From Pseudomonas sp. ML2-2023-3 (lineage in GTDB: Bacteria; Pseudomonadota; Gammaproteobacteria; Pseudomonadales; Pseudomonadaceae): a stretch of DNA of 64,000 bases. Location of the stretch: contig NZ_CP146343.1 of assembly GCF_037055275.1 (NCBI RefSeq), positions 2,824,501 through 2,888,500 of the forward strand, given 5' to 3'. The notes under the pieces are model-generated. The model worked only from the letters and a program-made list of their open reading frames with translations. It was not told the DNA's origin and ran no database searches. Below, piece after piece: positions 1-64,000 of the stretch. A program made the position numbers and the translations under genes. How positions within the stretch are numbered: position 1 is the stretch's first letter; every line of letters begins with the position of its first letter.

Positions 1-27
1 GCATGACCAATAAAAAAGGAGAACTCC

Positions 28-1410
28 ATGGGACGCATCACCCACATGGGCGGCTGGCTGTCAGTCGCACTGGTTTTACACGGTTATAGCGGGCTAGCAC
101 TGGCCCAGGCACCTGCGGATCAGATCGCCCGGCTGGGCAAGGATCTGACCTGCGTCGGCGCACAGCAGGCGGGCAATGCCGAAGGCACAATCCCGGCGTT
201 TGGCGGTCAATGGCTGGGTGCGGCGCCCGGGATGAAGTTCGAGGGCACGGGCAAGCATCCTGTGGATCCGTACCCCACCGAAAAGCCGCTGTTTGTGATC
301 ACCGCGCAAAACCTGAGTCAGTACGACGCCCATTTGTCCGAGGGGCAGAAAGCCCTGTTCAAGCTCTATCCGCAGACCTTTCGCATGCCGGTTTATCCTT
401 CGCACCGCGACTTCCGTTTCTCTGACACCGTGTGCAAAGCCACCCTGGAAAATGCTTCGGTCGCCAAGCTGGTCGATGACGGTGAGGGCGTGGTTGCTCG
501 CACCGGCGGTGTGGCATTCCCTATCCCGCAAAACGGTATCGAGCTGCTGAAAAACGCCTCGCTGTTTACCGTGCGGGCATGGACCGAGGAGTACACGTCA
601 GACAACGCCTATGTGCTCAAGGACGGCAACATCAACTGGGGCCGTGTGCATTCGCGCAACATGGCGCCGGGCCTTGAGCCAGGCAAAATAGGTGATACCA
701 CCGGCAACTCATCGTTCTATCTCAACGAGACCCTGCTGCCACAGCGCGACAAGGGTGAAATCAATACCGGTACCGAGTACTGGAACGACAAGACCGAGCC
801 GCGCCAGAGCTGGCGCTACGACCCCGGCACGCGTCGCGTTCGCCAATCCCCGGGTTACGGTTTCGACATGGCATTCCCGGGCTCCGGTGGTTCCATCACG
901 GTCGACGAAGTTCGAATCTTCAACGGCTCTGCCCAGCGCTACAACTGGAATATCGTCGGCAAGAAAGAGCTGTATATCCCGTACAACACGGCGCGCTTGC
1001 ATGACAGCAACCTCAAGTACGCCAACCTGCTGACCCCGGGCCATATCAACCCCGACAACATGCGCTATGAGCTGCACCGCGTATGGGTGCTCGAAGGCGT
1101 ACTCAAACCCGGCAACCGCCATCTGTATGGCAAGCGCACGATGTACATCGACGAAGACAGCTGGTTCCCGATCATGGGCGACAACTACGACAACCGTGGC
1201 GAGCTGTGGCGCACCTCGATGGTCAACTACTTCTATGCCCCGGAGACACAGACCTGGCAGGCGGGTGTTGGCCTGTATCACGACTTGAATGCGGGCAGCT
1301 ACCTGGCGTTCAACCTGATCAACGAACAACGTAACGGCTATGTGCTGAACAAAGGCGGATTTGCGCCGGGGGATTTCGGTCCTGAAGCAGCACGCCGGGC
1401 CGGCAAGTAA
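28..1410 (+). CDS. DUF1329 family envelope protein
   Basis: The 460-residue product starts with a hydrophobic signal peptide (cleavage expected after the LALAQA segment near residue 27) and matches the DUF1329 family, periplasmic or outer-membrane-associated proteins with a LolA/LolB-like fold. The start is set by an AAGGAG box at 16-21, six bases before the ATG. The next gene encodes a DUF1302 barrel-like protein; DUF1329/DUF1302 pairs are common beside degradation clusters for hydrophobic substrates, notably steroids, and are thought to help such substrates across the envelope, although their biochemistry is not established. The window opens just upstream, so this may be an internal gene of a longer operon. 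The family call is firm; the transport role is inferred from context. Confidence 0.85.
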   Translation: MGRITHMGGWLSVALVLHGYSGLALAQAPADQIARLGKDLTCVGAQQAGNAEGTIPAFGGQWLGAAPGMKFEGTGKHPVDPYPTEKPLFVITAQNLSQYDAHLSEGQKALFKLYPQTFRMPVYPSHRDFRFSDTVCKATLENASVAKLVDDGEGVVARTGGVAFPIPQNGIELLKNASLFTVRAWTEEYTSDNAYVLKDGNINWGRVHSRNMAPGLEPGKIGDTTGNSSFYLNETLLPQRDKGEINTGTEYWNDKTEPRQSWRYDPGTRRVRQSPGYGFDMAFPGSGGSITVDEVRIFNGSAQRYNWNIVGKKELYIPYNTARLHDSNLKYANLLTPGHINPDNMRYELHRVWVLEGVLKPGNRHLYGKRTMYIDEDSWFPIMGDNYDNRGELWRTSMVNYFYAPETQTWQAGVGLYHDLNAGSYLAFNLINEQRNGYVLNKGGFAPGDFGPEAARRAGK

Positions 1411-1509
1411 ACCTGTAACGCCCTGACTCCATCCAGCTGTCTGCCACGGGCCTTGCCTGTGCGCAGGCGGCTGGGCGGGGCAAAAAAAAACAATAACAAG
1501 GAGCAAGGC

Positions 1510-3123
1510 ATGTTCAAGCAATACACGCGTTTTGTGGGGACCGGTTTGTTGTCGGGGTTAAGCGGCCTGGCGCTGGCTGCGCCAACCATCGAGCTGGGTG
1601 AAAACACCACGCTCGACTCATCGCTGACCGTGAACTACACGGCTTCGATGCGTACCGAAAAGCCTGATCACGAATACCTCAATAACATCAACTACGACGA
1701 CGCCACGCGCAACTTCAAGCGCGGTTCACTGATCAATAATCGGGTCAGTGTGTTTGGCGAGCTGATGCTCAAGCACGACAACCTCGGCGCCGTGGTACGC
1801 GGCAGTCACTTTTATGACGAGGTCTACCGTCAGCGCAACGACAACGATTCACCGGATACGGTCAACAAGACCGGACGCTACAACGACTTCAGCCAGGACA
1901 CGCGCAAACTCAGTGGCAGCAAGGCGCGGCTGCTGGACGCCTACGTGTACGGCGACTTTACGGTCAATGACGACCAGTATTTATCCCTCAAGGCCGGGCG
2001 GCACCTGGTGGCCTGGGGTGAAAGCCTGTTCTGGCCCAACATCAGCCAGGGCCAGGCGCCAGTGGATTCGACCAAATTCAACGTGCCGGGCACCGAAGCC
2101 AAGGATGCCTACTTGCCGGTCGGGCAAGTCTCGGGTTCGTGGTCGGTGAACGAAGATCTGGCCTTGCTCGGTTTCTATCAATACAAGTGGGAAGAAACCC
2201 AGCTCAATCCCGTGGGTGACTATTTCGGCAGCGACACCTTTGGCCCGGGCGCCGAGTTCTTTCGGCTGGCCCCGGGAGTCATCAATAATTTGCCGGATGC
2301 AGCGGCTGTCGGTTATGGCGGTTCAGTCAAACCCGGCAACAGTGGCGAGTGGGGCCTGGGCACCCGCTACCGGTTGACGCAAAACACCGAAATCGGCTTG
2401 TTTCACTACCGTTATCACGATCGGGTTCCGGCGCTGTTTTTCGACTTCACCGGGCAGACGCACTACTCCTCGCTGGGTAAGGTGGGTGGCAACGGCAATG
2501 GCCCGAGTTACCAGTTGGGCTACTTTGACAACATCAAGCTCACGGGCATGAGCTTCACCACAAAAGTCGGTGATTCGGTGCAGTTTGCCGGTGACCTGAG
2601 CTACCGCGATGGTGCCGCGGTGTACTTGAGCAATGGTGCCCCGGCCCGTGGCCAGGTGTGGCAGGGCAACCTGAACGCGGTGTACATGATTGGGCCGACG
2701 TTCATGGCGCAACAGACCACGTTGATGACCGAGGTGGTGCACCAGAGGATTCAGGGTGTGGATGACCTGACGATCAGCGGTGGTGGAGCGGGCACGGATG
2801 GCACCTTCAACACGTTCGTGTACGACGGTCAGACCCGTGGTTCAAGCCTGCTTGGCATCGGCGCGTATTTCGATCACCCCAACGTGTTTAACGGCTGGGA
2901 TTTGACGACCAAAGCCACCTGGACCCAGAACATCGACGGCAGTGCCTACTCCGGGTTGGGGCGTGCCGAGAAGCGCCTGACAGTGGGGGGAGACTTTAAA
3001 TACCTGGGTAACTTCCAGCTGGGGCTTACCTACGTGGCGTACTTGAGTTCGGCCGATATTGCCCAGGGGCGGACAATGGCTGACAGGGACTACCTGTCGT
3101 TTAACGGCAAGTACACGTTCTGA
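1510..3123 (+). CDS. DUF1302 family outer-membrane protein
   Basis: The 537-residue product has a signal peptide ending near ALAAP (about residue 24) followed by alternating, aromatic-rich beta segments, and it ends in Phe (GKYTF), as expected of an outer-membrane barrel. It belongs to DUF1302. I chose the ATG at 1510 because AAGGAG lies at 1498-1503 and the signal peptide begins there; an in-frame ATG at 1453 would add 19 non-signal residues. It follows the DUF1329 gene by 99 bases in the same direction and probably shares its transcript. In this setting it is likely a porin-like entry path or surface partner for the hydrophobic substrate of the cluster. No substrate can be read from the sequence. 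Confidence 0.85.
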   Translation: MFKQYTRFVGTGLLSGLSGLALAAPTIELGENTTLDSSLTVNYTASMRTEKPDHEYLNNINYDDATRNFKRGSLINNRVSVFGELMLKHDNLGAVVRGSHFYDEVYRQRNDNDSPDTVNKTGRYNDFSQDTRKLSGSKARLLDAYVYGDFTVNDDQYLSLKAGRHLVAWGESLFWPNISQGQAPVDSTKFNVPGTEAKDAYLPVGQVSGSWSVNEDLALLGFYQYKWEETQLNPVGDYFGSDTFGPGAEFFRLAPGVINNLPDAAAVGYGGSVKPGNSGEWGLGTRYRLTQNTEIGLFHYRYHDRVPALFFDFTGQTHYSSLGKVGGNGNGPSYQLGYFDNIKLTGMSFTTKVGDSVQFAGDLSYRDGAAVYLSNGAPARGQVWQGNLNAVYMIGPTFMAQQTTLMTEVVHQRIQGVDDLTISGGGAGTDGTFNTFVYDGQTRGSSLLGIGAYFDHPNVFNGWDLTTKATWTQNIDGSAYSGLGRAEKRLTVGGDFKYLGNFQLGLTYVAYLSSADIAQGRTMADRDYLSFNGKYTF

Positions 3124-3156
3124 CAGGTTGAGGTAAGGACTGCTGCGCAACACCGT

Positions 3157-3240
3157 GAAAGCGGGATTGCTCGCGATTCAGACGCCGCGGTTCAGCAGGG
3201 GAACCGCGTCGATAGCATCGCGAGCAAGCCCGCTCCCACA
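3157..3240. repeat. REP palindrome pair
   Basis: Two facing copies of a Pseudomonas REP unit (AGCGGGATTGCTCGCGAT and ATCGCGAGCAAGCCCGCTCC) surround a small GC hairpin. It fills the gap between the convergent DUF1302 and acyl-CoA dehydrogenase genes and may serve as a transcription end point. Confidence 0.8.
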
Positions 3241-3244
3241 GGTA

Positions 3245-4429
3245 CTAACGCGCTTCGCGCGGCATGCCCAACGCTCGTTCGGCAATGATGTTGCGCTGGA
3301 TTTCACTACTGCCACCGTAGAGGGTGTCGGCCCTGGTAAACAGGAACAGGGCCTGCAGGCGGGTCAGCTCGTAAGGTGCCCCTGCCAGCAACTCGGCTTC
3401 AGGCCCGAGCACGTCCATCGCCAGCTTTCCAAGTTCCACATGCCAGGTGGACCACGCCAGCTTGTAGATTGTTGCTTCAGGTCGAAGGCTGCCGTCCTGA
3501 GCTCCGGACAACATGCGCAGCGAGTTGTAGCGCAACACACGCAAGCCGGCCCAGGCCTGGGCAATGCGTTGACGTATGACGGGGTCCTGCGCCGCGCCAT
3601 TGGCCCTGGCGATACGCACGACTTCGTCCAGTTCATTCTGAAACTGCATCTGCTGCCCTAGGGTCGAAACCCCTCGCTCAAACCCCAGCAGCGCCATGGC
3701 AATTTTCCAGCCATCGCCAGGCTGGCCGATCATGTTGTGCGCCGACGTCCTGGCCTGATCAAAAAACACTTCATTGAATTCGCAGGTGCCGGTCAATTGC
3801 TGGATCGGCTGAACCTGTATACCTGGCTGATCCATGGCGACCAGCAAAAAAGACAGGCCGCGATGGCCGACACTGCCCGGTTCGGTGCGTGCAAGCACAA
3901 AGCACCAATCCGACTCATGGGCCAGGGATGTCCAGACCTTTTGCCCGCTGATCAACCATTGGCCGCTGCTTTCATCGAAACTGGCGCGGGTCTTGATATT
4001 GGCCAGGTCGGAACCTGCGCCGGGCTCGGAATAGCCCTGGCACCAGAAATCCTGCCCAGACAGAATCGGCGGCAAAAAACGCTGTTGCTGCTCGGGGGTG
4101 CCGAAGGCTGCAAGGGTCGGTCCGACTAGGCCCTCGCCAATATGACCCATGCGCCCCGGACCGCCCGCCCGGGCGTATTCTTCAAAAAAAATCACCTGCT
4201 GGTTGATACTCAGTCCACGGCCCCCATGCTCGGTGGCCCAACCGGCACCGACCCATTGCCCCTGTGCCAGTACCTGCTCCCAGCGTTTACGCAACGCGGG
4301 GGCAAAGTCTTCATCCCCTGGGCCACCACGAAAGCGCAGAACGGCAAATTCGCCAGTGAGGTGCGTTTGCATCCACTGGGCCACTCGTTGCCGGAACTGC
4401 TCATCTGCTGCGCTGAAGCCGATATTCAT
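3245..4429 (-). CDS. Acyl-CoA dehydrogenase, FadE30-like
   Basis: A 394-residue flavin acyl-CoA dehydrogenase with the middle-domain FAD motif QGYSEPGAGSD (131-141) and the C-terminal GGSSEIQRN motif. The usual MCAD catalytic Glu before GxSxxIQ is Gly here, but Glu251 in GFERG sits where FadE26-type steroid dehydrogenases place their base. From memory it matches Mycobacterium tuberculosis FadE30 closely over long stretches (for example GQKVWTSLAH and FERGVSTLGQQ). FadE30 desaturates the propionate side chain of HIP-CoA, the C/D-ring steroid intermediate. The stop overlaps nothing, while the ATG overlaps the end of the upstream partner gene by 4 bases, so the two are co-translated and probably form a heteromeric enzyme. 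Family is certain; the HIP-CoA assignment is a similarity-based inference. Confidence 0.85.
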   Translation of the reverse strand: MNIGFSAADEQFRQRVAQWMQTHLTGEFAVLRFRGGPGDEDFAPALRKRWEQVLAQGQWVGAGWATEHGGRGLSINQQVIFFEEYARAGGPGRMGHIGEGLVGPTLAAFGTPEQQQRFLPPILSGQDFWCQGYSEPGAGSDLANIKTRASFDESSGQWLISGQKVWTSLAHESDWCFVLARTEPGSVGHRGLSFLLVAMDQPGIQVQPIQQLTGTCEFNEVFFDQARTSAHNMIGQPGDGWKIAMALLGFERGVSTLGQQMQFQNELDEVVRIARANGAAQDPVIRQRIAQAWAGLRVLRYNSLRMLSGAQDGSLRPEATIYKLAWSTWHVELGKLAMDVLGPEAELLAGAPYELTRLQALFLFTRADTLYGGSSEIQRNIIAERALGMPREAR

Positions 4430-5598
4430 GTGCGCTCTCCGAAAATCTGTCTGGCCAATTGCTCGCGATGAAATGCCGGAGTGCCGAGCATCTGCTCACT
4501 GGCCCGCGCTCGCTTGAAGTACAAGTGCGGGTCGTATTCCCAAGTGAATCCCACGCCGCCATGCAGCTGGATGGACTCGGCAGCGCACTGAAAAAAACCT
4601 TCACTGGCGAAGATCTTGGCCGTGGCGGCGGCCTCTCCCAGTTGCTGTCGAGCACTTGGATCGCCATCAATGTTCAGGCATTGATCGGCAATGCAGGCGG
4701 CGTAATAACTGGCGGACCGTGAGCACTCAATGGCCAGCATCAGATCGGCGCAACGGTGCTTGATGGCCTGGAAGCTGGCGATACGACGACCAAACTGTTC
4801 GCGCTCGCTTATGTATTTCAAGGTGATGTCCAGTGACTGCTGGGCACCGCCGGTCTGCTCGCCAGCCAGACCGATGCAGGCGATGTGCAGCACATCGCGC
4901 AGCAACGGCCAGCCCTGTCCCGGCTCGCTGAGCAAATGCTCGTCGCAGACGGCAACGTCGTTCAGGGTGAGGGTGGCCAGGCGACGGGTCTGATCCAGTG
5001 TCGCCTGCGGCTGGCAAAGAATGCCGGGTGTGTCAGCAGGTAAAGCGAACAAGCGGATACCGGCTTCGCCGACGCTGCCCGGAGTGCGAGCGGCAATGAT
5101 CAACAAGTCACAGTCGGCGCCGTCGATGACATAGCGATACTCGCCATTGAGGCGATACCCGCCTGCATGGCTTTGTGCATACACCTGCACGCCACTATCG
5201 TCCCAGCGTGGGGCGCTGGTATAGGCGAGGCTGGCGCGTACGTCTCCAGCGGCGATCAATGGCAACCAGCGCTCCTTGAGTGACTCATTGCGGCTGAGCA
5301 ACAGGGCAGGGGTGGCCAGGCAGCACGTGGCAAAAAAGGGCGTAGGCAGCAGGCAGCGTCCCAGTTGCTCCTGCAACAGGCAAACCTCGGCGAAGCCCAG
5401 TCCGAGTCCGTCATAGGCTTCAGGGATCGCCAGTGCAGGCCAGTACAGCTCCTTGGCTATTTGCTCCCAAGTCTGGGAGTCATACCCACGTTCACTGCTC
5501 ATCGCCGTGCGCACGGCGCTGGAGCTGGCAACCTGGGTCAAAAAACGCTCGGCAGACGCTTGAATCATTCGCTGCTCGTCAGTCAGGGCAAGCTCCAT
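4426..5598 (-). CDS. Acyl-CoA dehydrogenase, non-catalytic-type partner
   Basis: A 390-residue acyl-CoA dehydrogenase-fold protein with the EREQFGRRIASFQAIKH substrate-pocket/dimer motif and a C-terminal LHGGVGFTWEYD segment. It lacks the GFERG glutamate of its neighbour, having AGEQTGG in that region. This is the pattern of alpha2beta2 steroid acyl-CoA dehydrogenases, in which one subunit carries the base and the other completes the FAD and CoA sites. The start is the ATG at 5598, giving the usual MELALTDEQ N-terminus; an upstream in-frame ATG would add 21 unrelated residues. Its last 4 bases overlap the start of the FadE30-like gene. It is the first gene of the minus-strand half of the catabolic island. 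Confidence 0.82.
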   Translation of the reverse strand: MELALTDEQRMIQASAERFLTQVASSSAVRTAMSSERGYDSQTWEQIAKELYWPALAIPEAYDGLGLGFAEVCLLQEQLGRCLLPTPFFATCCLATPALLLSRNESLKERWLPLIAAGDVRASLAYTSAPRWDDSGVQVYAQSHAGGYRLNGEYRYVIDGADCDLLIIAARTPGSVGEAGIRLFALPADTPGILCQPQATLDQTRRLATLTLNDVAVCDEHLLSEPGQGWPLLRDVLHIACIGLAGEQTGGAQQSLDITLKYISEREQFGRRIASFQAIKHRCADLMLAIECSRSASYYAACIADQCLNIDGDPSARQQLGEAAATAKIFASEGFFQCAAESIQLHGGVGFTWEYDPHLYFKRARASEQMLGTPAFHREQLARQIFGERT

Positions 5599-5728
5599 GT
5601 GGGCCTCGTCTAAGTGATACGGATCAAGGCGCCAGCATGAAAGCGCGCAACGCGGGTGCAATCCCTGAGCCGGACTAGTCCGTATGAGGGGCCCGTTTGC
5701 GCGTGTTTAACGCAATGGAAGGGGTGAG

Positions 5729-5887
5729 GTCAGACTTCGGAATCCCAGATGACAGCGATACTTCCTGAGTACTTGCCTTGCTCAGACAGCATTTGCTCGA
5801 CGTATTCCTTTTTGATCTCGAAGTGCAGCAGGGATGGCTTTTGCTCGACATAGTGTGTGGACTTGAATATCTGATCTGTCGCAATGC
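5729..5887 (-). pseudogene. Possible truncated coding remnant next to the IS
   Basis: Read on the minus strand, this stretch is an open frame of about 50 codons (ending FEIKKEYVEQ...WDSEV, stop at 5729-5731) with charged, protein-like composition. It runs up to the IS target duplication. Removing the IS joins it to a short open frame beginning at an ATG at 7076, giving only about 58 codons, so it is unclear whether a real gene was broken or only the tail of an older gene survives. I recognise no family. It could also be chance open sequence. Confidence 0.3.
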
Positions 5888-5891
5888 TTAA
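5888..5891. repeat. IS target-site duplication, left copy (TTAA)
   Basis: TTAA immediately before the left inverted repeat; the same four bases follow the right end at 7061-7064. A 4-bp YTAR duplication is typical of IS5-group insertion. Confidence 0.8.
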
Positions 5892-7060
5892 GGAAGCTCC
5901 GATCAACTTGCCGCAACCGCGCAGTAAGTTGAAAATCCCGCTGAATTTGGCGCTATTGACCGCGAAATATCCCGTACGCGCCGCCTTGGCGAGCTTGTCA
6001 GCCCATTTCTCCGTGTTACGTGCGTAATTAGCCCATACCCATCAGCTTTTTTCGAGCCATCCATAAATTGGACAAGGCAAACAGCGTGGTCAATTGAGCG
6101 GTGTTTTTCATCAGGCCGCGAAAGCGCACTTTCACATAACCGAACTGACGTTTGATCACCCGAAATGGGTGTTCGACCTTGGCCCGTGTCTGGGCCTTGA
6201 GGTACTCGATTTTGCGCTTGGCTTTGTACAGCACGCTGCGCTTGTTCAGCTTGGAATAGGTGCTGCGTCGCGCGGCGATTTGCCAAACCACTTCACGGTT
6301 TTCATGCTCTTCGCGCTTCTCGACACCGGTGTAACCAGCATCAGCGTAGACCGCGTTTTCCTCGCCGTGCAGCAGTTCAGCAACCTGAGTGACATCGGCT
6401 ACATTCGCCGCGGTGCCGTGAACGTGGTGAACCAGCCCCAACTCAACGTCGGCACCAATATGGGCCTTCATTCCGAAGAAATATTGATTGCCTTTCTTCG
6501 TCTGATGCATCTCTGGATCGCGTTTACCGTCCTCGTTTTTAGTCGAACTGGGCGCGTGGATAATCGTCGCATCGACGATGGTGCCCTGGCGCAGCGAGAG
6601 GCCTTTCTCCTGCAAATAACCGTTGATGACCGCCAGGATCGCCGGCGCCAACTTATGATTCTCCAGCAGGTGTCGGAAGTTCATGATCGTGGTGTCTTCA
6701 GGGATCGGCGCGCTCAGGGTCAAGTGCGCAAACTGGCGCATGGGCGTGATTTCATACAGCGCTTCTTCCATGGCAGGATCGCTCAGCGAGAACCAGTTTT
6801 GCAGCAAGTGAATGCGCAGCATGGTTTCCAGCGGATACGGTTTTCGGCCACCACCAGCCTTCGGATAATACGGCTCGATCAACGCCAGTAAACCGCTCCA
6901 GGGCACGACCTGATCCATCTCGGCGAGGAACCGTTCGCGGCGTGTTTGCTTGTGCTTGCCCGCGTATTCGAAATCGGAAAAGCTCATCTGGCTCATGACG
7001 CACTCAGGGCAGGTGGTGAGGCTGTATTTCAGCATACTTGGAGACTTGTTCGGAGTTTCC
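5892..7060 (-). mobile_element. IS5-family insertion sequence, intact
   Basis: The element is 1169 bp, the usual size of the IS5 subgroup. Its ends are imperfect inverted repeats: GGAAGCTCCGATCAA at the left and the complement of GGAAACTCCGAACAA at the right, 13 of 15 identical. TTAA direct repeats flank it on both sides. One transposase gene runs on the minus strand, with about 135 bp of non-coding tail before the left end. It lies between the minus-strand and plus-strand halves of the catabolic island and interrupts neither of them. The specific IS name cannot be given without a database comparison. Confidence 0.88.
6028..6996 (-). CDS. IS5-family transposase
   Basis: A 322-residue DDE transposase. 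The N-terminal DUF772-type domain (about 1-130, with the RIHLLQNWF segment) is followed by the DDE catalytic core, including IVDATIIHAP with the first Asp, YADAGYTG with the second, and the C-terminal segment VEHPFRVIKRQFG with the Glu. The start at 6996 gives the standard MSQMSFSDFEYAG N-terminus; open frame continues upstream only because no stop occurs there. The frame is full length with no stop or shift, so the element may still move. It would catalyse cut or copy transposition through the inverted repeats at 5892 and 7060. Confidence 0.92.
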   Translation of the reverse strand: MSQMSFSDFEYAGKHKQTRRERFLAEMDQVVPWSGLLALIEPYYPKAGGGRKPYPLETMLRIHLLQNWFSLSDPAMEEALYEITPMRQFAHLTLSAPIPEDTTIMNFRHLLENHKLAPAILAVINGYLQEKGLSLRQGTIVDATIIHAPSSTKNEDGKRDPEMHQTKKGNQYFFGMKAHIGADVELGLVHHVHGTAANVADVTQVAELLHGEENAVYADAGYTGVEKREEHENREVVWQIAARRSTYSKLNKRSVLYKAKRKIEYLKAQTRAKVEHPFRVIKRQFGYVKVRFRGLMKNTAQLTTLFALSNLWMARKKLMGMG

Positions 7061-7064
7061 TTAA
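7061..7064. repeat. IS target-site duplication, right copy (TTAA)
   Basis: Direct repeat of the TTAA at 5888-5891, directly after the right end of the IS. Confidence 0.8.
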
Positions 7065-7074
7065 TGGTGTGCAC

Positions 7075-7254
7075 ATGCGCATTGATGTAAGTCGACGCTC
7101 GCTGCGGGGCCATGACCGACCGGCAGAGATACATGAGGCGATGCACAATTTGCGCCATGCCCTGCAACTGCATCAGGGGCACTGGAGCCCCGCAGAGGTT
7201 CAGCGCGTACACGACTTGCTTAACAACACCGCCAAAGCAATTGTTGATGGGTAA
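7075..7254 (+). CDS. Small hypothetical ORF beside the IS
   Basis: A possible 59-residue protein starting MRIDVSRRSL and ending NNTAKAIVDG, with a His-rich, mostly helical-looking middle (HNLRHALQLHQGHW). I see no convincing ribosome binding site and recognise no family. It starts 11 bases from the IS end, so the IS may have cut off its promoter or N-terminus. The rest of the gap up to 7401 shows no other clear feature apart from the leader of the next operon. Low confidence that it is a gene. Confidence 0.3.
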   Translation: MRIDVSRRSLRGHDRPAEIHEAMHNLRHALQLHQGHWSPAEVQRVHDLLNNTAKAIVDG

Positions 7255-7401
7255 CCCTAGATAACGTGCCGTGCGCAGAGCAGCTTTGGCTCGCTCCTGC
7301 GCAGGGCACGCGGCTGGCAACTGTTTAGTCTCAACGGACGATGATCCACCCCCGGCGCGTTCCCATACTGCTCCCATGCCTTTGCCAACCCGGGAGCACA
7401 T

Positions 7402-8166
7402 GTGAACAGCGCAACTCATACCGCATTTCACACCAGTATCGACGCAGGCGTCGCTGAACTGGTGATCGACAGGCCGCCCGTCAATGCCCTCAACAGCCAA
7501 GAGTGGCTGGACCTGGCGCATACCCTGGAAGCGCTTGGCCAGGATCCTGAGGTCCGCGTGATTGTGATTCGTGCCGAGGGCCGCGGTTTTTGCGCAGGGG
7601 TCGATATCAAGGAACTCGACGCCCACCCGGAACTGATCGTCAAGGTCAACGCAGGCAACTACGCCACCTTCAAGGCGGTGCATCGCAACCCGGTGCCGGT
7701 GATTGTCGCGGTTCACGGTTTTGTACTGGGTGGCGGGATCGGGATTACCGGCGCCGCCGATATCGTCGTGGCTTCCGATTGCGCCACGTTTGCCCTGCCG
7801 GAAGTAGACCGCGGCGCGATGGGCGGTGGTGCCCATCTGCAGCGTTTGTTCCCGGTACAAAAAGTGCGTTATCTGTTTTTTACCGGCGACAAGATCGGCG
7901 CTGTAGAAGCCCAGCAGTACGGCTTTATCGAGCGCGTAGTGCCCCGTGAGCAACTGCGTGAAACCGCGCTGCACATTGCCCACAAAATCGCGGGCAAAAG
8001 CCCCGCAATGATCCGCATCGCCAAAGAAGCGTTGAACGGTATCGAAGACGGCAACCTGGAAGACAAATATCGCTGGGAGCAGGGTTTTACGCTTCAGGCC
8101 TACACCAGTGCGGACTCCGCCGAAACTCGCCGTGCGTTCGTTGAAAAACGCGACGCCAAGTTCTGA
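7402..8166 (+). CDS. Enoyl-CoA hydratase/isomerase family, EchA20-like
   Basis: A 254-residue crotonase-fold protein with the oxyanion-hole segments FCAGVDIK (63-70) and GFVLGGG (106-112) and a single acidic residue, Glu134, in the LPEVDRGA active-site loop. The start is GTG at 7402, preceded by GGGAG; the overlapping ATG at 7400 would hit a stop at once. From memory it resembles M. tuberculosis EchA20, including the EGRGFxAGVDIKE block and the C-terminal YRxEQGFT motif; EchA20 opens the D ring of a late HIP-CoA catabolite rather than hydrating a double bond. It is the first gene of an eight-gene operon with gaps of 3-10 bases in most places. Crotonase fold is certain, the EchA20-type reaction is inferred. 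Confidence 0.85.
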   Translation: MNSATHTAFHTSIDAGVAELVIDRPPVNALNSQEWLDLAHTLEALGQDPEVRVIVIRAEGRGFCAGVDIKELDAHPELIVKVNAGNYATFKAVHRNPVPVIVAVHGFVLGGGIGITGAADIVVASDCATFALPEVDRGAMGGGAHLQRLFPVQKVRYLFFTGDKIGAVEAQQYGFIERVVPREQLRETALHIAHKIAGKSPAMIRIAKEALNGIEDGNLEDKYRWEQGFTLQAYTSADSAETRRAFVEKRDAKF

Positions 8167-8176
8167 GGAACCGACC

Positions 8177-9331
8177 ATGGAACTGACTTATTCGCCCAAA
8201 CAAAAGGCTTTCCGTCAGGAGGTCAGGCAATGGCTGGCGGCTAATCTGCCGTCTGAACCCCTCGCCAGTTACGACACCCGCGAAGGCTTTGAGCAGCATC
8301 GCCAGTGGGAAGCCAAGTTGTTCGACAGTCGTCTGTCGATGGTGATGTGGCCCACCGAACTGGGTGGCCGTGGCTGCGATCTGATCGAGTGGCTGATTTT
8401 CGAAGAAGAATATTACGGTGCGGGCGCCCCCATGCGGGTCAATCAGAACGGCCAGTTATTGCTCGGGCCCACCCTGATGGAGTTCGGCACCGAAGCACAG
8501 AAAAAACGCTTTCTGCCGCGCATGGCGGCCAGTGCCGACATGTGGGCCCAGGGCTGGTCCGAGCCAAACGCCGGTTCCGACATGGCTGCGATCACCAGCA
8601 AGGCCACCCGTGATGGCGAGGGCTATGTGCTCAATGGCCAGAAAACCTGGTCGACCCGGGCCATTTTTGCGGACTGGCTGTTTGGTTTGTTTCGCAGTGA
8701 TCCCACTTCTAGCCGTCACCACGGGTTGTCATTTGTCATGGTGCCGCTCAATGCGCCGGGTGTGACGGTGCGTCCCATCAAGGCCCTGAACGGCAAGGAC
8801 GCCTTTGCCGAAGTGTTCTTCGATGACGTGCGCATCCCGCTGGAAAATCGCATTGGCGATGAAGGGCAGGGCTGGCATGTGGCTATGGCCACCGCCGGTT
8901 TCGAGCGCGGCCTGCTGTTGCGTTCACCGGCGCGTTTTCAGTACACGGCGCGCAAACTGGTGGAGCTGTATCAGGCCAACCGTGCCAGTGCCGACCGTGA
9001 CCCAAGCCTGGGTGATGCAGTGTGCAAGGCCTGGATGGATGCGCAAGCCTACGCCTTGTCTGCTTACCACACCGTGGGCCGACTGAGCCGTGGGGCGCAG
9101 ATTGGCGCTGAGTCGAGCACCAACAAAATCATCTGGTCGGAACTTGATCTGCGCATGCACGAAACCGCCATGCGCATCCTGGGTGCCAGTGGCGAACTGA
9201 CCGGTAAATCGGCAGACGGTCACGACTGGCTGGAGGGCTTTCTGTTTGCTCAGGCAGGTCCCATCTACGCAGGCACCAACGAGATTCAGCGCAATATCAT
9301 TGCCGAGCGCATGCTCGGTCTGCCGAAGTGA
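8177..9331 (+). CDS. Acyl-CoA dehydrogenase, catalytic-type subunit
   Basis: A 384-residue acyl-CoA dehydrogenase with the flavin motif QGWSEPNAGSD (125-135) and C-terminal YAGTNEIQRNI. Glu243 in GFERG takes the position of the base in FadE26-type enzymes, while the MCAD-type Glu is absent. The ATG at 8177 gives the standard MELTYSPKQ start, 11 bases after the hydratase stop; an upstream ATG inside that gene is unlikely. The next gene encodes a shorter partner lacking this Glu, so the pair probably assembles as a heterotetramer, comparable to the FadE31-FadE33 group of HIP degradation. It would introduce a double bond in a CoA thioester left after ring opening. Confidence 0.85.
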   Translation: MELTYSPKQKAFRQEVRQWLAANLPSEPLASYDTREGFEQHRQWEAKLFDSRLSMVMWPTELGGRGCDLIEWLIFEEEYYGAGAPMRVNQNGQLLLGPTLMEFGTEAQKKRFLPRMAASADMWAQGWSEPNAGSDMAAITSKATRDGEGYVLNGQKTWSTRAIFADWLFGLFRSDPTSSRHHGLSFVMVPLNAPGVTVRPIKALNGKDAFAEVFFDDVRIPLENRIGDEGQGWHVAMATAGFERGLLLRSPARFQYTARKLVELYQANRASADRDPSLGDAVCKAWMDAQAYALSAYHTVGRLSRGAQIGAESSTNKIIWSELDLRMHETAMRILGASGELTGKSADGHDWLEGFLFAQAGPIYAGTNEIQRNIIAERMLGLPK

Positions 9332-9339
9332 GGCCGGGG

Positions 9340-10398
9340 ATGGACTTTACCTTTACCGATGACCAGCAAACCTTCCGCGAAGCCATCAGCCGTTTTCTGA
9401 TGACTGAAGCCGCGCCGGAAATGCTCCGTGAAATCTGGGAAACCGATGTCGGCCGTTCCCCGGATCTGCGCAACAAAATTGCCGAGCAGGGCCTTACGGC
9501 ACTGTCGATTCCTGAAGCCTTTGGTGGCCTGGGCATGGATGACGTGGCCTGGGCCTTGATGACGCAGGAGTTGGGTTACTACGCCATACCTGATTCGCTG
9601 GCCGATACCGCTTATGTGGCCAGCGCCCTGATCGCGGGCTTGCCCGAAAGCGTTGCCCAGCGCGGCGAGTGGCTGGAGGGTATAGCCGATGGCAGCTTGC
9701 GGGTTGCCATCGGGCACCCGGTCAATCCGCTGGTGGCGGATGCCGCCCATGCTGATCTGTTGCTACTGGCCCATGGCGATGAAGTTCACGCCGTACCTCG
9801 CAGCCAGGTGGATGTCCAGGGTCACAGCAGCCTGGATGCCTCTCGGCGTCTGGCGCAGGTCAGCTGGCAACCTTGTGCTGCGACGCAGGTGGCGCAGGGC
9901 GAACAGGGCCGTGAACTGTGGTCGCAGACGCTGAACCGTGGCGCGCTGTCGGTGGCCGGACAGTTGCTCGGGCTGGCGCAACGCATGCTGGATCTGTCGG
10001 TGGATTACGCCGCGCAGCGCAAACAGTTCGGCAAGCCGATCGGCAGTTTTCAGGCGGTCAAACACCACCTGGCCGACGTTGCCACCCAGCTCGAATTCGC
10101 CAAGCCGGTGCTGTATCGCGCCGCTTACGCCCTGGCTCATAACGAGCCGAATGCAGCCGTGTGGGTGTCCCAGGCGCGTCTGGCCAGCTGTGAAGCAAGC
10201 TGGCTGGCGGCTCGCCACGGTATTCAGGTACATGGCGCGATGGGGTACACCTGGGAAGTCGACCTGCAGATGTTCATGAAACGCGCCTGGGCACTGGACA
10301 GCGCCTGGGGCGACCGTGCGCTGCACAAGACCCGTGTGGCCGAGTATGTATTGAGTGGCGCGGCGCCTCTGGGCCCCGGTCACACGTTCGAGGATTGA
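9340..10398 (+). CDS. Acyl-CoA dehydrogenase, partner subunit
   Basis: A 352-residue acyl-CoA dehydrogenase-fold protein. It has the AAQRKQFGKPIGSFQAVKHH motif and the HGAMGYTWE segment near the C-terminus, but no GFERG glutamate; the region reads AGQLLGLAQ. It is slightly short for the family (usual length 370-390). The ATG at 9340 is preferred because it yields MDFTFTDDQ and follows a GGGG stretch; a GTG at 9328 overlapping the upstream stop is possible. It is probably the non-catalytic half of a dimer of dimers with the preceding gene. Confidence 0.83.
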   Translation: MDFTFTDDQQTFREAISRFLMTEAAPEMLREIWETDVGRSPDLRNKIAEQGLTALSIPEAFGGLGMDDVAWALMTQELGYYAIPDSLADTAYVASALIAGLPESVAQRGEWLEGIADGSLRVAIGHPVNPLVADAAHADLLLLAHGDEVHAVPRSQVDVQGHSSLDASRRLAQVSWQPCAATQVAQGEQGRELWSQTLNRGALSVAGQLLGLAQRMLDLSVDYAAQRKQFGKPIGSFQAVKHHLADVATQLEFAKPVLYRAAYALAHNEPNAAVWVSQARLASCEASWLAARHGIQVHGAMGYTWEVDLQMFMKRAWALDSAWGDRALHKTRVAEYVLSGAAPLGPGHTFED

Positions 10399-10401
10399 TC
10401 G

Positions 10402-11553
10402 ATGCCCCAAGCCTATATTGTTGACGCGCTGCGCAGCCCTACCGGCAAGCGCAAGGGCGGATTGGCCCATGTCCATGCAATAGATCTGGGTGCCCATGTG
10501 CTCAAGGCACTGGTCGAGCGCAACCAGATCCCGGCGGACGAATATGACGACGTGATTTTTGGGTGCGTCGACACCATCGGCTCCCAGGCCGGTGATATCG
10601 CCCGCACCAGTTGGCTGGCCGCAGGGCTGCCACTCAACGTGCCTGGCACCACCATTGACCGCCAGTGCGGTTCCTCGCAGCAGGCACTGCATTTTGCCGC
10701 GCAAGCCGTGATGAGTGGCACCCAGGATGTGATTGCCGTAGGCGGCGTACAGACCATGACCCAGATCCCGATTTCGTCGGCGATGCTGGCCGGTCAGCCG
10801 CTGGGTTTCAGTGACCCGTTTTCCGGCAGCAAGGGGTGGCGGGCGCGCTTTGGCGATCAGCCGGTCAACCAGTTTTACGCCGCTCAGCGCATTGCGGATC
10901 ACTGGAATATCAGCCGCCAGCAAATGGAAGCCTACGCACTTGAAAGCCATCGCCGGGCGCTGGATGCCATTGCCGGGCGCCGTTTGGTGAACGAGATCGT
11001 GCCCTGTGAAGGGGTATGGGACGACGAAACGCCGCGCCACACCAGCCTGGCAAAAATGGCCGAGCTGGAGCCGGTGTCTGCCGAGTTTCCGTCGATCACT
11101 GCTGCAGTTTCCAGCCAGACCTGCGACGCCTCGGCCGCTTTGCTGGTGGTTTCTGAGGCGGCACTCAAGCGCTACAACCTGACACCACGGGCGCGAATCC
11201 ACCACCTCTCGGTGCTGGGCGACGACCCGATCTGGCACCTGACCGCGCCGATTGCCGCCACCCGCGCCGCGCTGAAAAAAGCCGGCATGAACATCGCTGA
11301 CATTGACCGGGTCGAGATCAACGAAGCGTTCGCCTCGGTGGTCATGGCCTGGGCCAAGGAACTGGATTTTGACCCCGCCAGAACCAATGCCAACGGCGGC
11401 GCAATTGCCCTGGGGCATCCACTGGGTGCCAGCGGGGCACGGTTGATGACCAGCCTGCTTAACCAGCTGGAGCAAAGCGGCGGCCGCTATGGCCTGCAGA
11501 CCATGTGCGAAGGCGGTGGGCAAGCCAACGTGACGATTATTGAACGCCTCTAG
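10402..11553 (+). CDS. Thiolase, FadA6-like
   Basis: A 383-residue thiolase with all catalytic residues: nucleophile Cys89 in DRQCGSS, the NEAF motif, His339 in GHPLGASG and Cys369 in MCEGGG. From memory it is very similar to M. tuberculosis FadA6 along its whole length (GCVDTIGSQAG, QCGSSQQA, QTMCEGGG). FadA6 acts late in HIP degradation, releasing acetyl-CoA. The gene begins 3 bases after the preceding stop, so it is translationally linked. The family is certain; assignment to the steroid route rests on this similarity and on the neighbours. Confidence 0.88.
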   Translation: MPQAYIVDALRSPTGKRKGGLAHVHAIDLGAHVLKALVERNQIPADEYDDVIFGCVDTIGSQAGDIARTSWLAAGLPLNVPGTTIDRQCGSSQQALHFAAQAVMSGTQDVIAVGGVQTMTQIPISSAMLAGQPLGFSDPFSGSKGWRARFGDQPVNQFYAAQRIADHWNISRQQMEAYALESHRRALDAIAGRRLVNEIVPCEGVWDDETPRHTSLAKMAELEPVSAEFPSITAAVSSQTCDASAALLVVSEAALKRYNLTPRARIHHLSVLGDDPIWHLTAPIAATRAALKKAGMNIADIDRVEINEAFASVVMAWAKELDFDPARTNANGGAIALGHPLGASGARLMTSLLNQLEQSGGRYGLQTMCEGGGQANVTIIERL

Positions 11554-11563
11554 GAGCATTGAC

Positions 11564-12442
11564 ATGGCAATTTGTGCAGGACGTACCGTCATCATCACGG
11601 GCGCGGGCGGTGGACTGGGCCGTGCCTATGCGCTGGCTTTCGCCGGGCAGGGTGCCAACGTGGTGGTCAACGATATTCGCCGCGAAGCCGCTGAAGAAGT
11701 GGTCGCGCAGATTCGCGAGGCAGGTGGCCAGGCCATCGCCAACGCGGATGACATCACCACCCTGGCCACGGCACAACAGATCGTGGATGCCGCCCTGGCT
11801 GCATTCGGCGAAGTGCATGTGGTGGTCAACAACGCCGGTATTTTGCGCGACCGCATGTTTATCAGCCTCAGCGAGGACGATTGGGATGCCGTGATGCGCG
11901 TGCACCTCAAGGGGCATTTCTGCCTGGCCAACATCCTTGGCAAACGCTGGCGTGACCTGGCCAAGGCCGGCCAGCCGGTGGCCGCAAGAATCATCAACAC
12001 CACGTCGGGAGCGGGCTTGCAGGGCTCGGTCGGGCAGTCCAACTACAGCGCTGCCAAAGGCGGAATCGCAGCGTTGACCCTGGTGCAGGCGGCTGAACTG
12101 GCGCGTTACGGCGTTACCGCCAATGCCCTGGCCCCGGCGGCACGCACCTCGATGACCGAGAGCGCGATGCCGGACCTGGTGAAAAAGCCCGAAGACGGAG
12201 CTTTCGACGCCTGGGCCCCGGAAAACGTTGCGCCGCTGGTGGTGTGGCTGGGCAGCGAACTGTCGGGGGATGTGACCGGGCAAATCATCGAAAGCCAGGG
12301 CGGGCGATTGTCCGTGGGCGATGGTTGGCGCACCGGCGTGACCCGCGACAAGGGTGCGCAACTGCAGCCAGAAGAAGTCGGTGTAGCCATGGGCCAGATC
12401 CTGGCAGAAGCACCTGCACCGCAAAGGGTGTGGGGCAGCTGA
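11564..12442 (+). CDS. SDR family oxidoreductase, Rv3548c-like
   Basis: A 292-residue short-chain dehydrogenase with the dinucleotide motif TGAGGGLG (12-19), NNAG (89-92) and the catalytic triad Ser148, Tyr161 and Lys165 (YSAAK). It is longer than a typical 250-residue SDR, with a C-terminal extension. Long segments (IINTTSGAGLQGSVGQ) match my memory of Rv3548c, a KstR2-linked steroid SDR. It would oxidise or reduce a hydroxyacyl-CoA of the pathway. The ATG at 11564 follows GAGC with a 10-base gap from the thiolase; the earlier ATG at 11540 lies inside the thiolase gene and adds no fold element. Confidence 0.85.
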   Translation: MAICAGRTVIITGAGGGLGRAYALAFAGQGANVVVNDIRREAAEEVVAQIREAGGQAIANADDITTLATAQQIVDAALAAFGEVHVVVNNAGILRDRMFISLSEDDWDAVMRVHLKGHFCLANILGKRWRDLAKAGQPVAARIINTTSGAGLQGSVGQSNYSAAKGGIAALTLVQAAELARYGVTANALAPAARTSMTESAMPDLVKKPEDGAFDAWAPENVAPLVVWLGSELSGDVTGQIIESQGGRLSVGDGWRTGVTRDKGAQLQPEEVGVAMGQILAEAPAPQRVWGS

Positions 12443-12530
12443 CGAGTGATGCCCGCTCCCATACTTGAGCCGCGTTGCTCTTAATTACGCTCCCACAGCG
12501 GGGCTATCGTTTTAACCAGAGATTTAAACC

Positions 12531-13316
12531 ATGAGACAAGCGCCTCCTTACGTGCCCGGTCACCAGTTGCTCGCGGGCAAGTCGATCTTGATCACCGCCG
12601 CCGCTGGCGCAGGTATCGGTTATGCCGCTGCCAAACGCTGCGCCGAAGAAGGCTGCCGCGCCTTGATGATTTCCGATATTCATCCGCGCCGCCTCGAAGA
12701 AGCGGTCGAGCGCCTCAAGGCGGAAACCGGATTGCAGGCGGTGTACGGCCAGCTGTGCAACGTCACCGTCGAAGCCGATGTACAAGCGTTGGTCGCCGCA
12801 GCTGAAGAAGCCTTGGGCGGGGTCGATGTGCTGATCAATAACGCAGGTCTTGGCGGCCAGGTACGCCTCACCGAAATGACCGATCAACAGTGGTCCTCCG
12901 TGCTGGATATCACCCTGACCGGCACCATGCGCATGACCCGCGCCATGCTTCCGCACATGGAGCGCCGTGGCGCCGGGGCCATCGTCAACAACGCCTCGGT
13001 GCTGGGGTGGCGGGCGCAGAAAGAACAGGCCCACTACGCAGCCGCCAAGGCCGGGGTCATGGCCCTGACCCGTTGCAGCGCGCTGGAAGCGGCCGAGAGC
13101 GGGGTGCGGATCAATGCCGTGGCGCCGTCCATTGCCTTGCATGACTTCCTGAAAAAAGCCTCCAGCAGTGAACTGCTGGAGCAACTGACCAGCCGCGAAG
13201 CCTTCGGTCGCGCCGCTGAAGTGTGGGAAGTGGCCAACGTCATGGTGTTCCTGGCCAGCGATTACGCCTCATACATGGTTGGCGAAGTGCTGCCTGTCAG
13301 CTCGCAACAGGCCTGA
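12531..13316 (+). CDS. SDR family oxidoreductase, IpdF-like
   Basis: A 261-residue SDR with a modified glycine-rich motif, TAAAGAGIG (22-30), NNAG (103-106) and triad Ser156, Tyr169 and Lys173. The TAAAGxGIG motif and the block NNASVLGWRAQ are shared, from memory, with M. tuberculosis IpdF (Rv3559c), which oxidises 5-hydroxy-HIP-CoA at the ring hydroxyl. It starts 88 bases after the previous gene, the largest gap in the operon, possibly with its own ribosome loading site but no visible promoter. SDR family is certain, IpdF role likely. Confidence 0.86.
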   Translation: MRQAPPYVPGHQLLAGKSILITAAAGAGIGYAAAKRCAEEGCRALMISDIHPRRLEEAVERLKAETGLQAVYGQLCNVTVEADVQALVAAAEEALGGVDVLINNAGLGGQVRLTEMTDQQWSSVLDITLTGTMRMTRAMLPHMERRGAGAIVNNASVLGWRAQKEQAHYAAAKAGVMALTRCSALEAAESGVRINAVAPSIALHDFLKKASSSELLEQLTSREAFGRAAEVWEVANVMVFLASDYASYMVGEVLPVSSQQA

Positions 13317-13326
13317 GGATCAGACC

Positions 13327-13797
13327 ATGAGTACGCTATTTAGCAGCGCCGGGCAGTTGCTCGCCGCACGTGGGCAAGACCTGGGGCACACCGACTGGCT
13401 TGTGCTGACCCAGGAGCGGATCAACCTGTTTGCCGAGGCCACGGGCGATCACCAGTGGATCCATGTTGACCCTGAGCGTGCAGCCAAGGGGCCGTTCGGT
13501 GCTTGCATTGCCCACGGCTACCTGACCCTGGCACTGGCCAATCTGTTCATGCCGCAACTGATGCAGTTCGAAAACCTGGCAATGGGTGTCAATTACGGCA
13601 GTGACCGGTTGCGCTTTCCGGCTGCGGTCAAGGTCGGTTCGCGGGTGCGCGGGCATGGCCAGATCGTGGAGGTCGAGGCACTGGGCCAGGCACTGCAGGC
13701 AGTGGTTCGCATCAGTGTCGAGATCGAGGGCAGCGAGCGCCCCGGCTGCGTGGTGGACACCATCAGCCGTTACACCTTCAACCCTATTGAGAAGTGA
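13327..13797 (+). CDS. MaoC-like hot-dog dehydratase
   Basis: A 156-residue single hot-dog protein carrying the R-specific hydratase signature ATGDHQWIHVD, with Asp41 and His46 as the expected catalytic pair. Such enzymes add water to trans-2-enoyl-CoA to give (R)-3-hydroxyacyl-CoA. The ATG at 13327 follows GAGGATCAG ten bases after the SDR stop. Its position between an SDR and a thiolase fits a beta-oxidation hydratase step. The exact substrate cannot be deduced. Confidence 0.87.
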   Translation: MSTLFSSAGQLLAARGQDLGHTDWLVLTQERINLFAEATGDHQWIHVDPERAAKGPFGACIAHGYLTLALANLFMPQLMQFENLAMGVNYGSDRLRFPAAVKVGSRVRGHGQIVEVEALGQALQAVVRISVEIEGSERPGCVVDTISRYTFNPIEK

Positions 13798-13806
13798 GCC
13801 CCGAAC

Positions 13807-15015
13807 ATGAACCTGAATGACGTTGTGATTGTATCCACGGCCCGAACTGCCTTGACCAAGTCTTTCCGGGGCTCGTTCAACGACACTGAAGCGCCGGTGC
13901 TGGGCGGGCACGTGGTGCGCGCCGTCGTCGAGCGCGCCGGGATAGAACCGGGCTCGGTGGAAGACGTGATCATGGGCGCCGCTGCTCAGCAAGGCACCCA
14001 GGGCTACAACATCGGACGCTTGTGTGCCAACACCGGCGGCCTGCCCAATACCGTGCCGGGTATGGCGATTGACCGCATGTGCGCCTCGGGCCTGATGAGT
14101 ATCGGGGTGGCTGCCAAAGGCATCATGACCGGCGAAATGTCGATCGCCGTGGCCGGTGGTGTGGAGTCATTGTCCCTGACCCAGAACAAGTACAAAAACA
14201 CCTACCGTGCACAGTCCGAGGCGGTGCTTGAATGCATGCCCACGGCCTATATCCCGATGCTCGAAACCGCTGAAATCGTGGCTCGCCGCTACAACATCAG
14301 CCGTGAAGTACAGGACCAGTATTCCCTGCAAAGCCAGCAGCGCACTGCCGCGGCCCAGGCGGGAGGTCTGTTCGGCGACGAAATCGTCCCGCTGGCTGCG
14401 CGCAAGCTGTGCTTTGACAAAGAAGGCAAGCCCAGCGGTTATCAGGACGTGATCGCGGATCGCGACGAATGCAATCGTCCGTCCACCACCCTTGAGGATC
14501 TGGCGGCACTCAAGCCGGTCTGGAAGGACGGTAAATGGGTCCAGCAGGGGGAATTCATCACGGCGGGCAACGCCTCGCAGTTCTCCGATGGCGCCTCGGC
14601 GGTCTTGATGATGAGCCGTGCCGAAGCCAAACAGCGCGGGATCGAAGCATTGGGCGTGTATCGCGGGATCGCGGTGAGTGGCTGTGCGCCGGAAGAAATG
14701 GGGATTGGCCCGGTGTTCGCGATTCCAAAACTGCTCAAGCGGTTTGGCCTGACCGTATCGGACATCGACCTGTGGGAAATCAACGAAGCGTTCGCCTGCC
14801 AGGTGGTGTACTGCCGCGACTTTCTGCAGATCCCCAACGACCGCCTGAACGTTAACGGCGGGGCGATTTCCATTGGTCATCCGTTCGGCATGTCGGGAGC
14901 CCGGATGGTGGGCCACAGCCTGCTCGAAGGCCGCCGCCGTGGCGCCCGATTTGTCGTGGTCGCCATGTGCATCGGCGGCGGCATGGGGGCTGCCGGGTTG
15001 TTCGAGCTGGACTGA
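13807..15015 (+). CDS. Acetyl-CoA acyltransferase (thiolase)
   Basis: A 402-residue thiolase with nucleophile Cys92 (DRMCASG), NEAF, His358 (GHPFGMSG) and Cys388 (MCIGGG). It is a general beta-ketothiolase and, unlike the first thiolase of this operon, does not resemble FadA6. It is the last gene of the plus-strand operon, nine bases after the MaoC gene, and is followed by a convergent MFS gene. Two different thiolases suggest two chain-shortening steps with different substrates. Confidence 0.87.
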
Positions 15016-15043
15016 AACGCTTTAGATCGTGGGGGTGCGGCGG

Positions 15044-16576
15044 CTATCGGGTTATAGCCAGGCGTGATTTCGGTATCGGATTGCGCATCAGCGTGCCCAC
15101 CACCAGGGCGCCCAGAAGCCCCATCACCCCCGCCACCCACAAGACCAGGCTAAACCCCGCCACAAAGGCGCTGGTCGCCAACGACTGGATCTGTGCGTGT
15201 GCCTCCAGTGGCAGTTGGCTGAGCGCCCCCGGCATGTCACCGGCCACTACCCGCGAAGCAATGAAGTGGCTTTGCCCCAGCCACTGCCCGGCGTCCTGCT
15301 TGAGGCTGGCGTGCAAGTGTTGCTCGGTGTGGCTTCCCAGCAGGGCTCCAAATACGCCGATGGCCAGCACAATGGCGCTAAAGCGCATGGTGGTACTCAT
15401 GCCGGACGCCATCCCCACACGGTCACGTGGCACGCAGGCCATGATGTTTTTCTGCGTATCGCCATTGAGCAAACCCGCCCCGGCACCCGTTACCGCAGTG
15501 GTCAGCGCAAAGCTCAGGTAGCCGCCATGATCCACCGCCCAGGCACTGAGCAGGTTGCCGCAACCTACCAGGGTCAAACCGGCGGCCATCATGCTGGAAG
15601 GGCTGTAACGGGACGCCAGGCGGGCACCGATACGCGGGCAGAGCAGCATGGCCAGGGCAAACGGCAACATCCCAAGGCCCGAAGTGACAGCGCTCAAGCC
15701 CAGGCCGTTTTGCAGATAGAACGGCAGCAAGGTCATCATTACCTGAGCGCAGCCAGCATAGGCAAACATGCCCAGCAGGGCGCCGATAAAGCGCGGTTGG
15801 CGAAACAGCTGCAGGTCAATCATGGGGCGACGCTGCAGTGATTCGATCAACACAAACAGAACCAGCAACAGCACACCGGCACTTATCCGGGCATAGGTCA
15901 GCGGGGCGTTCCAGCCAATGCGGTTGGCTTCGATCAGGCTCCAGATCAGGCACACCAGACTGGCGCTGAAGGCCAGGCTGCCCCAGGGGTCGAGTCGGGC
16001 CGATTGCGGGTCGCGGGATTCAGCGATGGCATGCCTGACCAGCAGCATCAACAGCAAGCCAACCGGCAGGTTGAGGTAAAAGATCCAGCGCCAGCCCAGG
16101 TATTGGGTGATCAGCCCGCCAAGGGTGGGTGCCGCCGTCATGGCCACCCCCATGCAGGCACCCCAGAAGGCCCAGGCTTTGGCCCGTTCGACCTCATCGT
16201 GAAAGGCATGCCCGATCGAGGCCAGCGCCGAGGTCAACAGCAGGGCCGCGCCTACGCCTTTTACGGCGCGGGCGATTTCCAGCAGCAGGCTGTTGGGCGC
16301 CGCGCCGCAGCCGAGGGACGCAAGGATGAAAATACTCAAGCCCCACAGCAGGGTCTTTTTACGACCGAAGCGATCGGCAATGCTCCCGGCCGGCAATAGC
16401 AGGGCGGCAAACGCCAGCATGTAAGCGCTGACGACCCATTCGATATCGACAAAGCTGGCCCCCAGATCCCGGGCGATGCTGGGCAGGGTGACGGCGACGA
16501 TGTTGGTGTCGAGCACGATGAGTGAACACACCCCGCTGGCCGTGAGCAGGGTGAGGCGCGGGCTGACAGCTTTCAT
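15044..16576 (-). CDS. MFS transporter, DHA2 (EmrB/QacA-like) family
   Basis: A 510-residue inner-membrane protein with about 14 hydrophobic helices, the DHA2 motif LDTNIVAVTLPSI in helix 1 and the MFS loop motif GSIADRFGRKK between helices 2 and 3. Members usually export drugs or toxic metabolites by proton antiport. It is transcribed divergently from a LysR regulator 162 bases away, which probably controls it. It may also export intermediates of the neighbouring catabolic island, but nothing in the sequence shows this. Confidence 0.9.
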   Translation of the reverse strand: MKAVSPRLTLLTASGVCSLIVLDTNIVAVTLPSIARDLGASFVDIEWVVSAYMLAFAALLLPAGSIADRFGRKKTLLWGLSIFILASLGCGAAPNSLLLEIARAVKGVGAALLLTSALASIGHAFHDEVERAKAWAFWGACMGVAMTAAPTLGGLITQYLGWRWIFYLNLPVGLLLMLLVRHAIAESRDPQSARLDPWGSLAFSASLVCLIWSLIEANRIGWNAPLTYARISAGVLLLVLFVLIESLQRRPMIDLQLFRQPRFIGALLGMFAYAGCAQVMMTLLPFYLQNGLGLSAVTSGLGMLPFALAMLLCPRIGARLASRYSPSSMMAAGLTLVGCGNLLSAWAVDHGGYLSFALTTAVTGAGAGLLNGDTQKNIMACVPRDRVGMASGMSTTMRFSAIVLAIGVFGALLGSHTEQHLHASLKQDAGQWLGQSHFIASRVVAGDMPGALSQLPLEAHAQIQSLATSAFVAGFSLVLWVAGVMGLLGALVVGTLMRNPIPKSRLAITR

Positions 16577-16738
16577 TGTTTCAGCTCCGGGCCCGGTTCA
16601 AGCATTACTTTGCAGGCAATTAATTTTACGGTCATGCTCACGTCTCTTCAGTACGGCGATGGCCCCAGTGTAGGGGCGGGCACTGCGGTGCTTGTTAGCC
16701 GGAAACCCGAACTTCATTACCTTTGAGCTAATGCTGCT

Positions 16739-17647
16739 ATGGACATACGCCATTTCCGTTATTTCCTGGCCGTTGCCCGGCAGGGCAATTTCACCCGGGC
16801 CGCAGAAGTACTGGGCATTGCGCCGCCGACCTTGACGCGGCAAATCCAGGACCTTGAAAGCGCCCTGGGCGTGCGCCTGTTTGTGCGCCAGCAGCGACAG
16901 GTCAGCCTGACCGAAGCTGGGCGGGCCCTGTTGCCCGAGGCGCAGGCCACGGTGCGCCAGTTCGAATTGGCCCAGCGCAATGCCCAGCGGGCCGGGCGTG
17001 GAGAGACAGGCCATATCGAACTGGGTTACGTGGCTTCGGCCGTGTACTCAGGGGTTTTGCAGCAGCAGGTGCAGGGTTTTTCCAATGAATGCGCCGAGGT
17101 CAGTTTGAGTGTGCGCGAAGCACCGATGGCCAGTTTGCCGGTGATGGTCGCTGAGGGCCGCTTCGATCTGGGTTATGTGCGCTCACCCATGACCTTGCCC
17201 GAGGGGCTGGAGGCGATTCGTCTCAAGGCCGAGGGATTTGTTCTGGCCCTGGCCGCAGACAGCTGGCTGGCGCGTCTTAAAAGCGTCAGTGCGCAGCATC
17301 TGCAAAACGAGACGTTTATTTTGCCGGAGCAAATCAGCGGTACGTTGCAGGTGGCTGCCCAAGGCGACTTTGCTCCCGTGCTGGGCCCCCAGCCGGGAGG
17401 GTTGGTGGCTGTGATTGCCCTGGTTTCGCTGCGTCAGGGCGTGGCGGTGGTCCCTGAATCAGTGGTCGGCCATATCAGCCTGCCCAATGTCATTTACCGG
17501 TCGATTGAAGGGTGTGAGGCGCAGTCGTGGCTGTCGTTGATCTACCGTCGATTTGAAAAATCGGCGGCGGTGACGCGTTATATCGAACAGGTAAAGCGCG
17601 TCAGTGCGCACGAACAACAGGCCAGCAGGATTTCGTCGCATTCATAG
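16739..17647 (+). CDS. LysR family transcriptional regulator
   Basis: A 302-residue LysR regulator with an N-terminal winged HTH (MDIRHFRYFLAVARQGNFTRAAE) and a C-terminal periplasmic-binding-like effector domain. It is divergent from the DHA2 exporter, and the shared 162-base region is the likely operator. The effector is unknown. Its coding end precedes the GGDEF/EAL gene by about 80 bases. Confidence 0.9.
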   Translation: MDIRHFRYFLAVARQGNFTRAAEVLGIAPPTLTRQIQDLESALGVRLFVRQQRQVSLTEAGRALLPEAQATVRQFELAQRNAQRAGRGETGHIELGYVASAVYSGVLQQQVQGFSNECAEVSLSVREAPMASLPVMVAEGRFDLGYVRSPMTLPEGLEAIRLKAEGFVLALAADSWLARLKSVSAQHLQNETFILPEQISGTLQVAAQGDFAPVLGPQPGGLVAVIALVSLRQGVAVVPESVVGHISLPNVIYRSIEGCEAQSWLSLIYRRFEKSAAVTRYIEQVKRVSAHEQQASRISSHS

Positions 17648-17729
17648 GTGCGTTAGCGTCTGGAAGCAGTACAATCGCGCCCCTTTACCGGGCATGGATG
17701 CTGTTCGGCACCCGCTTACGAGAAGGTCC

Positions 17730-19826
17730 ATGGTTTCTGCAAGCTACTCTCCCTCGCTGGTTTTTATCTCCCTGTGTGTTGCCATTCTGGCGTCGTACAC
17801 CGCCCTTGATCTGAGCGGTCGTATTGCCACTGCCAGAGGCCGGGCCGTGTATCTATGGATCGGTGGCGGGGCACTGGCCATGGGGTTTGGCGTGTGGTCG
17901 ATGCACTTTATCGGGATGCTTGCGCTGGAGTTGCCGCTGACCCTGGGGTACGACCTGGGGCTTACCCTGTGGTCTTTGCTGGTGGCTATCCTGTCGTCAG
18001 GCTTTGCCTTGTGGCTGGTCAGTCAGCCGCGCTTGCCGGCACTGCAATTGTTGTTCGGCGCCTTGATCATGGGTGCGGGCATCAGTGCCATGCACTACAG
18101 CGGCATGGCGGCGTTGCGCATGCAGCCGGGGATTGATTACGACCCGACGCTGTTTGCCCTGTCGTTGCTGATCGCGGTAGGCGCTTCTGCCGCCGCGCTG
18201 TCGATTGCGTTTCGCCTGCGCAAGAAAACCCCTTATGTGCGTCTGATCCGGGGAGGGGCTGCGGTCATCATGGGGCTGGCCATTGTCGGTATGCATTACA
18301 CCGGCATGGCGGCGGCGAATTTTCCCATTGGCAGTTTTTGCGGGGCCGCCGTGGATGGCTTGAGCGGCAAGGGGCTGGATAACCTGGTGCTGGTGTCCAG
18401 CCTGGCCGTGCTGGTGATTGCTCTGTTGACCTCGGTTTTTGATGACCGGCTCAATGCCCGGACGGCGGTCCTTGCCGACTCTTTGACCCTGGCCAATGAG
18501 GAGCTTACGCAACTGGCCCTGCACGACACCCTGACCGGGCTGCCTAACCGTATCCTGCTGGCTGACCGCATCGGTCAGGCGATGAGCAAGGTGACGGAGC
18601 AGGGCGGATGCTTCTCGCTGATGTTTATCGACCTCGATGGTTTCAAACCGGTAAACGACGCTTTTGGTCATCACCTGGGCGACCGCCTGTTGCGTGAAGT
18701 GGCGTTGCGCTTGCGCGAGCAGTTGCGCAGCCAGGACACCCTGGCGCGAATCGGTGGCGATGAATTTGTGTTGCTGGTGCGCCTGCTTGAGCCGGACGAT
18801 GCCCCGCAAGTGGCGGCGCGCCAGGTCAGTCTGTTGTCCAAGGCGTTCCGGGTCGACGAGCATGATTTGCTGATTTCCGCGAGTGTCGGCATCGCGCTGT
18901 ATCCCGGTAACGGTCTGGGCGCCGAAGAGCTGCTGATGAACGCCGATGCGGCGATGTATCACGCCAAGGGCACGGGCAAAAATGGCTACAGTTTTTTCGA
19001 TGCCTCGATGAACTTCAACGCCCGCAAACAATTGCAACTGCTGCAAGACCTGCGTCAGGCCCTGGTGCTGCAACAGTTCCGTTTGCATTACCAGCCCAAG
19101 TTCGACGCCGGCACTGGTCAGCCGGTAGGTGCCGAGGCCTTGTTGCGCTGGGAGCATCCGCAGCAGGGTTTGTTGTTGCCGGAGAGCTTTATCGACCTCG
19201 CGGAGAAAACCGGGCTGATCATCCCTATTGGCGATTGGGTGCTTAACGAGGCGTGCCGCCAGATGCGCGTGTGGTTCGATCAGGGTTATAGCGGCTGGCG
19301 CATTGCGGTCAACCTGTCGGCATTGCAGTTCTGCCACACGGGGCTGGTCGACAGCGTTGTCGAGGCGCTGGAACGGCATCGGTTGCCAGCCAACAGCCTG
19401 ACCCTGGAAATCACCGAAACCACCGCCATGAGCGACGCCGATGCAAGCATGGTGGTGCTGCAGCGCCTTTCGCAGATGGGCGTGGACCTGTCCATTGATG
19501 ACTTCGGCACCGGCTACTCCAGCCTGATGTACCTCAAGCGTCTGCCGGCCAATGAATTGAAGATCGACCGTGGTTTTGTTCGTGACCTGGAGCATGACAG
19601 CGACGATGCGGCAATTGTGTCGGCCATTGTTGCGCTGGGCCAGGCACTGGGGCTGCGGATTGTGGCCGAAGGTGTGGAAACCGATACCCAGCAAAGCTTT
19701 TTGACTACCCTGGGCTGCGATTCGCTGCAGGGTTTTCTGTTGGGCCAGCCTCTGCCTGCCGAGCAATTCATGCATGAAATCCATCGCGCCGAGCCCGTCA
19801 CGGACAGAAAATCGACACTGACCTGA
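17730..19826 (+). CDS. MHYT-GGDEF-EAL cyclic-di-GMP protein
   Basis: A 698-residue membrane protein. Seven N-terminal helices contain three MHYT-type motifs (MHFIGM at 58, MHYSGM at 121, MHYTGM at 188), proposed to bind copper and sense oxygen, CO or NO. A diguanylate cyclase domain follows with intact GGDEF (342-346) and an inhibitory RxxD site five residues before it (Arg333, Asp336). The EAL domain keeps its residues: EALLR (469-473), Asn528, LEITE (559-563), Asp590-Asp591 and Lys611. Both activities could therefore be functional. The start at 17730 has AGAAGG upstream; a longer frame from 17604 overlaps the LysR gene and adds no signal. Confidence 0.9.
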   Translation: MVSASYSPSLVFISLCVAILASYTALDLSGRIATARGRAVYLWIGGGALAMGFGVWSMHFIGMLALELPLTLGYDLGLTLWSLLVAILSSGFALWLVSQPRLPALQLLFGALIMGAGISAMHYSGMAALRMQPGIDYDPTLFALSLLIAVGASAAALSIAFRLRKKTPYVRLIRGGAAVIMGLAIVGMHYTGMAAANFPIGSFCGAAVDGLSGKGLDNLVLVSSLAVLVIALLTSVFDDRLNARTAVLADSLTLANEELTQLALHDTLTGLPNRILLADRIGQAMSKVTEQGGCFSLMFIDLDGFKPVNDAFGHHLGDRLLREVALRLREQLRSQDTLARIGGDEFVLLVRLLEPDDAPQVAARQVSLLSKAFRVDEHDLLISASVGIALYPGNGLGAEELLMNADAAMYHAKGTGKNGYSFFDASMNFNARKQLQLLQDLRQALVLQQFRLHYQPKFDAGTGQPVGAEALLRWEHPQQGLLLPESFIDLAEKTGLIIPIGDWVLNEACRQMRVWFDQGYSGWRIAVNLSALQFCHTGLVDSVVEALERHRLPANSLTLEITETTAMSDADASMVVLQRLSQMGVDLSIDDFGTGYSSLMYLKRLPANELKIDRGFVRDLEHDSDDAAIVSAIVALGQALGLRIVAEGVETDTQQSFLTTLGCDSLQGFLLGQPLPAEQFMHEIHRAEPVTDRKSTLT

Positions 19827-19892
19827 CAAACTAAAGCCTTCGCGGTTATTCTGCCCCCCAGACTTGGATCGTAGTAAGGGGAGCACGTATTT

Positions 19893-20639
19893 ATGGATAA
19901 AGTCATCGTGATCACCGGCGGCAGCCGCGGCATAGGTGCCGCCACCGCCGTGCTGGCGGCGCAACAGGGTTATCGGATTTGCATCAATTACCTGACGGAT
20001 GATGCGGCAGCCCATGAGGTGCTGGCACAGGTTCGTGCCCTGGGCGCAAAAGCCATCGCGGTGCGTGCCGATGTGAGTGACGAAGATGAAATCATTCGCC
20101 TGTTTCTTGAAGTCGACGAGCAGTTGGGGCCGGTCACGGCGCTGGTCAACAACGCGGGCACCGTGGGGCTCAAATCACGGGTCGACGAGCTCACCGAACT
20201 GCGCATCATGCATACCCTCAAAACCAACGTGCTGGGCCCGATCCTGTGTGCCAAGCACGCGGTGCTGCGCATGTCGCCACGCTACGGCGGGCAGGGCGGC
20301 AATATCGTCAATGTGTCGTCGGTGGCATCGCGCCTGGGTTCGCCGGGTGAGTACGTCGACTACGCGGCCTCCAAGGGCGCGCTCGACACCTTCACCCTGG
20401 GCTTGTCCAAGGAACTGGCGGGTGAGGGGATCCGGGTCAATGCAGTGCGCCCCGGCTATATCTTCACCGACTTTCACGCCCTGAGCGGCGATCCGGGTCG
20501 GGTCAGCAAACTTGAACCGATCATCCCGATGGGCCGCGGCGGGCGCCCCGAAGAAGTGGCCGAAGCGATTGTGTGGCTGCTCTCGGACAAGGCTTCCTAC
20601 ACCACAGGCACCTTTCTGGATCTTGGCGGCGGGCGCTGA
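19893..20639 (+). CDS. SDR family oxidoreductase (FabG-like)
   Basis: A 248-residue classical SDR with TGGSRGIG (8-15), NNAG (86-89), Ser142/Ser143 and the YxxxK pair Tyr157 and Lys161. It lies alone between the GGDEF/EAL gene and a FecI gene, with AGGGGAG before the ATG. It resembles glucose-dehydrogenase/FabG-like SDRs of Pseudomonas whose substrates are not known. Confidence 0.86.
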   Translation: MDKVIVITGGSRGIGAATAVLAAQQGYRICINYLTDDAAAHEVLAQVRALGAKAIAVRADVSDEDEIIRLFLEVDEQLGPVTALVNNAGTVGLKSRVDELTELRIMHTLKTNVLGPILCAKHAVLRMSPRYGGQGGNIVNVSSVASRLGSPGEYVDYAASKGALDTFTLGLSKELAGEGIRVNAVRPGYIFTDFHALSGDPGRVSKLEPIIPMGRGGRPEEVAEAIVWLLSDKASYTTGTFLDLGGGR

Positions 20640-20641
20640 GT

Positions 20642-20730
20642 CTGTGGGAGCGGGCTTGCTCGCGATGAGGGCGGCGCGCAGTTTCTGGGCAGTCCCGTTA
20701 CGACCATCGTGAGCCAGCCACTTCCACAAG
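20642..20730. repeat. Degenerate REP palindrome
   Basis: A good left unit (GTGGGAGCGGGCTTGCTCGCGATGA) faces a decayed right unit (ATCGTGAGCCAGCCACTTCC). It lies in the gap between the SDR and fecI-like genes. Confidence 0.65.
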
Positions 20731-20761
20731 TTTTGTAACTTGCAATTACTTCCCATCCGAC

Positions 20762-20780
20762 GATAATGCGACTTATTGCT
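20762..20780 (+). promoter_or_regulatory. Candidate Fur box upstream of the FecI gene
   Basis: GATAATGCGACTTATTGCT agrees with the Fur consensus GATAATGATAATCATTATC at about 12 of 19 positions, including the complete GATAATG half. It lies 22 bases before the GTG start of an iron-signalling sigma factor, where Fur control is expected. Confidence 0.5.
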
Positions 20781-20801
20781 ATTTAAGTCTGGTTATCTAT
20801 C

Positions 20802-21314
20802 GTGTCTAGCCCTGTGGACCCCAAAAGCCTGTTGGCAAGTCTGTATCACGACAATCATGCGTGGCTGCGCGGCTGGCTGTCGCGACAGGTGCGTTGCCCA
20901 CAGGATGCGGCTGATCTGACCCAGGACACATTTCTGCGCGCCTGGGACGCCCGGCAATTGGAGCGTATCCAGGAGCCCAGGGCGTATCTGAGTACCGTCG
21001 CCCGCCGCTTGCTGTGTTCACTGTGGCGTCGCCGCAAGCTCGAGCAATCCTATCTGGATCAACTGGCCGATTTGCCCCAGGCCTATGCACCTTCTGCTGA
21101 AGACATTGCCCTGGTTCGCGAGGCGATTGAAGCCATCGACCGGGTGCTTGAAGGGCTGCCGTCACGGGTGAAGCGGGCCTTTTTGCTCAATCGTCTTGAA
21201 GGCATGCCCCAGCAAGCCATCGCTGACCAGCTGGGGGTATCGCTGGCCACGGTCGAACGTGATTTGCGTCGCGCCTTTGTTCATTGTCTGGGGCAAACGG
21301 AGCCGGTCCTATGA
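20802..21314 (+). CDS. FecI-like ECF sigma factor
   Basis: A 170-residue ECF sigma factor. Region 2 holds the DLTQDTFLRAWD segment and region 4 the HTH EGMPQQAIADQLGVSLATVERDL, both typical of iron-starvation sigma factors. It would direct RNA polymerase to the TonB receptor gene downstream once released by the FecR protein. The start is GTG at 20802, since no suitable ATG exists before region 2. The stop overlaps the ATG of the FecR gene (ATGA). Confidence 0.9.
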   Translation: MSSPVDPKSLLASLYHDNHAWLRGWLSRQVRCPQDAADLTQDTFLRAWDARQLERIQEPRAYLSTVARRLLCSLWRRRKLEQSYLDQLADLPQAYAPSAEDIALVREAIEAIDRVLEGLPSRVKRAFLLNRLEGMPQQAIADQLGVSLATVERDLRRAFVHCLGQTEPVL

Positions 21315-22288
21315 GTACAACCAGGGTTGATCCGATTACCCGTGCAGCCATTGACTGGATGCTGCGCCTGGAGTCCGGGCAAGCCTGCCCTTCGGAGCGG
21401 CAGGTGTTCAAGGCATGGCTGGCTGAAAGCCCCGAAAACATGGCCGCATGGCAGCGGGTGGCTGGCGTTCTGAAAGCCCCTGTGGCTGATTTGCAATCGG
21501 TGGAGCGGCGCAGCCCCGGGCAACTGCAGGCCGCACGCCGGGCACTGTTGGCCGGGACTTCGCCGGTGCGTAAAAAGACCCTGCAAGGCGGCCTGTTACT
21601 GTTGCTGCTTGGCCTGGGTGCCGCAGGCCTGGTGGATCGCGTGACCCCGCTGACGGGCTTGATGGCCGACCAGCACACGGCAACCGGTGAGCGCAAAACC
21701 ATCGAGCTGGTGGATGGCAGCCTGCTCACACTCAACGCCCGCAGCGCAGTCGATATCGAGTTCACTGATGGTCAGCGCCGCGTGCGACTGCGCGAAGGCG
21801 AGTTGCAGGTGGAGGTGGCTGCTGATGCCGGGCGCCCGTTTGTGGTGGTCACGGCTCAAGGCCAGGTGCAGGCCCTTGGAACGCGCTTTATAGTGCGTCA
21901 GGGGACGGGCGAAAGCCTGGCCAGCGTGCAACAGCACAGTGTGCAACTGAACACCCTGGGTGGTCAGCAGCGGCGTATAGACACCGGCCAGGCCGTGTCT
22001 TTCACGGCCAGCCAGATTGACCCGCAAACCCCTACGTCCCGTAGCCAGACCGATTGGCTCCACGGCCGTGTAGAGCTGCATGACGAACCGTTGTCAGCCC
22101 TGGTCGACGCGCTTGCGCCTTACCAGACGGGGGTGTTGCGCATCAGTCCCGAGGCTGCACGGGTGCGGGTGTTCGGGGTGTTCCCCCTGGACAACACCGC
22201 CCAAACCCTGAGCGCGCTGGCGCAAACCTTGCCGATCAAGGTCACGCGTTACGGGCCGTGGTTGACCCTGATTGATGTGAATCGTTAA
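21311..22288 (+). CDS. FecR-like anti-sigma factor
   Basis: A 325-residue FecR protein: an N-terminal cytoplasmic DUF4880 domain with the MAAWQRVAG sigma-binding region, one membrane segment (GGLLLLLLGLGAAGL, about residues 96-110) and a periplasmic FecR domain. It relays the ferric-siderophore signal from the receptor N-terminal domain to the sigma factor. The start at 21311 overlaps the fecI stop by four bases, indicating coupled translation. Confidence 0.9.
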   Translation: MSTTRVDPITRAAIDWMLRLESGQACPSERQVFKAWLAESPENMAAWQRVAGVLKAPVADLQSVERRSPGQLQAARRALLAGTSPVRKKTLQGGLLLLLLGLGAAGLVDRVTPLTGLMADQHTATGERKTIELVDGSLLTLNARSAVDIEFTDGQRRVRLREGELQVEVAADAGRPFVVVTAQGQVQALGTRFIVRQGTGESLASVQQHSVQLNTLGGQQRRIDTGQAVSFTASQIDPQTPTSRSQTDWLHGRVELHDEPLSALVDALAPYQTGVLRISPEAARVRVFGVFPLDNTAQTLSALAQTLPIKVTRYGPWLTLIDVNR

Positions 22289-22388
22289 AACCAGCCGAAT
22301 GGGAGTTAATTGCAAATAGTGTGAGGGGAAATCCTTGCTCGTTGGTCAAGGTTACAACTGCCTACCTTGCAACGAGAAAGGACGCCCC

Positions 22389-24830
22389 ATGCCGTATGCC
22401 CCGCTAAGACCTTGCCTGCTGGCACTGACGATCACCCTGAGCATTGCGGGTCACTTGCCAAGTGCGGTGGCTGAAGCGGTGCACAGTGAGCAAAGTGCCG
22501 TTCGGTTTTTTGACCTGCCTGCCGCGCCTTTGGGCGTGACCCTGAGCCGGATCGCCCGTGACAGCAACCTGACCCTGTCCATTGCGCCTGCCTTGCTGCA
22601 GGGCAGGAACTCCGCGTCGGTGAACGGCATGTACACACCGCAACAGGCTGCCGAACGTGCTCTGGCGGGCAGTGGCCTGGGCCTGGGCCTGAGCGTGACC
22701 GACAGCGGCGCCTTGAGTGTTTACCCGCAGGCTGAGGCGGGCGCGTTGAACCTGGGTGCGACCAACGTGTCGGCGCGTGTGAGTGAAGAGGGTCGTGGTC
22801 ACGTTGACGGTTTTGTCGCCACCCGTTCGGCCACCGCGACCAAAACCGACACGCCGATTCTGGAGATCCCCCAGACCATCAACGTGGTCACTGCTGATCA
22901 GGTGCAAGTGCAGGGCGCCCGCGACCTGACACAAGCGTTGCGTTACACCCCGGGGGTGAGCACCAATGGCTACACCGATCGCAACACCATCGCTGATGAA
23001 ATCACCAGTCGCGGTTTTGCCCCCACGCTGCTCTACCTCGATGGCGCCTACCTGCCGTCAGCCGGCAGCCTGGGCGGCACCCCGCAGATCGATCCCTACA
23101 CCCTGGAGCGTATCGAAGTGCTCAAGGGCCCGTCCTCCGTGCTGTATGGGCAAAACCAGCCGGGGGGGATGATCAACATGGTCTCCAAGCGTCCGGGCAC
23201 CGAGGCCAGGCACCAGATCAAGGTCGGCACCGGCAGTTTTGACCGTTACAACCTGGCCTTTGATACCACCGGCCCGCTGGACGATGCCAAAACCCTGAGC
23301 TATCGGCTGATCGGTGTGGGCAATACCGGCAGCGAGCAGGTGGACTACACCGAAGACTCGCGCATGCTGCTGGCGCCCAGCTTCACCTGGGCCCCCAATG
23401 ACAGCACCGAACTGACACTGTATGCGCAGTTGCAGCGCGATGACGCCCTGGCCGACTATCAGGCCTTGCCCGCAGTGGGCAGCCTGTACCGCAACTCCCA
23501 GGGCAACAAGATCGACCGCGACACGTTTTTGGGCGACTCGAAATGGAACGACTACAAACGCGACCAATATGTGGTGGGGTATCAGTTTTCCCATGACTTC
23601 AACGAGGTCATGACGTATCGCCAGAGCCTGAGCTACATCGACGTCAATGACCGCTACAAGGGTTTTTACCTCAACCGTTTTGTCACGGCCCCGGACGGTG
23701 CCACCGACACCCATGCCAGCCGTACCAAGCTCGACTGGCGCCAGCAGAACAGCTCGTACAGCTTCGACAACCATCTGCAAAGCGACTTCACCACCGGCCC
23801 CCTGCAGCACACCTTGCTGGTGGGTCTGGACTACCGGCAGTTCGCCCGCAAGTATCAGGGCTACAACCTGTCCGGCAGCGAAGTCATCGACCTCTACAAT
23901 CCGACCAACTACCGCACCACGGGCGTGCCGACCCTGACCACGAAGTGGGATAACCGGGTCAAGCAAACCGGGCTGTATGTGCAGGACCAGATCAAACTGG
24001 ACAACTTTATCCTGACAATTGGCGGTCGCCACGACTGGGCAAAAGTCGAAAACAACGATTTGCTGGCCCGTTCCCGGGAGACGCAAAACGACAACAAATT
24101 CACCGGCCGCGTGGGCCTGACCTACGTCACCTCGTTTGGCCTGGCGCCGTACATCAGCTACACCGAGTCGTTCTTGCCGTCAGTGGGCACCTCGGCGCCA
24201 GACCGTGGCGCCAAGGCATTCGAGCCGATGACGGGCAAGCAATATGAAGTGGGGGTCAAGTATCAGCCCAATGACACCACGTTGCTCACCGCCTCGGTAT
24301 TCGAAATCACCCAGCAAAATGTCCTCACGGGCGACCTTGAGTATCTGGAATATCAAGTCCAGGAAGGTGAAGTCAGGTCGCGGGGCATTGAAGTGGAAGG
24401 CAAAAGCAGCTTCAACAACATCGACCTGATCGCGTCTGTGTCGTATCTGGATGTGATCTATACCAAGTCCAACTACGGCAACGAAGGCAACCGCAGCGAG
24501 GCTCAATCACCGTGGGCGGCCAGTGTGTGGGCGGACTATCACTTTACCGGGCAGGCGCTTGAAGGCGTGATCCTGGGCGGCGGGGCCCGTTACACCGGGA
24601 AAAACTTCGGCGACTCGGCCAACACCTTCAAGACGCCTTCGTTTGTGGTGTATGACGCCACGCTCAGTTATGACCTTGCGGCACTGGACTCGAGCCTGAA
24701 AGGGGTCAGCACCCGCCTCAACGTGCAGAACCTGTTTGATCGCGAGTACGTGTCCTCGTGCAACTACAGTTTCGGCTGTTACTACGGGCAGCAAAGGACG
24801 GCGGCGCTGGAAGTCAAATACGACTGGTGA
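22389..24830 (+). CDS. TonB-dependent siderophore receptor with STN signalling domain
   Basis: An 813-residue outer-membrane receptor. A signal peptide (ending near AVAEA) is followed by a secretin/TonB short N-terminal domain (about 40-108), a plug with DTPILEIPQTINVVT and the IEVLKGPSSVLYGQ motif, and a 22-strand barrel; the final residue is Trp rather than the commoner Phe. The STN domain marks it as a transducer that signals to the adjacent FecIR pair. The plug resembles hydroxamate-type receptors (FhuA/FiuA group), but the ligand cannot be fixed. The start is the ATG at 22389, which begins the signal peptide; an in-frame ATG at 22335 would add 18 residues. Confidence 0.9.
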   Translation: MPYAPLRPCLLALTITLSIAGHLPSAVAEAVHSEQSAVRFFDLPAAPLGVTLSRIARDSNLTLSIAPALLQGRNSASVNGMYTPQQAAERALAGSGLGLGLSVTDSGALSVYPQAEAGALNLGATNVSARVSEEGRGHVDGFVATRSATATKTDTPILEIPQTINVVTADQVQVQGARDLTQALRYTPGVSTNGYTDRNTIADEITSRGFAPTLLYLDGAYLPSAGSLGGTPQIDPYTLERIEVLKGPSSVLYGQNQPGGMINMVSKRPGTEARHQIKVGTGSFDRYNLAFDTTGPLDDAKTLSYRLIGVGNTGSEQVDYTEDSRMLLAPSFTWAPNDSTELTLYAQLQRDDALADYQALPAVGSLYRNSQGNKIDRDTFLGDSKWNDYKRDQYVVGYQFSHDFNEVMTYRQSLSYIDVNDRYKGFYLNRFVTAPDGATDTHASRTKLDWRQQNSSYSFDNHLQSDFTTGPLQHTLLVGLDYRQFARKYQGYNLSGSEVIDLYNPTNYRTTGVPTLTTKWDNRVKQTGLYVQDQIKLDNFILTIGGRHDWAKVENNDLLARSRETQNDNKFTGRVGLTYVTSFGLAPYISYTESFLPSVGTSAPDRGAKAFEPMTGKQYEVGVKYQPNDTTLLTASVFEITQQNVLTGDLEYLEYQVQEGEVRSRGIEVEGKSSFNNIDLIASVSYLDVIYTKSNYGNEGNRSEAQSPWAASVWADYHFTGQALEGVILGGGARYTGKNFGDSANTFKTPSFVVYDATLSYDLAALDSSLKGVSTRLNVQNLFDREYVSSCNYSFGCYYGQQRTAALEVKYDW

Positions 24831-24845
24831 TGTCACTGCCATCGC

Positions 24846-25020
24846 CATCGAGGCGTCTGCATTAGCGATCGCTTCGCGCTCGATCGCAGCCTCGTTCCAC
24901 TCGTCAGCGACTACAGCACGGAGTTCGTGGCGAATCTGTAGTCGCTGCCGAGGAACGAAGGCTGCGATGCAGACGCCTCGATCTATCAGAGACATCGAAG
25001 CGTCTGCATTAGCGATCGCT
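24846..25020. repeat. Long imperfect inverted repeat with an extra direct copy
   Basis: Arms 24847-24862 (ATCGAGGCGTCTGCAT) and 24967-24982 are exact reverse complements. Inside them lie further paired blocks, including CAGCGACTACAG with CTGTAGTCGCTG. A direct copy of the first 28 bases, with one change, follows at 24993-25020. The unit resembles the dispersed TAGTCGCTGCCGAGG repeats of the P. fluorescens group and fills the gap between the receptor and the epimerase gene. Confidence 0.75.
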
Positions 25021-25046
25021 CCTCAGCGGCTATAGCCCGGGGTTTT

Positions 25047-26291
25047 TCAGCGGCGCAATTTGAGTGCACTGGCCAGGCTGATGGCCAGCGGCAGGCGGGG
25101 CAGCAAGGTGGCCTGGTAAGCATGGTAAAGGTCCGGCTTGCCGGGCCAGATGTTTTCCGAAGGCTGGTTGTCGATCCCCAGTTCATGATGCCAGCTGCCG
25201 TTCACACGATCGATCATGTGCAGGTCGATATAGTCCCAGAACGCTTGATACCAGACTTCGTACTCATGCTCGTCGGTGCGTTGTAACAACGCTGCGGCCG
25301 CAGCCGCGGCTTCAGCGAGGGTCCAGTGCAGGCGTTCGCGCACCACTGGCTGGTTGTTCCAGTCCAAGGTGTAGACAATTCCGCTGCCGCCATCGGCATT
25401 CCAGCCATGTTTGCACGCGCTGTTGAACAGTTGGCATGCGTCTTCGAGCAACCACTGGGGCGCCGACAAGCCGCGCTGTTTACGGGCTGCTTCCAGGTGC
25501 AGCAACAAACGCGCCCATTCAAAAGCGTGCCCCGGAGTTTTACCGAAAGGACGAAAGCCATCTGCCGGGTTGTCGCGGTTGTAGTCGGGCAACGGCTGCC
25601 AGAGTGCATCGAAATGTTCGACGGGCAGGTAGTCGGACTGCGCGGCATGCTGATGGATGACCCGCTCGGCAATGCACAAGGCACGATCGAGCCACAGGTC
25701 TTCGTCGAGCACATCGGCCAGGGCCAGAAAGACTTCGGTGCCATGCATGTTGCTGTTGGCCCCGCGATAGGCCTCGCAGTCACTCCAGTCGCTGGCAAAG
25801 CTTTCCAGCAAGGCGCCTTCTTCTTGCGACCAGAAATGGTTTTCGAGGATCTGCACGGCATCAGCCAGCAGCTCGGCTGAGCCGCCCCGTCCGGCGACCG
25901 CCGCGGAACTGGCAGCCAAGGCAACAAAAGCATGGAGGTACGCGGCTTTGCGGGTATTGCCATCCTGGGCGTTGGGGGTGGCAAACCAGCCACCCTGCAC
26001 CGCATCGCGCAGGGGGCCGGCCAGTGCTGCCAGGCCGTGGTCGATCAGCGGGGCGCAGCCGGGCAGGCCTTGAATATGGGCAAGGGCAAAGCTGTGCACC
26101 ATGCGTGCCGTGGTGATGGTGTCAGCCGGGGCATCATCCGGTCGTCGTCCAAACCGGTCCAGTTGGGCGAAGCCAGATGGCACGCGCGCCGCCTTGGCGA
26201 AGTCCAGCAGTGACTGGCCCTGATCGCGCAGCCACTGTTGATGGGGTGCGCTGGTGAGCCAGCTTTCGTTGGTCCGGGTGAGGTCGGTCAT
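25047..26291 (-). CDS. AGE family epimerase/isomerase (mannose isomerase-like)
   Basis: A 414-residue (alpha/alpha)6-barrel protein of the N-acylglucosamine 2-epimerase family. Visible conserved features include RMVHSFALAH, the YRGANSNMHGTEVFLAL segment with its paired His, and PGHAFEWARLLLHL with the catalytic-type His. This set fits D-mannose isomerase/YihS-like enzymes that convert mannose and fructose. The gene stands alone next to a LysR gene on the same strand. Family is firm, sugar is inferred. Confidence 0.85.
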   Translation of the reverse strand: MTDLTRTNESWLTSAPHQQWLRDQGQSLLDFAKAARVPSGFAQLDRFGRRPDDAPADTITTARMVHSFALAHIQGLPGCAPLIDHGLAALAGPLRDAVQGGWFATPNAQDGNTRKAAYLHAFVALAASSAAVAGRGGSAELLADAVQILENHFWSQEEGALLESFASDWSDCEAYRGANSNMHGTEVFLALADVLDEDLWLDRALCIAERVIHQHAAQSDYLPVEHFDALWQPLPDYNRDNPADGFRPFGKTPGHAFEWARLLLHLEAARKQRGLSAPQWLLEDACQLFNSACKHGWNADGGSGIVYTLDWNNQPVVRERLHWTLAEAAAAAAALLQRTDEHEYEVWYQAFWDYIDLHMIDRVNGSWHHELGIDNQPSENIWPGKPDLYHAYQATLLPRLPLAISLASALKLRR

Positions 26292-26383
26292 GTGCCACCT
26301 GTAGTGTTCTTATTCGTTATTCAACGCTCGCAGACTAAGGGATCGGGCATAAAGCTGAAAGCTTTCATCTCGGGGGCACTGGC

Positions 26384-27247
26384 TTAAATTTCCGGCTCCC
26401 AGCGCTGCGACCAGTCGCTGTCTTGCTTGACGATTTCGCGCAACAGCGCGATGGCGTGTTGCAAGGCGGCGCAGTCCCTTTCCCGTGAGTACACGAGGTA
26501 AGTGGGGTAGCTGAATTCGGGGGCTTTCGGGACGCGTTCCAGCGCGCCGCTGTCCAGGTAGCTCTTGACCACCCGTGTGCGGAAATAGCCGCTGCCGCCG
26601 TTTTCCAGAATGTAATGCAGCGCCACCGGCCCCAGGTTGAAGCTGATGGCTGCCCGCGCCTTGTCGGGGAGGGCGGCATCATGCTGGCGGCGAAAGTCCT
26701 CGCCCCATTCGATGTACACATAGGGCTCGGGCTGCTCGGGACGGCGAATCTGGATCAGTTTTTCTTCCAGTAACTGCTCCACCTGTACCCCGGGCCAGTA
26801 GGCGGGTTGATAGACCAGTGCCGCGTCCAGCAGGCCCATTTCAACCTGGCGCAGCAACTGCTCGGCGTCGCTGATCTGTATGCGCAGGGCATGGGTGGTG
26901 AGGTGTTGGCGCAGGACTTTGGCCCAATTCAGGATCAGCGGATTGCACAGGCTGACTTCACCGCCGATGTGCAGCAACTGATGCAGGCCTTCGGGTCGTG
27001 GCAGGTCTCGGCGGGCGGCTTCCCAGGTCTGCAGCAATTGATTGGCGTACACCACAAACGCCTCGCCCTCGGGGGTCAGCCTGGCGCCTGCGCGATTGCG
27101 AATAAACAGGGTCACGCCCAGCAGGCTTTCGAGCTTGTGCACCCGCGCGCTCACGGCAGTCTGGGTGACATGCAGTTTTTCGGCAGCGCCGACCAGGCTG
27201 CCGTAGCGAACGATTTCAAGAAAGGTGCGAGCCAGGTCGAGGTCCAT
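26384..27247 (-). CDS. LysR family transcriptional regulator
   Basis: A 287-residue LysR protein with the HTH in MDLDLARTFLEIVRYGSLVGAAEKLHVTQTAVS and an effector-binding domain. The start at 27247 is chosen because the HTH begins there; an upstream frame of 32 residues has no homology. Its target is not evident; the epimerase gene lies about 90 bases downstream on the same strand. Confidence 0.88.
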   Translation of the reverse strand: MDLDLARTFLEIVRYGSLVGAAEKLHVTQTAVSARVHKLESLLGVTLFIRNRAGARLTPEGEAFVVYANQLLQTWEAARRDLPRPEGLHQLLHIGGEVSLCNPLILNWAKVLRQHLTTHALRIQISDAEQLLRQVEMGLLDAALVYQPAYWPGVQVEQLLEEKLIQIRRPEQPEPYVYIEWGEDFRRQHDAALPDKARAAISFNLGPVALHYILENGGSGYFRTRVVKSYLDSGALERVPKAPEFSYPTYLVYSRERDCAALQHAIALLREIVKQDSDWSQRWEPEI

Positions 27248-27312
27248 AAACGCGCCAGTGAGCAAGGGGCGTTCAGTGTAAGGGAGAACAGGCTGCTGCT
27301 CACCCTCAAACC

Positions 27313-27343
27313 TCTGCGGGAGCAGGCAAGCCCGCTCCCGCAC
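27313..27343. repeat. Single REP half-unit
   Basis: GCAAGCCCGCTCCCGCA at the end of the receptor gene resembles one arm of the REP palindrome; a partner is poor (GCGGGAGCAGGC). Confidence 0.45.
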
Positions 27344-27349
27344 TTCAGG

Positions 27350-29824
27350 TTAGAAGGTGTATTTGGAAGTCAGCATCAGGCTGCGAGGTTCGCCGTAGTA
27401 GGTGGTGCTGAAGTTGCCCAGGCCCGACAGGTATTTCTTGTCGAACACGTTGTTGGCGTTGAGGTTGAACGACAGGTGTTCGTTGTACTCGTAGCGGGTC
27501 ATCAGGTTGACCAGCGCAAAGCTTTGCTGCTCGATGATGTCGTAGTCTTCTTTGGCCGAGTTGTAGATCTTGCCGTAGAACGGGCTCTGCCAGTTCACGC
27601 CACCGCCCACGGTCACCTTGTTCATCACGCCCGGCAGGCGGTAGGTGGTAAACACCCGCGCCACGTTTTCCGGTTTGGTGGTTTCCAGCGGGTAGCCATA
27701 GACACGCTCCCCATCATCGGAGCGAGTTCTGGCGTAGGTGTAGCCTGCCATCAGGTTCCAGTCCGGCATCAGCTCACCGGACAACTCAAGTTCAATGCCG
27801 TTGGTGGTTGCACCATCCAGGGATTCGAAGATGCCCAGGTTGGTGTTTGCGTTTGTGCCCACCTGGATGGGTACATTTTTCTGTTCGGTACGGAACACCG
27901 CCGCACTGGCATTCAAGCGGCCATCGAAGTACTCGGCCTTGACGCCGAGTTCGTAGCTGTTGCCTTCAGTGGGTGCCAGGGTGGCGCCAGAGCTGCTTTG
28001 CTCGGTGAGGGGTTTATAGATGGAGGTATAGCTGCCATACACCGAGTAGTTTTCATTGATGTCATACACCACGCCAGCGTAGGGCGTCACCTCGCCGTGT
28101 TGCTTGGCAGAGGTTTTGTTGTCCTGGAAGTTGCTGCTCTGCTGGTAATACCGGTAGGTGCTGTTGTACTGGAAGTCACTCAGGCGGCTGCCGAGGATAA
28201 TCGACCAGTCGTCCGCGGGCTTGAAGCGTGCGGCGATGTAGGCGCTGTTCTGATTCTGGTTGGTTTCATATTTGCCGTTCTTCGGGAAGTCCGGCCGTGG
28301 GTAGTTGCCGTTCCAGTCAAAGATGCTTTCGGACAGCACACGATATTCGCTGCTGTCGAAGGTCGCCCCGGTCTGGCGGGAGGACTGGGACGTGGCGCCG
28401 ACCACCAGTTCATGCTCGCGGCCAAACAGGGTAAACGGGCCGGTGGCATTGATATCGACAGTGTTTTGGACGCGATGGCCTTCCCAGTGACCCCAGTAGA
28501 AGGACATGCCGTCGCCTGTCACCGGATCAGGCATGCCGCCACTGGCCGAGCCCAGCAGGGTGTCGTGGTCGTTGGTTTGCTGGGTCAGGCTGCCTTTGAC
28601 TTTCCAGTCATTGGCAAAGCGGTGCTCCAGGGAGGCGAAGGTCGTCTGGATTTGAACGTCGCGACGGCTCCAGTCGGTGGCCGGGTTGAACGAGCGGCTG
28701 AAATCGGTCTTGGTGTAGTTGGAGTAGTAGTACGGGTTGCCGGTCCAGGACGAGCCGCGTGGCTTGATGTTCTGGTAGTCCATGCCAAAGGTGAGCAGGG
28801 TGTCGGGGGTGAGGTCGGCCTGGATGATGCCGTACATCACATCATTCTTTTTTGAATAGTGATCGCGGTACGAGTCGGCATCCTGATACACCGCCACCAT
28901 GCGACCGCGCACACTGCCATCTTCATTCAGCGGCCCGGAAATATCGCCTTCGGTGCGGTAGTTGTCCCACGAACCTGCGCTGGCCGAGATCGAGGCCTTG
29001 AAGTCGCGAGTCGGCTTTTTGCGGATCAGGTTGACCGTGGCCGAAGGCTCGCCCGAGCCGGACAGCAGGCCGGTGGCACCCTTGACGATATCTACCCGGT
29101 CATACAGGGCCATGTCGACCTTGGTTGCGCCTTCATCGAACACCCCGTCATACAGCGTGTTGACACCGTCGTACTGGAAGTTGGTGATTGCGTAGCCGCG
29201 GGCCGAGTATTCCATCCGGTCGCTATCGTAGGCCTGGGTGGACACACCCGGCGCGTTGCGCAGCACGTCACCGATACTTTGGGCCGCCTGGTCGTCCATC
29301 ATCTGGCGGGTGACTACGGTCACGGTTTGCGGGGTCTCGCGCAATGAAAGGGCCAGTTTGGTCGAGCTGTTGCTGGCCCCGGTCGTGTAGGAACGGGTGT
29401 CTTCTGTGGTCAGCGAGTCGCCCGGACCCTTGCCGGAAACAGTGGTCGCACCCAATTCCAGGCCTTTGCCTTGGGGGGCGCTCAGAATCACCGTGTCGCC
29501 ATTGAGCTGATACGAAATGCCGCTGCCTTGCAGCAGGGACTCCAGAGCCTTGACCGGTTCGAGCGAGCCGGACACGGGGCGGGACGTGATGCCTTGAACC
29601 TGATCCGGGCTATACAGGATTTGCAGATTGGCTTGCTTGCCCAGTTCATTCAGCGCGCTGGCCAGGGATTGAGACGGAATATTCAAGGCCACCGGCGCCG
29701 CCTGGGCAATGGATGAACCCAGCAATACCGAGGCTACAAAGGCGCTGGACAGCAGGGTGCGGCGAACAGTCTGGCGCTGGGTAGCGATCGAAAGAGGGGT
29801 CCGGCTCAAGTTGGGTCGTTGCAT
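27350..29824 (-). CDS. TonB-dependent receptor with STN domain (FpvA/FoxA-like)
   Basis: An 824-residue outer-membrane receptor. A long signal peptide (to about residue 42, ending SIAQA) precedes an STN domain (LNIPSQSLASALNELGKQ onward, about 45-115), a plug with ETPQTVTVVTRQMM and the VDIVKGATGLLSGSGEPSA motif, and a barrel ending in YTF. This architecture belongs to ferric pyoverdine or ferrioxamine receptors. The STN domain implies signalling, yet no sigma/anti-sigma pair adjoins it; the nearest is at 20802-22288 beside another receptor. A Fur-like site lies upstream. Confidence 0.9.
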   Translation of the reverse strand: MQRPNLSRTPLSIATQRQTVRRTLLSSAFVASVLLGSSIAQAAPVALNIPSQSLASALNELGKQANLQILYSPDQVQGITSRPVSGSLEPVKALESLLQGSGISYQLNGDTVILSAPQGKGLELGATTVSGKGPGDSLTTEDTRSYTTGASNSSTKLALSLRETPQTVTVVTRQMMDDQAAQSIGDVLRNAPGVSTQAYDSDRMEYSARGYAITNFQYDGVNTLYDGVFDEGATKVDMALYDRVDIVKGATGLLSGSGEPSATVNLIRKKPTRDFKASISASAGSWDNYRTEGDISGPLNEDGSVRGRMVAVYQDADSYRDHYSKKNDVMYGIIQADLTPDTLLTFGMDYQNIKPRGSSWTGNPYYYSNYTKTDFSRSFNPATDWSRRDVQIQTTFASLEHRFANDWKVKGSLTQQTNDHDTLLGSASGGMPDPVTGDGMSFYWGHWEGHRVQNTVDINATGPFTLFGREHELVVGATSQSSRQTGATFDSSEYRVLSESIFDWNGNYPRPDFPKNGKYETNQNQNSAYIAARFKPADDWSIILGSRLSDFQYNSTYRYYQQSSNFQDNKTSAKQHGEVTPYAGVVYDINENYSVYGSYTSIYKPLTEQSSSGATLAPTEGNSYELGVKAEYFDGRLNASAAVFRTEQKNVPIQVGTNANTNLGIFESLDGATTNGIELELSGELMPDWNLMAGYTYARTRSDDGERVYGYPLETTKPENVARVFTTYRLPGVMNKVTVGGGVNWQSPFYGKIYNSAKEDYDIIEQQSFALVNLMTRYEYNEHLSFNLNANNVFDKKYLSGLGNFSTTYYGEPRSLMLTSKYTF

Positions 29825-29861
29825 CGCGTGCCTAGGCTCCGAAGTGGGGAATTTCTTTTTT

Positions 29862-29880
29862 GTTAATGGGAATAGTTATT
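29862..29880 (-). promoter_or_regulatory. Candidate Fur box upstream of the TonB receptor
   Basis: GTTAATGGGAATAGTTATT matches the 19-base Fur consensus at about 13 positions and lies 38 bases before the receptor start. Iron repression of a siderophore receptor is expected. Confidence 0.5.
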
Positions 29881-29958
29881 AGACGCAGCGCGATGGAGAA
29901 ACCAGAAACAGGATTTTCAAATAGTTTTATTTAGCTGATGGCCACAGTCGGGGCCTTG

Positions 29959-30044
29959 GTGGGAGCGGGCTTGCTCGCGATGCAGGCGACTCGGTTTGCC
30001 TGATTGATCCCATTGATGCCATCGCGAGCAAGCCCGCTCCCACA
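29959..30044. repeat. REP palindrome pair
   Basis: Facing units GTGGGAGCGGGCTTGCTCGC and GCGAGCAAGCCCGCTCCCAC with a 40-base spacer, in the 327-base gap between the receptor and pirin genes. Apart from this and the Fur-like site, that gap holds only the pirin leader. Confidence 0.85.
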
Positions 30045-30151
30045 GTGCAATAGATTGTTCTGTTAGTGGGACGATTAGTGTCAAAAACACTGTCTAGTCT
30101 TATGGATGAATCGAATCTAAGCTTGTCCCCATGATTGACAGGAGGTGCAAC

Positions 30152-31018
30152 ATGAAAAAGATTCTGGGTGTGTACACAGCTCCCCGTCCCCATTGGGTCG
30201 GCGATGGCTTTCCGGTTCGTACGTTGTTTTCCTATGACAGCATGGGCAAATACATCAGCCCGTTCCTGCTGCTTGATTACGCTGGGCCAGCCGAGTTCTC
30301 GCCAACCACAGAGCGTCGTGGTGTGGGCCAGCACCCCCATCGTGGTTTCGAAACCGTGACCATCGTCTACAAAGGCGAAGTTGAGCACCGTGATTCCACC
30401 GGTAACGGCGGGGTGATCGGCCCTGGTGATGTGCAATGGATGACCGCGGCTTCGGGGATCCTGCACGAGGAGTTTCATTCCGAGGCGTTTGCCCGCAGTG
30501 GCGGCCCGCTGGAAATGGTGCAGCTATGGGTCAACCTGCCGGCCAGGGACAAAATGTCGGCGCCGGGGTATCAGGGCATTGTGGATCGGGATATTCCTGA
30601 TCTGGCGCTCAAGGACGATGCCGGTCGGTTGCGCCTGATTGCCGGTGAGTTCGATGGCACTCGGGGCCCGGCGCGGACCTTCACCGATATCGACGTGTGG
30701 GACATCCGCCTGAACGCGGGCAAGTCGGCGACATTCGATGTGCATCAGGGTCGCAACACGGCGCTGGTGGTGTTGCACGGTGCGGTTGAGGTCAACGGTC
30801 AGGAAGTGGTGCGCGAAGGGCAGTTGGCGCTGTTCGAGCGTGACGGTTCGCAAGTCCGGCTTGAGGCCAATAACGATGCGGTGCTGCTGATCCTGAGTGG
30901 TGAGCCGATCGACGAACCGATCGTGGGGCATGGCCCGTTTGTGATGAACACGGATGCCGAGATCCAGCAGGCATTTGTTGACTTCCAGTCGGGCAAGTTT
31001 GGCCGTATGCCTGCGTAG
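30152..31018 (+). CDS. Pirin family protein
   Basis: A 288-residue bicupin of the pirin family. The metal ligands are all present: His61 and His63 in the HPHRGFET motif, and His105 and Glu107 in ILHEEF, matching the iron site of human pirin and of YhhW quercetinase. The ATG at 30152 has AGGAGG at 30140-30145. Bacterial pirins act as quercetin dioxygenases or as regulators of metabolic enzymes; which applies here cannot be told. Confidence 0.92.
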   Translation: MKKILGVYTAPRPHWVGDGFPVRTLFSYDSMGKYISPFLLLDYAGPAEFSPTTERRGVGQHPHRGFETVTIVYKGEVEHRDSTGNGGVIGPGDVQWMTAASGILHEEFHSEAFARSGGPLEMVQLWVNLPARDKMSAPGYQGIVDRDIPDLALKDDAGRLRLIAGEFDGTRGPARTFTDIDVWDIRLNAGKSATFDVHQGRNTALVVLHGAVEVNGQEVVREGQLALFERDGSQVRLEANNDAVLLILSGEPIDEPIVGHGPFVMNTDAEIQQAFVDFQSGKFGRMPA

Positions 31019-31030
31019 TGCCATGCGACC

Positions 31031-31117
31031 TGTGGGAGCGGGCTTGCCCGCGATGGCATCGCCCTGGTTTACCTGACAGACCGCAGGGCCTGCATCGCGA
31101 GCAAGCCCGCTCCCACT
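31031..31117. repeat. REP palindrome pair
   Basis: GTGGGAGCGGGCTTGCCCGC and its facing partner GCGAGCAAGCCCGCTCCCAC lie between the convergent pirin and thiolase genes. Confidence 0.85.
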
Positions 31118-31130
31118 CATGTACGAGGGT

Positions 31131-32312
31131 TCAAACCCGTTCGAAAATCACCGCGATGCCCTGGCCGCCGCCGATGCACATGGTTGCCAGGGCGTAGCGG
31201 CCCTTGATCCGGTGCAGTTCATGGATGGCCTTGGTGGCGATGATCGCGCCGGTGGCGCCAACCGGGTGCCCCAGGGCGATCCCCGAGCCATTGGGGTTGA
31301 CCTTGGCCGGGTCCATGTCCAGCTCCTGCATCACGGCGCAGGCTTGGGCGGCGAAGGCGATATTGGCTTCGATGACGTCCATGTCTTCAATGCTCAACCC
31401 CGCCCGCTTAAGCGCCAGGCGCGTTGCCGGAATCGGTCCAAGGCCCATCAATTCGGGTTCTACCCCGGCATGGGCATACGCCACCAGGCGGGCCATTGGC
31501 GTCAGGTTGCCAGCCTGTACCGCAGCGCCACTTGCCAATACCAGCGCCGCTGCACCGTCATTGAGCCCTGATGCGTTGCCAGCGGTCACGCTGCCGTCCT
31601 TCTTGAACGCAGGTTTCATCTGCGCCAGCTGTTCCAGGGTGGTGGCCCGCGGGTGTTCGTCCTGACTGAACATCACACTGCCCTTGCGACTGCGTACCTC
31701 AACTGCGGCGATCTGACTGTCGAAGTACCCCTGGGCGATGGCGCGCGCTGCGCGCTGCTGGTCTTCAAATGCCAGGGCATCCTGGGTCTGGCGGCTGATG
31801 CTGTTGCGCTGGGCGATGTTCTCGGCGGTGACGCCCATATGAATGCCGTGGAACGGGTCGTGCAGAATGCCGAGCATGTAATCGAGCATCTGCCCATCCC
31901 CCATGCGCGCCCCCCAACGGGCAGCAGGCAGCAGGTACGGGCCGCGACTCATGGCTTCGGCTCCGGCGCCAATGGCAAATTCGGCATCGCCGAGCATCAG
32001 GGTGTGGGCGGCCGAAATAATGGCCTGCAAGCCGGAGCCGCAGAGGCGATTGACGTTATAGGCCGGAGTTTCTTTGGGGATCCCGGCATTGATCGCGGCG
32101 ACTCGCGCCAGGTAGGCATCCTGGGGCTCGGTTGGAATCACGTTGCCCATCACCACGTGGCCGATGCGCTCGGGATCGACCTGGCTGCTCAGCAACGCAG
32201 CTTTTACGGCGGTGGTGGCCAGGTCGGCCAGAGGCACGTCCTTGAGGGCGCCACCAAACGTACCAATGGCCGTTCGCTGGGCGCTGAGGATGAAAATGTC
32301 AGGAGCTTGCAT
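31131..32312 (-). CDS. Acetyl-CoA acetyltransferase (BktB/PhaA-like thiolase)
   Basis: A 393-residue thiolase with nucleophile Cys91 (NRLCGSG), His349 (GHPVGATG) and Cys379 (MCIGGG). The usual NEAF motif reads NIAF (317-320), so the Glu is replaced by Ile while the oxyanion-hole Asn317 is kept. It would join or split acetyl-CoA and short acyl-CoAs. The gene is followed 39 bases upstream by a LysR gene on the same strand, which may control it. Confidence 0.88.
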   Translation of the reverse strand: MQAPDIFILSAQRTAIGTFGGALKDVPLADLATTAVKAALLSSQVDPERIGHVVMGNVIPTEPQDAYLARVAAINAGIPKETPAYNVNRLCGSGLQAIISAAHTLMLGDAEFAIGAGAEAMSRGPYLLPAARWGARMGDGQMLDYMLGILHDPFHGIHMGVTAENIAQRNSISRQTQDALAFEDQQRAARAIAQGYFDSQIAAVEVRSRKGSVMFSQDEHPRATTLEQLAQMKPAFKKDGSVTAGNASGLNDGAAALVLASGAAVQAGNLTPMARLVAYAHAGVEPELMGLGPIPATRLALKRAGLSIEDMDVIEANIAFAAQACAVMQELDMDPAKVNPNGSGIALGHPVGATGAIIATKAIHELHRIKGRYALATMCIGGGQGIAVIFERV

Positions 32313-32351
32313 GGCGGATCCTTGTTGTTTTAGTGGGCCAAATGCGCTGGA

Positions 32352-33272
32352 TTATTTCACTGGGCTGCTTAGTGGAGCGTCGTCCGTTTGAAGGGGCCGG
32401 GTGTCGACCTGGCCATCCAGAAGGGTCATGAAGGCATGGGCCGCATTGGACAGGGTTCGCTCCGTATGCAGGATATAACCCAGCTGGCGCGTCAACTGGA
32501 TGCCGGGCAAGGCAATCGATGCCACTTGCTCGTCGAGCATGGTGCGCGGCAGTACGCTCCAGGCCAGCCCGATGGAGACCATCATTTTGATGGTTTCCAG
32601 GTAGTTGGTGCTCATGGCGATATTGGGGGTAAGGCCCTGGGCTTCAAACAGGCGATGGACAATATGGTGGGTGAAGGTATTGCCGCCAGGGAACACCGCC
32701 GGATGACGCGCGATATCCGCCATGCTGACCGCCTTTTTCCGGGTCAGGCTGTGCTCGGGGGCGACCACGAAGTCCAGCGGATCATCCCATACGGGGACGG
32801 CCCGAATCAGCGAGTGAGGTTCCGGTGCGAGGGTGATCACGGCCAGTTCGGCGCGGCCATGGAGAATTTCGTCATAGGCCACCTCTGAATCCAGGAACTG
32901 AATGTCCAGCGCGACTTTGGGATAGGTGCGGGTGAACTCGCGCAGCAAAGGCGGCAGGCGGTGCAGGCCAATGTGATGGCTGGTGGCCAGGGTCAGACGC
33001 CCGCTGACCTCACCATTGAGGTTGTTCAGCGCCCTGCGGGTGTCATCCAGCACGTTGAGAATCTGATAGGCCCGTGGCAGTAATGCCCGTCCCGCCTCGG
33101 TCAGGCTGACCTCACGCCCCAGCCGGTCGAACAGCCTGAGCTTGAGTTGCTGCTCGATACTGGCGATGCGTTTACTGATGGCGGGCTGGGTCAGGAACAG
33201 CCGTTCGGCGGCCCCGGAAAAGCTGCCGGTTTCAGCAATGGCAATAAAGGCATTGAGATTCGCGAGATCCAT
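32352..33272 (-). CDS. LysR family transcriptional regulator upstream of leuC
   Basis: A 306-residue LysR protein with the HTH in MDLANLNAFIAIAETGSFSGAAERLFLTQPAIS and an effector domain. It is divergent from leuC with 133 bases between starts. A LysR gene at this site is a standard feature of Pseudomonas genomes, and control of leucine genes or of itself is likely. The intergenic AT-rich block around 33300-33332 (GAATTTGAGTTATTAAC) is the best place for its operator. Confidence 0.88.
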   Translation of the reverse strand: MDLANLNAFIAIAETGSFSGAAERLFLTQPAISKRIASIEQQLKLRLFDRLGREVSLTEAGRALLPRAYQILNVLDDTRRALNNLNGEVSGRLTLATSHHIGLHRLPPLLREFTRTYPKVALDIQFLDSEVAYDEILHGRAELAVITLAPEPHSLIRAVPVWDDPLDFVVAPEHSLTRKKAVSMADIARHPAVFPGGNTFTHHIVHRLFEAQGLTPNIAMSTNYLETIKMMVSIGLAWSVLPRTMLDEQVASIALPGIQLTRQLGYILHTERTLSNAAHAFMTLLDGQVDTRPLQTDDAPLSSPVK

Positions 33273-33405
33273 CTATTCGAATTCCTGTTGGTTATCCAAA
33301 GCATGAAAATTATGAATTTGAGTTATTAACTGTAACCCCATAGGATCGACCTCACAAGCCAAGTGGTTATTGGCACAGAAAAGTAGCTGATGAGGAAACC
33401 GTCTG

Positions 33406-34824
33406 ATGGCCGGCAAAACGCTCTACGACAAGCTCTGGGATTCGCATTTGGTCAAGCAGCGCGACGATGGTTCGGCGCTGATCTATATCGACCGTCACAT
33501 CATTCATGAAGTGACGTCGCCGCAGGCCTTTGAAGGTCTGCGTCTGGCCGGGCGCAAGCCTTGGCGCATCGATGCCAACATCGCCACCCCGGACCACAAC
33601 GTACCGACCACGCCGGAACGCAAAGGCGGGATCGAAGCGATTGCTGACGAAGTTTCCCGTTTGCAGGTCCAGACCCTCGACGACAACTGCGACGAGTACG
33701 GCATTACCGAGTTCAAGATGAACGACGTGCGCCAGGGCATCGTTCACGTGATCGGCCCGGAGCAGGGCGCCACCTTGCCGGGCATGACCGTGGTCTGCGG
33801 CGACTCGCACACCTCGACCCACGGTGCATTCGGTGCATTGGCCCATGGCATCGGCACCTCCGAGGTTGAGCATGTGCTCGCCACGCAGTGTCTCGTCGCC
33901 AAGAAAATGAAGAACATGCTGGTGTCGGTCGAAGGGCAATTGCCGTTCGGCGTGACAGCCAAGGACATCGTACTGGCAGTGATCGGCAAGATCGGCACCG
34001 CAGGCGGCAATGGTCACGCCATCGAGTTTGCCGGCAGCGCGATCCGCGACTTGTCGGTTGAAGGCCGCATGACCATCTGCAACATGTCCATTGAAGCCGG
34101 TGCCCGAGTAGGCCTGGTAGCGGCGGATCAGAAGACGGTCGATTACGTGAAGGGTCGTCCGTTCTCTCCTAAAGGCGCCGAATGGGACATGGCAGTCGAA
34201 GCCTGGAAAGACCTGGTTTCCGACAGCGATGCAACCTTCGACACCGTGGTTGAACTCGACGCTGCCCAGATCAAGCCTCAAGTCAGCTGGGGTACTTCGC
34301 CCGAGATGGTATTGGCGGTTGATCAGAACGTGCCGGATCCGGCGCAGGAAGCCGACCTGGTCAAGCGCGGCTCGATCGAACGTGCGTTGAAGTACATGGG
34401 GTTGACGGCTAATCAGGCGATCACCGATATCCAGCTGGATCGCGTGTTTATCGGCTCGTGCACCAACTCTCGAATCGAAGACTTGCGTGCTGCAGCCGTG
34501 ATTGCCAAAGGCCGTAAAGTGGCGTCCACCATCAAGCAGGCGATCGTGGTACCGGGCTCGGGCCTGGTCAAGGCCCAGGCTGAATCGGAAGGGCTGGACA
34601 AGATTTTCCTGGAGGCCGGTTTTGAATGGCGTGAGCCAGGTTGCTCGATGTGCCTGGCGATGAACCCGGATCGACTGGAGTCCGGCGAGCATTGCGCATC
34701 GACCTCCAACCGCAACTTCGAAGGCCGTCAGGGTGCCGGTGGCCGTACGCACCTGGTGAGCCCGGCAATGGCCGCCGCCGCCGCTGTGAACGGTCGTTTC
34801 ATCGACGTCCGCGAATTGATCTAA
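33406..34824 (+). CDS. leuC: 3-isopropylmalate dehydratase large subunit
   Basis: A 472-residue aconitase-family protein. The [4Fe-4S] ligands are Cys352 (GSCTNSR), Cys413 and Cys416 (GCSMC). With LeuD it interconverts 2- and 3-isopropylmalate in leucine synthesis. It starts a leuC-leuD unit with leuD 10 bases downstream. Length and motifs are standard. Confidence 0.97.
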
Positions 34825-34834
34825 GGAGCGCAGC

Positions 34835-35479
34835 ATGAAAGCTTTTACTCAGCACACCGGTTTGGTCGCGCCTTTGGATCGAGCCAACGTGGACACGGAC
34901 CAAATCATTCCCAAGCAGTTTTTGAAGTCGATCAAACGCACCGGCTTTGGTCCGAACCTGTTTGATGAATGGCGCTACCTGGATGTGGGGCAGCCTTATC
35001 AGGACAACTCCAAGCGTCCGCTGAACAAGGACTTTGTACTCAATGCCGAGCGTTATCAGGGCGCCAGTGTGTTGCTGGCCCGTGAAAACTTCGGTTGCGG
35101 CTCCAGCCGTGAGCACGCGCCCTGGGCGCTGGAAGAGTACGGATTTCGCAGCATCATCGCGCCGAGTTATGCCGACATCTTCTTCAATAACAGCTTCAAG
35201 AATGGCTTGTTGCCGATCATTTTGAGCGACGCCGAAGTGGATGAGCTGTTTGCCCAGGTCGAAGCCGAGCCGGGTTACCAGCTCAATATCGACCTTGAAG
35301 CACAAACCGTGACCCGTCCTGATGGCAAGGTCTTGAGCTTTGAGATCGATGCGTTTCGCAAACACTGTTTGCTCAACGGCCTGGACGATATCGGACTGAC
35401 CCTGCAGGACGACGTAGCGATTGCCGCATTTGAAAGCAAGCACCGTGCAAGCCAGCCGTGGTTGTTCCGCGACGCTTGA
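34835..35479 (+). CDS. leuD: 3-isopropylmalate dehydratase small subunit
   Basis: A 214-residue swivel-domain subunit with the [14 protein letters not shown]-terminal motif and the [12 protein letters not shown] active-site loop. It completes the LeuCD enzyme. GGAG lies seven bases before the ATG at 34835. Confidence 0.97.
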
Positions 35480-35486
35480 ATGGCCT

Positions 35487-35554
35487 CATCGCGGGCAAGC
35501 CCGGCTCCCACAGGGGAATGCATTTCAAATGTGGGAGCGGGCTTGCCCGCGATG
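35487..35554. repeat. Closely spaced REP pair in opposite order
   Basis: ATCGCGGGCAAGCCCGGCTCC is followed by GTGGGAGCGGGCTTGCCCGC, so the two units point outward rather than inward as elsewhere in this window. They lie between leuD and the methyltransferase gene. Confidence 0.8.
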
Positions 35555-35599
35555 ACAGCAGTGTGGACAACCCAAGTCTTGCCCCTAAAAGGAAGTTTT

Positions 35600-36367
35600 A
35601 TGACCAGCACCGCCCAGCACACCCAGGTTGTACAAAAGCAGTTCGGCGAACAGGCGTCGGCCTATCTGAGCAGTGCCGTGCACGCGCAAGGCACTGAGTT
35701 CGGCCTGCTGAAGGCTGAGCTGGCTGACAAACCGCAGGCGCGGGTGCTGGACCTGGGGTGTGGCGCGGGTCATGTGAGCTTTCACGTGGCAGCACTGGTC
35801 AAGGACGTCGTGGCCTACGACCTGTCGCAGCCAATGCTCGATGTGGTCAGTGCGGCGGCAACCGATCGCGGACTGGGCAACATCACCACCGTGTGCGGTG
35901 CGGCCGAGCGCCTGCCGTTTGCCGACGGTGAATTCGATTACGTACTCAGCCGTTATTCGACCCATCACTGGAACGACGTCGGCCTGGCCCTGCGCGAAGT
36001 TCGCCGGGTACTCAAGCCCGGTGGTGTAGCGGTGTTTATTGATGTGATGTCGCCGGGCAGCGCGTTGCTGGACACCTACCTGCAAGCGGTCGAGGTGCTG
36101 CGCGATACCAGTCATGTGCGCAACTACTCTGCGGGCGAATGGCTGCGTCAGGTCAGTGAAGCCGGTTTGCATACGCGCAGCACACAGCGTCAGCGTTTGC
36201 GTTTAGAGTTCAGCTCCTGGATCGAGCGCATGCGCACGCCGCAGGTCATGAGCGCGGCCATTCGCCAACTGCAGCAGGCGATGGGCAGCGAGGTTCGCGA
36301 GTATTTCGAGATTGAAGCCGATGGCACGTTCAGCACCGATGTGCTGGTGCTGTGGGCCGAGAAGTAA
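35600..36367 (+). CDS. SAM-dependent methyltransferase (UbiE-like)
   Basis: A 255-residue class I methyltransferase with the SAM motif VLDLGCGAGHVS (about 49-60), a following acidic segment (AYDLSQPM) and the type-11 LREVRRVLKPGG motif. The start at 35600 follows AAAAGGAAG; an open frame upstream covers only the REP repeat. The gene is regularly found between leuD and leuB in Pseudomonas. The substrate is unknown; it resembles ubiquinone/menaquinone or tellurite-type methyltransferases only in general fold. Confidence 0.85.
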   Translation: MTSTAQHTQVVQKQFGEQASAYLSSAVHAQGTEFGLLKAELADKPQARVLDLGCGAGHVSFHVAALVKDVVAYDLSQPMLDVVSAAATDRGLGNITTVCGAAERLPFADGEFDYVLSRYSTHHWNDVGLALREVRRVLKPGGVAVFIDVMSPGSALLDTYLQAVEVLRDTSHVRNYSAGEWLRQVSEAGLHTRSTQRQRLRLEFSSWIERMRTPQVMSAAIRQLQQAMGSEVREYFEIEADGTFSTDVLVLWAEK

Positions 36368-36424
36368 CCCCAATATTTCAGGATGCGCCTGCGGGGGCAT
36401 CAACAGACAAGAAAAGAGGAACCC

Positions 36425-37507
36425 ATGAGCAAGCAGATTCTGATTCTCCCAGGCGACGGTATCGGTCCGGAAATCATGGCCGAAGCGGTCAAGGTGCTGG
36501 CATTGGCCAACGACAAGTTCAACCTGAACTTTGAACTGACCCACGACGTGATCGGCGGTGCTGCCATCGACAAGCATGGCGTGCCGCTGGCCGACGAGAC
36601 CCTGGAACGCGCCCGTGCTGCGGACGCTGTACTGCTGGGCGCCGTGGGTGGCCCGAAATGGGACAAGATCGAACGCGACATTCGTCCTGAGCGCGGCCTG
36701 CTGAAAATCCGTGCGCAATTGGGCCTGTTCGGCAACCTGCGTCCGGCCATCCTGTACCCGCAACTGGCGGATGCTTCGAGCCTCAAGCCTGAAATCGTCG
36801 CGGGCCTGGATATCCTGATCGTTCGCGAACTGACTGGCGGCATTTATTTCGGCGCGCCACGTGGCACCCGCGAACTGGAAAACGGCGAGCGTCAGGCCTA
36901 TGACACGCTGCCGTACAGCGAAAGTGAAATCCGTCGCATCGCCCGTGTCGGTTTCGACATGGCCCGTGTTCGCGGCAAAAAGCTGTGCTCGGTAGACAAG
37001 GCCAACGTGCTGGCTTCCAGCCAGCTGTGGCGTGAAGTGGTCGAGCAAGTGGCCAAGGACTACCCGGACGTTGAACTGAGCCACATGTACGTCGACAACG
37101 CTGCCATGCAGCTGGTGCGTGCGCCCAAGCAATTTGACGTGATCGTGACCGAGAACATGTTCGGCGACATCCTGTCCGATCAGGCCTCGATGCTCACAGG
37201 CTCGATTGGCATGCTGCCGTCGGCGTCCCTGGATACCAACAATAAAGGCATGTACGAGCCGTGCCACGGTTCGGCGCCGGACATCGCGGGGCAGGGCATT
37301 GCCAACCCGCTGGCAACCATTTTGTCGGTCTCGATGATGCTGCGTTACAGCTTCAATCAGAGTGCTGCGGCCGATGCCATTGAGCAGGCGGTGAGCCTGG
37401 TTCTGGATCAGGGTTTGCGTACCGGTGACATCTGGTCGGCGGGTTGCACCAAGGTTGGAACACAGGAAATGGGCGATGCAGTAGTCGCCGCGCTACAGAA
37501 TCTGTAA
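36425..37507 (+). CDS. leuB: 3-isopropylmalate dehydrogenase
   Basis: A 360-residue isocitrate/isopropylmalate dehydrogenase family enzyme with [10 protein letters not shown] at the N-terminus, GAVGGPKWD, and the metal-binding [17 protein letters not shown] segment. It oxidatively decarboxylates 3-isopropylmalate to 2-ketoisocaproate. AGAGGAA precedes the ATG at 36425. A perfect hairpin and asd follow. Confidence 0.97.
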
Positions 37508-37518
37508 TCTCTCTGGCC

Positions 37519-37545
37519 CGTTACTTCCTGTTGGTGGAAGTAACG
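37519..37545 (+). terminator. Perfect 10-bp hairpin between leuB and asd
   Basis: CGTTACTTCC and GGAAGTAACG form a perfect stem with a seven-base loop. The T-run (TTTTT at about 37552) is seven bases away, so it may be a weak terminator or an mRNA stabilising or attenuating hairpin. Confidence 0.5.
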
Positions 37546-37575
37546 ACCCCACTTTTTGTTAAAGGTGTCGTTGTG

Positions 37576-38688
37576 ATGAAGCGTGTAGGTCTGGTCGGTT
37601 GGCGCGGTATGGTTGGTTCCGTACTCATGCAGCGGATGCTGGAAGAGCAGGATTTCGATCTTATTGAGCCCGTGTTTTTTACTACCTCCAATGTCGGTGG
37701 ACAAGGTCCGTCCGTGGGCAAAGAGATTGCCCCGCTCAAGGATGCTTACAACATTGAAGAGTTGAAAACCCTCGATGTGATTCTGACCTGCCAGGGCGGC
37801 GACTACACCACCGAGGTGTTCCCCAAGCTGCGTGAGGCGGGTTGGCAAGGTTACTGGATCGATGCGGCTTCGAGCCTGCGGATGCAGGATGACGCGGTCA
37901 TTATTCTGGACCCGGTCAACCGCAAGGTGATCGACCAGCAACTGGATGCGGGCACCAAGAACTACATCGGCGGCAACTGCACCGTCAGCCTGATGCTTAT
38001 GGGCCTGGGCGGCCTGTTCGAAGCGGGTCTGGTGGAATGGATGAGTGCCATGACCTACCAGGCGGCCTCGGGCGCCGGCGCGCAGAACATGCGTGAGCTG
38101 ATCAAGCAAATGGGCGCGACCCATGCTGCGGTCGCAGATCAACTGGCTGATCCGGCCAGCGCCATCCTCGACATTGACCGTCGTGTTGCGCAAGCCATGC
38201 GCAGCGATGCGTACCCGACCGAGAACTTCGGCGTGCCACTGGCTGGCAGCTTGATCCCGTGGATCGATAAAGAGCTGCCAAACGGTCAGAGCCGCGAAGA
38301 ATGGAAGGCGCAGGCTGAAACCAACAAGATCCTGGGTCGCTTCAAGAACCCGGTTCCGGTGGACGGCATTTGCGTGCGTATCGGTGCGATGCGTTGCCAC
38401 AGCCAGGCATTGACCATCAAGCTGAACAAGGATGTGCCGATTGCTGATATCGAAGACCTGATCAGCCAGCACAACCCGTGGGTCAAGCTGGTGCCGAACC
38501 AGCGTGAAGCCAGTATTCAGGAACTGAGCCCGACCAAGGTGACAGGTACCCTGAATGTACCGGTTGGCCGTCTGCGCAAGCTGAACATGGGTTCGCAATT
38601 CCTCGGTGCTTTCACCGTAGGCGACCAATTGCTGTGGGGTGCGGCTGAGCCGTTGCGTCGCATGCTGCGGATCTTGCTGGAGCGTTAA
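37576..38688 (+). CDS. asd: Aspartate-semialdehyde dehydrogenase
   Basis: A 370-residue enzyme with the NADP motif [10 protein letters not shown] (8-17) and catalytic Cys135 in GGNCTVS. It makes aspartate semialdehyde for lysine, methionine, threonine and cell-wall diaminopimelate. I use the ATG at 37576 that gives the [11 protein letters not shown] start; the earlier in-frame ATG at 37444 lies inside leuB. Followed by a clear terminator. Confidence 0.97.
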
Positions 38689-38707
38689 TGCTTCCTGGCA
38701 AGTAAAA

Positions 38708-38742
38708 GGCCCGCCTCTCGCAAGAGTGGCGGGTTTTTTATT
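38708..38742 (+). terminator. Rho-independent terminator after asd
   Basis: GCCCGCC and GGCGGG arms around a CTCTCGCAAGAGT top are followed by TTTTTTA. It ends the leuB-asd transcript. Confidence 0.8.
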
Positions 38743-38787
38743 GGGCAGGGCATGAGAACTCCGTGCATTTGTAGCGTTGCTCAAATC

Positions 38788-38874
38788 TGTGGGAGCGGGC
38801 TTGCCCGCGATAGCATCACCGCGGTTTACCTGGTGAACCGTGTGGGCCCCATCGCGGGCAAGCCCGCTCCCACA
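38788..38874. repeat. REP palindrome pair
   Basis: GTGGGAGCGGGCTTGCCCGC facing GCGGGCAAGCCCGCTCCCAC, upstream of the asd paralogue. Confidence 0.85.
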
Positions 38875-38968
38875 GTCAACTTGGCAGGATCAAATATGCC
38901 GGTTGCGTTGCCTGTCGCAGTTGCGACCGGTAAAGTGCCGCTCCCCACGTTTCGCCTGAGGTAGACAC

Positions 38969-39979
38969 ATGAGCCAGTCCTTTGATATCGCCGTTGTCGG
39001 CGCCACCGGCACCGTCGGCGAAACCATCGTACAGATCCTGGAAGAACGGGATTTCCCGGTTGCGGATTTGCACCTGCTGGCCAGCAGTGAGTCAGTTGGA
39101 CATTCGGTGCCTTTTCGCGGCAAGAACGTGAGAGTGCGCGAAGTCGACGAGTTCGATTTCAGCAAGGTTCAGCTGGCTTTCTTTGCCGCAGGGCCTGGCG
39201 TGACCTTGAGCTTTGCCGCCAAAGCCAGCGTAGCCGGCTGCATTGTGATCGATTTGTCAGGTGCACTGCCTTCGGCTCAAGCGCCTCACGTGGTGCCTGA
39301 GGCGAATGCGCCGGTTCTGGCAACCTTGCAAAAGCCTGTTCAGGTCAGTAGCCCGAGCCCTTCGGCCACCGCCCTGGCAGTGGCCCTGGCCCCGTTGCGC
39401 GGCTTGCTGGACATTCAACAGGTGAGTGTGACCGCGTGCCTGGCAGTGTCTGCCCAGGGGCGTGAAGCGGTTTCCGAGCTGGCGCGCCAAACCACGGCGT
39501 TGCTGAACCTGCATCCGCTGGAAACTAGCTTTTTTGATCGCCAGATGGCGTTCAACCTGCTGGCGCAAGTCGGCAAACCAGATGCCCAGGGCCATGTACC
39601 GCTGGAAAAACGCCTGGTGACGGAGTTGCGCGAAGTCTTGGGCATGCCAGCACTGAAAATTTCGGTCACATGCATTCAAGCGCCGGTGTTTTTTGGCGAT
39701 AGCTTTAGTGTGTCCTTGCAACTGGCCGGGCCGGTGGACCTGGCCGGGGTCAATGCGGCGCTCGAAGCTGGCGATTGTATCGAGCTGGTTGAAGAGGGCG
39801 ACTACCCTACAGCCGTGGGGGACGCGGTGGGTCAGGACGTGGTCTATGTCGGTCGTGTCCGTCACGGTGTGGAGGACACTTCGCAGCTCAATCTGTGGCT
39901 GACCTCGGACAACGTGCGCAAGGGTGCTGCGTTGAACGCCGTGCAGTTGGCTGAGTTGTTGATAAAAGACCTGCTGTAA
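38969..39979 (+). CDS. Aspartate-semialdehyde dehydrogenase-like protein lacking the catalytic Cys (Usg-1-like)
   Basis: A 336-residue protein with the same fold as Asd, including VGATGTVGETIVQIL at the N-terminus. The catalytic PNCS motif is SPSPS here (128-132), with Pro131 in place of the nucleophilic cysteine, so dehydrogenase activity is not expected. Proteins of this kind (Usg-1) lie beside the real asd and upstream of fimV-truA in many gammaproteobacteria; their function is unknown. The start at 38969 follows GAGGTAG. Confidence 0.9.
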   Translation: MSQSFDIAVVGATGTVGETIVQILEERDFPVADLHLLASSESVGHSVPFRGKNVRVREVDEFDFSKVQLAFFAAGPGVTLSFAAKASVAGCIVIDLSGALPSAQAPHVVPEANAPVLATLQKPVQVSSPSPSATALAVALAPLRGLLDIQQVSVTACLAVSAQGREAVSELARQTTALLNLHPLETSFFDRQMAFNLLAQVGKPDAQGHVPLEKRLVTELREVLGMPALKISVTCIQAPVFFGDSFSVSLQLAGPVDLAGVNAALEAGDCIELVEEGDYPTAVGDAVGQDVVYVGRVRHGVEDTSQLNLWLTSDNVRKGAALNAVQLAELLIKDLL

Positions 39980-40108
39980 AAGATACTTGGCGCCAATTTG
40001 TAGCAGGTTGTCACAGGGTTCCAGCGCCGGTCGTCGCAGTCAGGTTGCTTTCAGGCAGCAGCTCTACAGGTCTCGCGGGACGAGGCCTGTACCAATAAGG
40101 AAGAGGCT

Positions 40109-42499
40109 ATGGTTCAGGTTCGCAAATTAGTGTTAGCAATCGCCGCCGCTTCGGCGCTGTCATCCGGTATGGCACACGCGCTTGGGCTCGGGGAGCTGAC
40201 GCTCAAGTCGACCCAGAACCAGCCATTGCTTGCAGAAATCGAGCTGCTGGACGTCAAGGATCTGACCGCGGCGCAAGTGGTGCCGAGCCTGGCTCCCGAG
40301 CAGGAGTTCAGCAAGGCAGGGGTGCCGCGTCCGGCATTTCTGGATGATCTGCGTTTTACTCCCGTGATCAACGCGGATGGCAAGAGCGTATTGCGCGTCA
40401 CTTCCAGCCAGCCATTGTCCGAACCTTTCGTAAAATTCCTGGTGCAGGTGATGTGGCCTAACGGCCGTTTGATGCGCGACTACAGCGTGTTGCTCGACCC
40501 TGCAAAGTTCTCGCCTCAGACCGCAGCGGCGGCATCAACCTCTGCGCCTGACTCTGCGCAGCCAGCGCATTACACGACATCGGCCCGTGACACCTTGTGG
40601 GAAATCGCGGCCAAGGCACGCAATGGCGGCTCGGTGCAGCAGACCATGCTGGCGATTCAGGCCCTGAACCCTGATGCCTTCATCAACGGCAATATCAACC
40701 GCCTTAAAACCGGTCAGGTGCTGCGCTTGCCGGACGCGGGTCAAAGCGTCCAGTTGCCCCAGGCCAAGGCCGTCAACGAAGTAGCCTCGCAAAATGCCGA
40801 TTGGCGCAATGGCCGTCGCACGGTGCCGCTGGCTCAGCAGCTGGATGCAACCGGGCGCAAGCCTGAATCGACTTCTCCTGCCAAGGCTGTGGCGCGGGAC
40901 GGTTTGAGCCTGGTGTCGGGCCAGGCGGGCAAGGCGGCAGGCAAAGGTGTTGCAGGGGACGTCAGCAATGTGAGCGACAAGCTGGCGATGACCCAGGAGG
41001 GGCTGGACACCAGTCGCCGTGAAAATGCCGAGCTGCAAAGCCGGATGAAAGATTTGCAAAGCCAGTTGGACAAGCTTCAGCGTTTGATCGTGTTGAAGAA
41101 TGATCAGTTGGCCAAGCTTGAGGCCGAAAAAGGGCTGCCTGCCGACCCGGCGGCGGCGATACCGGCACAAATCGTCGCCCAGGCGGCGGACGCGCCTGAA
41201 GCGGATATAGCCCCGGCGCTTGAGGGTGTACCCGCTACCGCAGTCCCGCCAAGCCCTGTTGAAAGCACTGCACCGCCAAGCGCGGAGCGAAAAATCCAGG
41301 ATCTGCTGGCAAGCCCGATGTTGCTTGGGCTGATAGGTGGCGGGGCGGTGTTGTTGCTGCTCCTTCTTCTCTTGATGGCGCGTCGGCGTAAAGCGCTGCA
41401 GGCAGCCGAAAAGCATGCGCGGATGGCTCGGGAACTCGAAGTAGAGTCCGATTTTTCAGTTGATCTGGACATGCCGCAGAGCAGTTTTGAAGGGTTGGAG
41501 ACTCCATCGCGCAGCGTCAGGCTCGAGCCGGCACCGGCACCGGCACCAGTGTCAGTGCCTGAAGCTGAAGTGATAGCGCCCGTGATTGCCCCCGTGTCGT
41601 TGGCCAAGCCTGCTGCCGATGTGCTGGAGCAGGCGGAGCAACTGATCGAGCAACGTCAGTTGAGTGAAGCCGCAGTGCTGCTCAAGGCATCGATCGATCA
41701 AGCTCCGCAGCGCAGTGATTTGCGTCTCAAGCTGATGCAGGTTTATGGCGAGCTGGGTGAGCGTGAAGCCTTTGTCGCCCAAGAGCGCCAGTTGGTTGCC
41801 AATGGCAAGAACCACGCCGAGGTCGAGCAGCTTAAAAAGCGCTACCCGGGCATGCTGGTGGCTGCGGCGGCGGGTATCGCCACGGCGGCCGTGGCAACGC
41901 AACTTCAAGCACAATTCGTCCAGGAGATGATGCGTGACGATCGCGAGGTAGAGTCCGAGCCTGTGACTGTTCCTCCTGTAGATGAGTTTGATCACGATTT
42001 CGACCTGAGCCTCGACGAGCTTGAGGCCGCGTCACCTGCGGTGGTGTCTGCCGATCTGCCGGGCAAGGACAAGCCTGCAGTCGACAGTTTTGAAGCGGTT
42101 CTTGAACAACAGGCTGAAGCTCAGGCTGCCCGTGAAGAACTCTCGGACTTTGATCTGGGCCTGCCGGCGGATTTCGACTTGTCCCTGGCGGATGAAAGCG
42201 CCCCGGCGAGTGTTGAGCCTGACAGCTTTTCTCTGGAGCTGGACAAGGTCAATGCCGAGTTGCATCGACTGTCCCAAAGCCTTGAGCAGTCAACCCTGGC
42301 TGAGCCTTTTGCCGATGATGAGCCCGAGTTCGACTTCCTGTCGGGCGCCGACGAAACCGCCACCAAGCTCGATCTGGCCCAGGCCTATATCGACATGGGC
42401 GATGACGAAGGTGCGCGGGATATCCTGACTGAAGTCATGGAGGAGGGTAATGCCCAGCAGCAGTCTGAAGCCCTGGAAATGCTGGCGCGGTTGACCTGA
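40109..42499 (+). CDS. fimV: FimV-family LysM/TPR polar assembly protein
   Basis: A 796-residue envelope protein. A signal peptide (ending MAHA near residue 24) leads to a periplasmic part with a LysM fold (HYTTSARDTLWEIAAKAR to QVLRLPD, about 150-210), a coiled coil (about 300-340), one membrane segment (GGGAVLLLLLLLLMARRRK, about 412-430) and an acidic cytoplasmic part. The C-terminus carries the conserved FimV motif TKLDLAQAYIDMGD. It organises type IV pilus secretin assembly and the cell pole in Pseudomonas. It is shorter than P. aeruginosa FimV, as usual in fluorescent species. Confidence 0.93.
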   Translation: MVQVRKLVLAIAAASALSSGMAHALGLGELTLKSTQNQPLLAEIELLDVKDLTAAQVVPSLAPEQEFSKAGVPRPAFLDDLRFTPVINADGKSVLRVTSSQPLSEPFVKFLVQVMWPNGRLMRDYSVLLDPAKFSPQTAAAASTSAPDSAQPAHYTTSARDTLWEIAAKARNGGSVQQTMLAIQALNPDAFINGNINRLKTGQVLRLPDAGQSVQLPQAKAVNEVASQNADWRNGRRTVPLAQQLDATGRKPESTSPAKAVARDGLSLVSGQAGKAAGKGVAGDVSNVSDKLAMTQEGLDTSRRENAELQSRMKDLQSQLDKLQRLIVLKNDQLAKLEAEKGLPADPAAAIPAQIVAQAADAPEADIAPALEGVPATAVPPSPVESTAPPSAERKIQDLLASPMLLGLIGGGAVLLLLLLLLMARRRKALQAAEKHARMARELEVESDFSVDLDMPQSSFEGLETPSRSVRLEPAPAPAPVSVPEAEVIAPVIAPVSLAKPAADVLEQAEQLIEQRQLSEAAVLLKASIDQAPQRSDLRLKLMQVYGELGEREAFVAQERQLVANGKNHAEVEQLKKRYPGMLVAAAAGIATAAVATQLQAQFVQEMMRDDREVESEPVTVPPVDEFDHDFDLSLDELEAASPAVVSADLPGKDKPAVDSFEAVLEQQAEAQAAREELSDFDLGLPADFDLSLADESAPASVEPDSFSLELDKVNAELHRLSQSLEQSTLAEPFADDEPEFDFLSGADETATKLDLAQAYIDMGDDEGARDILTEVMEEGNAQQQSEALEMLARLT

Positions 42500-42538
42500 T
42501 TGGGTGAAATGTTTCATGGCGTCTTGCCGGGTGCGCCT

Positions 42539-42544
42539 TATAAT
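42539..42544 (+). promoter_or_regulatory. Candidate -10 element upstream of truA
   Basis: A consensus TATAAT sits 36 bases before the truA start. No convincing -35 box lies at the correct spacing, so the promoter is only suggested. Confidence 0.35.
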
Positions 42545-42579
42545 GGCCACCTTTGCGTTTATGAGCAGGCTGTAAGTCC

Positions 42580-43434
42580 TTGGCAAATATAGATAACCCA
42601 GCCGCTGAAATGGCTGCCGACGGTTTTTTCCGAATCGCGCTTGGCGTGGAATACAAAGGCTCGCGCTACAGCGGCTGGCAGCGTCAGGCCAATGGTGTGC
42701 TGACCGTCCAGGAAACCCTGGAAAACGCCTTGTCAAAGGTCGCGGCCTCTCCGGTTTCGTTGATGTGCGCCGGGCGAACAGACGCCGGTGTGCATGCCTG
42801 CGGGCAAGTCGTGCACTTTGATACCCAGGCCGAGCGCTCGTTGAAAGCCTGGGTCATGGGCGCCAATATCAACTTGCCCCATGACATCAGTGTCAGCTGG
42901 GCCAAGGTCATGCCTGCGGATTTTCATGCGCGCTTCAAGGCCATTGCCAGGCGCTACCGCTATGTGATCTACAACGACCAGATCCGCCCCGCGCACTTGA
43001 ATCAGGAAATCACCTGGAATCATCGTCCGCTGGACGTTGAGCGCATGGCCGAGGCTGCCCAGTACTTGTTGGGTGTGCATGACTTCAGTGCGTTTCGCGC
43101 CGGTCAATGCCAGGCCAAGTCCCCGATCAAGGAAATGCACCATTTGCGCGTGACCCGTCACGGGCGAATGATCGTGCTGGATATTCGCGCCAGTGCATTT
43201 CTGCATCACATGGTGCGCAACATTGCCGGTGTGCTGATGACCATCGGTACGGGAGAGCGACCGGTAGAGTGGATCAAGGAAGTGCTGGAGAGTCGAACCC
43301 GCCGCTCGGGTGGTGTGACGGCACATCCTTATGGCTTGTATCTGGTGCAAGTTGAATACCGCGATGAGTTTCAATTGCCGGAACGTTACATAGGTCCACA
43401 TTTCTTGACCGGTTTTACCGAACTGGACGGCTGA
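42580..43434 (+). CDS. truA: tRNA pseudouridine(38-40) synthase
   Basis: A 284-residue pseudouridine synthase with catalytic Asp68 in CAGRTDAGVHA. It modifies uridines 38-40 in the anticodon arm of many tRNAs. The start is TTG at 42580; an ATG at 42610 (MAADGFF) is a fair alternative, which would give 274 residues. It follows fimV and precedes trpF, the normal Pseudomonas order. Confidence 0.95.
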   Translation: MANIDNPAAEMAADGFFRIALGVEYKGSRYSGWQRQANGVLTVQETLENALSKVAASPVSLMCAGRTDAGVHACGQVVHFDTQAERSLKAWVMGANINLPHDISVSWAKVMPADFHARFKAIARRYRYVIYNDQIRPAHLNQEITWNHRPLDVERMAEAAQYLLGVHDFSAFRAGQCQAKSPIKEMHHLRVTRHGRMIVLDIRASAFLHHMVRNIAGVLMTIGTGERPVEWIKEVLESRTRRSGGVTAHPYGLYLVQVEYRDEFQLPERYIGPHFLTGFTELDG

Positions 43435-43490
43435 CGCCCGGATAAGCATTTGTTACCATCCGGGGCTTTCGCGTTCGGGGTGTTATCGAG

Positions 43491-44114
43491 ATGTCCGTTG
43501 TTCGCAGCAAGATCTGCGGTATTACCCGCATAGAAGACGCTCTGGCTGCGGTCGAGGCCGGAGCTGACGCCTTGGGTTTTGTGTTTTACGCAAAAAGCCC
43601 CCGTGCCGTTACGGCGTTGCAAGCGCGAGCCATCATTGCGGCCCTGCCACCTTTTGTGACGACGGTCGGGTTGTTCGTCAATGCCAGTGCCTGTGAGCTC
43701 AACGAAACCCTGGATGCCGTACCGCTTGATTTGCTGCAGTTTCATGGCGATGAGATACCGGAGCAGTGTCAGGGTTATCACCGTCCTTATATCAAGGCAT
43801 TGCGCGTAAAGGCCGGTGATGACATCGCCGGTGCCTGCAACGCGTATGCAGGCGCCAGCGGTATTTTGCTCGATGCCTATGTCGAAGGTGTGCCCGGTGG
43901 AACCGGTCAGGCGTTTGACTGGTCTTTGATACCGCAGGGTCTGAGCAAGCCGATTATTTTGGCGGGTGGCCTCACGGTCGAGAACGTTGCAGGAGCCATT
44001 GCTCAGGTGCGTCCTTATGCCGTTGATGTCAGTGGCGGAGTAGAAAAGAGCAAGGGCATCAAGGATCACGACAAGATTCGCGCCTTTATGCAGGCAGTGC
44101 GTGTAACAAACTGA
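43491..44114 (+). CDS. trpF: Phosphoribosylanthranilate isomerase
   Basis: A 207-residue TIM-barrel enzyme with the general base Cys9 (KICGITR) and the general acid Asp128 (LLDAYVEG). It catalyses the Amadori rearrangement in tryptophan synthesis. As in other Pseudomonas, trpF is separate from trpC and sits between truA and accD. Confidence 0.96.
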
Positions 44115-44382
44115 TGCCCGATGTGACGGCTGGCAGTCTGCCGCCGTCCATCATTACCGTTCTGCAAAGCAGGCGGGCCCGGTGGTTTGACGGGCAGAAA
44201 TTAAAGTGGCGGCCGCTCTGGGGCGTGCTGTCGGGAGGCTGAGGGTTGCAGGGTTTCGCTGGTTTGCCGTGTGCTGACCGCAGTTCTTGCAATCATCGCC
44301 ACACACCTAATGAATTTAGCTCAAGGGCATACACGGGGCCTGAACTCAACTGTTCTGGCCACCGGTACTGGAGAAAGAAAGC

Positions 44383-45303
44383 ATGAGCAACTGGTTGGTA
44401 GACAAGCTGATTCCTTCGATCATGCGTTCCGAGGTCAAAAAGAGCTCGGTACCTGAAGGCCTGTGGCACAAATGCCCGTCTTGCGACGCTGTGCTTTATC
44501 GTCCAGAGCTGGAAAAGACCCTGGACGTTTGCCCGAAATGTAATCACCACATGCGCATTGGTGCGCGTGCCCGCATCGATATCTTCCTGGATGCCGACGG
44601 CCGTGCCGAGTTGGGCGCAGACCTGGAGCCGGTTGACCGTCTCAAGTTCCGTGACAGCAAAAAGTACAAGGATCGTCTGGTCGGCGCGCAAAAGCAGACG
44701 GGCGAAAAAGACGCGTTGATCTCCATGAGCGGTACGTTGCTGGGTATGCCGGTGGTTGTGTCTGCCTTTGAATTCTCGTTCATGGGCGGCTCGATGGGCG
44801 CCATCGTCGGCGAGCGTTTCGTGCGTGCAGCCAACTACGCGCTGGAAAACCGCTGCCCGATGATCTGCTTTGCAGCCTCCGGCGGTGCGCGGATGCAGGA
44901 AGCACTCATCTCCCTGATGCAAATGGCCAAGACCTCTGCGGTGCTGGCGCGTCTGCGTGAAGAAGGCATTCCGTTCATCTCGGTGCTGACCGACCCTGTC
45001 TATGGCGGCGTTTCGGCCAGTCTGGCAATGCTGGGCGATGTCATCGTGGCTGAGCCTAAAGCCCTGATCGGCTTTGCCGGGCCGCGGGTTATCGAACAGA
45101 CCGTTCGCGAAAAACTGCCAGAAGGCTTCCAGCGCAGCGAGTTCCTGCTGGAGCACGGCGCAATCGACCTGATCATTGCGCGTCAGGAGCTGCGTCCACG
45201 CCTGGGCAACCTGCTGGCACAGATGATGGGCTTGCCGACACCTGTGTTCGTCGCGGCACCTGTTGAAACCATCGTTGTTCCACCGGCACCTGCAAACCTA
45301 TGA
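44383..45303 (+). CDS. accD: Acetyl-CoA carboxylase carboxyltransferase beta subunit
   Basis: A 306-residue protein with an N-terminal zinc ribbon (Cys31, Cys34, Cys50, Cys53) and the carboxyltransferase crotonase-like core ([25 protein letters not shown]). It pairs with AccA, encoded elsewhere. The folC start overlaps its stop (ATGA). The 268-base gap upstream has no further gene. Confidence 0.97.
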
Positions 45304-46607
45304 CCCAGCGCACCCTTGGCGAGTGGCTCGCCTATCTTGAACAGCTGCATCCGGCCGCCATCGATATGGGGCTGGATCGCGCACGCGAGGTAACGAACCG
45401 CATGGGGCTGCAAAAGCCCGCGCCTCGGGTGGTGACGGTTACGGGCACCAATGGCAAGGGCTCGACCTGTGCGTTTGTGGCAGCGTTGCTGCAGGCGCAA
45501 GGGCTCAAGGTGGGGGTTTACAGTTCGCCCCACTTGCTGCGCTATAACGAGCGCGTACAGATTGACGGGGTTGAAGTCAGTGACGAACTGCTGTGCGAGG
45601 CCTTCGCGGCTTTGGACGCGGGGCGGGGCGAGACTTCCCTGACTTATTTTGAAATGGGTACGTTGGCAGCGTTCTGGCTGTTTGAGCGTGCCCAGCTGGA
45701 TGCCGTAGTGCTGGAAGTCGGCTTGGGCGGACGTCTGGATGCGGTCAATCTGGTGGATGCCGACCTGGCGCTGGTGACCAGCATCGGTGTCGATCATGTC
45801 GAGTACCTGGGCAATACCCGCGAATCGGTGGCTTTTGAGAAGGCCGGGATTTTCCGTGCGGGCAAGCCAGCCCTCTGTGGCGACCTCAATCCCCCTCACA
45901 CCCTGCTCGACAAGGCCAGGGAGCTGGGCTGTCCGCTGTTCTTGCGCGGTCGTGACTTCGATCTGGCCAGTTCAGAGCAGGTGTGGCACTGGCGTGGCCT
46001 GGATGCGAAAGGGCAGGTTCTGGAGCTGCGTGACATTGCGCTGCTGGATTTGCCCATGGAAAACGCAGCGCTTGCGGTGCAGGCCTATGCGTTGACCGAT
46101 CTGCCATGGGAGCCGGCGCGCATCATCAGTGCACTGGTTGGCACTCGCGTCACGGGTCGACTGGATCGCCGCCAATTCAACTGGAAAGGCAAAGCCTTGA
46201 ATGTGCTGCTGGACGTGGGGCACAACCCCCATGCGGCCGAGTACCTTGAGCGGCGTTTGGCGCAGCGGCCTGTCACTGGCAAGCGCCTGGCCGTGTTCGG
46301 TCTGCTGGCAGACAAGGACCTTGATGGCGTAGTGTCACAGCTCGCGTCGTCGGTCGAGCATTGGGCGGTTGCACCGCTGAATACCTCGCGCACTCGGTCG
46401 GCGGCTGAAGTTCAGGCTGCGCTGCAGGGGCTTGGTGCTTCGGTCTCGGCCCATGACAGTGTGGATGCCGCGCTCGAAGCTCAATGCGAACGGGCGACGC
46501 CCGAAGACGAAATCCTGTTGTTCGGATCATTTTATTGTGTCGCGCAAGCGCTCGAGTGGTTGGAGCGGCGTGCCAAGGAGGAGGCTGCAAATGGCTTTGC
46601 TGGATAA
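45300..46607 (+). CDS. folC: Folylpolyglutamate/dihydrofolate synthase
   Basis: A 435-residue Mur-ligase-family enzyme with the P-loop TGTNGKGST (50-58) and the [11 protein letters not shown] motif. It joins glutamate to dihydropteroate and to folates. The start overlaps accD by four bases, and its end overlaps the SPOR gene by 17 bases. Confidence 0.96.
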
Positions 46608-47220
46608 GGTATTCAAGCAGCGTATGGTAGGCGCCCTGGTATTGGTGGCGTTGGCCGTGATTTTCCTGCCGATGTTGTTCTCGCGTCAGGACGAGCAGCG
46701 TCAAATCCAGGTGGATGCACCCACGGCGCCGCAGATTCCGGTCATGCAGCCGGTTCAGGTCGAGCCAGTTGCCGTGCCGGAGCCGCAAGTCATTGCCCAA
46801 GAGCCGGTCCCTGAAGAGTTGCCGGTTGTCGAGCAGCAGGTGGCGACGGCTCCTGTCGCACCTGTGGTTGCAAAGCCTGCAGTTGTTGCCCCAAAGCCAC
46901 CGGCTGTCACCCCGGCACAAACGGTTGCCCAGGCACCGGCCAAGCTGGATACCACGCAAAAGCGTGTTGATCCCAACGGCTTGCCGATCAGCTGGTCGGT
47001 TCAGTTGGTGAGCCTGTCCAATCGGGCGAGTGCTGACAACCTTCAAAAAACCCTTCGTAATCAAGGGTATAACGCTTACGTTCGATCTTCCGGCGGGATG
47101 AATCGGGTTTTTGTCGGTCCGTTGCTTGAGCGTGCAGAAGCCGATCGCCTGCGTGATTTGCTCGGCAAACAGCAAAATCTCAAGGGTTTTGTGGTGCGCT
47201 TCCAGCCTGAACGCGGTTGA
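46591..47220 (+). CDS. SPOR domain membrane protein (DedD-like)
   Basis: A 209-residue protein with a short cytoplasmic N-terminus, one membrane helix (MVGALVLVALAVIFLPMLF, about 11-29), a Pro/Val/Gln-rich linker and a C-terminal SPOR domain (about 130-205) that binds denuded septal peptidoglycan. It corresponds in position to DedD, a cell-division protein. The ATG at 46591 has AGGAGG at 46576-46581 and lies within the end of folC. Confidence 0.9.
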   Translation: MALLDKVFKQRMVGALVLVALAVIFLPMLFSRQDEQRQIQVDAPTAPQIPVMQPVQVEPVAVPEPQVIAQEPVPEELPVVEQQVATAPVAPVVAKPAVVAPKPPAVTPAQTVAQAPAKLDTTQKRVDPNGLPISWSVQLVSLSNRASADNLQKTLRNQGYNAYVRSSGGMNRVFVGPLLERAEADRLRDLLGKQQNLKGFVVRFQPERG

Positions 47221-47267
47221 GCGCGCAAAAAGGTTCAATCTGATTGCTCAAGCACGGATAAATCGCC

Positions 47268-47296
47268 TTACCTGAGCGGCGGCGCTCTGCTAAAAT
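47268..47296 (+). promoter_or_regulatory. Candidate promoter for cvpA-purF
   Basis: TTACCT and TAAAAT are spaced by 17 bases, ending 31 bases before cvpA. The -10 is good, the -35 weak. The overlapping GGCGGCG and CGCCGCC arms could also form a hairpin. Confidence 0.35.
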
Positions 47297-47326
47297 GCGC
47301 CGCCTCATCTGTCTGTAGGCTGAACT

Positions 47327-47884
47327 GTGCCATTTACCTGGGTTGACTGGGCGATCGTTGCAATTATCGCCATCTCCGCTTTGATCAGCTTGAAGCGCGG
47401 CTTTGTAAAAGAAGCATTGTCGCTGTGCACCTGGATCATTGCCGGGGTCGTTGCCTGGATGTTCGGCGGTTCACTGTCTCAATATCTCTCCGGATACATC
47501 GAAACACCTTCCGCCCGCGTTATCGTTGGGTGCACCATCATGTTTGTCGCCACCTTGCTGGTAGGCGCAATGATCAATTTTCTTATCGGCGAACTGATTC
47601 GCGTCACCGGCTTGTCCGGGACCGATCGTTTTCTCGGCATGGCCTTCGGCGCTGCGCGTGGCGCGTTGCTGGTGGTGACTGCGGTCGGGCTGCTTAGCCT
47701 GGGGCCGGTACAGCAAGACTCATGGTGGCAAGAGTCGCGGCTCGTGCCACAATTTCTATTGGTTGCCGACTGGTCCAAAAACCTCATTCTGGGGTGGAGC
47801 AGTCAGTGGCTGGCCAGCGGAATCAGCGTACCCGCTGACATTCCGTTCAAGGAGCACCTCTTGCCGGCTACCCAGCCCAAGTGA
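47327..47884 (+). CDS. cvpA: CvpA family inner-membrane protein
   Basis: A 185-residue protein with four hydrophobic helices, starting with MPFTWVDWAIVAIIAISALIS and including the conserved RGFVKEALSL loop. CvpA proteins are needed for colicin V export in E. coli and for envelope stress resistance elsewhere. The start is GTG at 47327. Linkage to purF is conserved across gammaproteobacteria. Confidence 0.95.
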   Translation: MPFTWVDWAIVAIIAISALISLKRGFVKEALSLCTWIIAGVVAWMFGGSLSQYLSGYIETPSARVIVGCTIMFVATLLVGAMINFLIGELIRVTGLSGTDRFLGMAFGAARGALLVVTAVGLLSLGPVQQDSWWQESRLVPQFLLVADWSKNLILGWSSQWLASGISVPADIPFKEHLLPATQPK

Positions 47885-47925
47885 GTGGTGTTCAGTTCAG
47901 ATCCATTAAGTAGGGGTTGCGTCGC

Positions 47926-49431
47926 ATGTGTGGCATCGTCGGTATCGTCGGTAAGTCGAACGTCAATCAGGCGCTGTATGACGCGCTAACCGTCCTCCAG
48001 CACCGCGGCCAGGATGCTGCCGGTATTGTGACCAGCCATAATGGCCGGTTATTTCTGCGCAAGGACAACGGGCTGGTTCGTGACGTGTTTCATCAGCGTC
48101 ACATGCAGCGCCTGGTCGGCAACGTGGGCATTGGCCACGTACGCTATCCAACCGCTGGCAGCTCGACTTCAGCTGAAGCTCAGCCGTTTTATGTCAACTC
48201 GCCCTATGGCATCACCCTGGCGCATAACGGCAACCTGACCAACGTTGAACAGCTGGCCAAGGAGATTTACGAATCTGACTTGCGTCACGTCAACACCAAC
48301 TCCGATTCGGAAGTGTTGCTCAACGTCTTCGCCCATGAACTGGCTCAGCGCGGCAAATTGCAGCCGACTGAAGAAGACGTGTTTGCTGCCGTGACAGACG
48401 TGCACAACCGCTGCCGTGGCGGTTACGCCGTGGTTGCGATGATCACCGGTTACGGCATCGTCGGTTTCCGCGACCCGAACGGCATTCGCCCGATTGTCTT
48501 CGGTCAGCGTCATACCGACGAAGGCGTCGAGTACATGATCGCCTCCGAAAGCGTCTCCCTGGATGTGCTGGGCTTTACCCTGATTCGCGACCTTGCGCCG
48601 GGTGAAGCGGTTTACATCACTGAAGATGGCAAGCTGCACACCCGTCAGTGCGCGGTGAGCCCGCAATTGACCCCGTGCATCTTCGAGCACGTGTACCTGG
48701 CTCGTCCGGATTCGATCATCGACGGTGTTTCGGTGTACAAGGCGCGTCTGCGCATGGGTGAGAAGCTCGCCGAGAAGATCCTGCGCGAACGCCCGGATCA
48801 CGATATCGACGTGGTTATCCCGATTCCGGACACCAGCCGCTGCGCGGCGCTGGAGCTGGCGAACCACTTGGGCGTCAAGTTCCGCGAAGGCTTCGTCAAA
48901 AACCGTTACATCGGCCGTACCTTCATCATGCCGGGTCAGGCAGCGCGTAAAAAATCCGTGCGCCAGAAGCTCAACGCCATCGAACTGGAGTTCCGTGGCA
49001 AGAACGTGATGCTGGTGGACGACTCGATCGTGCGCGGTACAACGTGCAAGCAGATCATTCAGATGGCCCGTGAAGCCGGCGCCAAGAACGTCTACTTCTG
49101 CTCGGCGGCCCCGGCAGTTCGCTACCCGAACGTCTATGGCATCGACATGCCGAGCGCCCACGAGCTGATCGCACACAATCGCAGCACCCAGGAAGTGGCC
49201 GAGTTGATCGGTGCTGACTGGTTGATCTACCAGGACTTGCCTGACCTGATCGAAGCAGTCGGTGGTGGCAAGATCAAGATCGACGCGTTCGACTGCGCAG
49301 TGTTTGACGGCAAGTACGTCACCGGCGATATCGATGACAACTATCTGGAACGTATCGAGCGTGCGCGCAATGATGCTTCCAAGGTGGTTGCCCAGGGTGT
49401 CGGTGCGACGATAGGCTTGTACAACAACTAA
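47926..49431 (+). CDS. purF: Amidophosphoribosyltransferase
   Basis: A 501-residue two-domain enzyme: an N-terminal Ntn glutaminase with Cys2 as nucleophile after Met removal (MCGIVGIVG) and a phosphoribosyltransferase domain with the PRPP loop [13 protein letters not shown]. It catalyses the first step of purine synthesis. The ATG at 47926 is fixed by the essential Cys2; the ATG nine bases earlier would block the active site. In Pseudomonas it is usually repressed by PurR-like control, not visible here. Confidence 0.97.
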
Positions 49432-49440
49432 GTGTTCACC

Positions 49441-49464
49441 AAACCGGCCCTGATGGGCCGGTTT
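49441..49464 (+). terminator. Hairpin after purF
   Basis: AAACCGGCCC and GGGCCGGTTT form a perfect 10-bp stem with a TGAT loop, ten bases after the purF stop. The T tail is only three long, so termination may be partial. Confidence 0.65.
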
Positions 49465-49498
49465 GCGTTCATCCAATACAAAGCAAGGAGTGGGCAGC

Positions 49499-50710
49499 AT
49501 GAGTCAGGATTGGGATGCGGGTCGGCTGGACAGCGACCTTGAGGGCGTAGCGTTCGACACCTTGGCTGTGCGTGCTGGCCAGCACCGTACGCCCGAGGGC
49601 GAGCATGGTGATGCAATGTTCCTGACCTCCAGCTACGTGTTCCGCACGGCGGCTGACGCGGCAGCACGGTTCTCGGGCGAAGTGGCAGGCAACGTTTACT
49701 CGCGTTACACCAACCCCACCGTTCGTGCCTTCGAAGAGCGCATTGCGGCCCTTGAAGGCGCCGAGCAGGCCGTGGCAACCGCCACCGGCATGGCGGCCAT
49801 TTTGTCGGTGGTCATGAGCCTGTGCAGCGCCGGCGATCACATTCTGGTGTCGCGCAGCGTGTTCGGCTCGACCATCAGCCTGTTTGAAAAGTACTTCAAG
49901 CGCTTTGGCGTGCAGGTCGATTACGTGCCGTTGGCTGAACTGGCTGGCTGGGACGCGGCGATCAAGCCCAACACCAAATTGCTGTTTGTCGAGTCGCCGT
50001 CCAATCCGCTGGCCGAGCTGGTGGACATTGCCGCCCTGGCCGGGATTGCCCACGCCAAGGGCGCGCTGCTGGTGGTCGACAACTGTTTCTGCACGCCTGC
50101 CTTGCAGCAGCCGCTGAAGCTGGGCGCGGACATCGTGGTGCATTCGGCCACCAAATTTATCGACGGCCAGGGCCGTTGCATGGGCGGTGTGGTTGCCGGT
50201 CGTGGCGAGCTGATGAAAGAAATCGTCGGCTTCTTGCGCACTGCCGGGCCGACCCTGAGCCCGTTCAATGCCTGGATCTTCCTCAAGGGTCTTGAAACCC
50301 TGAACCTGCGCATGCGCGCTCACTGCGCCAGTGCCCAGGCGCTGGCCGAGTGGCTGGAGCAGCAGGGCGGGGTTGAAAAGGTTCACTATGCCGGCCTCAA
50401 GAGCCATCCGCAATATGAGCTGGCCCAGCGTCAGCAGCGCGGTTTTGGTGCGGTGGTCAGCTTTGAGGTCAAGGGTGGGAAAGAGGGCGCCTGGCGCTTT
50501 ATCGACGCAACCCGCCTGATCTCGATCACCGCTAACCTGGGTGACAGCAAAACCACGATTACCCATCCGGCGACCACGTCCCATGGTCGTCTGGCGCCAC
50601 AAGAGCGTGAAGCTGCGGGTATTCGCGACAGCCTGATCCGGATCGCGGTTGGTCTGGAAGATGTCGCCGACTTGCAAGCCGACCTCGCACGAGGTCTTGC
50701 TGCGCTGTGA
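49499..50710 (+). CDS. metZ: O-succinylhomoserine sulfhydrylase
   Basis: A 403-residue PLP enzyme of the Cys/Met metabolism family with Lys219 in [11 protein letters not shown] as the PLP lysine and YSRYTNPTV near the N-terminus. It makes homocysteine directly from O-succinylhomoserine and sulfide, the Pseudomonas route. The ATG at 49499 follows AAGGAG. The SDR gene start overlaps its stop. Confidence 0.95.
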
Positions 50711-51486
50711 GTGACTGGATGGACGAAACTCCGGTTGGCGGCAATGGCCGCGTAGCGCTGGTGACTGGCGCTGCGCGGGGTATTGGCCTGGGGATTGCTG
50801 CCTGGCTGGTCAGTGAAGGTTGGCAAGTGGTATTGACCGACATTGACCGCGCCCGGGGTTCCAGAGTGGCCAAGGCGCTGGGCGAGAGTGCCTGGTTCGT
50901 GACGATGGATGTTTCGGTCGAGGCCGATGTCATTCAGTGTGTCGCGCAAGTCCTTGGCCAGTTTGGGCGGCTGGACGGGCTGGTGTGCAATGCCGCCATT
51001 GCGGATCCGCACAATATGGGTCTTGAAAGCCTCAATCTGGAGCACTGGAATCGTGTTCTGGCTGTCAACCTGACCGGGCCCATGTTGCTGGCCAAGCATT
51101 GTGCGCCGTACCTGCGTGCGCACAATGGTTCGATCGTCAACCTGGCTTCCACCCGCGCCCGCCAGTCGGAGCCTGATACCGAGGCTTACGTGGCAAGCAA
51201 GGGCGGGTTGCTGGCGTTGACCCATGCGCTGGCCATCAGCCTTGGGCCGCAGGTTAGGGTCAATGCGGTCAGCCCGGGCTGGATTGATGCCCGGGACCCC
51301 TCTGTGAGGCGTGCAGAGCCTCTGACGGACGCCGATCACGCTCAGCACCCGGCTGGCCGGGTAGGGACCGTGGAAGACGTCGCATCGATGGTTGCCTGGT
51401 TATTGTCACGTAATGCCGGGTTTGTGACGGGTCAGGAGTTTGTGGTTGACGGAGGGATGAGTAAAAAGATGATCTATGGCGAGTAG
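50707..51486 (+). CDS. SDR family oxidoreductase
   Basis: A 259-residue SDR with TGAARGIG (20-27), Ser148, Tyr161 and Lys165 (YVASK). The usual NNAG motif reads CNAA (94-97). It starts with GTG overlapping the metZ stop (GTGA), so the two are coupled, an arrangement conserved in Pseudomonas. The substrate is unknown. Confidence 0.88.
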
Positions 51487-51544
51487 GCCTTGTTGCAGGC
51501 TGGCCACTATTTTTGCCTTTTTTGAAAAAAACTCAATCTTGTCC

Positions 51545-51573
51545 TTGACTTAGCTTCGATAGATGCGTAAATT
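51545..51573 (+). promoter_or_regulatory. Sigma-70 promoter for the tRNA cluster
   Basis: TTGACT and TAAATT with a 17-base spacer, followed by a GC-rich discriminator (CGCGGCC) typical of stable RNA promoters; the first tRNA begins 21 bases after the -10. Confidence 0.75.
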
Positions 51574-51594
51574 TCGCGGCCTCAACGAAGCAAA

Positions 51595-51670
51595 GGGTGA
51601 TTAGCTCAGCTGGGAGAGCATCTGCCTTACAAGCAGAGGGTCGGCGGTTCGATCCCGTCATCACCCACCA
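51595..51670 (+). tRNA. tRNA-Val (anticodon TAC)
   Basis: 76 bases with encoded CCA, a GGGTGAT/ATCACCC acceptor stem, the D-arm AGCTCAGCTGGGAGAGC, anticodon loop CTTACAA and T-arm GGTTCGATCC. It is the first tRNA of a three-gene cluster. Confidence 0.97.
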
Positions 51671-51725
51671 CTTCTTGAGATTCTCGCAAGAGAAAGGTCG
51701 TTCTGAAAGGAACAACCACCGACGC

Positions 51726-51802
51726 GCAGCGGTAGTTCAGTCGGTTAGAATACCGGCCTGTCACGCCGGGGGTCGCGGGTTCGAGTCCCGTCCGCTGCGC
51801 CA
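51726..51802 (+). tRNA. tRNA-Asp (anticodon GTC), copy 1
   Basis: 77 bases with encoded CCA. Acceptor GCAGCGG pairs with CCGCTGC, the anticodon loop is CTGTCAC and the discriminator is G. The sequence is identical to the copy at 51905. Confidence 0.97.
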
Positions 51803-51904
51803 TATTTGTACAAATCAGGTTCGCCTGGTTTGCGATTGAAAAGCACCGAAGCTCTTCAGTCACAGGTTTTAAAAGTTTCAAACGGACGCAAGTCCGAGCG
51901 ATAC

Positions 51905-51981
51905 GCAGCGGTAGTTCAGTCGGTTAGAATACCGGCCTGTCACGCCGGGGGTCGCGGGTTCGAGTCCCGTCCGCTGCGCCA
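51905..51981 (+). tRNA. tRNA-Asp (anticodon GTC), copy 2
   Basis: Identical to the first copy over all 77 bases, beginning 102 bases after its end. Terminator follows at 52024. Confidence 0.97.
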
Positions 51982-52021
51982 TATTTGCTTCAGAGCCCTT
52001 GAACTCTCTGAAGCTACAAAG

Positions 52022-52047
52022 AAAGCGACCTTAGGGTCGCTTTTTTT
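52022..52047 (+). terminator. Rho-independent terminator of the tRNA operon
   Basis: AGCGACC and GGTCGCT arms with a TTAG loop are followed directly by TTTTTTT. Confidence 0.9.
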
Positions 52048-52147
52048 GTGCCTGAAATTCTACGGCAGCGGCTACACATGGAAACTGCTCCCGCCAAACG
52101 CGAACTGATGCACAATACGCCCCGTACCGTTCTCTTCAGGATCTTTA

Positions 52148-52996
52148 ATGCTTATGTCATTCCCCGTGCGTGCCGTGGTAGTCGCCCTAGTGCTGGCTGG
52201 ACTCGCAGGTTGCTCATCGAAGAAGACAGCGATCTACGAACATGAAAGTTTCGATGATTCCGGTACGTTCTCGCGTAATTACCCGGTAACCGACAAAACC
52301 TCCTGTGAGGCTGCGCGCCGCGCGTTGCTCAGCCAGGGCTACATCATCACCAGCAGCGATCCGAAAATCATCAGTGGCCACAAGAGCTTCCAGCAAACGG
52401 GTGAAAGCCATCTGGAGATCAGCTTCAACATCGTGTGCGCCGACGATGGTGGTTCACAGCATCACGCCACCATGTTTGCCAATGCCCTGCAGGACCGTTA
52501 TGCACTTAAAAAGGTGAACAACTCCGCGAGCCTGGGGGTTGGTGTGCTGGGCTCGGTGTCGATGCCGATTGGCTCGACCGATGACTCGATGGTCAAGGTC
52601 GCCAGCGAGACAGTCTCTTCGCCTCAGTTTTACGACCGCTTTTTCACGCTGGTAGAAGCATTTCTGCCCAAGCCCAAGGAAGTGGAAAAGGCGGTGCACG
52701 CCCCTGAAGCGCCCAAGCCCGACCTGGGAGTGCCCGAGACAGTGCCTGCCAAGGACGCCGCTGCGCCTGTTATTGAGCCGCCAGCGCCTGCTGTCGAGCC
52801 TGTGAGTGAGCCCGTCGTGCCACCGGCAGACGTCGAGCCCATTTCCCCGGTAGAAGTCCAGGCAGCCCCTGCGGTGGCGGTACCCGAGATCAAGCCTGCA
52901 ACCGAACAACCTGAACCGGCCAAGGTCGTCGCGCCACAGGGCGAGTCTGCGACCACCCCTGTACCTGTTGCGGTAGAGCCTTCGCCCCCTCAATAA
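52148..52996 (+). CDS. DUF2242 family lipoprotein
   Basis: A 282-residue lipoprotein with a signal peptide and lipobox LAGC ending at Cys22. The DUF2242 domain (about 30-180) is followed by a long tail rich in Pro, Ala, Val and Glu (about 185-282) that looks unstructured and could span the periplasm or contact the wall. The Ser-Ser after Cys22 suggests outer-membrane sorting. Function is unknown. Confidence 0.85.
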   Translation: MLMSFPVRAVVVALVLAGLAGCSSKKTAIYEHESFDDSGTFSRNYPVTDKTSCEAARRALLSQGYIITSSDPKIISGHKSFQQTGESHLEISFNIVCADDGGSQHHATMFANALQDRYALKKVNNSASLGVGVLGSVSMPIGSTDDSMVKVASETVSSPQFYDRFFTLVEAFLPKPKEVEKAVHAPEAPKPDLGVPETVPAKDAAAPVIEPPAPAVEPVSEPVVPPADVEPISPVEVQAAPAVAVPEIKPATEQPEPAKVVAPQGESATTPVPVAVEPSPPQ

Positions 52997-53134
52997 CCGT
53001 GCGGTAAATCCCAAAAGCTCTGCTACGTTTATAAATGAGTTGTGACAGTGCCCGCGAAGGTGTCATTTTTCCTTCATGGGGGCACTTTATGCTCAGGCAT
53101 GACTTAAACAAACAGACTGAAAAGGGATGCTGCT

Positions 53135-53221
53135 ATGGACGATTATCAGGAAGAACTGCTTGAGTATCGGGCTTTTGAGCTCGACCCGCTTGAACCTGCT
53201 GACGATGCGACCGAGCTTTGA
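53135..53221 (+). CDS. Acidic 28-residue miniprotein
   Basis: MDDYQEELLEYRAFELDPLE followed by PADDATEL, with AAAGGGA six bases before the ATG. Eleven of 28 residues are Asp or Glu. Similar miniproteins starting MDxYQEELLE occur, as I recall, at this place in other Pseudomonas. Its short length means ordinary annotation often omits it. The function is unknown. Confidence 0.65.
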   Translation: MDDYQEELLEYRAFELDPLEPADDATEL

Positions 53222-53234
53222 GCTCCAGGCACGT

Positions 53235-54275
53235 TTACGCAGATTGGCGCTGACGGCGTCGGTATTCTCCCGGCGTCTGCGCATTCCAGCGCTTGAAGGC
53301 GCGTTGAAACGCCTCGGCTGAGGCAAACCCCAACAAATAGGCAATCTCGCCAAAGGCCAGTTCCGTATCGCGGATATAGGTCATGGCGAGGTCGCGGCGT
53401 GTGTCGTTGAGAATGGCGCGAAACTGCGTGCCTTCCTCTGTGAGCTTGCGCCGCAAGGTCCAGGTCGGCAGCTTCAGGCGAGCCGCCACTTCTTCCAGGT
53501 CGGGTTCACGACCACCGTTGAGCAAAGGCCCCAACAGTTGTGTGATGCGTTCGCGCAGGCTGCGGGTGCGGGTCAGTTGCTCCAGTTCGCGTTCGCACAA
53601 CTGCAGCAGGTAGGTCCAGGTACTTGGACAGTGCTGCGGGTTGCGCAGGTCGAGCGTGGCATGGTTCAGGCGCAGCTGATTGGTCTCGGCGCGAAAATGG
53701 ACCGTCGAACTGCCGAGCGCGCTGTAGCGCGCCGCGTAATCAGGTTCATTGAACTCAATGTCGATGTGCTCGCAGCTCAGGGGGTGGGCTGCGACCGATG
53801 ACAGGTGTTGCAGCCAACCGGCAATGATCGAGTCCACCACAAAGCGGTTGTAGGCGTTGTACGGGCTGATGGAATAAAAACGCAGCCAGGCGCCCCGGGC
53901 GTCTTCGTGAAAGCTCGATTGCCCTCGATAGTTGGAGCCGTAGAGGGCCTCAAAACGAATCAGGGTGCGTGCCGCCTCCCGAACGGTGGGTGCCTGGGCC
54001 GCAGTCACACCGGCCAGTCCGACCTGGTTCAGGCGGCTTAGCTGGCCCATGCGCAAGCCCAGTGCCGGGTCGCCGGTGAGGGCAATTGCCGCGTGCCCCA
54101 GGCGCATGTAGCGCGGTATCGACAGGCGCGCCAGGGGCTGGGCGAGACGGGCGGGGTCAAGGCCGAACTGTTCGAGCAGGGGCGCAGGATCTTTGCCGCA
54201 GCTGTGCACGGCATCGGCCAGGGCCTGGACAAACCCCACCGACAGATCGCCCAGGCGCATCGGCAGCGGTTGCAT
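53235..54275 (-). CDS. AraC family transcriptional regulator
   Basis: A 346-residue regulator with an N-terminal arabinose-binding-like domain of the PF12625 type (about 20-210) and two HTH motifs at the C-terminus (AARLKLPTWTLRRKLTEEGT and GEIAYLLGFASAEAFQRAFKRW). The ATG is at 54275. The next gene on the same strand (nitrilase-fold protein) ends five bases away, upstream of it, so the two are probably co-transcribed. The target may be the divergent fadH gene. The effector is unknown. Confidence 0.9.
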   Translation of the reverse strand: MQPLPMRLGDLSVGFVQALADAVHSCGKDPAPLLEQFGLDPARLAQPLARLSIPRYMRLGHAAIALTGDPALGLRMGQLSRLNQVGLAGVTAAQAPTVREAARTLIRFEALYGSNYRGQSSFHEDARGAWLRFYSISPYNAYNRFVVDSIIAGWLQHLSSVAAHPLSCEHIDIEFNEPDYAARYSALGSSTVHFRAETNQLRLNHATLDLRNPQHCPSTWTYLLQLCERELEQLTRTRSLRERITQLLGPLLNGGREPDLEEVAARLKLPTWTLRRKLTEEGTQFRAILNDTRRDLAMTYIRDTELAFGEIAYLLGFASAEAFQRAFKRWNAQTPGEYRRRQRQSA

Positions 54276-54279
54276 CGTG

Positions 54280-55410
54280 CTAGAGCCAGACGTTCAACAG
54301 CCGTGCACCGGTGCCGGGCTGGTCCGCACTGGTCTGGCCGTTGTGACTGATAAAGCCCAGTCCGGTGCTGTGCTTGTCCCAGAACTTGCCCCGCAAGAAG
54401 ACGGTGACACCCGCTTGGGCAGTGCTGCTGGGCAGGCTGCTGATCAATGTCAGGCGATGCCAGGCGTCGCCTTCGGTCACTTCGCCGGGCTTGAGGCTGA
54501 TTTCGCTGGGTGTCGATACGCTTTTGTAACCGCCCCAGGGTTTGTCCCAGGTGGTTTTGCCAACGATGAACGCGGGCACGGCGATCAGTTGCGCACGTTT
54601 TTCGTTCAGGGTGCGGTAGTTCTCCGGGTACCAGCTGTCGCTGCCGATCAGGATGCCCAGGCGTCCGGCCGGGGTATCAACCACATTCAATTCATGGTCG
54701 GGGCTGGGCTGGATGTAGCTTTGTTCTTCATAGGTAGGCAGCAACTGGCGTTGGGGAGTGCCCAGCGCTGCGCCATCACTGCCGAAGACCACACTGCTGT
54801 TGTACAACGGGCCAGTGCCGGACAGCAGCGTGCCGTTCTCGATACGCGGCGAAGGGAGGGCAATGCTCCCGGCCACCAGGGTAACGCCGAACTCTTTGGC
54901 CAGGCCGCCAAACAGCGTCTGGTAATCGGCTGCCATGCTGCTGGCCTTCATGCGCAAGTGAGCATCGTTGATCCGGCTTTCGCCGTCAGCACGAAGCCAG
55001 GCATTGGCAAAGGCCAGCGGGTTGCTCACCGCCAGCCAGCGCATGGCTTCATTCAGGTTGGCTGCCTGGTACAGCTCGCTTTTTTCACCGCGAAACATCA
55101 GCCAGGAGCCGATGTGCTCTGGCAGCACCACGACGGTTTTGTCATTGAGCAAACCTGCAGCGCGAGCGGTGTCGAGATAAGCCGCCAGCTTCAGGTGCAC
55201 CAGCGCCAGGCTTTGATAGTCGCGGGGTGACAGGTCCGGCTCGATACCCAGCAGGTTGCCACGATCATTATTGACACCCTCGTTTATGGCCAGCTCGATA
55301 CGCAGGTCAGAGAGGTAATGACCAACATCCCGTTGCGTGGTCCACCAGGCATAGCCGCCGGCAGCGGCGACAAGGGCGATCAATAAGGTGCAGCCAATAA
55401 GTTTGCGCAT
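54280..55410 (-). CDS. Nitrilase-fold protein with degenerate catalytic triad
   Basis: A 376-residue protein with an N-terminal membrane anchor or signal segment (LIGCTLLIALVAAAGGYAWW) and a carbon-nitrogen hydrolase domain. The catalytic Glu is kept (Glu98, VVLPEH). The position of the nucleophilic Cys in the ICYDxxFPE-type motif is Gly256 (IGSDSWYPE), and the Lys position is Arg221 or Gln222. Hydrolase activity is therefore doubtful. It lies between an AraC gene and the divergent fadH gene. Confidence 0.8.
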   Translation of the reverse strand: MRKLIGCTLLIALVAAAGGYAWWTTQRDVGHYLSDLRIELAINEGVNNDRGNLLGIEPDLSPRDYQSLALVHLKLAAYLDTARAAGLLNDKTVVVLPEHIGSWLMFRGEKSELYQAANLNEAMRWLAVSNPLAFANAWLRADGESRINDAHLRMKASSMAADYQTLFGGLAKEFGVTLVAGSIALPSPRIENGTLLSGTGPLYNSSVVFGSDGAALGTPQRQLLPTYEEQSYIQPSPDHELNVVDTPAGRLGILIGSDSWYPENYRTLNEKRAQLIAVPAFIVGKTTWDKPWGGYKSVSTPSEISLKPGEVTEGDAWHRLTLISSLPSSTAQAGVTVFLRGKFWDKHSTGLGFISHNGQTSADQPGTGARLLNVWL

Positions 55411-55618
55411 AGAAATAGAACGGACAGCTTTCAGCGGAATTCGACGTCTAGGGTAGGCGGCGCTTGTGGGCTTGCCAAGGGGGGATGTGCATTTGGGTTA
55501 ATAATTTGTAACTTTGGGTCATTGAGTGGGGCCCATCCAGCCTTTACCTTGGCGGACATTAAACGACGGGAGCCGCAGAGCATCCCGCGTTCCGTGATTC
55601 AGACCGTTGTGGAGCTGA

Positions 55619-57658
<2,040 letters not shown>

Positions 57659-57676
57659 ACTCCTGCGTGTGCCCTT

Positions 57677-57764
57677 TGTGGGAGCGGGCTTGTTCGCGAT
57701 TGGATCGACGCGGTTCAACTTCAATACCGCGGCGCCTTGATCGCGAGCAAGCCCGCTTCCACAG
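57677..57764. repeat. REP palindrome pair
   Basis: GTGGGAGCGGGCTTGTTCGC faces GCGAGCAAGCCCGCTTCCAC between convergent fadH and the ABC ATPase gene. Confidence 0.85.
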
Positions 57765-57772
57765 GGTGGTGT

Positions 57773-58558
57773 CTAGTGCACGATCTGCGCTAAAAACGCC
57801 TTGGCCCGCGGGCTTTTCGGGGCGTTGAAAAACTCTTCCGGTGGCGAGTCCTCGATCACCATCCCGCCATCCAGGAACAACACCCGCTCGGCCACCTGAC
57901 GGGCAAAGCCCATTTCGTGGGTCACGCACAGCATCGTCATGCCGCTGCCGGCCAGGTTGACCATGACGTCCAGCACTTCGCTGACCATTTCCGGGTCCAG
58001 CGCCGAAGTGGGCTCATCGAACAGCATGATTTTCGGCTCCATGCACAGCGCCCGGGCAATGGCGACGCGTTGCTGCTGGCCGCCCGACAGCTGGCTCGGG
58101 TACTTGTCGGCCTGGCTGGCAATCCCGACCTTGGTCAAAAAATGCTGCGCCAGTTCGATCGCCTTCTTGCGCGACAACCCGCGCACCGACATCGGCGCCA
58201 GAATGCAGTTGTCGATTACGCTCATGTGCGGGAACAGGTTGAAGTGCTGAAACACCATGCCGATTTCGCTGCGCACCTTGCTCGCTTCGCGCGTGGGCAG
58301 TGACAGGTCGGTGTCGTTGATCAGGATGCGGCCCTGTTCGGCGATTTCCAGGCGGTTGATACAGCGGATCAAGGTCGATTTGCCGGAGCCGGAAGGGCCG
58401 CACAGCACGATGCGTTCGCCTTCGCGCACTTTCAGGTCAATGCCCTTGAGTACGTGAAAGGCGCTGTAGTACTTGTTCAGCCCGGCGATATCCACCACTA
58501 CCTTGCGGGTATCAGTGACTGGCGACACAGGGTGAACGTAAGCAGGTTGTGCGTGCAT
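57773..58558 (-). CDS. Polar amino-acid ABC transporter ATPase
   Basis: A 261-residue ATPase with Walker [10 protein letters not shown] (54-62), the LSGGQQQR signature and Walker B ([11 protein letters not shown]). It is of the GlnQ/HisP class and serves the permeases and binding protein at 59864-62149. The DadA-like gene lies just upstream on the same strand. Confidence 0.95.
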
Positions 58559-58574
58559 GGTGTGTCTCCAGTGA

Positions 58575-59816
58575 TCAGTGAAAACGTTCGGCGCTGTAGG
58601 GCGCAGGGTCGGTGAAAGGCCTTTCGCCGGTCATCATCTCGGCCAACAGGCGCCCGCTGACCGGGCCCAGGGTCAGGCCGTGGTGGGCGTGGCCAAAGTT
58701 GAACCACAGGCCCTTGTGGCGACTGCCAGGCCCGATGACCGGGCACATGTCCGGCAGGCACGGGCGTCGGCCGAGCCAGGGCTCGGCATCCACACGTTCA
58801 CCCAATGGATACAGGCGCTGGGCCCGCTCTTCGCAGCGGCGCAACTGGATCTCGTTGATCGGGTCATCGCTGTCGGCGAACTCGATGCCGGTGGTCAGTC
58901 GGATGCCGCCCACCATCGGCGCCAGCACGTAACCCCCCACCGAATCGAGGATTGGATGCTGCATGGTCTGGCCGTCCCTGGCCGCGTAATGCATGTGGTA
59001 GCCGCGCTTGATCGCCAAGGGAATGCGATAGCCCAGGGGCTCGAAGATGTCCCGTGCCTGTGGGCCGAGTGCAACCACCACTTCATTGCCGACGATCAGC
59101 CCTTTCTGGCTTTCAACCTGCCATTGCCCGGCCGTTGCCCGCAGGCTGGTGGCATTGCCGGTCACAAAGGTGCCGCCGCGCTTGATGAACAGTTCGGCGT
59201 AGCCACGGGTCAGGCCACCCGGATCGCTGACGGTCTTGGGGTCCAGCCAGTGAATGCCGCCGATGACATCGGTGTGCAGGCCCGGCTCCAGGGCGTGGAC
59301 TTGCTGCTCGCCGAGCACCCGATAGTTGAGCTGGTATTCGCTCAGGGCGGCGGCGTCACGCTGGGCTTTGTCGAAGTCGGCCTGGGTGCGATACACCTCG
59401 ATCCAGCCGCTGTCGTCAATCAGCTCGGTCATACCCGCCGGCTCAGCCAGCAGGTCGTGCTCGGTCACACATTTTTCAATCAGCGGCAGCATGGCCCGGG
59501 TGGCCTTGGCCAGTTCCTTGGGGCCGGACTGCTGCCAGTATTTCAACAGCCACGGCCCGGCCTTTGGCAGGTGCTTGAGGCTGTAGCGCACATCGGATTG
59601 CTGATTGAGGCCATAGCGCAGCAAGCGCGAAATTTCACGGGGGAACGAGTAGGGGATAACGCTGGCGCGTTCGATCAGCCCGGCATTGCCGTGGCTGGTG
59701 CCGCTGCCAGGCGCTGCGCGGTCGAGCAGCACGACGCTGCGCCCGCGGGCCTGGAGTTGCAACGCGGTACTGACGCCGACGATGCCGGCCCCCAGAACGA
59801 TAGTGTCGCAGTGCAT
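58575..59816 (-). CDS. DadA-like FAD-dependent D-amino-acid oxidoreductase
   Basis: A 413-residue DAO-family flavoenzyme with the FAD motif [18 protein letters not shown] near the N-terminus and [17 protein letters not shown] near the C-terminus. Such enzymes deaminate D-amino acids to keto acids, usually passing electrons to the respiratory chain. The ATG at 59816 gives the conserved start; a longer upstream frame has no homology. Its place inside a polar amino-acid transport operon beside dpkA supports D-amino-acid use. Confidence 0.9.
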
Positions 59817-59863
59817 AAACAAATCCTTAAACAGGGGCCGTGTTCGCAGCCCGAACAATGGGC

Positions 59864-60574
59864 TTACTGCAAATGGCGGCCGAGACGGCCTTCGATCAAC
59901 TTCAGGCTGCGTCGCACCACTTCCACGATCAGCAGATACAGCACGGCAGCCCACAGATAGATCTGGAAGTCGAAGCTGCGCGAAAACGCCATTTTGGTAA
60001 CACCCATCAAATCGTAAATGGTCACCAGGGAGGCAATGGCACTGGCCTTGATCATCAGGATCAGCTCATTTCCCAAAGGGCCGATGGCCACCAGCAGCGA
60101 TTGCGGCAGGATGATCTTGCGAAAGGCCGTCCATCGCGACAGGTTCAGCGCCTTGCAGGCTTCACGCTGGCCCTGGGCAACGGACAGGATGCTGCCGCGC
60201 AGGATTTCGGCCTGGTACGCCGCCGTATTGAGGGTGAAGGCCAGCAGGGTGCAGAACCAGGCATCGCGGAAAAACCACCACAAGCCCACGTCTTGCCAGA
60301 AGCCCTTGAACGAGCCCAGACCGTAATACAGCAAAAACAGTTGGGCCAGCAGCGGCGAGCCACGGAAGAAGTACACGTAGGCGCCGGTAAAGCTGCGCAA
60401 AAAGCGGTTGCTGGACAAGCGCCCCAGGGCAATCAGCAAGCCAAGCAAGGCACCCAGGGTGAACGAAATTGCCACCAGCTTGCCCGTCACCAGCAGCCCG
60501 TCGATAAAGCGCGGGCCATAGCGTTCAAGCAGGTCGGGGTTGAGAAACATGTTTTGCAGATCCGCCAGACTCAT
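59864..60574 (-). CDS. Amino-acid ABC transporter permease 2
   Basis: A 236-residue HisM-type permease with about five membrane helices and the family segment EACKALNLSRWTAFRKIILPQ that docks onto the ATPase. Its start overlaps the end of the upstream permease gene by four bases. Confidence 0.94.
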   Translation of the reverse strand: MSLADLQNMFLNPDLLERYGPRFIDGLLVTGKLVAISFTLGALLGLLIALGRLSSNRFLRSFTGAYVYFFRGSPLLAQLFLLYYGLGSFKGFWQDVGLWWFFRDAWFCTLLAFTLNTAAYQAEILRGSILSVAQGQREACKALNLSRWTAFRKIILPQSLLVAIGPLGNELILMIKASAIASLVTIYDLMGVTKMAFSRSFDFQIYLWAAVLYLLIVEVVRRSLKLIEGRLGRHLQ

Positions 60575-61290
60575 GGCTGCGCGCTCCGTTGATGGCGGCT
60601 GAAGTAGCGTTCAAGGAAGGCAAACAGCCGCCCGGAAATCGCCGAGAAAAACAGATAGCCCAGGCACGCGACGCTGTAGAACAGCATCGGGTCTTTGGTC
60701 ACGCTGACCGCCAGGTTGGTCTGGCGCATCAGGTCCACCAGGGAGATGGTCGACACCAGCGAGGTGTCCTTGAGCAGTGACAGCCAGTTGTTGGACAGGC
60801 CGGGCAGGGCGATGCGCGCCAGTTGTGGCAGCACCACTTTGCGAAAGGTGGTGAATTTGCTCAGGCCCAGTGCCGATGCGGCTTCGAACTGGCCCTTGGG
60901 GATGGTTTTGAACGCACCCAGCCAGATCTCGCTGGAGAAGGCGGCAAACACCAGGCTGAAGGCGACCATCGCGGCCACGAAGGTATTGATCGTGACCTGC
61001 GCGTCGTAGCCCATCATGGCGAGGATCTTTTGCGCGGCGATCTGGCAGCCGTAGTAAATGATCAGCAGTGTCAGCAATTCCGGCAAACCACGAAAAACCG
61101 TGGAGAACGTGGTTGCCCACGCCCGCACCCAGCGGTTTTTGGAACGTGCCGCCACGGCCACGGCCAGGCCCAGTGGCAAACCGATAGGCAGGCAGCTCAG
61201 GGCCAGGGCAATGGTCACCATGGCGCCTGCGAGCAGGGCCGAGCCCCAGCCGCCACTGGCGAAAGAAAGAAGTGAGAGTTGATCGAGCAT
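60571..61290 (-). CDS. Amino-acid ABC transporter permease 1
   Basis: A 239-residue HisQ-type permease with the docking segment EAASALGLSKFTTFRKVVLPQ. The ATG at 61290 is chosen; an ATG six codons earlier is possible. It overlaps the next permease gene and forms the membrane pore with it. Confidence 0.94.
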   Translation of the reverse strand: MLDQLSLLSFASGGWGSALLAGAMVTIALALSCLPIGLPLGLAVAVAARSKNRWVRAWATTFSTVFRGLPELLTLLIIYYGCQIAAQKILAMMGYDAQVTINTFVAAMVAFSLVFAAFSSEIWLGAFKTIPKGQFEAASALGLSKFTTFRKVVLPQLARIALPGLSNNWLSLLKDTSLVSTISLVDLMRQTNLAVSVTKDPMLFYSVACLGYLFFSAISGRLFAFLERYFSRHQRSAQP

Positions 61291-61393
61291 GCTCGAATCC
61301 CCGGGCAAAATTGGGCCGAAATTCAGCCGCCGCGCACGTCAGGTGCGCGGGGCAGGGTCATTGGCAGGGAGCCCTCAAACGAAGGCGGGCGAC

Positions 61394-62149
61394 TCAGTAA
61401 ATGTCGAAGTCGAAGTACTTGCTGGAGATCTTTTTATACGTGCCGTCGGCCACGATTTCGTCCAGCGCCTTGTTGAAGCGCTCGCGCAGGACGTTATCGT
61501 TCTGGCGCACGGCAATTGCCGCGTCGGCATTGGTGCCGTCAACGTCACCGATGATTTTGCAGCAGTCGTCGCTGGCCTTGTTGATCCATTCCAGCAGCGG
61601 GAATTTGTCGGCAATGACGGCATCGACGCGGCCGTTTTTCAGTTCGGCGTTGGCTTCGTCAAGCGTGGGGTACAGGTTGAGTTTGGCGCCGGCTTTCTCG
61701 TAGTGATCCTCGGCGTAAATACCTTGGGTCGCTGCGCCCTGGGCACCGATGGTGCGGCCCTTGAAGTTGATCTGGGCATCGGTGATGTCAGAGTCTTTTG
61801 GCACGGCAATCGACAGCGGGGTGCGGTAGTAGTGATTGGTGAACGCGATTTTCTTTTTGCGTTCATCGGTCACGATCATCGACGCCACGATGGCATCGTA
61901 CTTTTTAGCCATCAGCCCCGGAATGATGCCGTCCCAATCCTGGGCCACGATCTTGCACTGGGCATTCATGCGTTCACACAGGGCGTTGGTGATGTCGACG
62001 TCAAAGCCCGACACCGTGCCGTCCGAATTAGTGGTGTTGAAGGGAGGGTAGGCGCCTTCCGTGGCGATAGTCAGCGTGTCGGCGTGCGCGTTTGCTGCAA
62101 CGGCGGCCACCAGTGCACATGCACTTGCAAAGCGAATGACGTATTTCAT
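61394..62149 (-). CDS. Amino-acid ABC transporter substrate-binding protein
   Basis: A 251-residue periplasmic protein with a signal peptide (cleavage after ANAHA, about residue 23) and the family-3 motif GYPPFN-type (EGAYPPFNTTNSDG) and GFDVDITNAL. It is of the lysine/arginine/ornithine-binding class; the ligand cannot be read directly. Confidence 0.94.
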   Translation of the reverse strand: MKYVIRFASACALVAAVAANAHADTLTIATEGAYPPFNTTNSDGTVSGFDVDITNALCERMNAQCKIVAQDWDGIIPGLMAKKYDAIVASMIVTDERKKKIAFTNHYYRTPLSIAVPKDSDITDAQINFKGRTIGAQGAATQGIYAEDHYEKAGAKLNLYPTLDEANAELKNGRVDAVIADKFPLLEWINKASDDCCKIIGDVDGTNADAAIAVRQNDNVLRERFNKALDEIVADGTYKKISSKYFDFDIY

Positions 62150-62162
62150 CTAGCACCTCGTT

Positions 62163-63038
62163 TTATTGTTTTGATCCGGGTGAGGATGTGTAGCCCACGA
62201 ACTCATTGTGTAAGGCCGCGGTAGCCTCAAGACGCTTCTCAACGTCCGGCCCCAGTTGTTTGCACACTTCATTGATCAGCAGATGCACCAGCGACAGCAT
62301 GGCCGCGGTGGATTCCCAGAACAGGTTGAACTCGGTGGGCACGCGAAACACTTCATTGGCGCTCTGGTCGGCCCAGTCGCAGAAGGTATCGGTGACCAGC
62401 GTGACCTCGATCCCGGCCTCACGTGCCTTGCGGCACAACAGCTGGGCGTGGCGCGAGTAGCGTCGGGCTTCAAACACCACCAGGGCACAGTCTGCGGGCG
62501 GGCACAGCAGCACGTCGGCGTAATGCCCGGCGGCGCCATCGACCAGTTGCACGCCATCGCGCAGGTATTGCAGCAAATGCACCATGGAGGCGGCAATCCC
62601 GCGCTCGGTCTGGAACCCTGCGACAAACACTTTGCGCCGAGTGGCCAGGCGCTGACTGACCGCACGCCACTGCGGCGTGAGGCTGTATTCGTAGACCTTG
62701 ACCAGCGCGCCGACTTCAAGCTCAAAACTGCGTGGTAACGCCTGGGGGCTCTGGCTCGACTGCTGGCGGAATTCTTGCAAGCGATCACCGACAAGCCACG
62801 GGCCATCGCCCAGGTCGTCCTTGAGATCGTTTTTCAAATCCTTGAAATGGCTGTAGCCCAGCGAGCGGCAAAAACGCCCGACACTGGATTCGCTGACCCC
62901 CAGTTTGCTGGCGATGTCGGCGGCGGTCTGAAAGGGCAGTTCGTAAAGATTTGCCAGCATGTAGCTGGCAATCGCCCGACCCGAAGGTGCGGCGGTTGAC
63001 AGACTGCTTTCAAGGCGTTGTTTAATCGGCTGGCTCAC
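62163..63038 (-). CDS. RpiR/MurR family transcriptional regulator
   Basis: A 291-residue regulator with an N-terminal RpiR HTH domain (about 1-80, TAADIASKLGVSESSVGRF) and a C-terminal SIS domain (about 125-265). It precedes the ABC transporter operon on the same strand and is divergent from dpkA, the natural site to control both. An inverted repeat in the 132-base divergent region is a candidate operator. Confidence 0.92.
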   Translation of the reverse strand: MSQPIKQRLESSLSTAAPSGRAIASYMLANLYELPFQTAADIASKLGVSESSVGRFCRSLGYSHFKDLKNDLKDDLGDGPWLVGDRLQEFRQQSSQSPQALPRSFELEVGALVKVYEYSLTPQWRAVSQRLATRRKVFVAGFQTERGIAASMVHLLQYLRDGVQLVDGAAGHYADVLLCPPADCALVVFEARRYSRHAQLLCRKAREAGIEVTLVTDTFCDWADQSANEVFRVPTEFNLFWESTAAMLSLVHLLINEVCKQLGPDVEKRLEATAALHNEFVGYTSSPGSKQ

Positions 63039-63105
63039 GACTGCTTCCTGTTTTTATTTCAGCGCGTTGCAGAAAGTGAATGTTTTCTGTCATTAAGTCA
63101 ACAAT

Positions 63106-63121
63106 TGACAGAGAACTGTCA
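63106..63121. promoter_or_regulatory. Candidate operator between the RpiR gene and dpkA
   Basis: TGACAG-AGAA-CTGTCA is a perfect six-base inverted repeat lying 50 bases before the dpkA start and 68 bases before the RpiR start, fitting a dimeric regulator site. Confidence 0.45.
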
Positions 63122-63170
63122 CCCAAGGATAGTTTGCCACAGACAAAAATAATCAGATTGGAGCGCCAGA

Positions 63171-64000
63171 ATGTCTTCTACGCAGTCGCTTTCCCTGGTC
63201 GAACTGACCGCCTTGCTGCAACGGATTTTCGAGCGTCATGGCACCTCGCCGCAGGTTGCTCGGGTGTTGGCTGACAACTGCGCACGGGCTCAGCGCGATG
63301 GTTCTTATAGCCACGGGGTATTCCGCATTCCGGGCTACCTGTCTTCGCTGGCCAGTAATTGGGTCGATGGCCAGGCTGTTCCGGTCGTAGAGGATGTAGC
63401 CTCGGGCTTTATCCGCGTGGACGCTGCCGGTGGCTTTGCCCAGCCTGCATTGGCTGCTGCCCGTCAGTTGCTGGTCGAGAAAGCCCGCAACGCCGGGATT
63501 GCGGTACTGGCGATTCGCAACTCGCATCACTTTGCTGCGCTTTGGCCGGACGTGGAACCGTTTGCCGAAGAAGGTCTGGTGGCGTTGAGCGTGGTGAACA
63601 GCATGACCTGCGTGGTGCCCCACGGTGCGCAAAAGCCCCTGTTTGGCACCAACCCGATTGCCTTTGCGGCCCCCCGCGCCGAGGGTCATCCGATCGTATT
63701 CGACCTGGCTACCAGCGCCATTGCCCACGGCGATGTGCAAATTGCCGCGCGCAAGGGTCATCAGTTGCCTGCCGGTATGGGGGTAGATAAACAGGGTGAG
63801 CCGACTCAAGACCCGAAAGCGATTCTTGACGGCGGTGCCTTGCTGCCATTTGGCGGGCACAAGGGTTCGGCGCTGTCGATGATGGTCGAATTGCTGGCGG
63901 CGGCGCTGACGGGTGGCAACTTCTCGTTTGAGTTCGACTGGTCGAAACACCCGGGTGCGCAAACCCCGTGGACGGGCCAATTGCTGATCGTGATCGACCC
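63171..64000 (+). CDS. dpkA: Delta1-piperideine-2-carboxylate / delta1-pyrroline-2-carboxylate reductase, 3' end outside window
   Basis: At least 276 residues are visible (about 340 usual) of an NADPH-dependent Ldh2/DpkA-family reductase. The NSHHFAALWPDVEPFAEEG, VVPHGAQKPLFGTNPIAF and FGGHKGSALSMMVELLAAALTG segments match, from memory, Pseudomonas DpkA nearly residue for residue. It converts delta1-piperideine-2-carboxylate to L-pipecolate in D-lysine breakdown, and the pyrroline homologue in D-proline or hydroxyproline breakdown. The ATG at 63171 follows GGAGCG. Divergent from the RpiR gene. Confidence 0.93.
   Translation, partial: MSSTQSLSLVELTALLQRIFERHGTSPQVARVLADNCARAQRDGSYSHGVFRIPGYLSSLASNWVDGQAVPVVEDVASGFIRVDAAGGFAQPALAAARQLLVEKARNAGIAVLAIRNSHHFAALWPDVEPFAEEGLVALSVVNSMTCVVPHGAQKPLFGTNPIAFAAPRAEGHPIVFDLATSAIAHGDVQIAARKGHQLPAGMGVDKQGEPTQDPKAILDGGALLPFGGHKGSALSMMVELLAAALTGGNFSFEFDWSKHPGAQTPWTGQLLIVID

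Follow-up and report, generated by a model that had tools for sequence, protein, structure and literature searches.

A steroid ring C/D degradation operon of Pseudomonas in two pieces, with a 19-bp box as a probable shared control site

The window analysed here, 64,000 nucleotides of Pseudomonas sp. ML2-2023-3 (contig NZ_CP146343.1), carries, by gene content and order, part of an scd operon for steroid rings C and D that has been broken in two. The remaining IpdA, IpdB, ScdN and IpdC genes lie 252 kb from the window, behind a gene for a TesB-type dioxygenase. It is very likely that the overall picture, of this gene set, its split and a 19-bp box as shared control site, is correct. The C/D-ring degradation pathway is already known, and PMC8399759 calls regulation in bile-acid-degrading proteobacteria largely unknown as of 2021.

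The order in the window is scdY-scdM1M2-scdF-scdE-scdG-scdD-scdJ, with scdC1C2 divergent (3245-15015). In the following list percentages compare each product with its counterpart from Comamonas sp. NoAH 6 (C/D-ring operon, L188), a Rhodococcus MAG (L235) or actinobacteria.

28..1410, + strand: DUF1329 protein (PF07044, 380.7 bits), linked gene
1453..3123, + strand: DUF1302 protein (PF06980, 400.4 bits), linked gene
3245..4429, - strand: FadE30-type acyl-CoA dehydrogenase, one ScdC1C2 subunit
4426..5661, - strand: FadE33/IpdE2-type acyl-CoA dehydrogenase, other ScdC1C2 subunit (38% L188, 39% L235)
5892..7060, no strand: insertion sequence with ends GGAAGCTCCGA / TCGGAGTTTCC, TTAA flanking each side
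6028 to about 6990, - strand: transposase of the insertion sequence, by domain families DDE_Tnp_1/DUF772
7326..7344, + strand: 19-bp box TAGTCTCAACGGACGATGA before echA20, candidate site of a TesR/TeiR-like regulator
7364..7369, + strand: CATACT, putative -10-like hexamer common to the echA20 and tesB promoter regions
7402..8166, + strand: EchA20/ScdY, ring-D hydrolase of the crotonase type (PRK07938; 75% L188, 45-48% actinobacterial copies)
8177..9331, + strand: FadE31-type acyl-CoA dehydrogenase, ScdM1 (74% L188, 53-55% actinobacteria)
9328..10398, + strand: FadE32-type acyl-CoA dehydrogenase, ScdM2 (60% L188, 32-38% actinobacteria)
10402..11553, + strand: FadA6/ScdF thiolase (PRK07801; 78% L188, 62-66% actinobacteria)
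11564..12442, + strand: Rv3548c-type SDR, ScdE (PRK07791; 68% L188)
12531..13316, + strand: IpdF/ScdG, SDR (PRK07831; 71% L188, 60-66% actinobacteria)
13279..13797, + strand: MaoC hydratase, ScdD (PF01575, 84.9 bits; 59% L188, place conserved)
13807..15015, + strand: thiolase ScdJ, encoded at the end of the operon (PF00108/PF02803; 70% L188, place conserved)

The scdM1 start is 8177, not 8108; scdC1 probably starts at 5598 rather than 5661, and the true start of ScdD is probably near 13320. A LysR gene and an ECF sigma factor are also encoded in the window.

All the reading frames named in the initial annotation are present where it placed them, and its reading of four of them as EchA20, FadA6, Rv3548c and IpdF is borne out by NCBIfam scores above cut-off: 395.5 bits against 260 for PRK07938, 677.2 against 591 for PRK07801, 443.6 against 373 for PRK07791 and 447.2 against 336 for PRK07831. 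We take these to be the EchA20-, FadA6-, Rv3548c- and IpdF-type models, with which the synteny agrees. The next match to FadA6/ScdF within its own genome reaches 41%. The two acyl-CoA dehydrogenase pairs are both real, and the proposed FadE30 occupies the fadE30 place in both L188 (56%) and L235 (58%). The IpdE2 model NF050027 is the top match for 4426-5661 (195.1 bits) and 9328-10398 (146.1 bits), both under its cut-off of 450, and no NCBIfam model matches the remaining two dehydrogenases at cut-off. In PDB searches FadE31 matched 4x28 best rather than the IpdE1-E2 entries, EchA20 found general crotonases only, and general dehydrogenases led for the FadE33-type protein, with the IpdE-type entry 6wy8 sixth. 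The DUF1302 and DUF1329 genes do adjoin the cluster (PF06980 and PF07044 matches at 28-3123); such a pair also lies near scdC2 in three other loci (L061, L065, L066), and the genome encodes three DUF1302 proteins, including this one.

Every gene of the initial annotation has its counterpart in conserved order in the Comamonas operon, and the proposed KstR2-type likeness is seen in three actinobacterial loci (L208, L216, L235), where most of these genes stand in KstR2-type order. Reading the region as a place for HIP-CoA degradation was largely right. The word island overstates the case, because the window carries only part of the HIP-CoA set, and the order is that of the proteobacterial scd genes. 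IpdA, IpdB, IpdC and FadD3 are absent from 3245-15015. The MaoC and thiolase genes that end the operon, and the insertion sequence, had not been mentioned.

The missing genes lie elsewhere in the genome. The proteins at L016:10040-11724 have 6co6 as best PDB match (283.0 and 184.9 bits), and glutaconate CoA-transferase scores only 92.6 and 62.8 bits against them; we take 6co6 to be the ring-C hydrolase IpdAB, although the entry itself is titled probable CoA-transferase. IpdC (L016:12642-13736) belongs to the NMO family (214.8 bits, with the FabK model under cut-off) and keeps its place in the conserved order. Three other CoA-transferases, at 1.85 Mb (L013), 1.866 Mb (L014) and 3.063 Mb (L015), were rejected as IpdAB, with matches at 27-31%; the genome has two more PF01144 matches, at 4.04 and 0.61 Mb. 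A FadD3-type HIP-CoA ligase (L124:8010-9635; NF005801, 717.8 bits against a cut-off of 657) lies at 2.99-3.01 Mb with KstD-like, HsaA-like and side-chain genes, and a 3-alpha-HSD gene lies at 3.83 Mb with a gene for a TesR/TeiR-like LuxR regulator. The TesB/HsaC-type and HsaA-type proteins score 285.7 and 373.7 bits, both under the NCBIfam cut-off of 450, and Shy- and Sal-type genes are named by domains and place. The set does not form one conserved operon, being broken between ipdC and echA20. A single operon is the usual arrangement of the HIP-CoA set, but it is not needed for function. The same break occurs in all 11 sampled genomes whose EchA20 is at least 91% identical, this genome counted.

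The gene order and enzyme steps of the scd set have been published (PMC5380842, PMC13101464). By analogy with work on TA441 and M. tuberculosis, the set would convert HIP-CoA to acetyl-, propionyl- and succinyl-CoA, with bile acids or similar compounds the presumed substrate. ScdC1C2, D, E and F would shorten the propionyl side chain of HIP-CoA, and ScdG with the distant IpdC would form the enone. EchA20 would then open ring D and the distant IpdAB ring C, leaving the last beta-oxidation steps to ScdM1M2, the distant ScdN and probably ScdJ. The two pieces have the same putative control site at their heads, shortly before the presumed -10 hexamer; before echA20, transcription is predicted to start near 7376. 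Most likely a TesR/TeiR-like activator of the LuxR type, whose gene neighbours that of 3-alpha-hydroxysteroid dehydrogenase at 3.83 Mb, binds this site and turns on both pieces together. With one activator on both boxes, co-regulation would therefore have survived the split. Both the binding and the activation are suggested by co-occurrence and position.

The region upstream of echA20 shares a 48-bp match with L016:9051-9098. The box TAGTCYYNNYGGACGATGW lies 49-99 bp upstream of tesB in 15 of the 25 named loci with a TesB match, and upstream of echA20 too where the operon is split. It is not universal, as it is missing at the other 10 TesB loci (Burkholderia, Pseudoduganella, alphaproteobacteria, SAR86 and one actinobacterium). 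This genome has four strict sites and one with two mismatches, all upstream of steroid or linked genes. Permuted boxes gave a mean of 0.03 matches and a maximum of 1, against 60 real matches in 133 sequences. Among 398 genomes of the same genus, 67 have EchA20, 67 have the strict box and 66 have both, in raw counts uncorrected for kinship; the box is absent from 330 of the 331 genomes without EchA20, and the reversed box occurs in one genome (G116). The one genome with EchA20 and no strict box (G371) has a box before tesB with its last base altered, and the one with a box and no EchA20 (G223) is 73% complete. In the class sample the box was found in 3 of 369 genomes (G000, G621, G402) against 2 for the reversed control, so a single match outside the genus is near chance level. 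The G621 box is upstream of a TesB-type gene; that of G402, on a contig of 6 kb where no steroid gene was matched, is possibly chance. In the variant that lies between scdH and scdB, TCGTC-N6-GACGA forms an inverted repeat, which fits binding by a dimer. The box was rejected as an ECF-sigma or sigma-54 promoter, since it does not seem to fit the consensus sequences of such promoters. None of the searchable papers describes the proposed TesR box.

The regulator (L163:1414-2688) has a LuxR-type C-terminal helix-turn-helix (GerE, 27.8 bits against a cut-off of 23.5) and, across 88% of its length, is 47% identical to the protein whose gene follows scdJ in Comamonas sp. NoAH 6 (L188:19202-20311). 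In the same-genus sample all 67 genomes with EchA20 have such a regulator, as do 3 of the 331 without it, and several genomes have two or more copies. One of these three, G225 (no EchA20 at E<=1e-60), has it clustered with KstD-, TesB-, HsaA- and TesI-like genes at 43-47%; in G149 the match has an E-value of 1.8e-23. There is no box before hsdA at the regulator's own locus, whereas L161 and L162 have one there. We think it likely that steroid-responsive LuxR activators of the TesR/TeiR family bind TAGTCYYNNYGGACGATGW in many betaproteobacteria and gammaproteobacteria. The box would then define a single regulon, in which genes for the rings and the side chain are joined by those for linked membrane proteins. 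A copy of it would have come to the new break point as the operon split, so keeping the dispersed pathway under one switch. PMC6895838 and PMC6678751 describe TesR as needed for induction of the Comamonas clusters, and the former relays an earlier statement that TesR-like regulators are limited to Comamonas testosteroni. For P. stutzeri Chol1, PMC8399759 reports two TeiR-like regulators, deletion of one of which delays cholate degradation.

Three other explanations have to be weighed. A protein other than the TesR-like LuxR regulator may bind a real box, as co-occurrence cannot single out which linked regulator is responsible and some genomes carry more than one LuxR copy. We consider this rather unlikely: the LuxR gene is present in every EchA20 genome, it closes the tesB operon of Comamonas L188, which is the tesR place, and the scdH-scdB variant has the symmetry expected of a dimer site. 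It is much less probable that steroid function is decaying, so that the pathway no longer works as one unit in this strain. The insertion sequence, its ends set by comparing copies and by sequence (four full copies in the genome, and fragments of two interrupted ones), sits between scdC1C2 and echA20, and so cuts scdC1C2 off from the box; 6.6 kb is absent there compared with G244, and the set is dispersed over four loci. The window genes, however, are open frames, and the split is old and tolerated, being common to all 11 genomes; only the insertion sequence is young.

Least probable, and very improbable in our view, is that the true substrate of the cluster is some other acid, cyclic or branched (terpene, hopanoid, resin acid, cyclohexane carboxylate), and that its enzymes only resemble the KstR2 set. 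The acyl-CoA dehydrogenase, SDR and thiolase families are individually promiscuous, and pimeloyl-CoA and cyclohexanecarboxylate models do match the dehydrogenases, but with scores far under cut-off. Gene for gene, the order agrees with that of the Comamonas cluster, and for the most part also with that of the actinobacterial one; the genome also has KstD-like, HsaA-like, TesB/HsaC-like, IpdAB-, FadD3- and 3-alpha-HSD-type genes. Best matches to fatty-acid, terpene or aromatic pathway enzymes, which would have counted against the initial annotation, did not arise, although none of the four dehydrogenases scores above a curated cut-off.

The preferred reading, of a split steroid operon under a shared box, can be tested directly at the level of control, as box and regulator accompany EchA20 in 67 of 67 bearing genomes (66 with the strict box, one with the last base altered). 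The box can also serve as a pointer to more steroid genes; the 3.0-Mb locus was reached that way.

Likeness to the scd/tes operon of C. testosteroni TA441/CNB-2 was judged through Comamonas sp. NoAH 6 and the published order. Gene content and order from tesB to scdJ are the same in L188, as also in PMC5380842 (Table 1) and PMC13101464, and L188 has the same type of LuxR regulator and the box before tesB. Unlike in Comamonas, the operon here is broken between scdK(ipdC) and scdY(echA20), scdC1C2 has been moved and inverted, and the regulator lies about 1 Mb from the window. The KstR2 regulon of M. tuberculosis and Rhodococcus (ipdABCF, echA20, fadA6, fadE30-33, fadD3) has its enzyme counterparts in this genome, but its gene order differs, and it is controlled by the TetR repressor KstR2, whereas the candidate control here is a LuxR-type regulator with a 19-bp box. 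The bile-acid clusters of P. stutzeri Chol1 and P. putida DOC21 (std) have, by description, the Shy-, Sal-, FadD3- and 3-alpha-HSD-type genes that are found here too. In PMC8399759 those of Chol1 are described as one cluster, whereas here the steroid genes occupy at least four loci; the same paper lists Pseudoalteromonas haloplanktis and Azoarcus Aa7 as genomes with several clusters.

The open reading frames that the initial annotation had listed in this part of the 5.4-Mb genome (G000:C1:2824501-2888500) are real, as an ORF check of the window bore out. Its proposed counterparts of EchA20, FadA6, Rv3548c and IpdF also held: each scored above the curated cut-off of its matching NCBIfam model, and we take these models to stand for the Rv genes. 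The closest named relative of FadA6 among the matches listed was Pseudomonas sp. 5P_3.1_Bac2 (87%). The M. tuberculosis gene set used for comparison is that of Table 1 of PMC5380842, in the part of that paper available, and the species itself is absent from the compared loci. By analogy with work on TA441 and M. tuberculosis (available parts of PMC13101464 and PMC5380842), the enzymes would catalyse the steps assigned there.

IpdA, IpdB, ScdN and IpdC are absent from the window and lie at C1:3082040-3085736, preceded by Sal- and Shy-type genes and by a dioxygenase of TesB/HsaC type, which scored 285.7 bits with the HsaC model and so fell short of its cut-off of 450. IpdA (283.0 bits) and IpdB (184.9 bits) matched PDB 6co6, presumably IpdAB, and glutaconate CoA-transferase scored far lower. 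A third locus carries the following genes:

2.990-2.998 Mb, FadD3 (717.8 bits, cut-off 657)
2.990-2.998 Mb, KstD-like protein (576.8 bits, cut-off 788)
2.990-2.998 Mb, HsaA-like protein (373.7 bits, cut-off 450)
2.990-2.998 Mb, second FAD protein, TesI-like, named by position

Adjoining these are enoyl-CoA hydratase, SDR and side-chain genes, 53-85% to their Vibrio plasmid counterparts. We named the hydratase and SDR genes ScdH and ScdB because PMC13101464, in the part available, puts scdB and scdH next to such a cluster. A fourth locus, at 3.83 Mb, holds a 3-alpha-HSD (top PDB match 2dkn, 350.6 bits), a LuxR regulator and an MMPL protein.

A FadA6 profile search gave at least 586 confirmed loci, and the best 80 were compared by tblastn with the proteins of the window and of the tesB/ipdAB locus as queries. 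Comamonas sp. NoAH 6 has the same set, in the order TesB, IpdA, IpdB, ScdN, IpdC, EchA20, FadE31, FadE32, FadA6, Rv3548c, FadE33, FadE30, IpdF, MaoC, thiolase, LuxR; the LuxR homologue, directly after scdJ (the thiolase), is in the place of tesR. A Rhodococcus MAG has the KstR2-type order (FadE33, FadE32, FadE31, crotonase, FadD3, then divergent FadE30, IpdF, FadA6), which tblastn also found in Speluncibacter and Nocardioides. With a minimum identity of 40% and a query coverage above 60%, in flanks of up to 10 kb per side (several contigs being shorter), the genes beside FadA6 in the best 80 loci were FadE31 (69), IpdC (64), EchA20 and Rv3548c (62 each), IpdA (59), IpdB (58), IpdF (56), FadE30 (35), FadE32 (33), ScdN (32), TesB (21), thiolase ScdJ (18), and MaoC, FadE33 and FadD3 (17 each). 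Two Mycobacterium loci among these 80 had the thiolase without the steroid neighbours in the fetched flanks.

Twenty relatives were fetched around echA20 and typed by tblastn. The operon runs unbroken from tesB to scdJ in L076 and L077, in Burkholderia and Caballeronia records and, extra genes included, on a Novosphingobium plasmid. Only tesB to scdE (Rv3548c) is in view in L078, while L079 has tesB to scdE with scdC1C2 (FadE33/30) and scdG (IpdF) 2 kb further, and L070 and L071 have tesB to scdJ with scdC1C2 not in view. In L073-L075 scdC1C2 is divergent from tesB and the remainder unbroken; L072 is similar, but scdG, scdD and scdJ are not in view. In the window and in the ten other sampled genomes whose EchA20 is 91% or more identical (L060-L069), IpdC lies apart from EchA20 and scdC1C2 is divergent from echA20. 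An order of break-up events may be derived from these EchA20 identities, taken without a tree. IpdC is 252 kb away in G000, the source genome, 343 kb in G244, 305 kb in G198, 297 kb in G344, 369 kb in G132 and 758 kb, on the opposite strand, in G256; in five drafts it is on a different contig. Sal and Shy stand ahead of TesB at eight of the ten IpdC loci of relatives, and were not found at L109 (contig start) and L110.

Between scdC1 and echA20 lie 5.7-7.7 kb in five relatives (L060, L064, L067-L069). Chaperone-usher pilus-type domains (TcfC, CooC_C) occur there, inside the steroid locus, in L060, L068 and L069; the single gene scanned in L067 gave no domain match. The window keeps the edges of this stretch, and 6.6 kb of the G244 sequence is missing. 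An insertion sequence sits at that point, with TTAA on each side. It may or may not have caused the loss; matching TTAA flanks fit a clean insertion. The element is recent: the genome contains four complete copies, 99-100% identical, together with pieces of two that were interrupted.

A blastn search of the gap gave a single, unexpected match, between the 48 bp before echA20 and the stretch before tesB. The features concerned are:

5892-7060, insertion sequence with DDE_Tnp_1/DUF772 transposase
7326-7344, + strand, 19-bp box before echA20, candidate site of a TesR/TeiR-like LuxR regulator
7364-7369, + strand, CATACT, -10-like hexamer common to the echA20 and tesB promoter regions

Given a dyad centre at about 7333.5 and an assumed start 7 nt past CATACT, the box would lie near -42. 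Upstream regions were compared at 32 loci. The sequence TAGTCTCAACGGACGATGA precedes tesB in G000 and in each of the ten relatives with a split operon. It also precedes echA20 in the genomes where the operon is split (with three changes in L062 and two in L063), and its flanks differ between the two places. In L073 a pattern search showed the box before tesB. With up to three mismatches G000 has four sites, against none for the reversed control; the strict pattern gains a site before a DUF1329 gene and loses the two-mismatch ScdH/ScdB site. The five places in G000 are before echA20, tesB, the SDR pair heading the Sal/Shy stretch, scdH/scdB and DUF1329. On the Vibrio alfacsensis plasmid both tesB and ETF genes have the box upstream, and the TCGTC variant lies between scdH and scdB.

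The box lies 49-99 bp before the TesB match in 15 of the 25 named loci with such a match, including Comamonas, Thauera, Cupriavidus, Halopseudomonas, Marinobacterium and a Thalassotalea MAG. The other ten have no box: three Burkholderia, Pseudoduganella (a loose match only), two Hellea, Nocardioides, Caulobacterales, SAR86 and Sphingobium. For the first 30 genomes, the site listed first in each was assigned to a target by the author's reading: 24 were on the same strand as a steroid or linked gene and about 150 nt or less from it, four were divergent from ScdB, and two (L131, L135) had no clear target among the panel genes. The fixed letters occur 60 times in 133 sequences of at least 10 kb, which are related and were chosen for steroid genes; 200 permutations gave a mean of 0.03 and a maximum of 1 in the same sequences. 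The box is also present between the tesR-like gene and hsdA in G266 and G323, and absent from that interval in G000 (L163:1290-1450), G244 and G198.

A search with the LuxR-type gene of the Vibrio plasmid gave a single homologue in G000 and matched all six other steroid genomes tried; three genomes without EchA20 had no match at E<=1e-4. The G000 protein was matched in 70 of 398 genomes of the genus sample, namely all 67 with EchA20 plus G223, G225 and G149. EchA20 (E<=1e-60) was present in 67 of the 398, the strict box in 67, both in 66 and neither in 330 (Fisher p 1.9e-73, uncorrected for kinship). The reversed pattern occurred in one (G116). The box of G371 differs from the pattern by one base. 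Among 369 genomes of the class sample, the real pattern was found in three and the reversed in two; a strict box from an incomplete genome of this class (G402) is on a 6-kb contig where no steroid gene was matched. Two to four TesR-like LuxR copies were matched in each of several EchA20-bearing genomes (G266, G364, G204 and others); they may sense different steroids. G225 has no EchA20 match at E<=1e-60, and its regulator (TesR-like, 37%) lies within another steroid-type cluster, with distant KstD-, TesI-, HsaA- and TesB-like genes (43-47%), DUF1302, DUF1329 and MMPL, perhaps another ring-cleaving pathway.

The Vibrio alfacsensis plasmid (NZ_CP140104.1, 174 kb, turbot gut) carries the run tesB-ipdAB-scdN-ipdC-echA20-fadE31-fadE32-fadA6-Rv3548c. 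It also has the box, a regulator resembling TesR and side-chain genes. Steroid degradation genes are here carried by a plasmid of a Vibrio associated with fish.

The available parts of the TesR/TeiR/LuxR literature (including PMC8399759, PMC6678751 and PMC6895838) and of PMC8700777, PMC12239570 and PMC12882949 describe no such box. We do not claim it as unpublished, because the original TeiR paper was outside the scope of the search. Earlier work had already established the pathway, the gene set and the role of TesR/TeiR as activator, and genomes carrying multiple steroid clusters are also on record (PMC8399759 and PMC4810484, in the parts available). The arrangement seen here, in which the operon is broken at ipdC/echA20 and each piece has its own box, is a variant of this known system.
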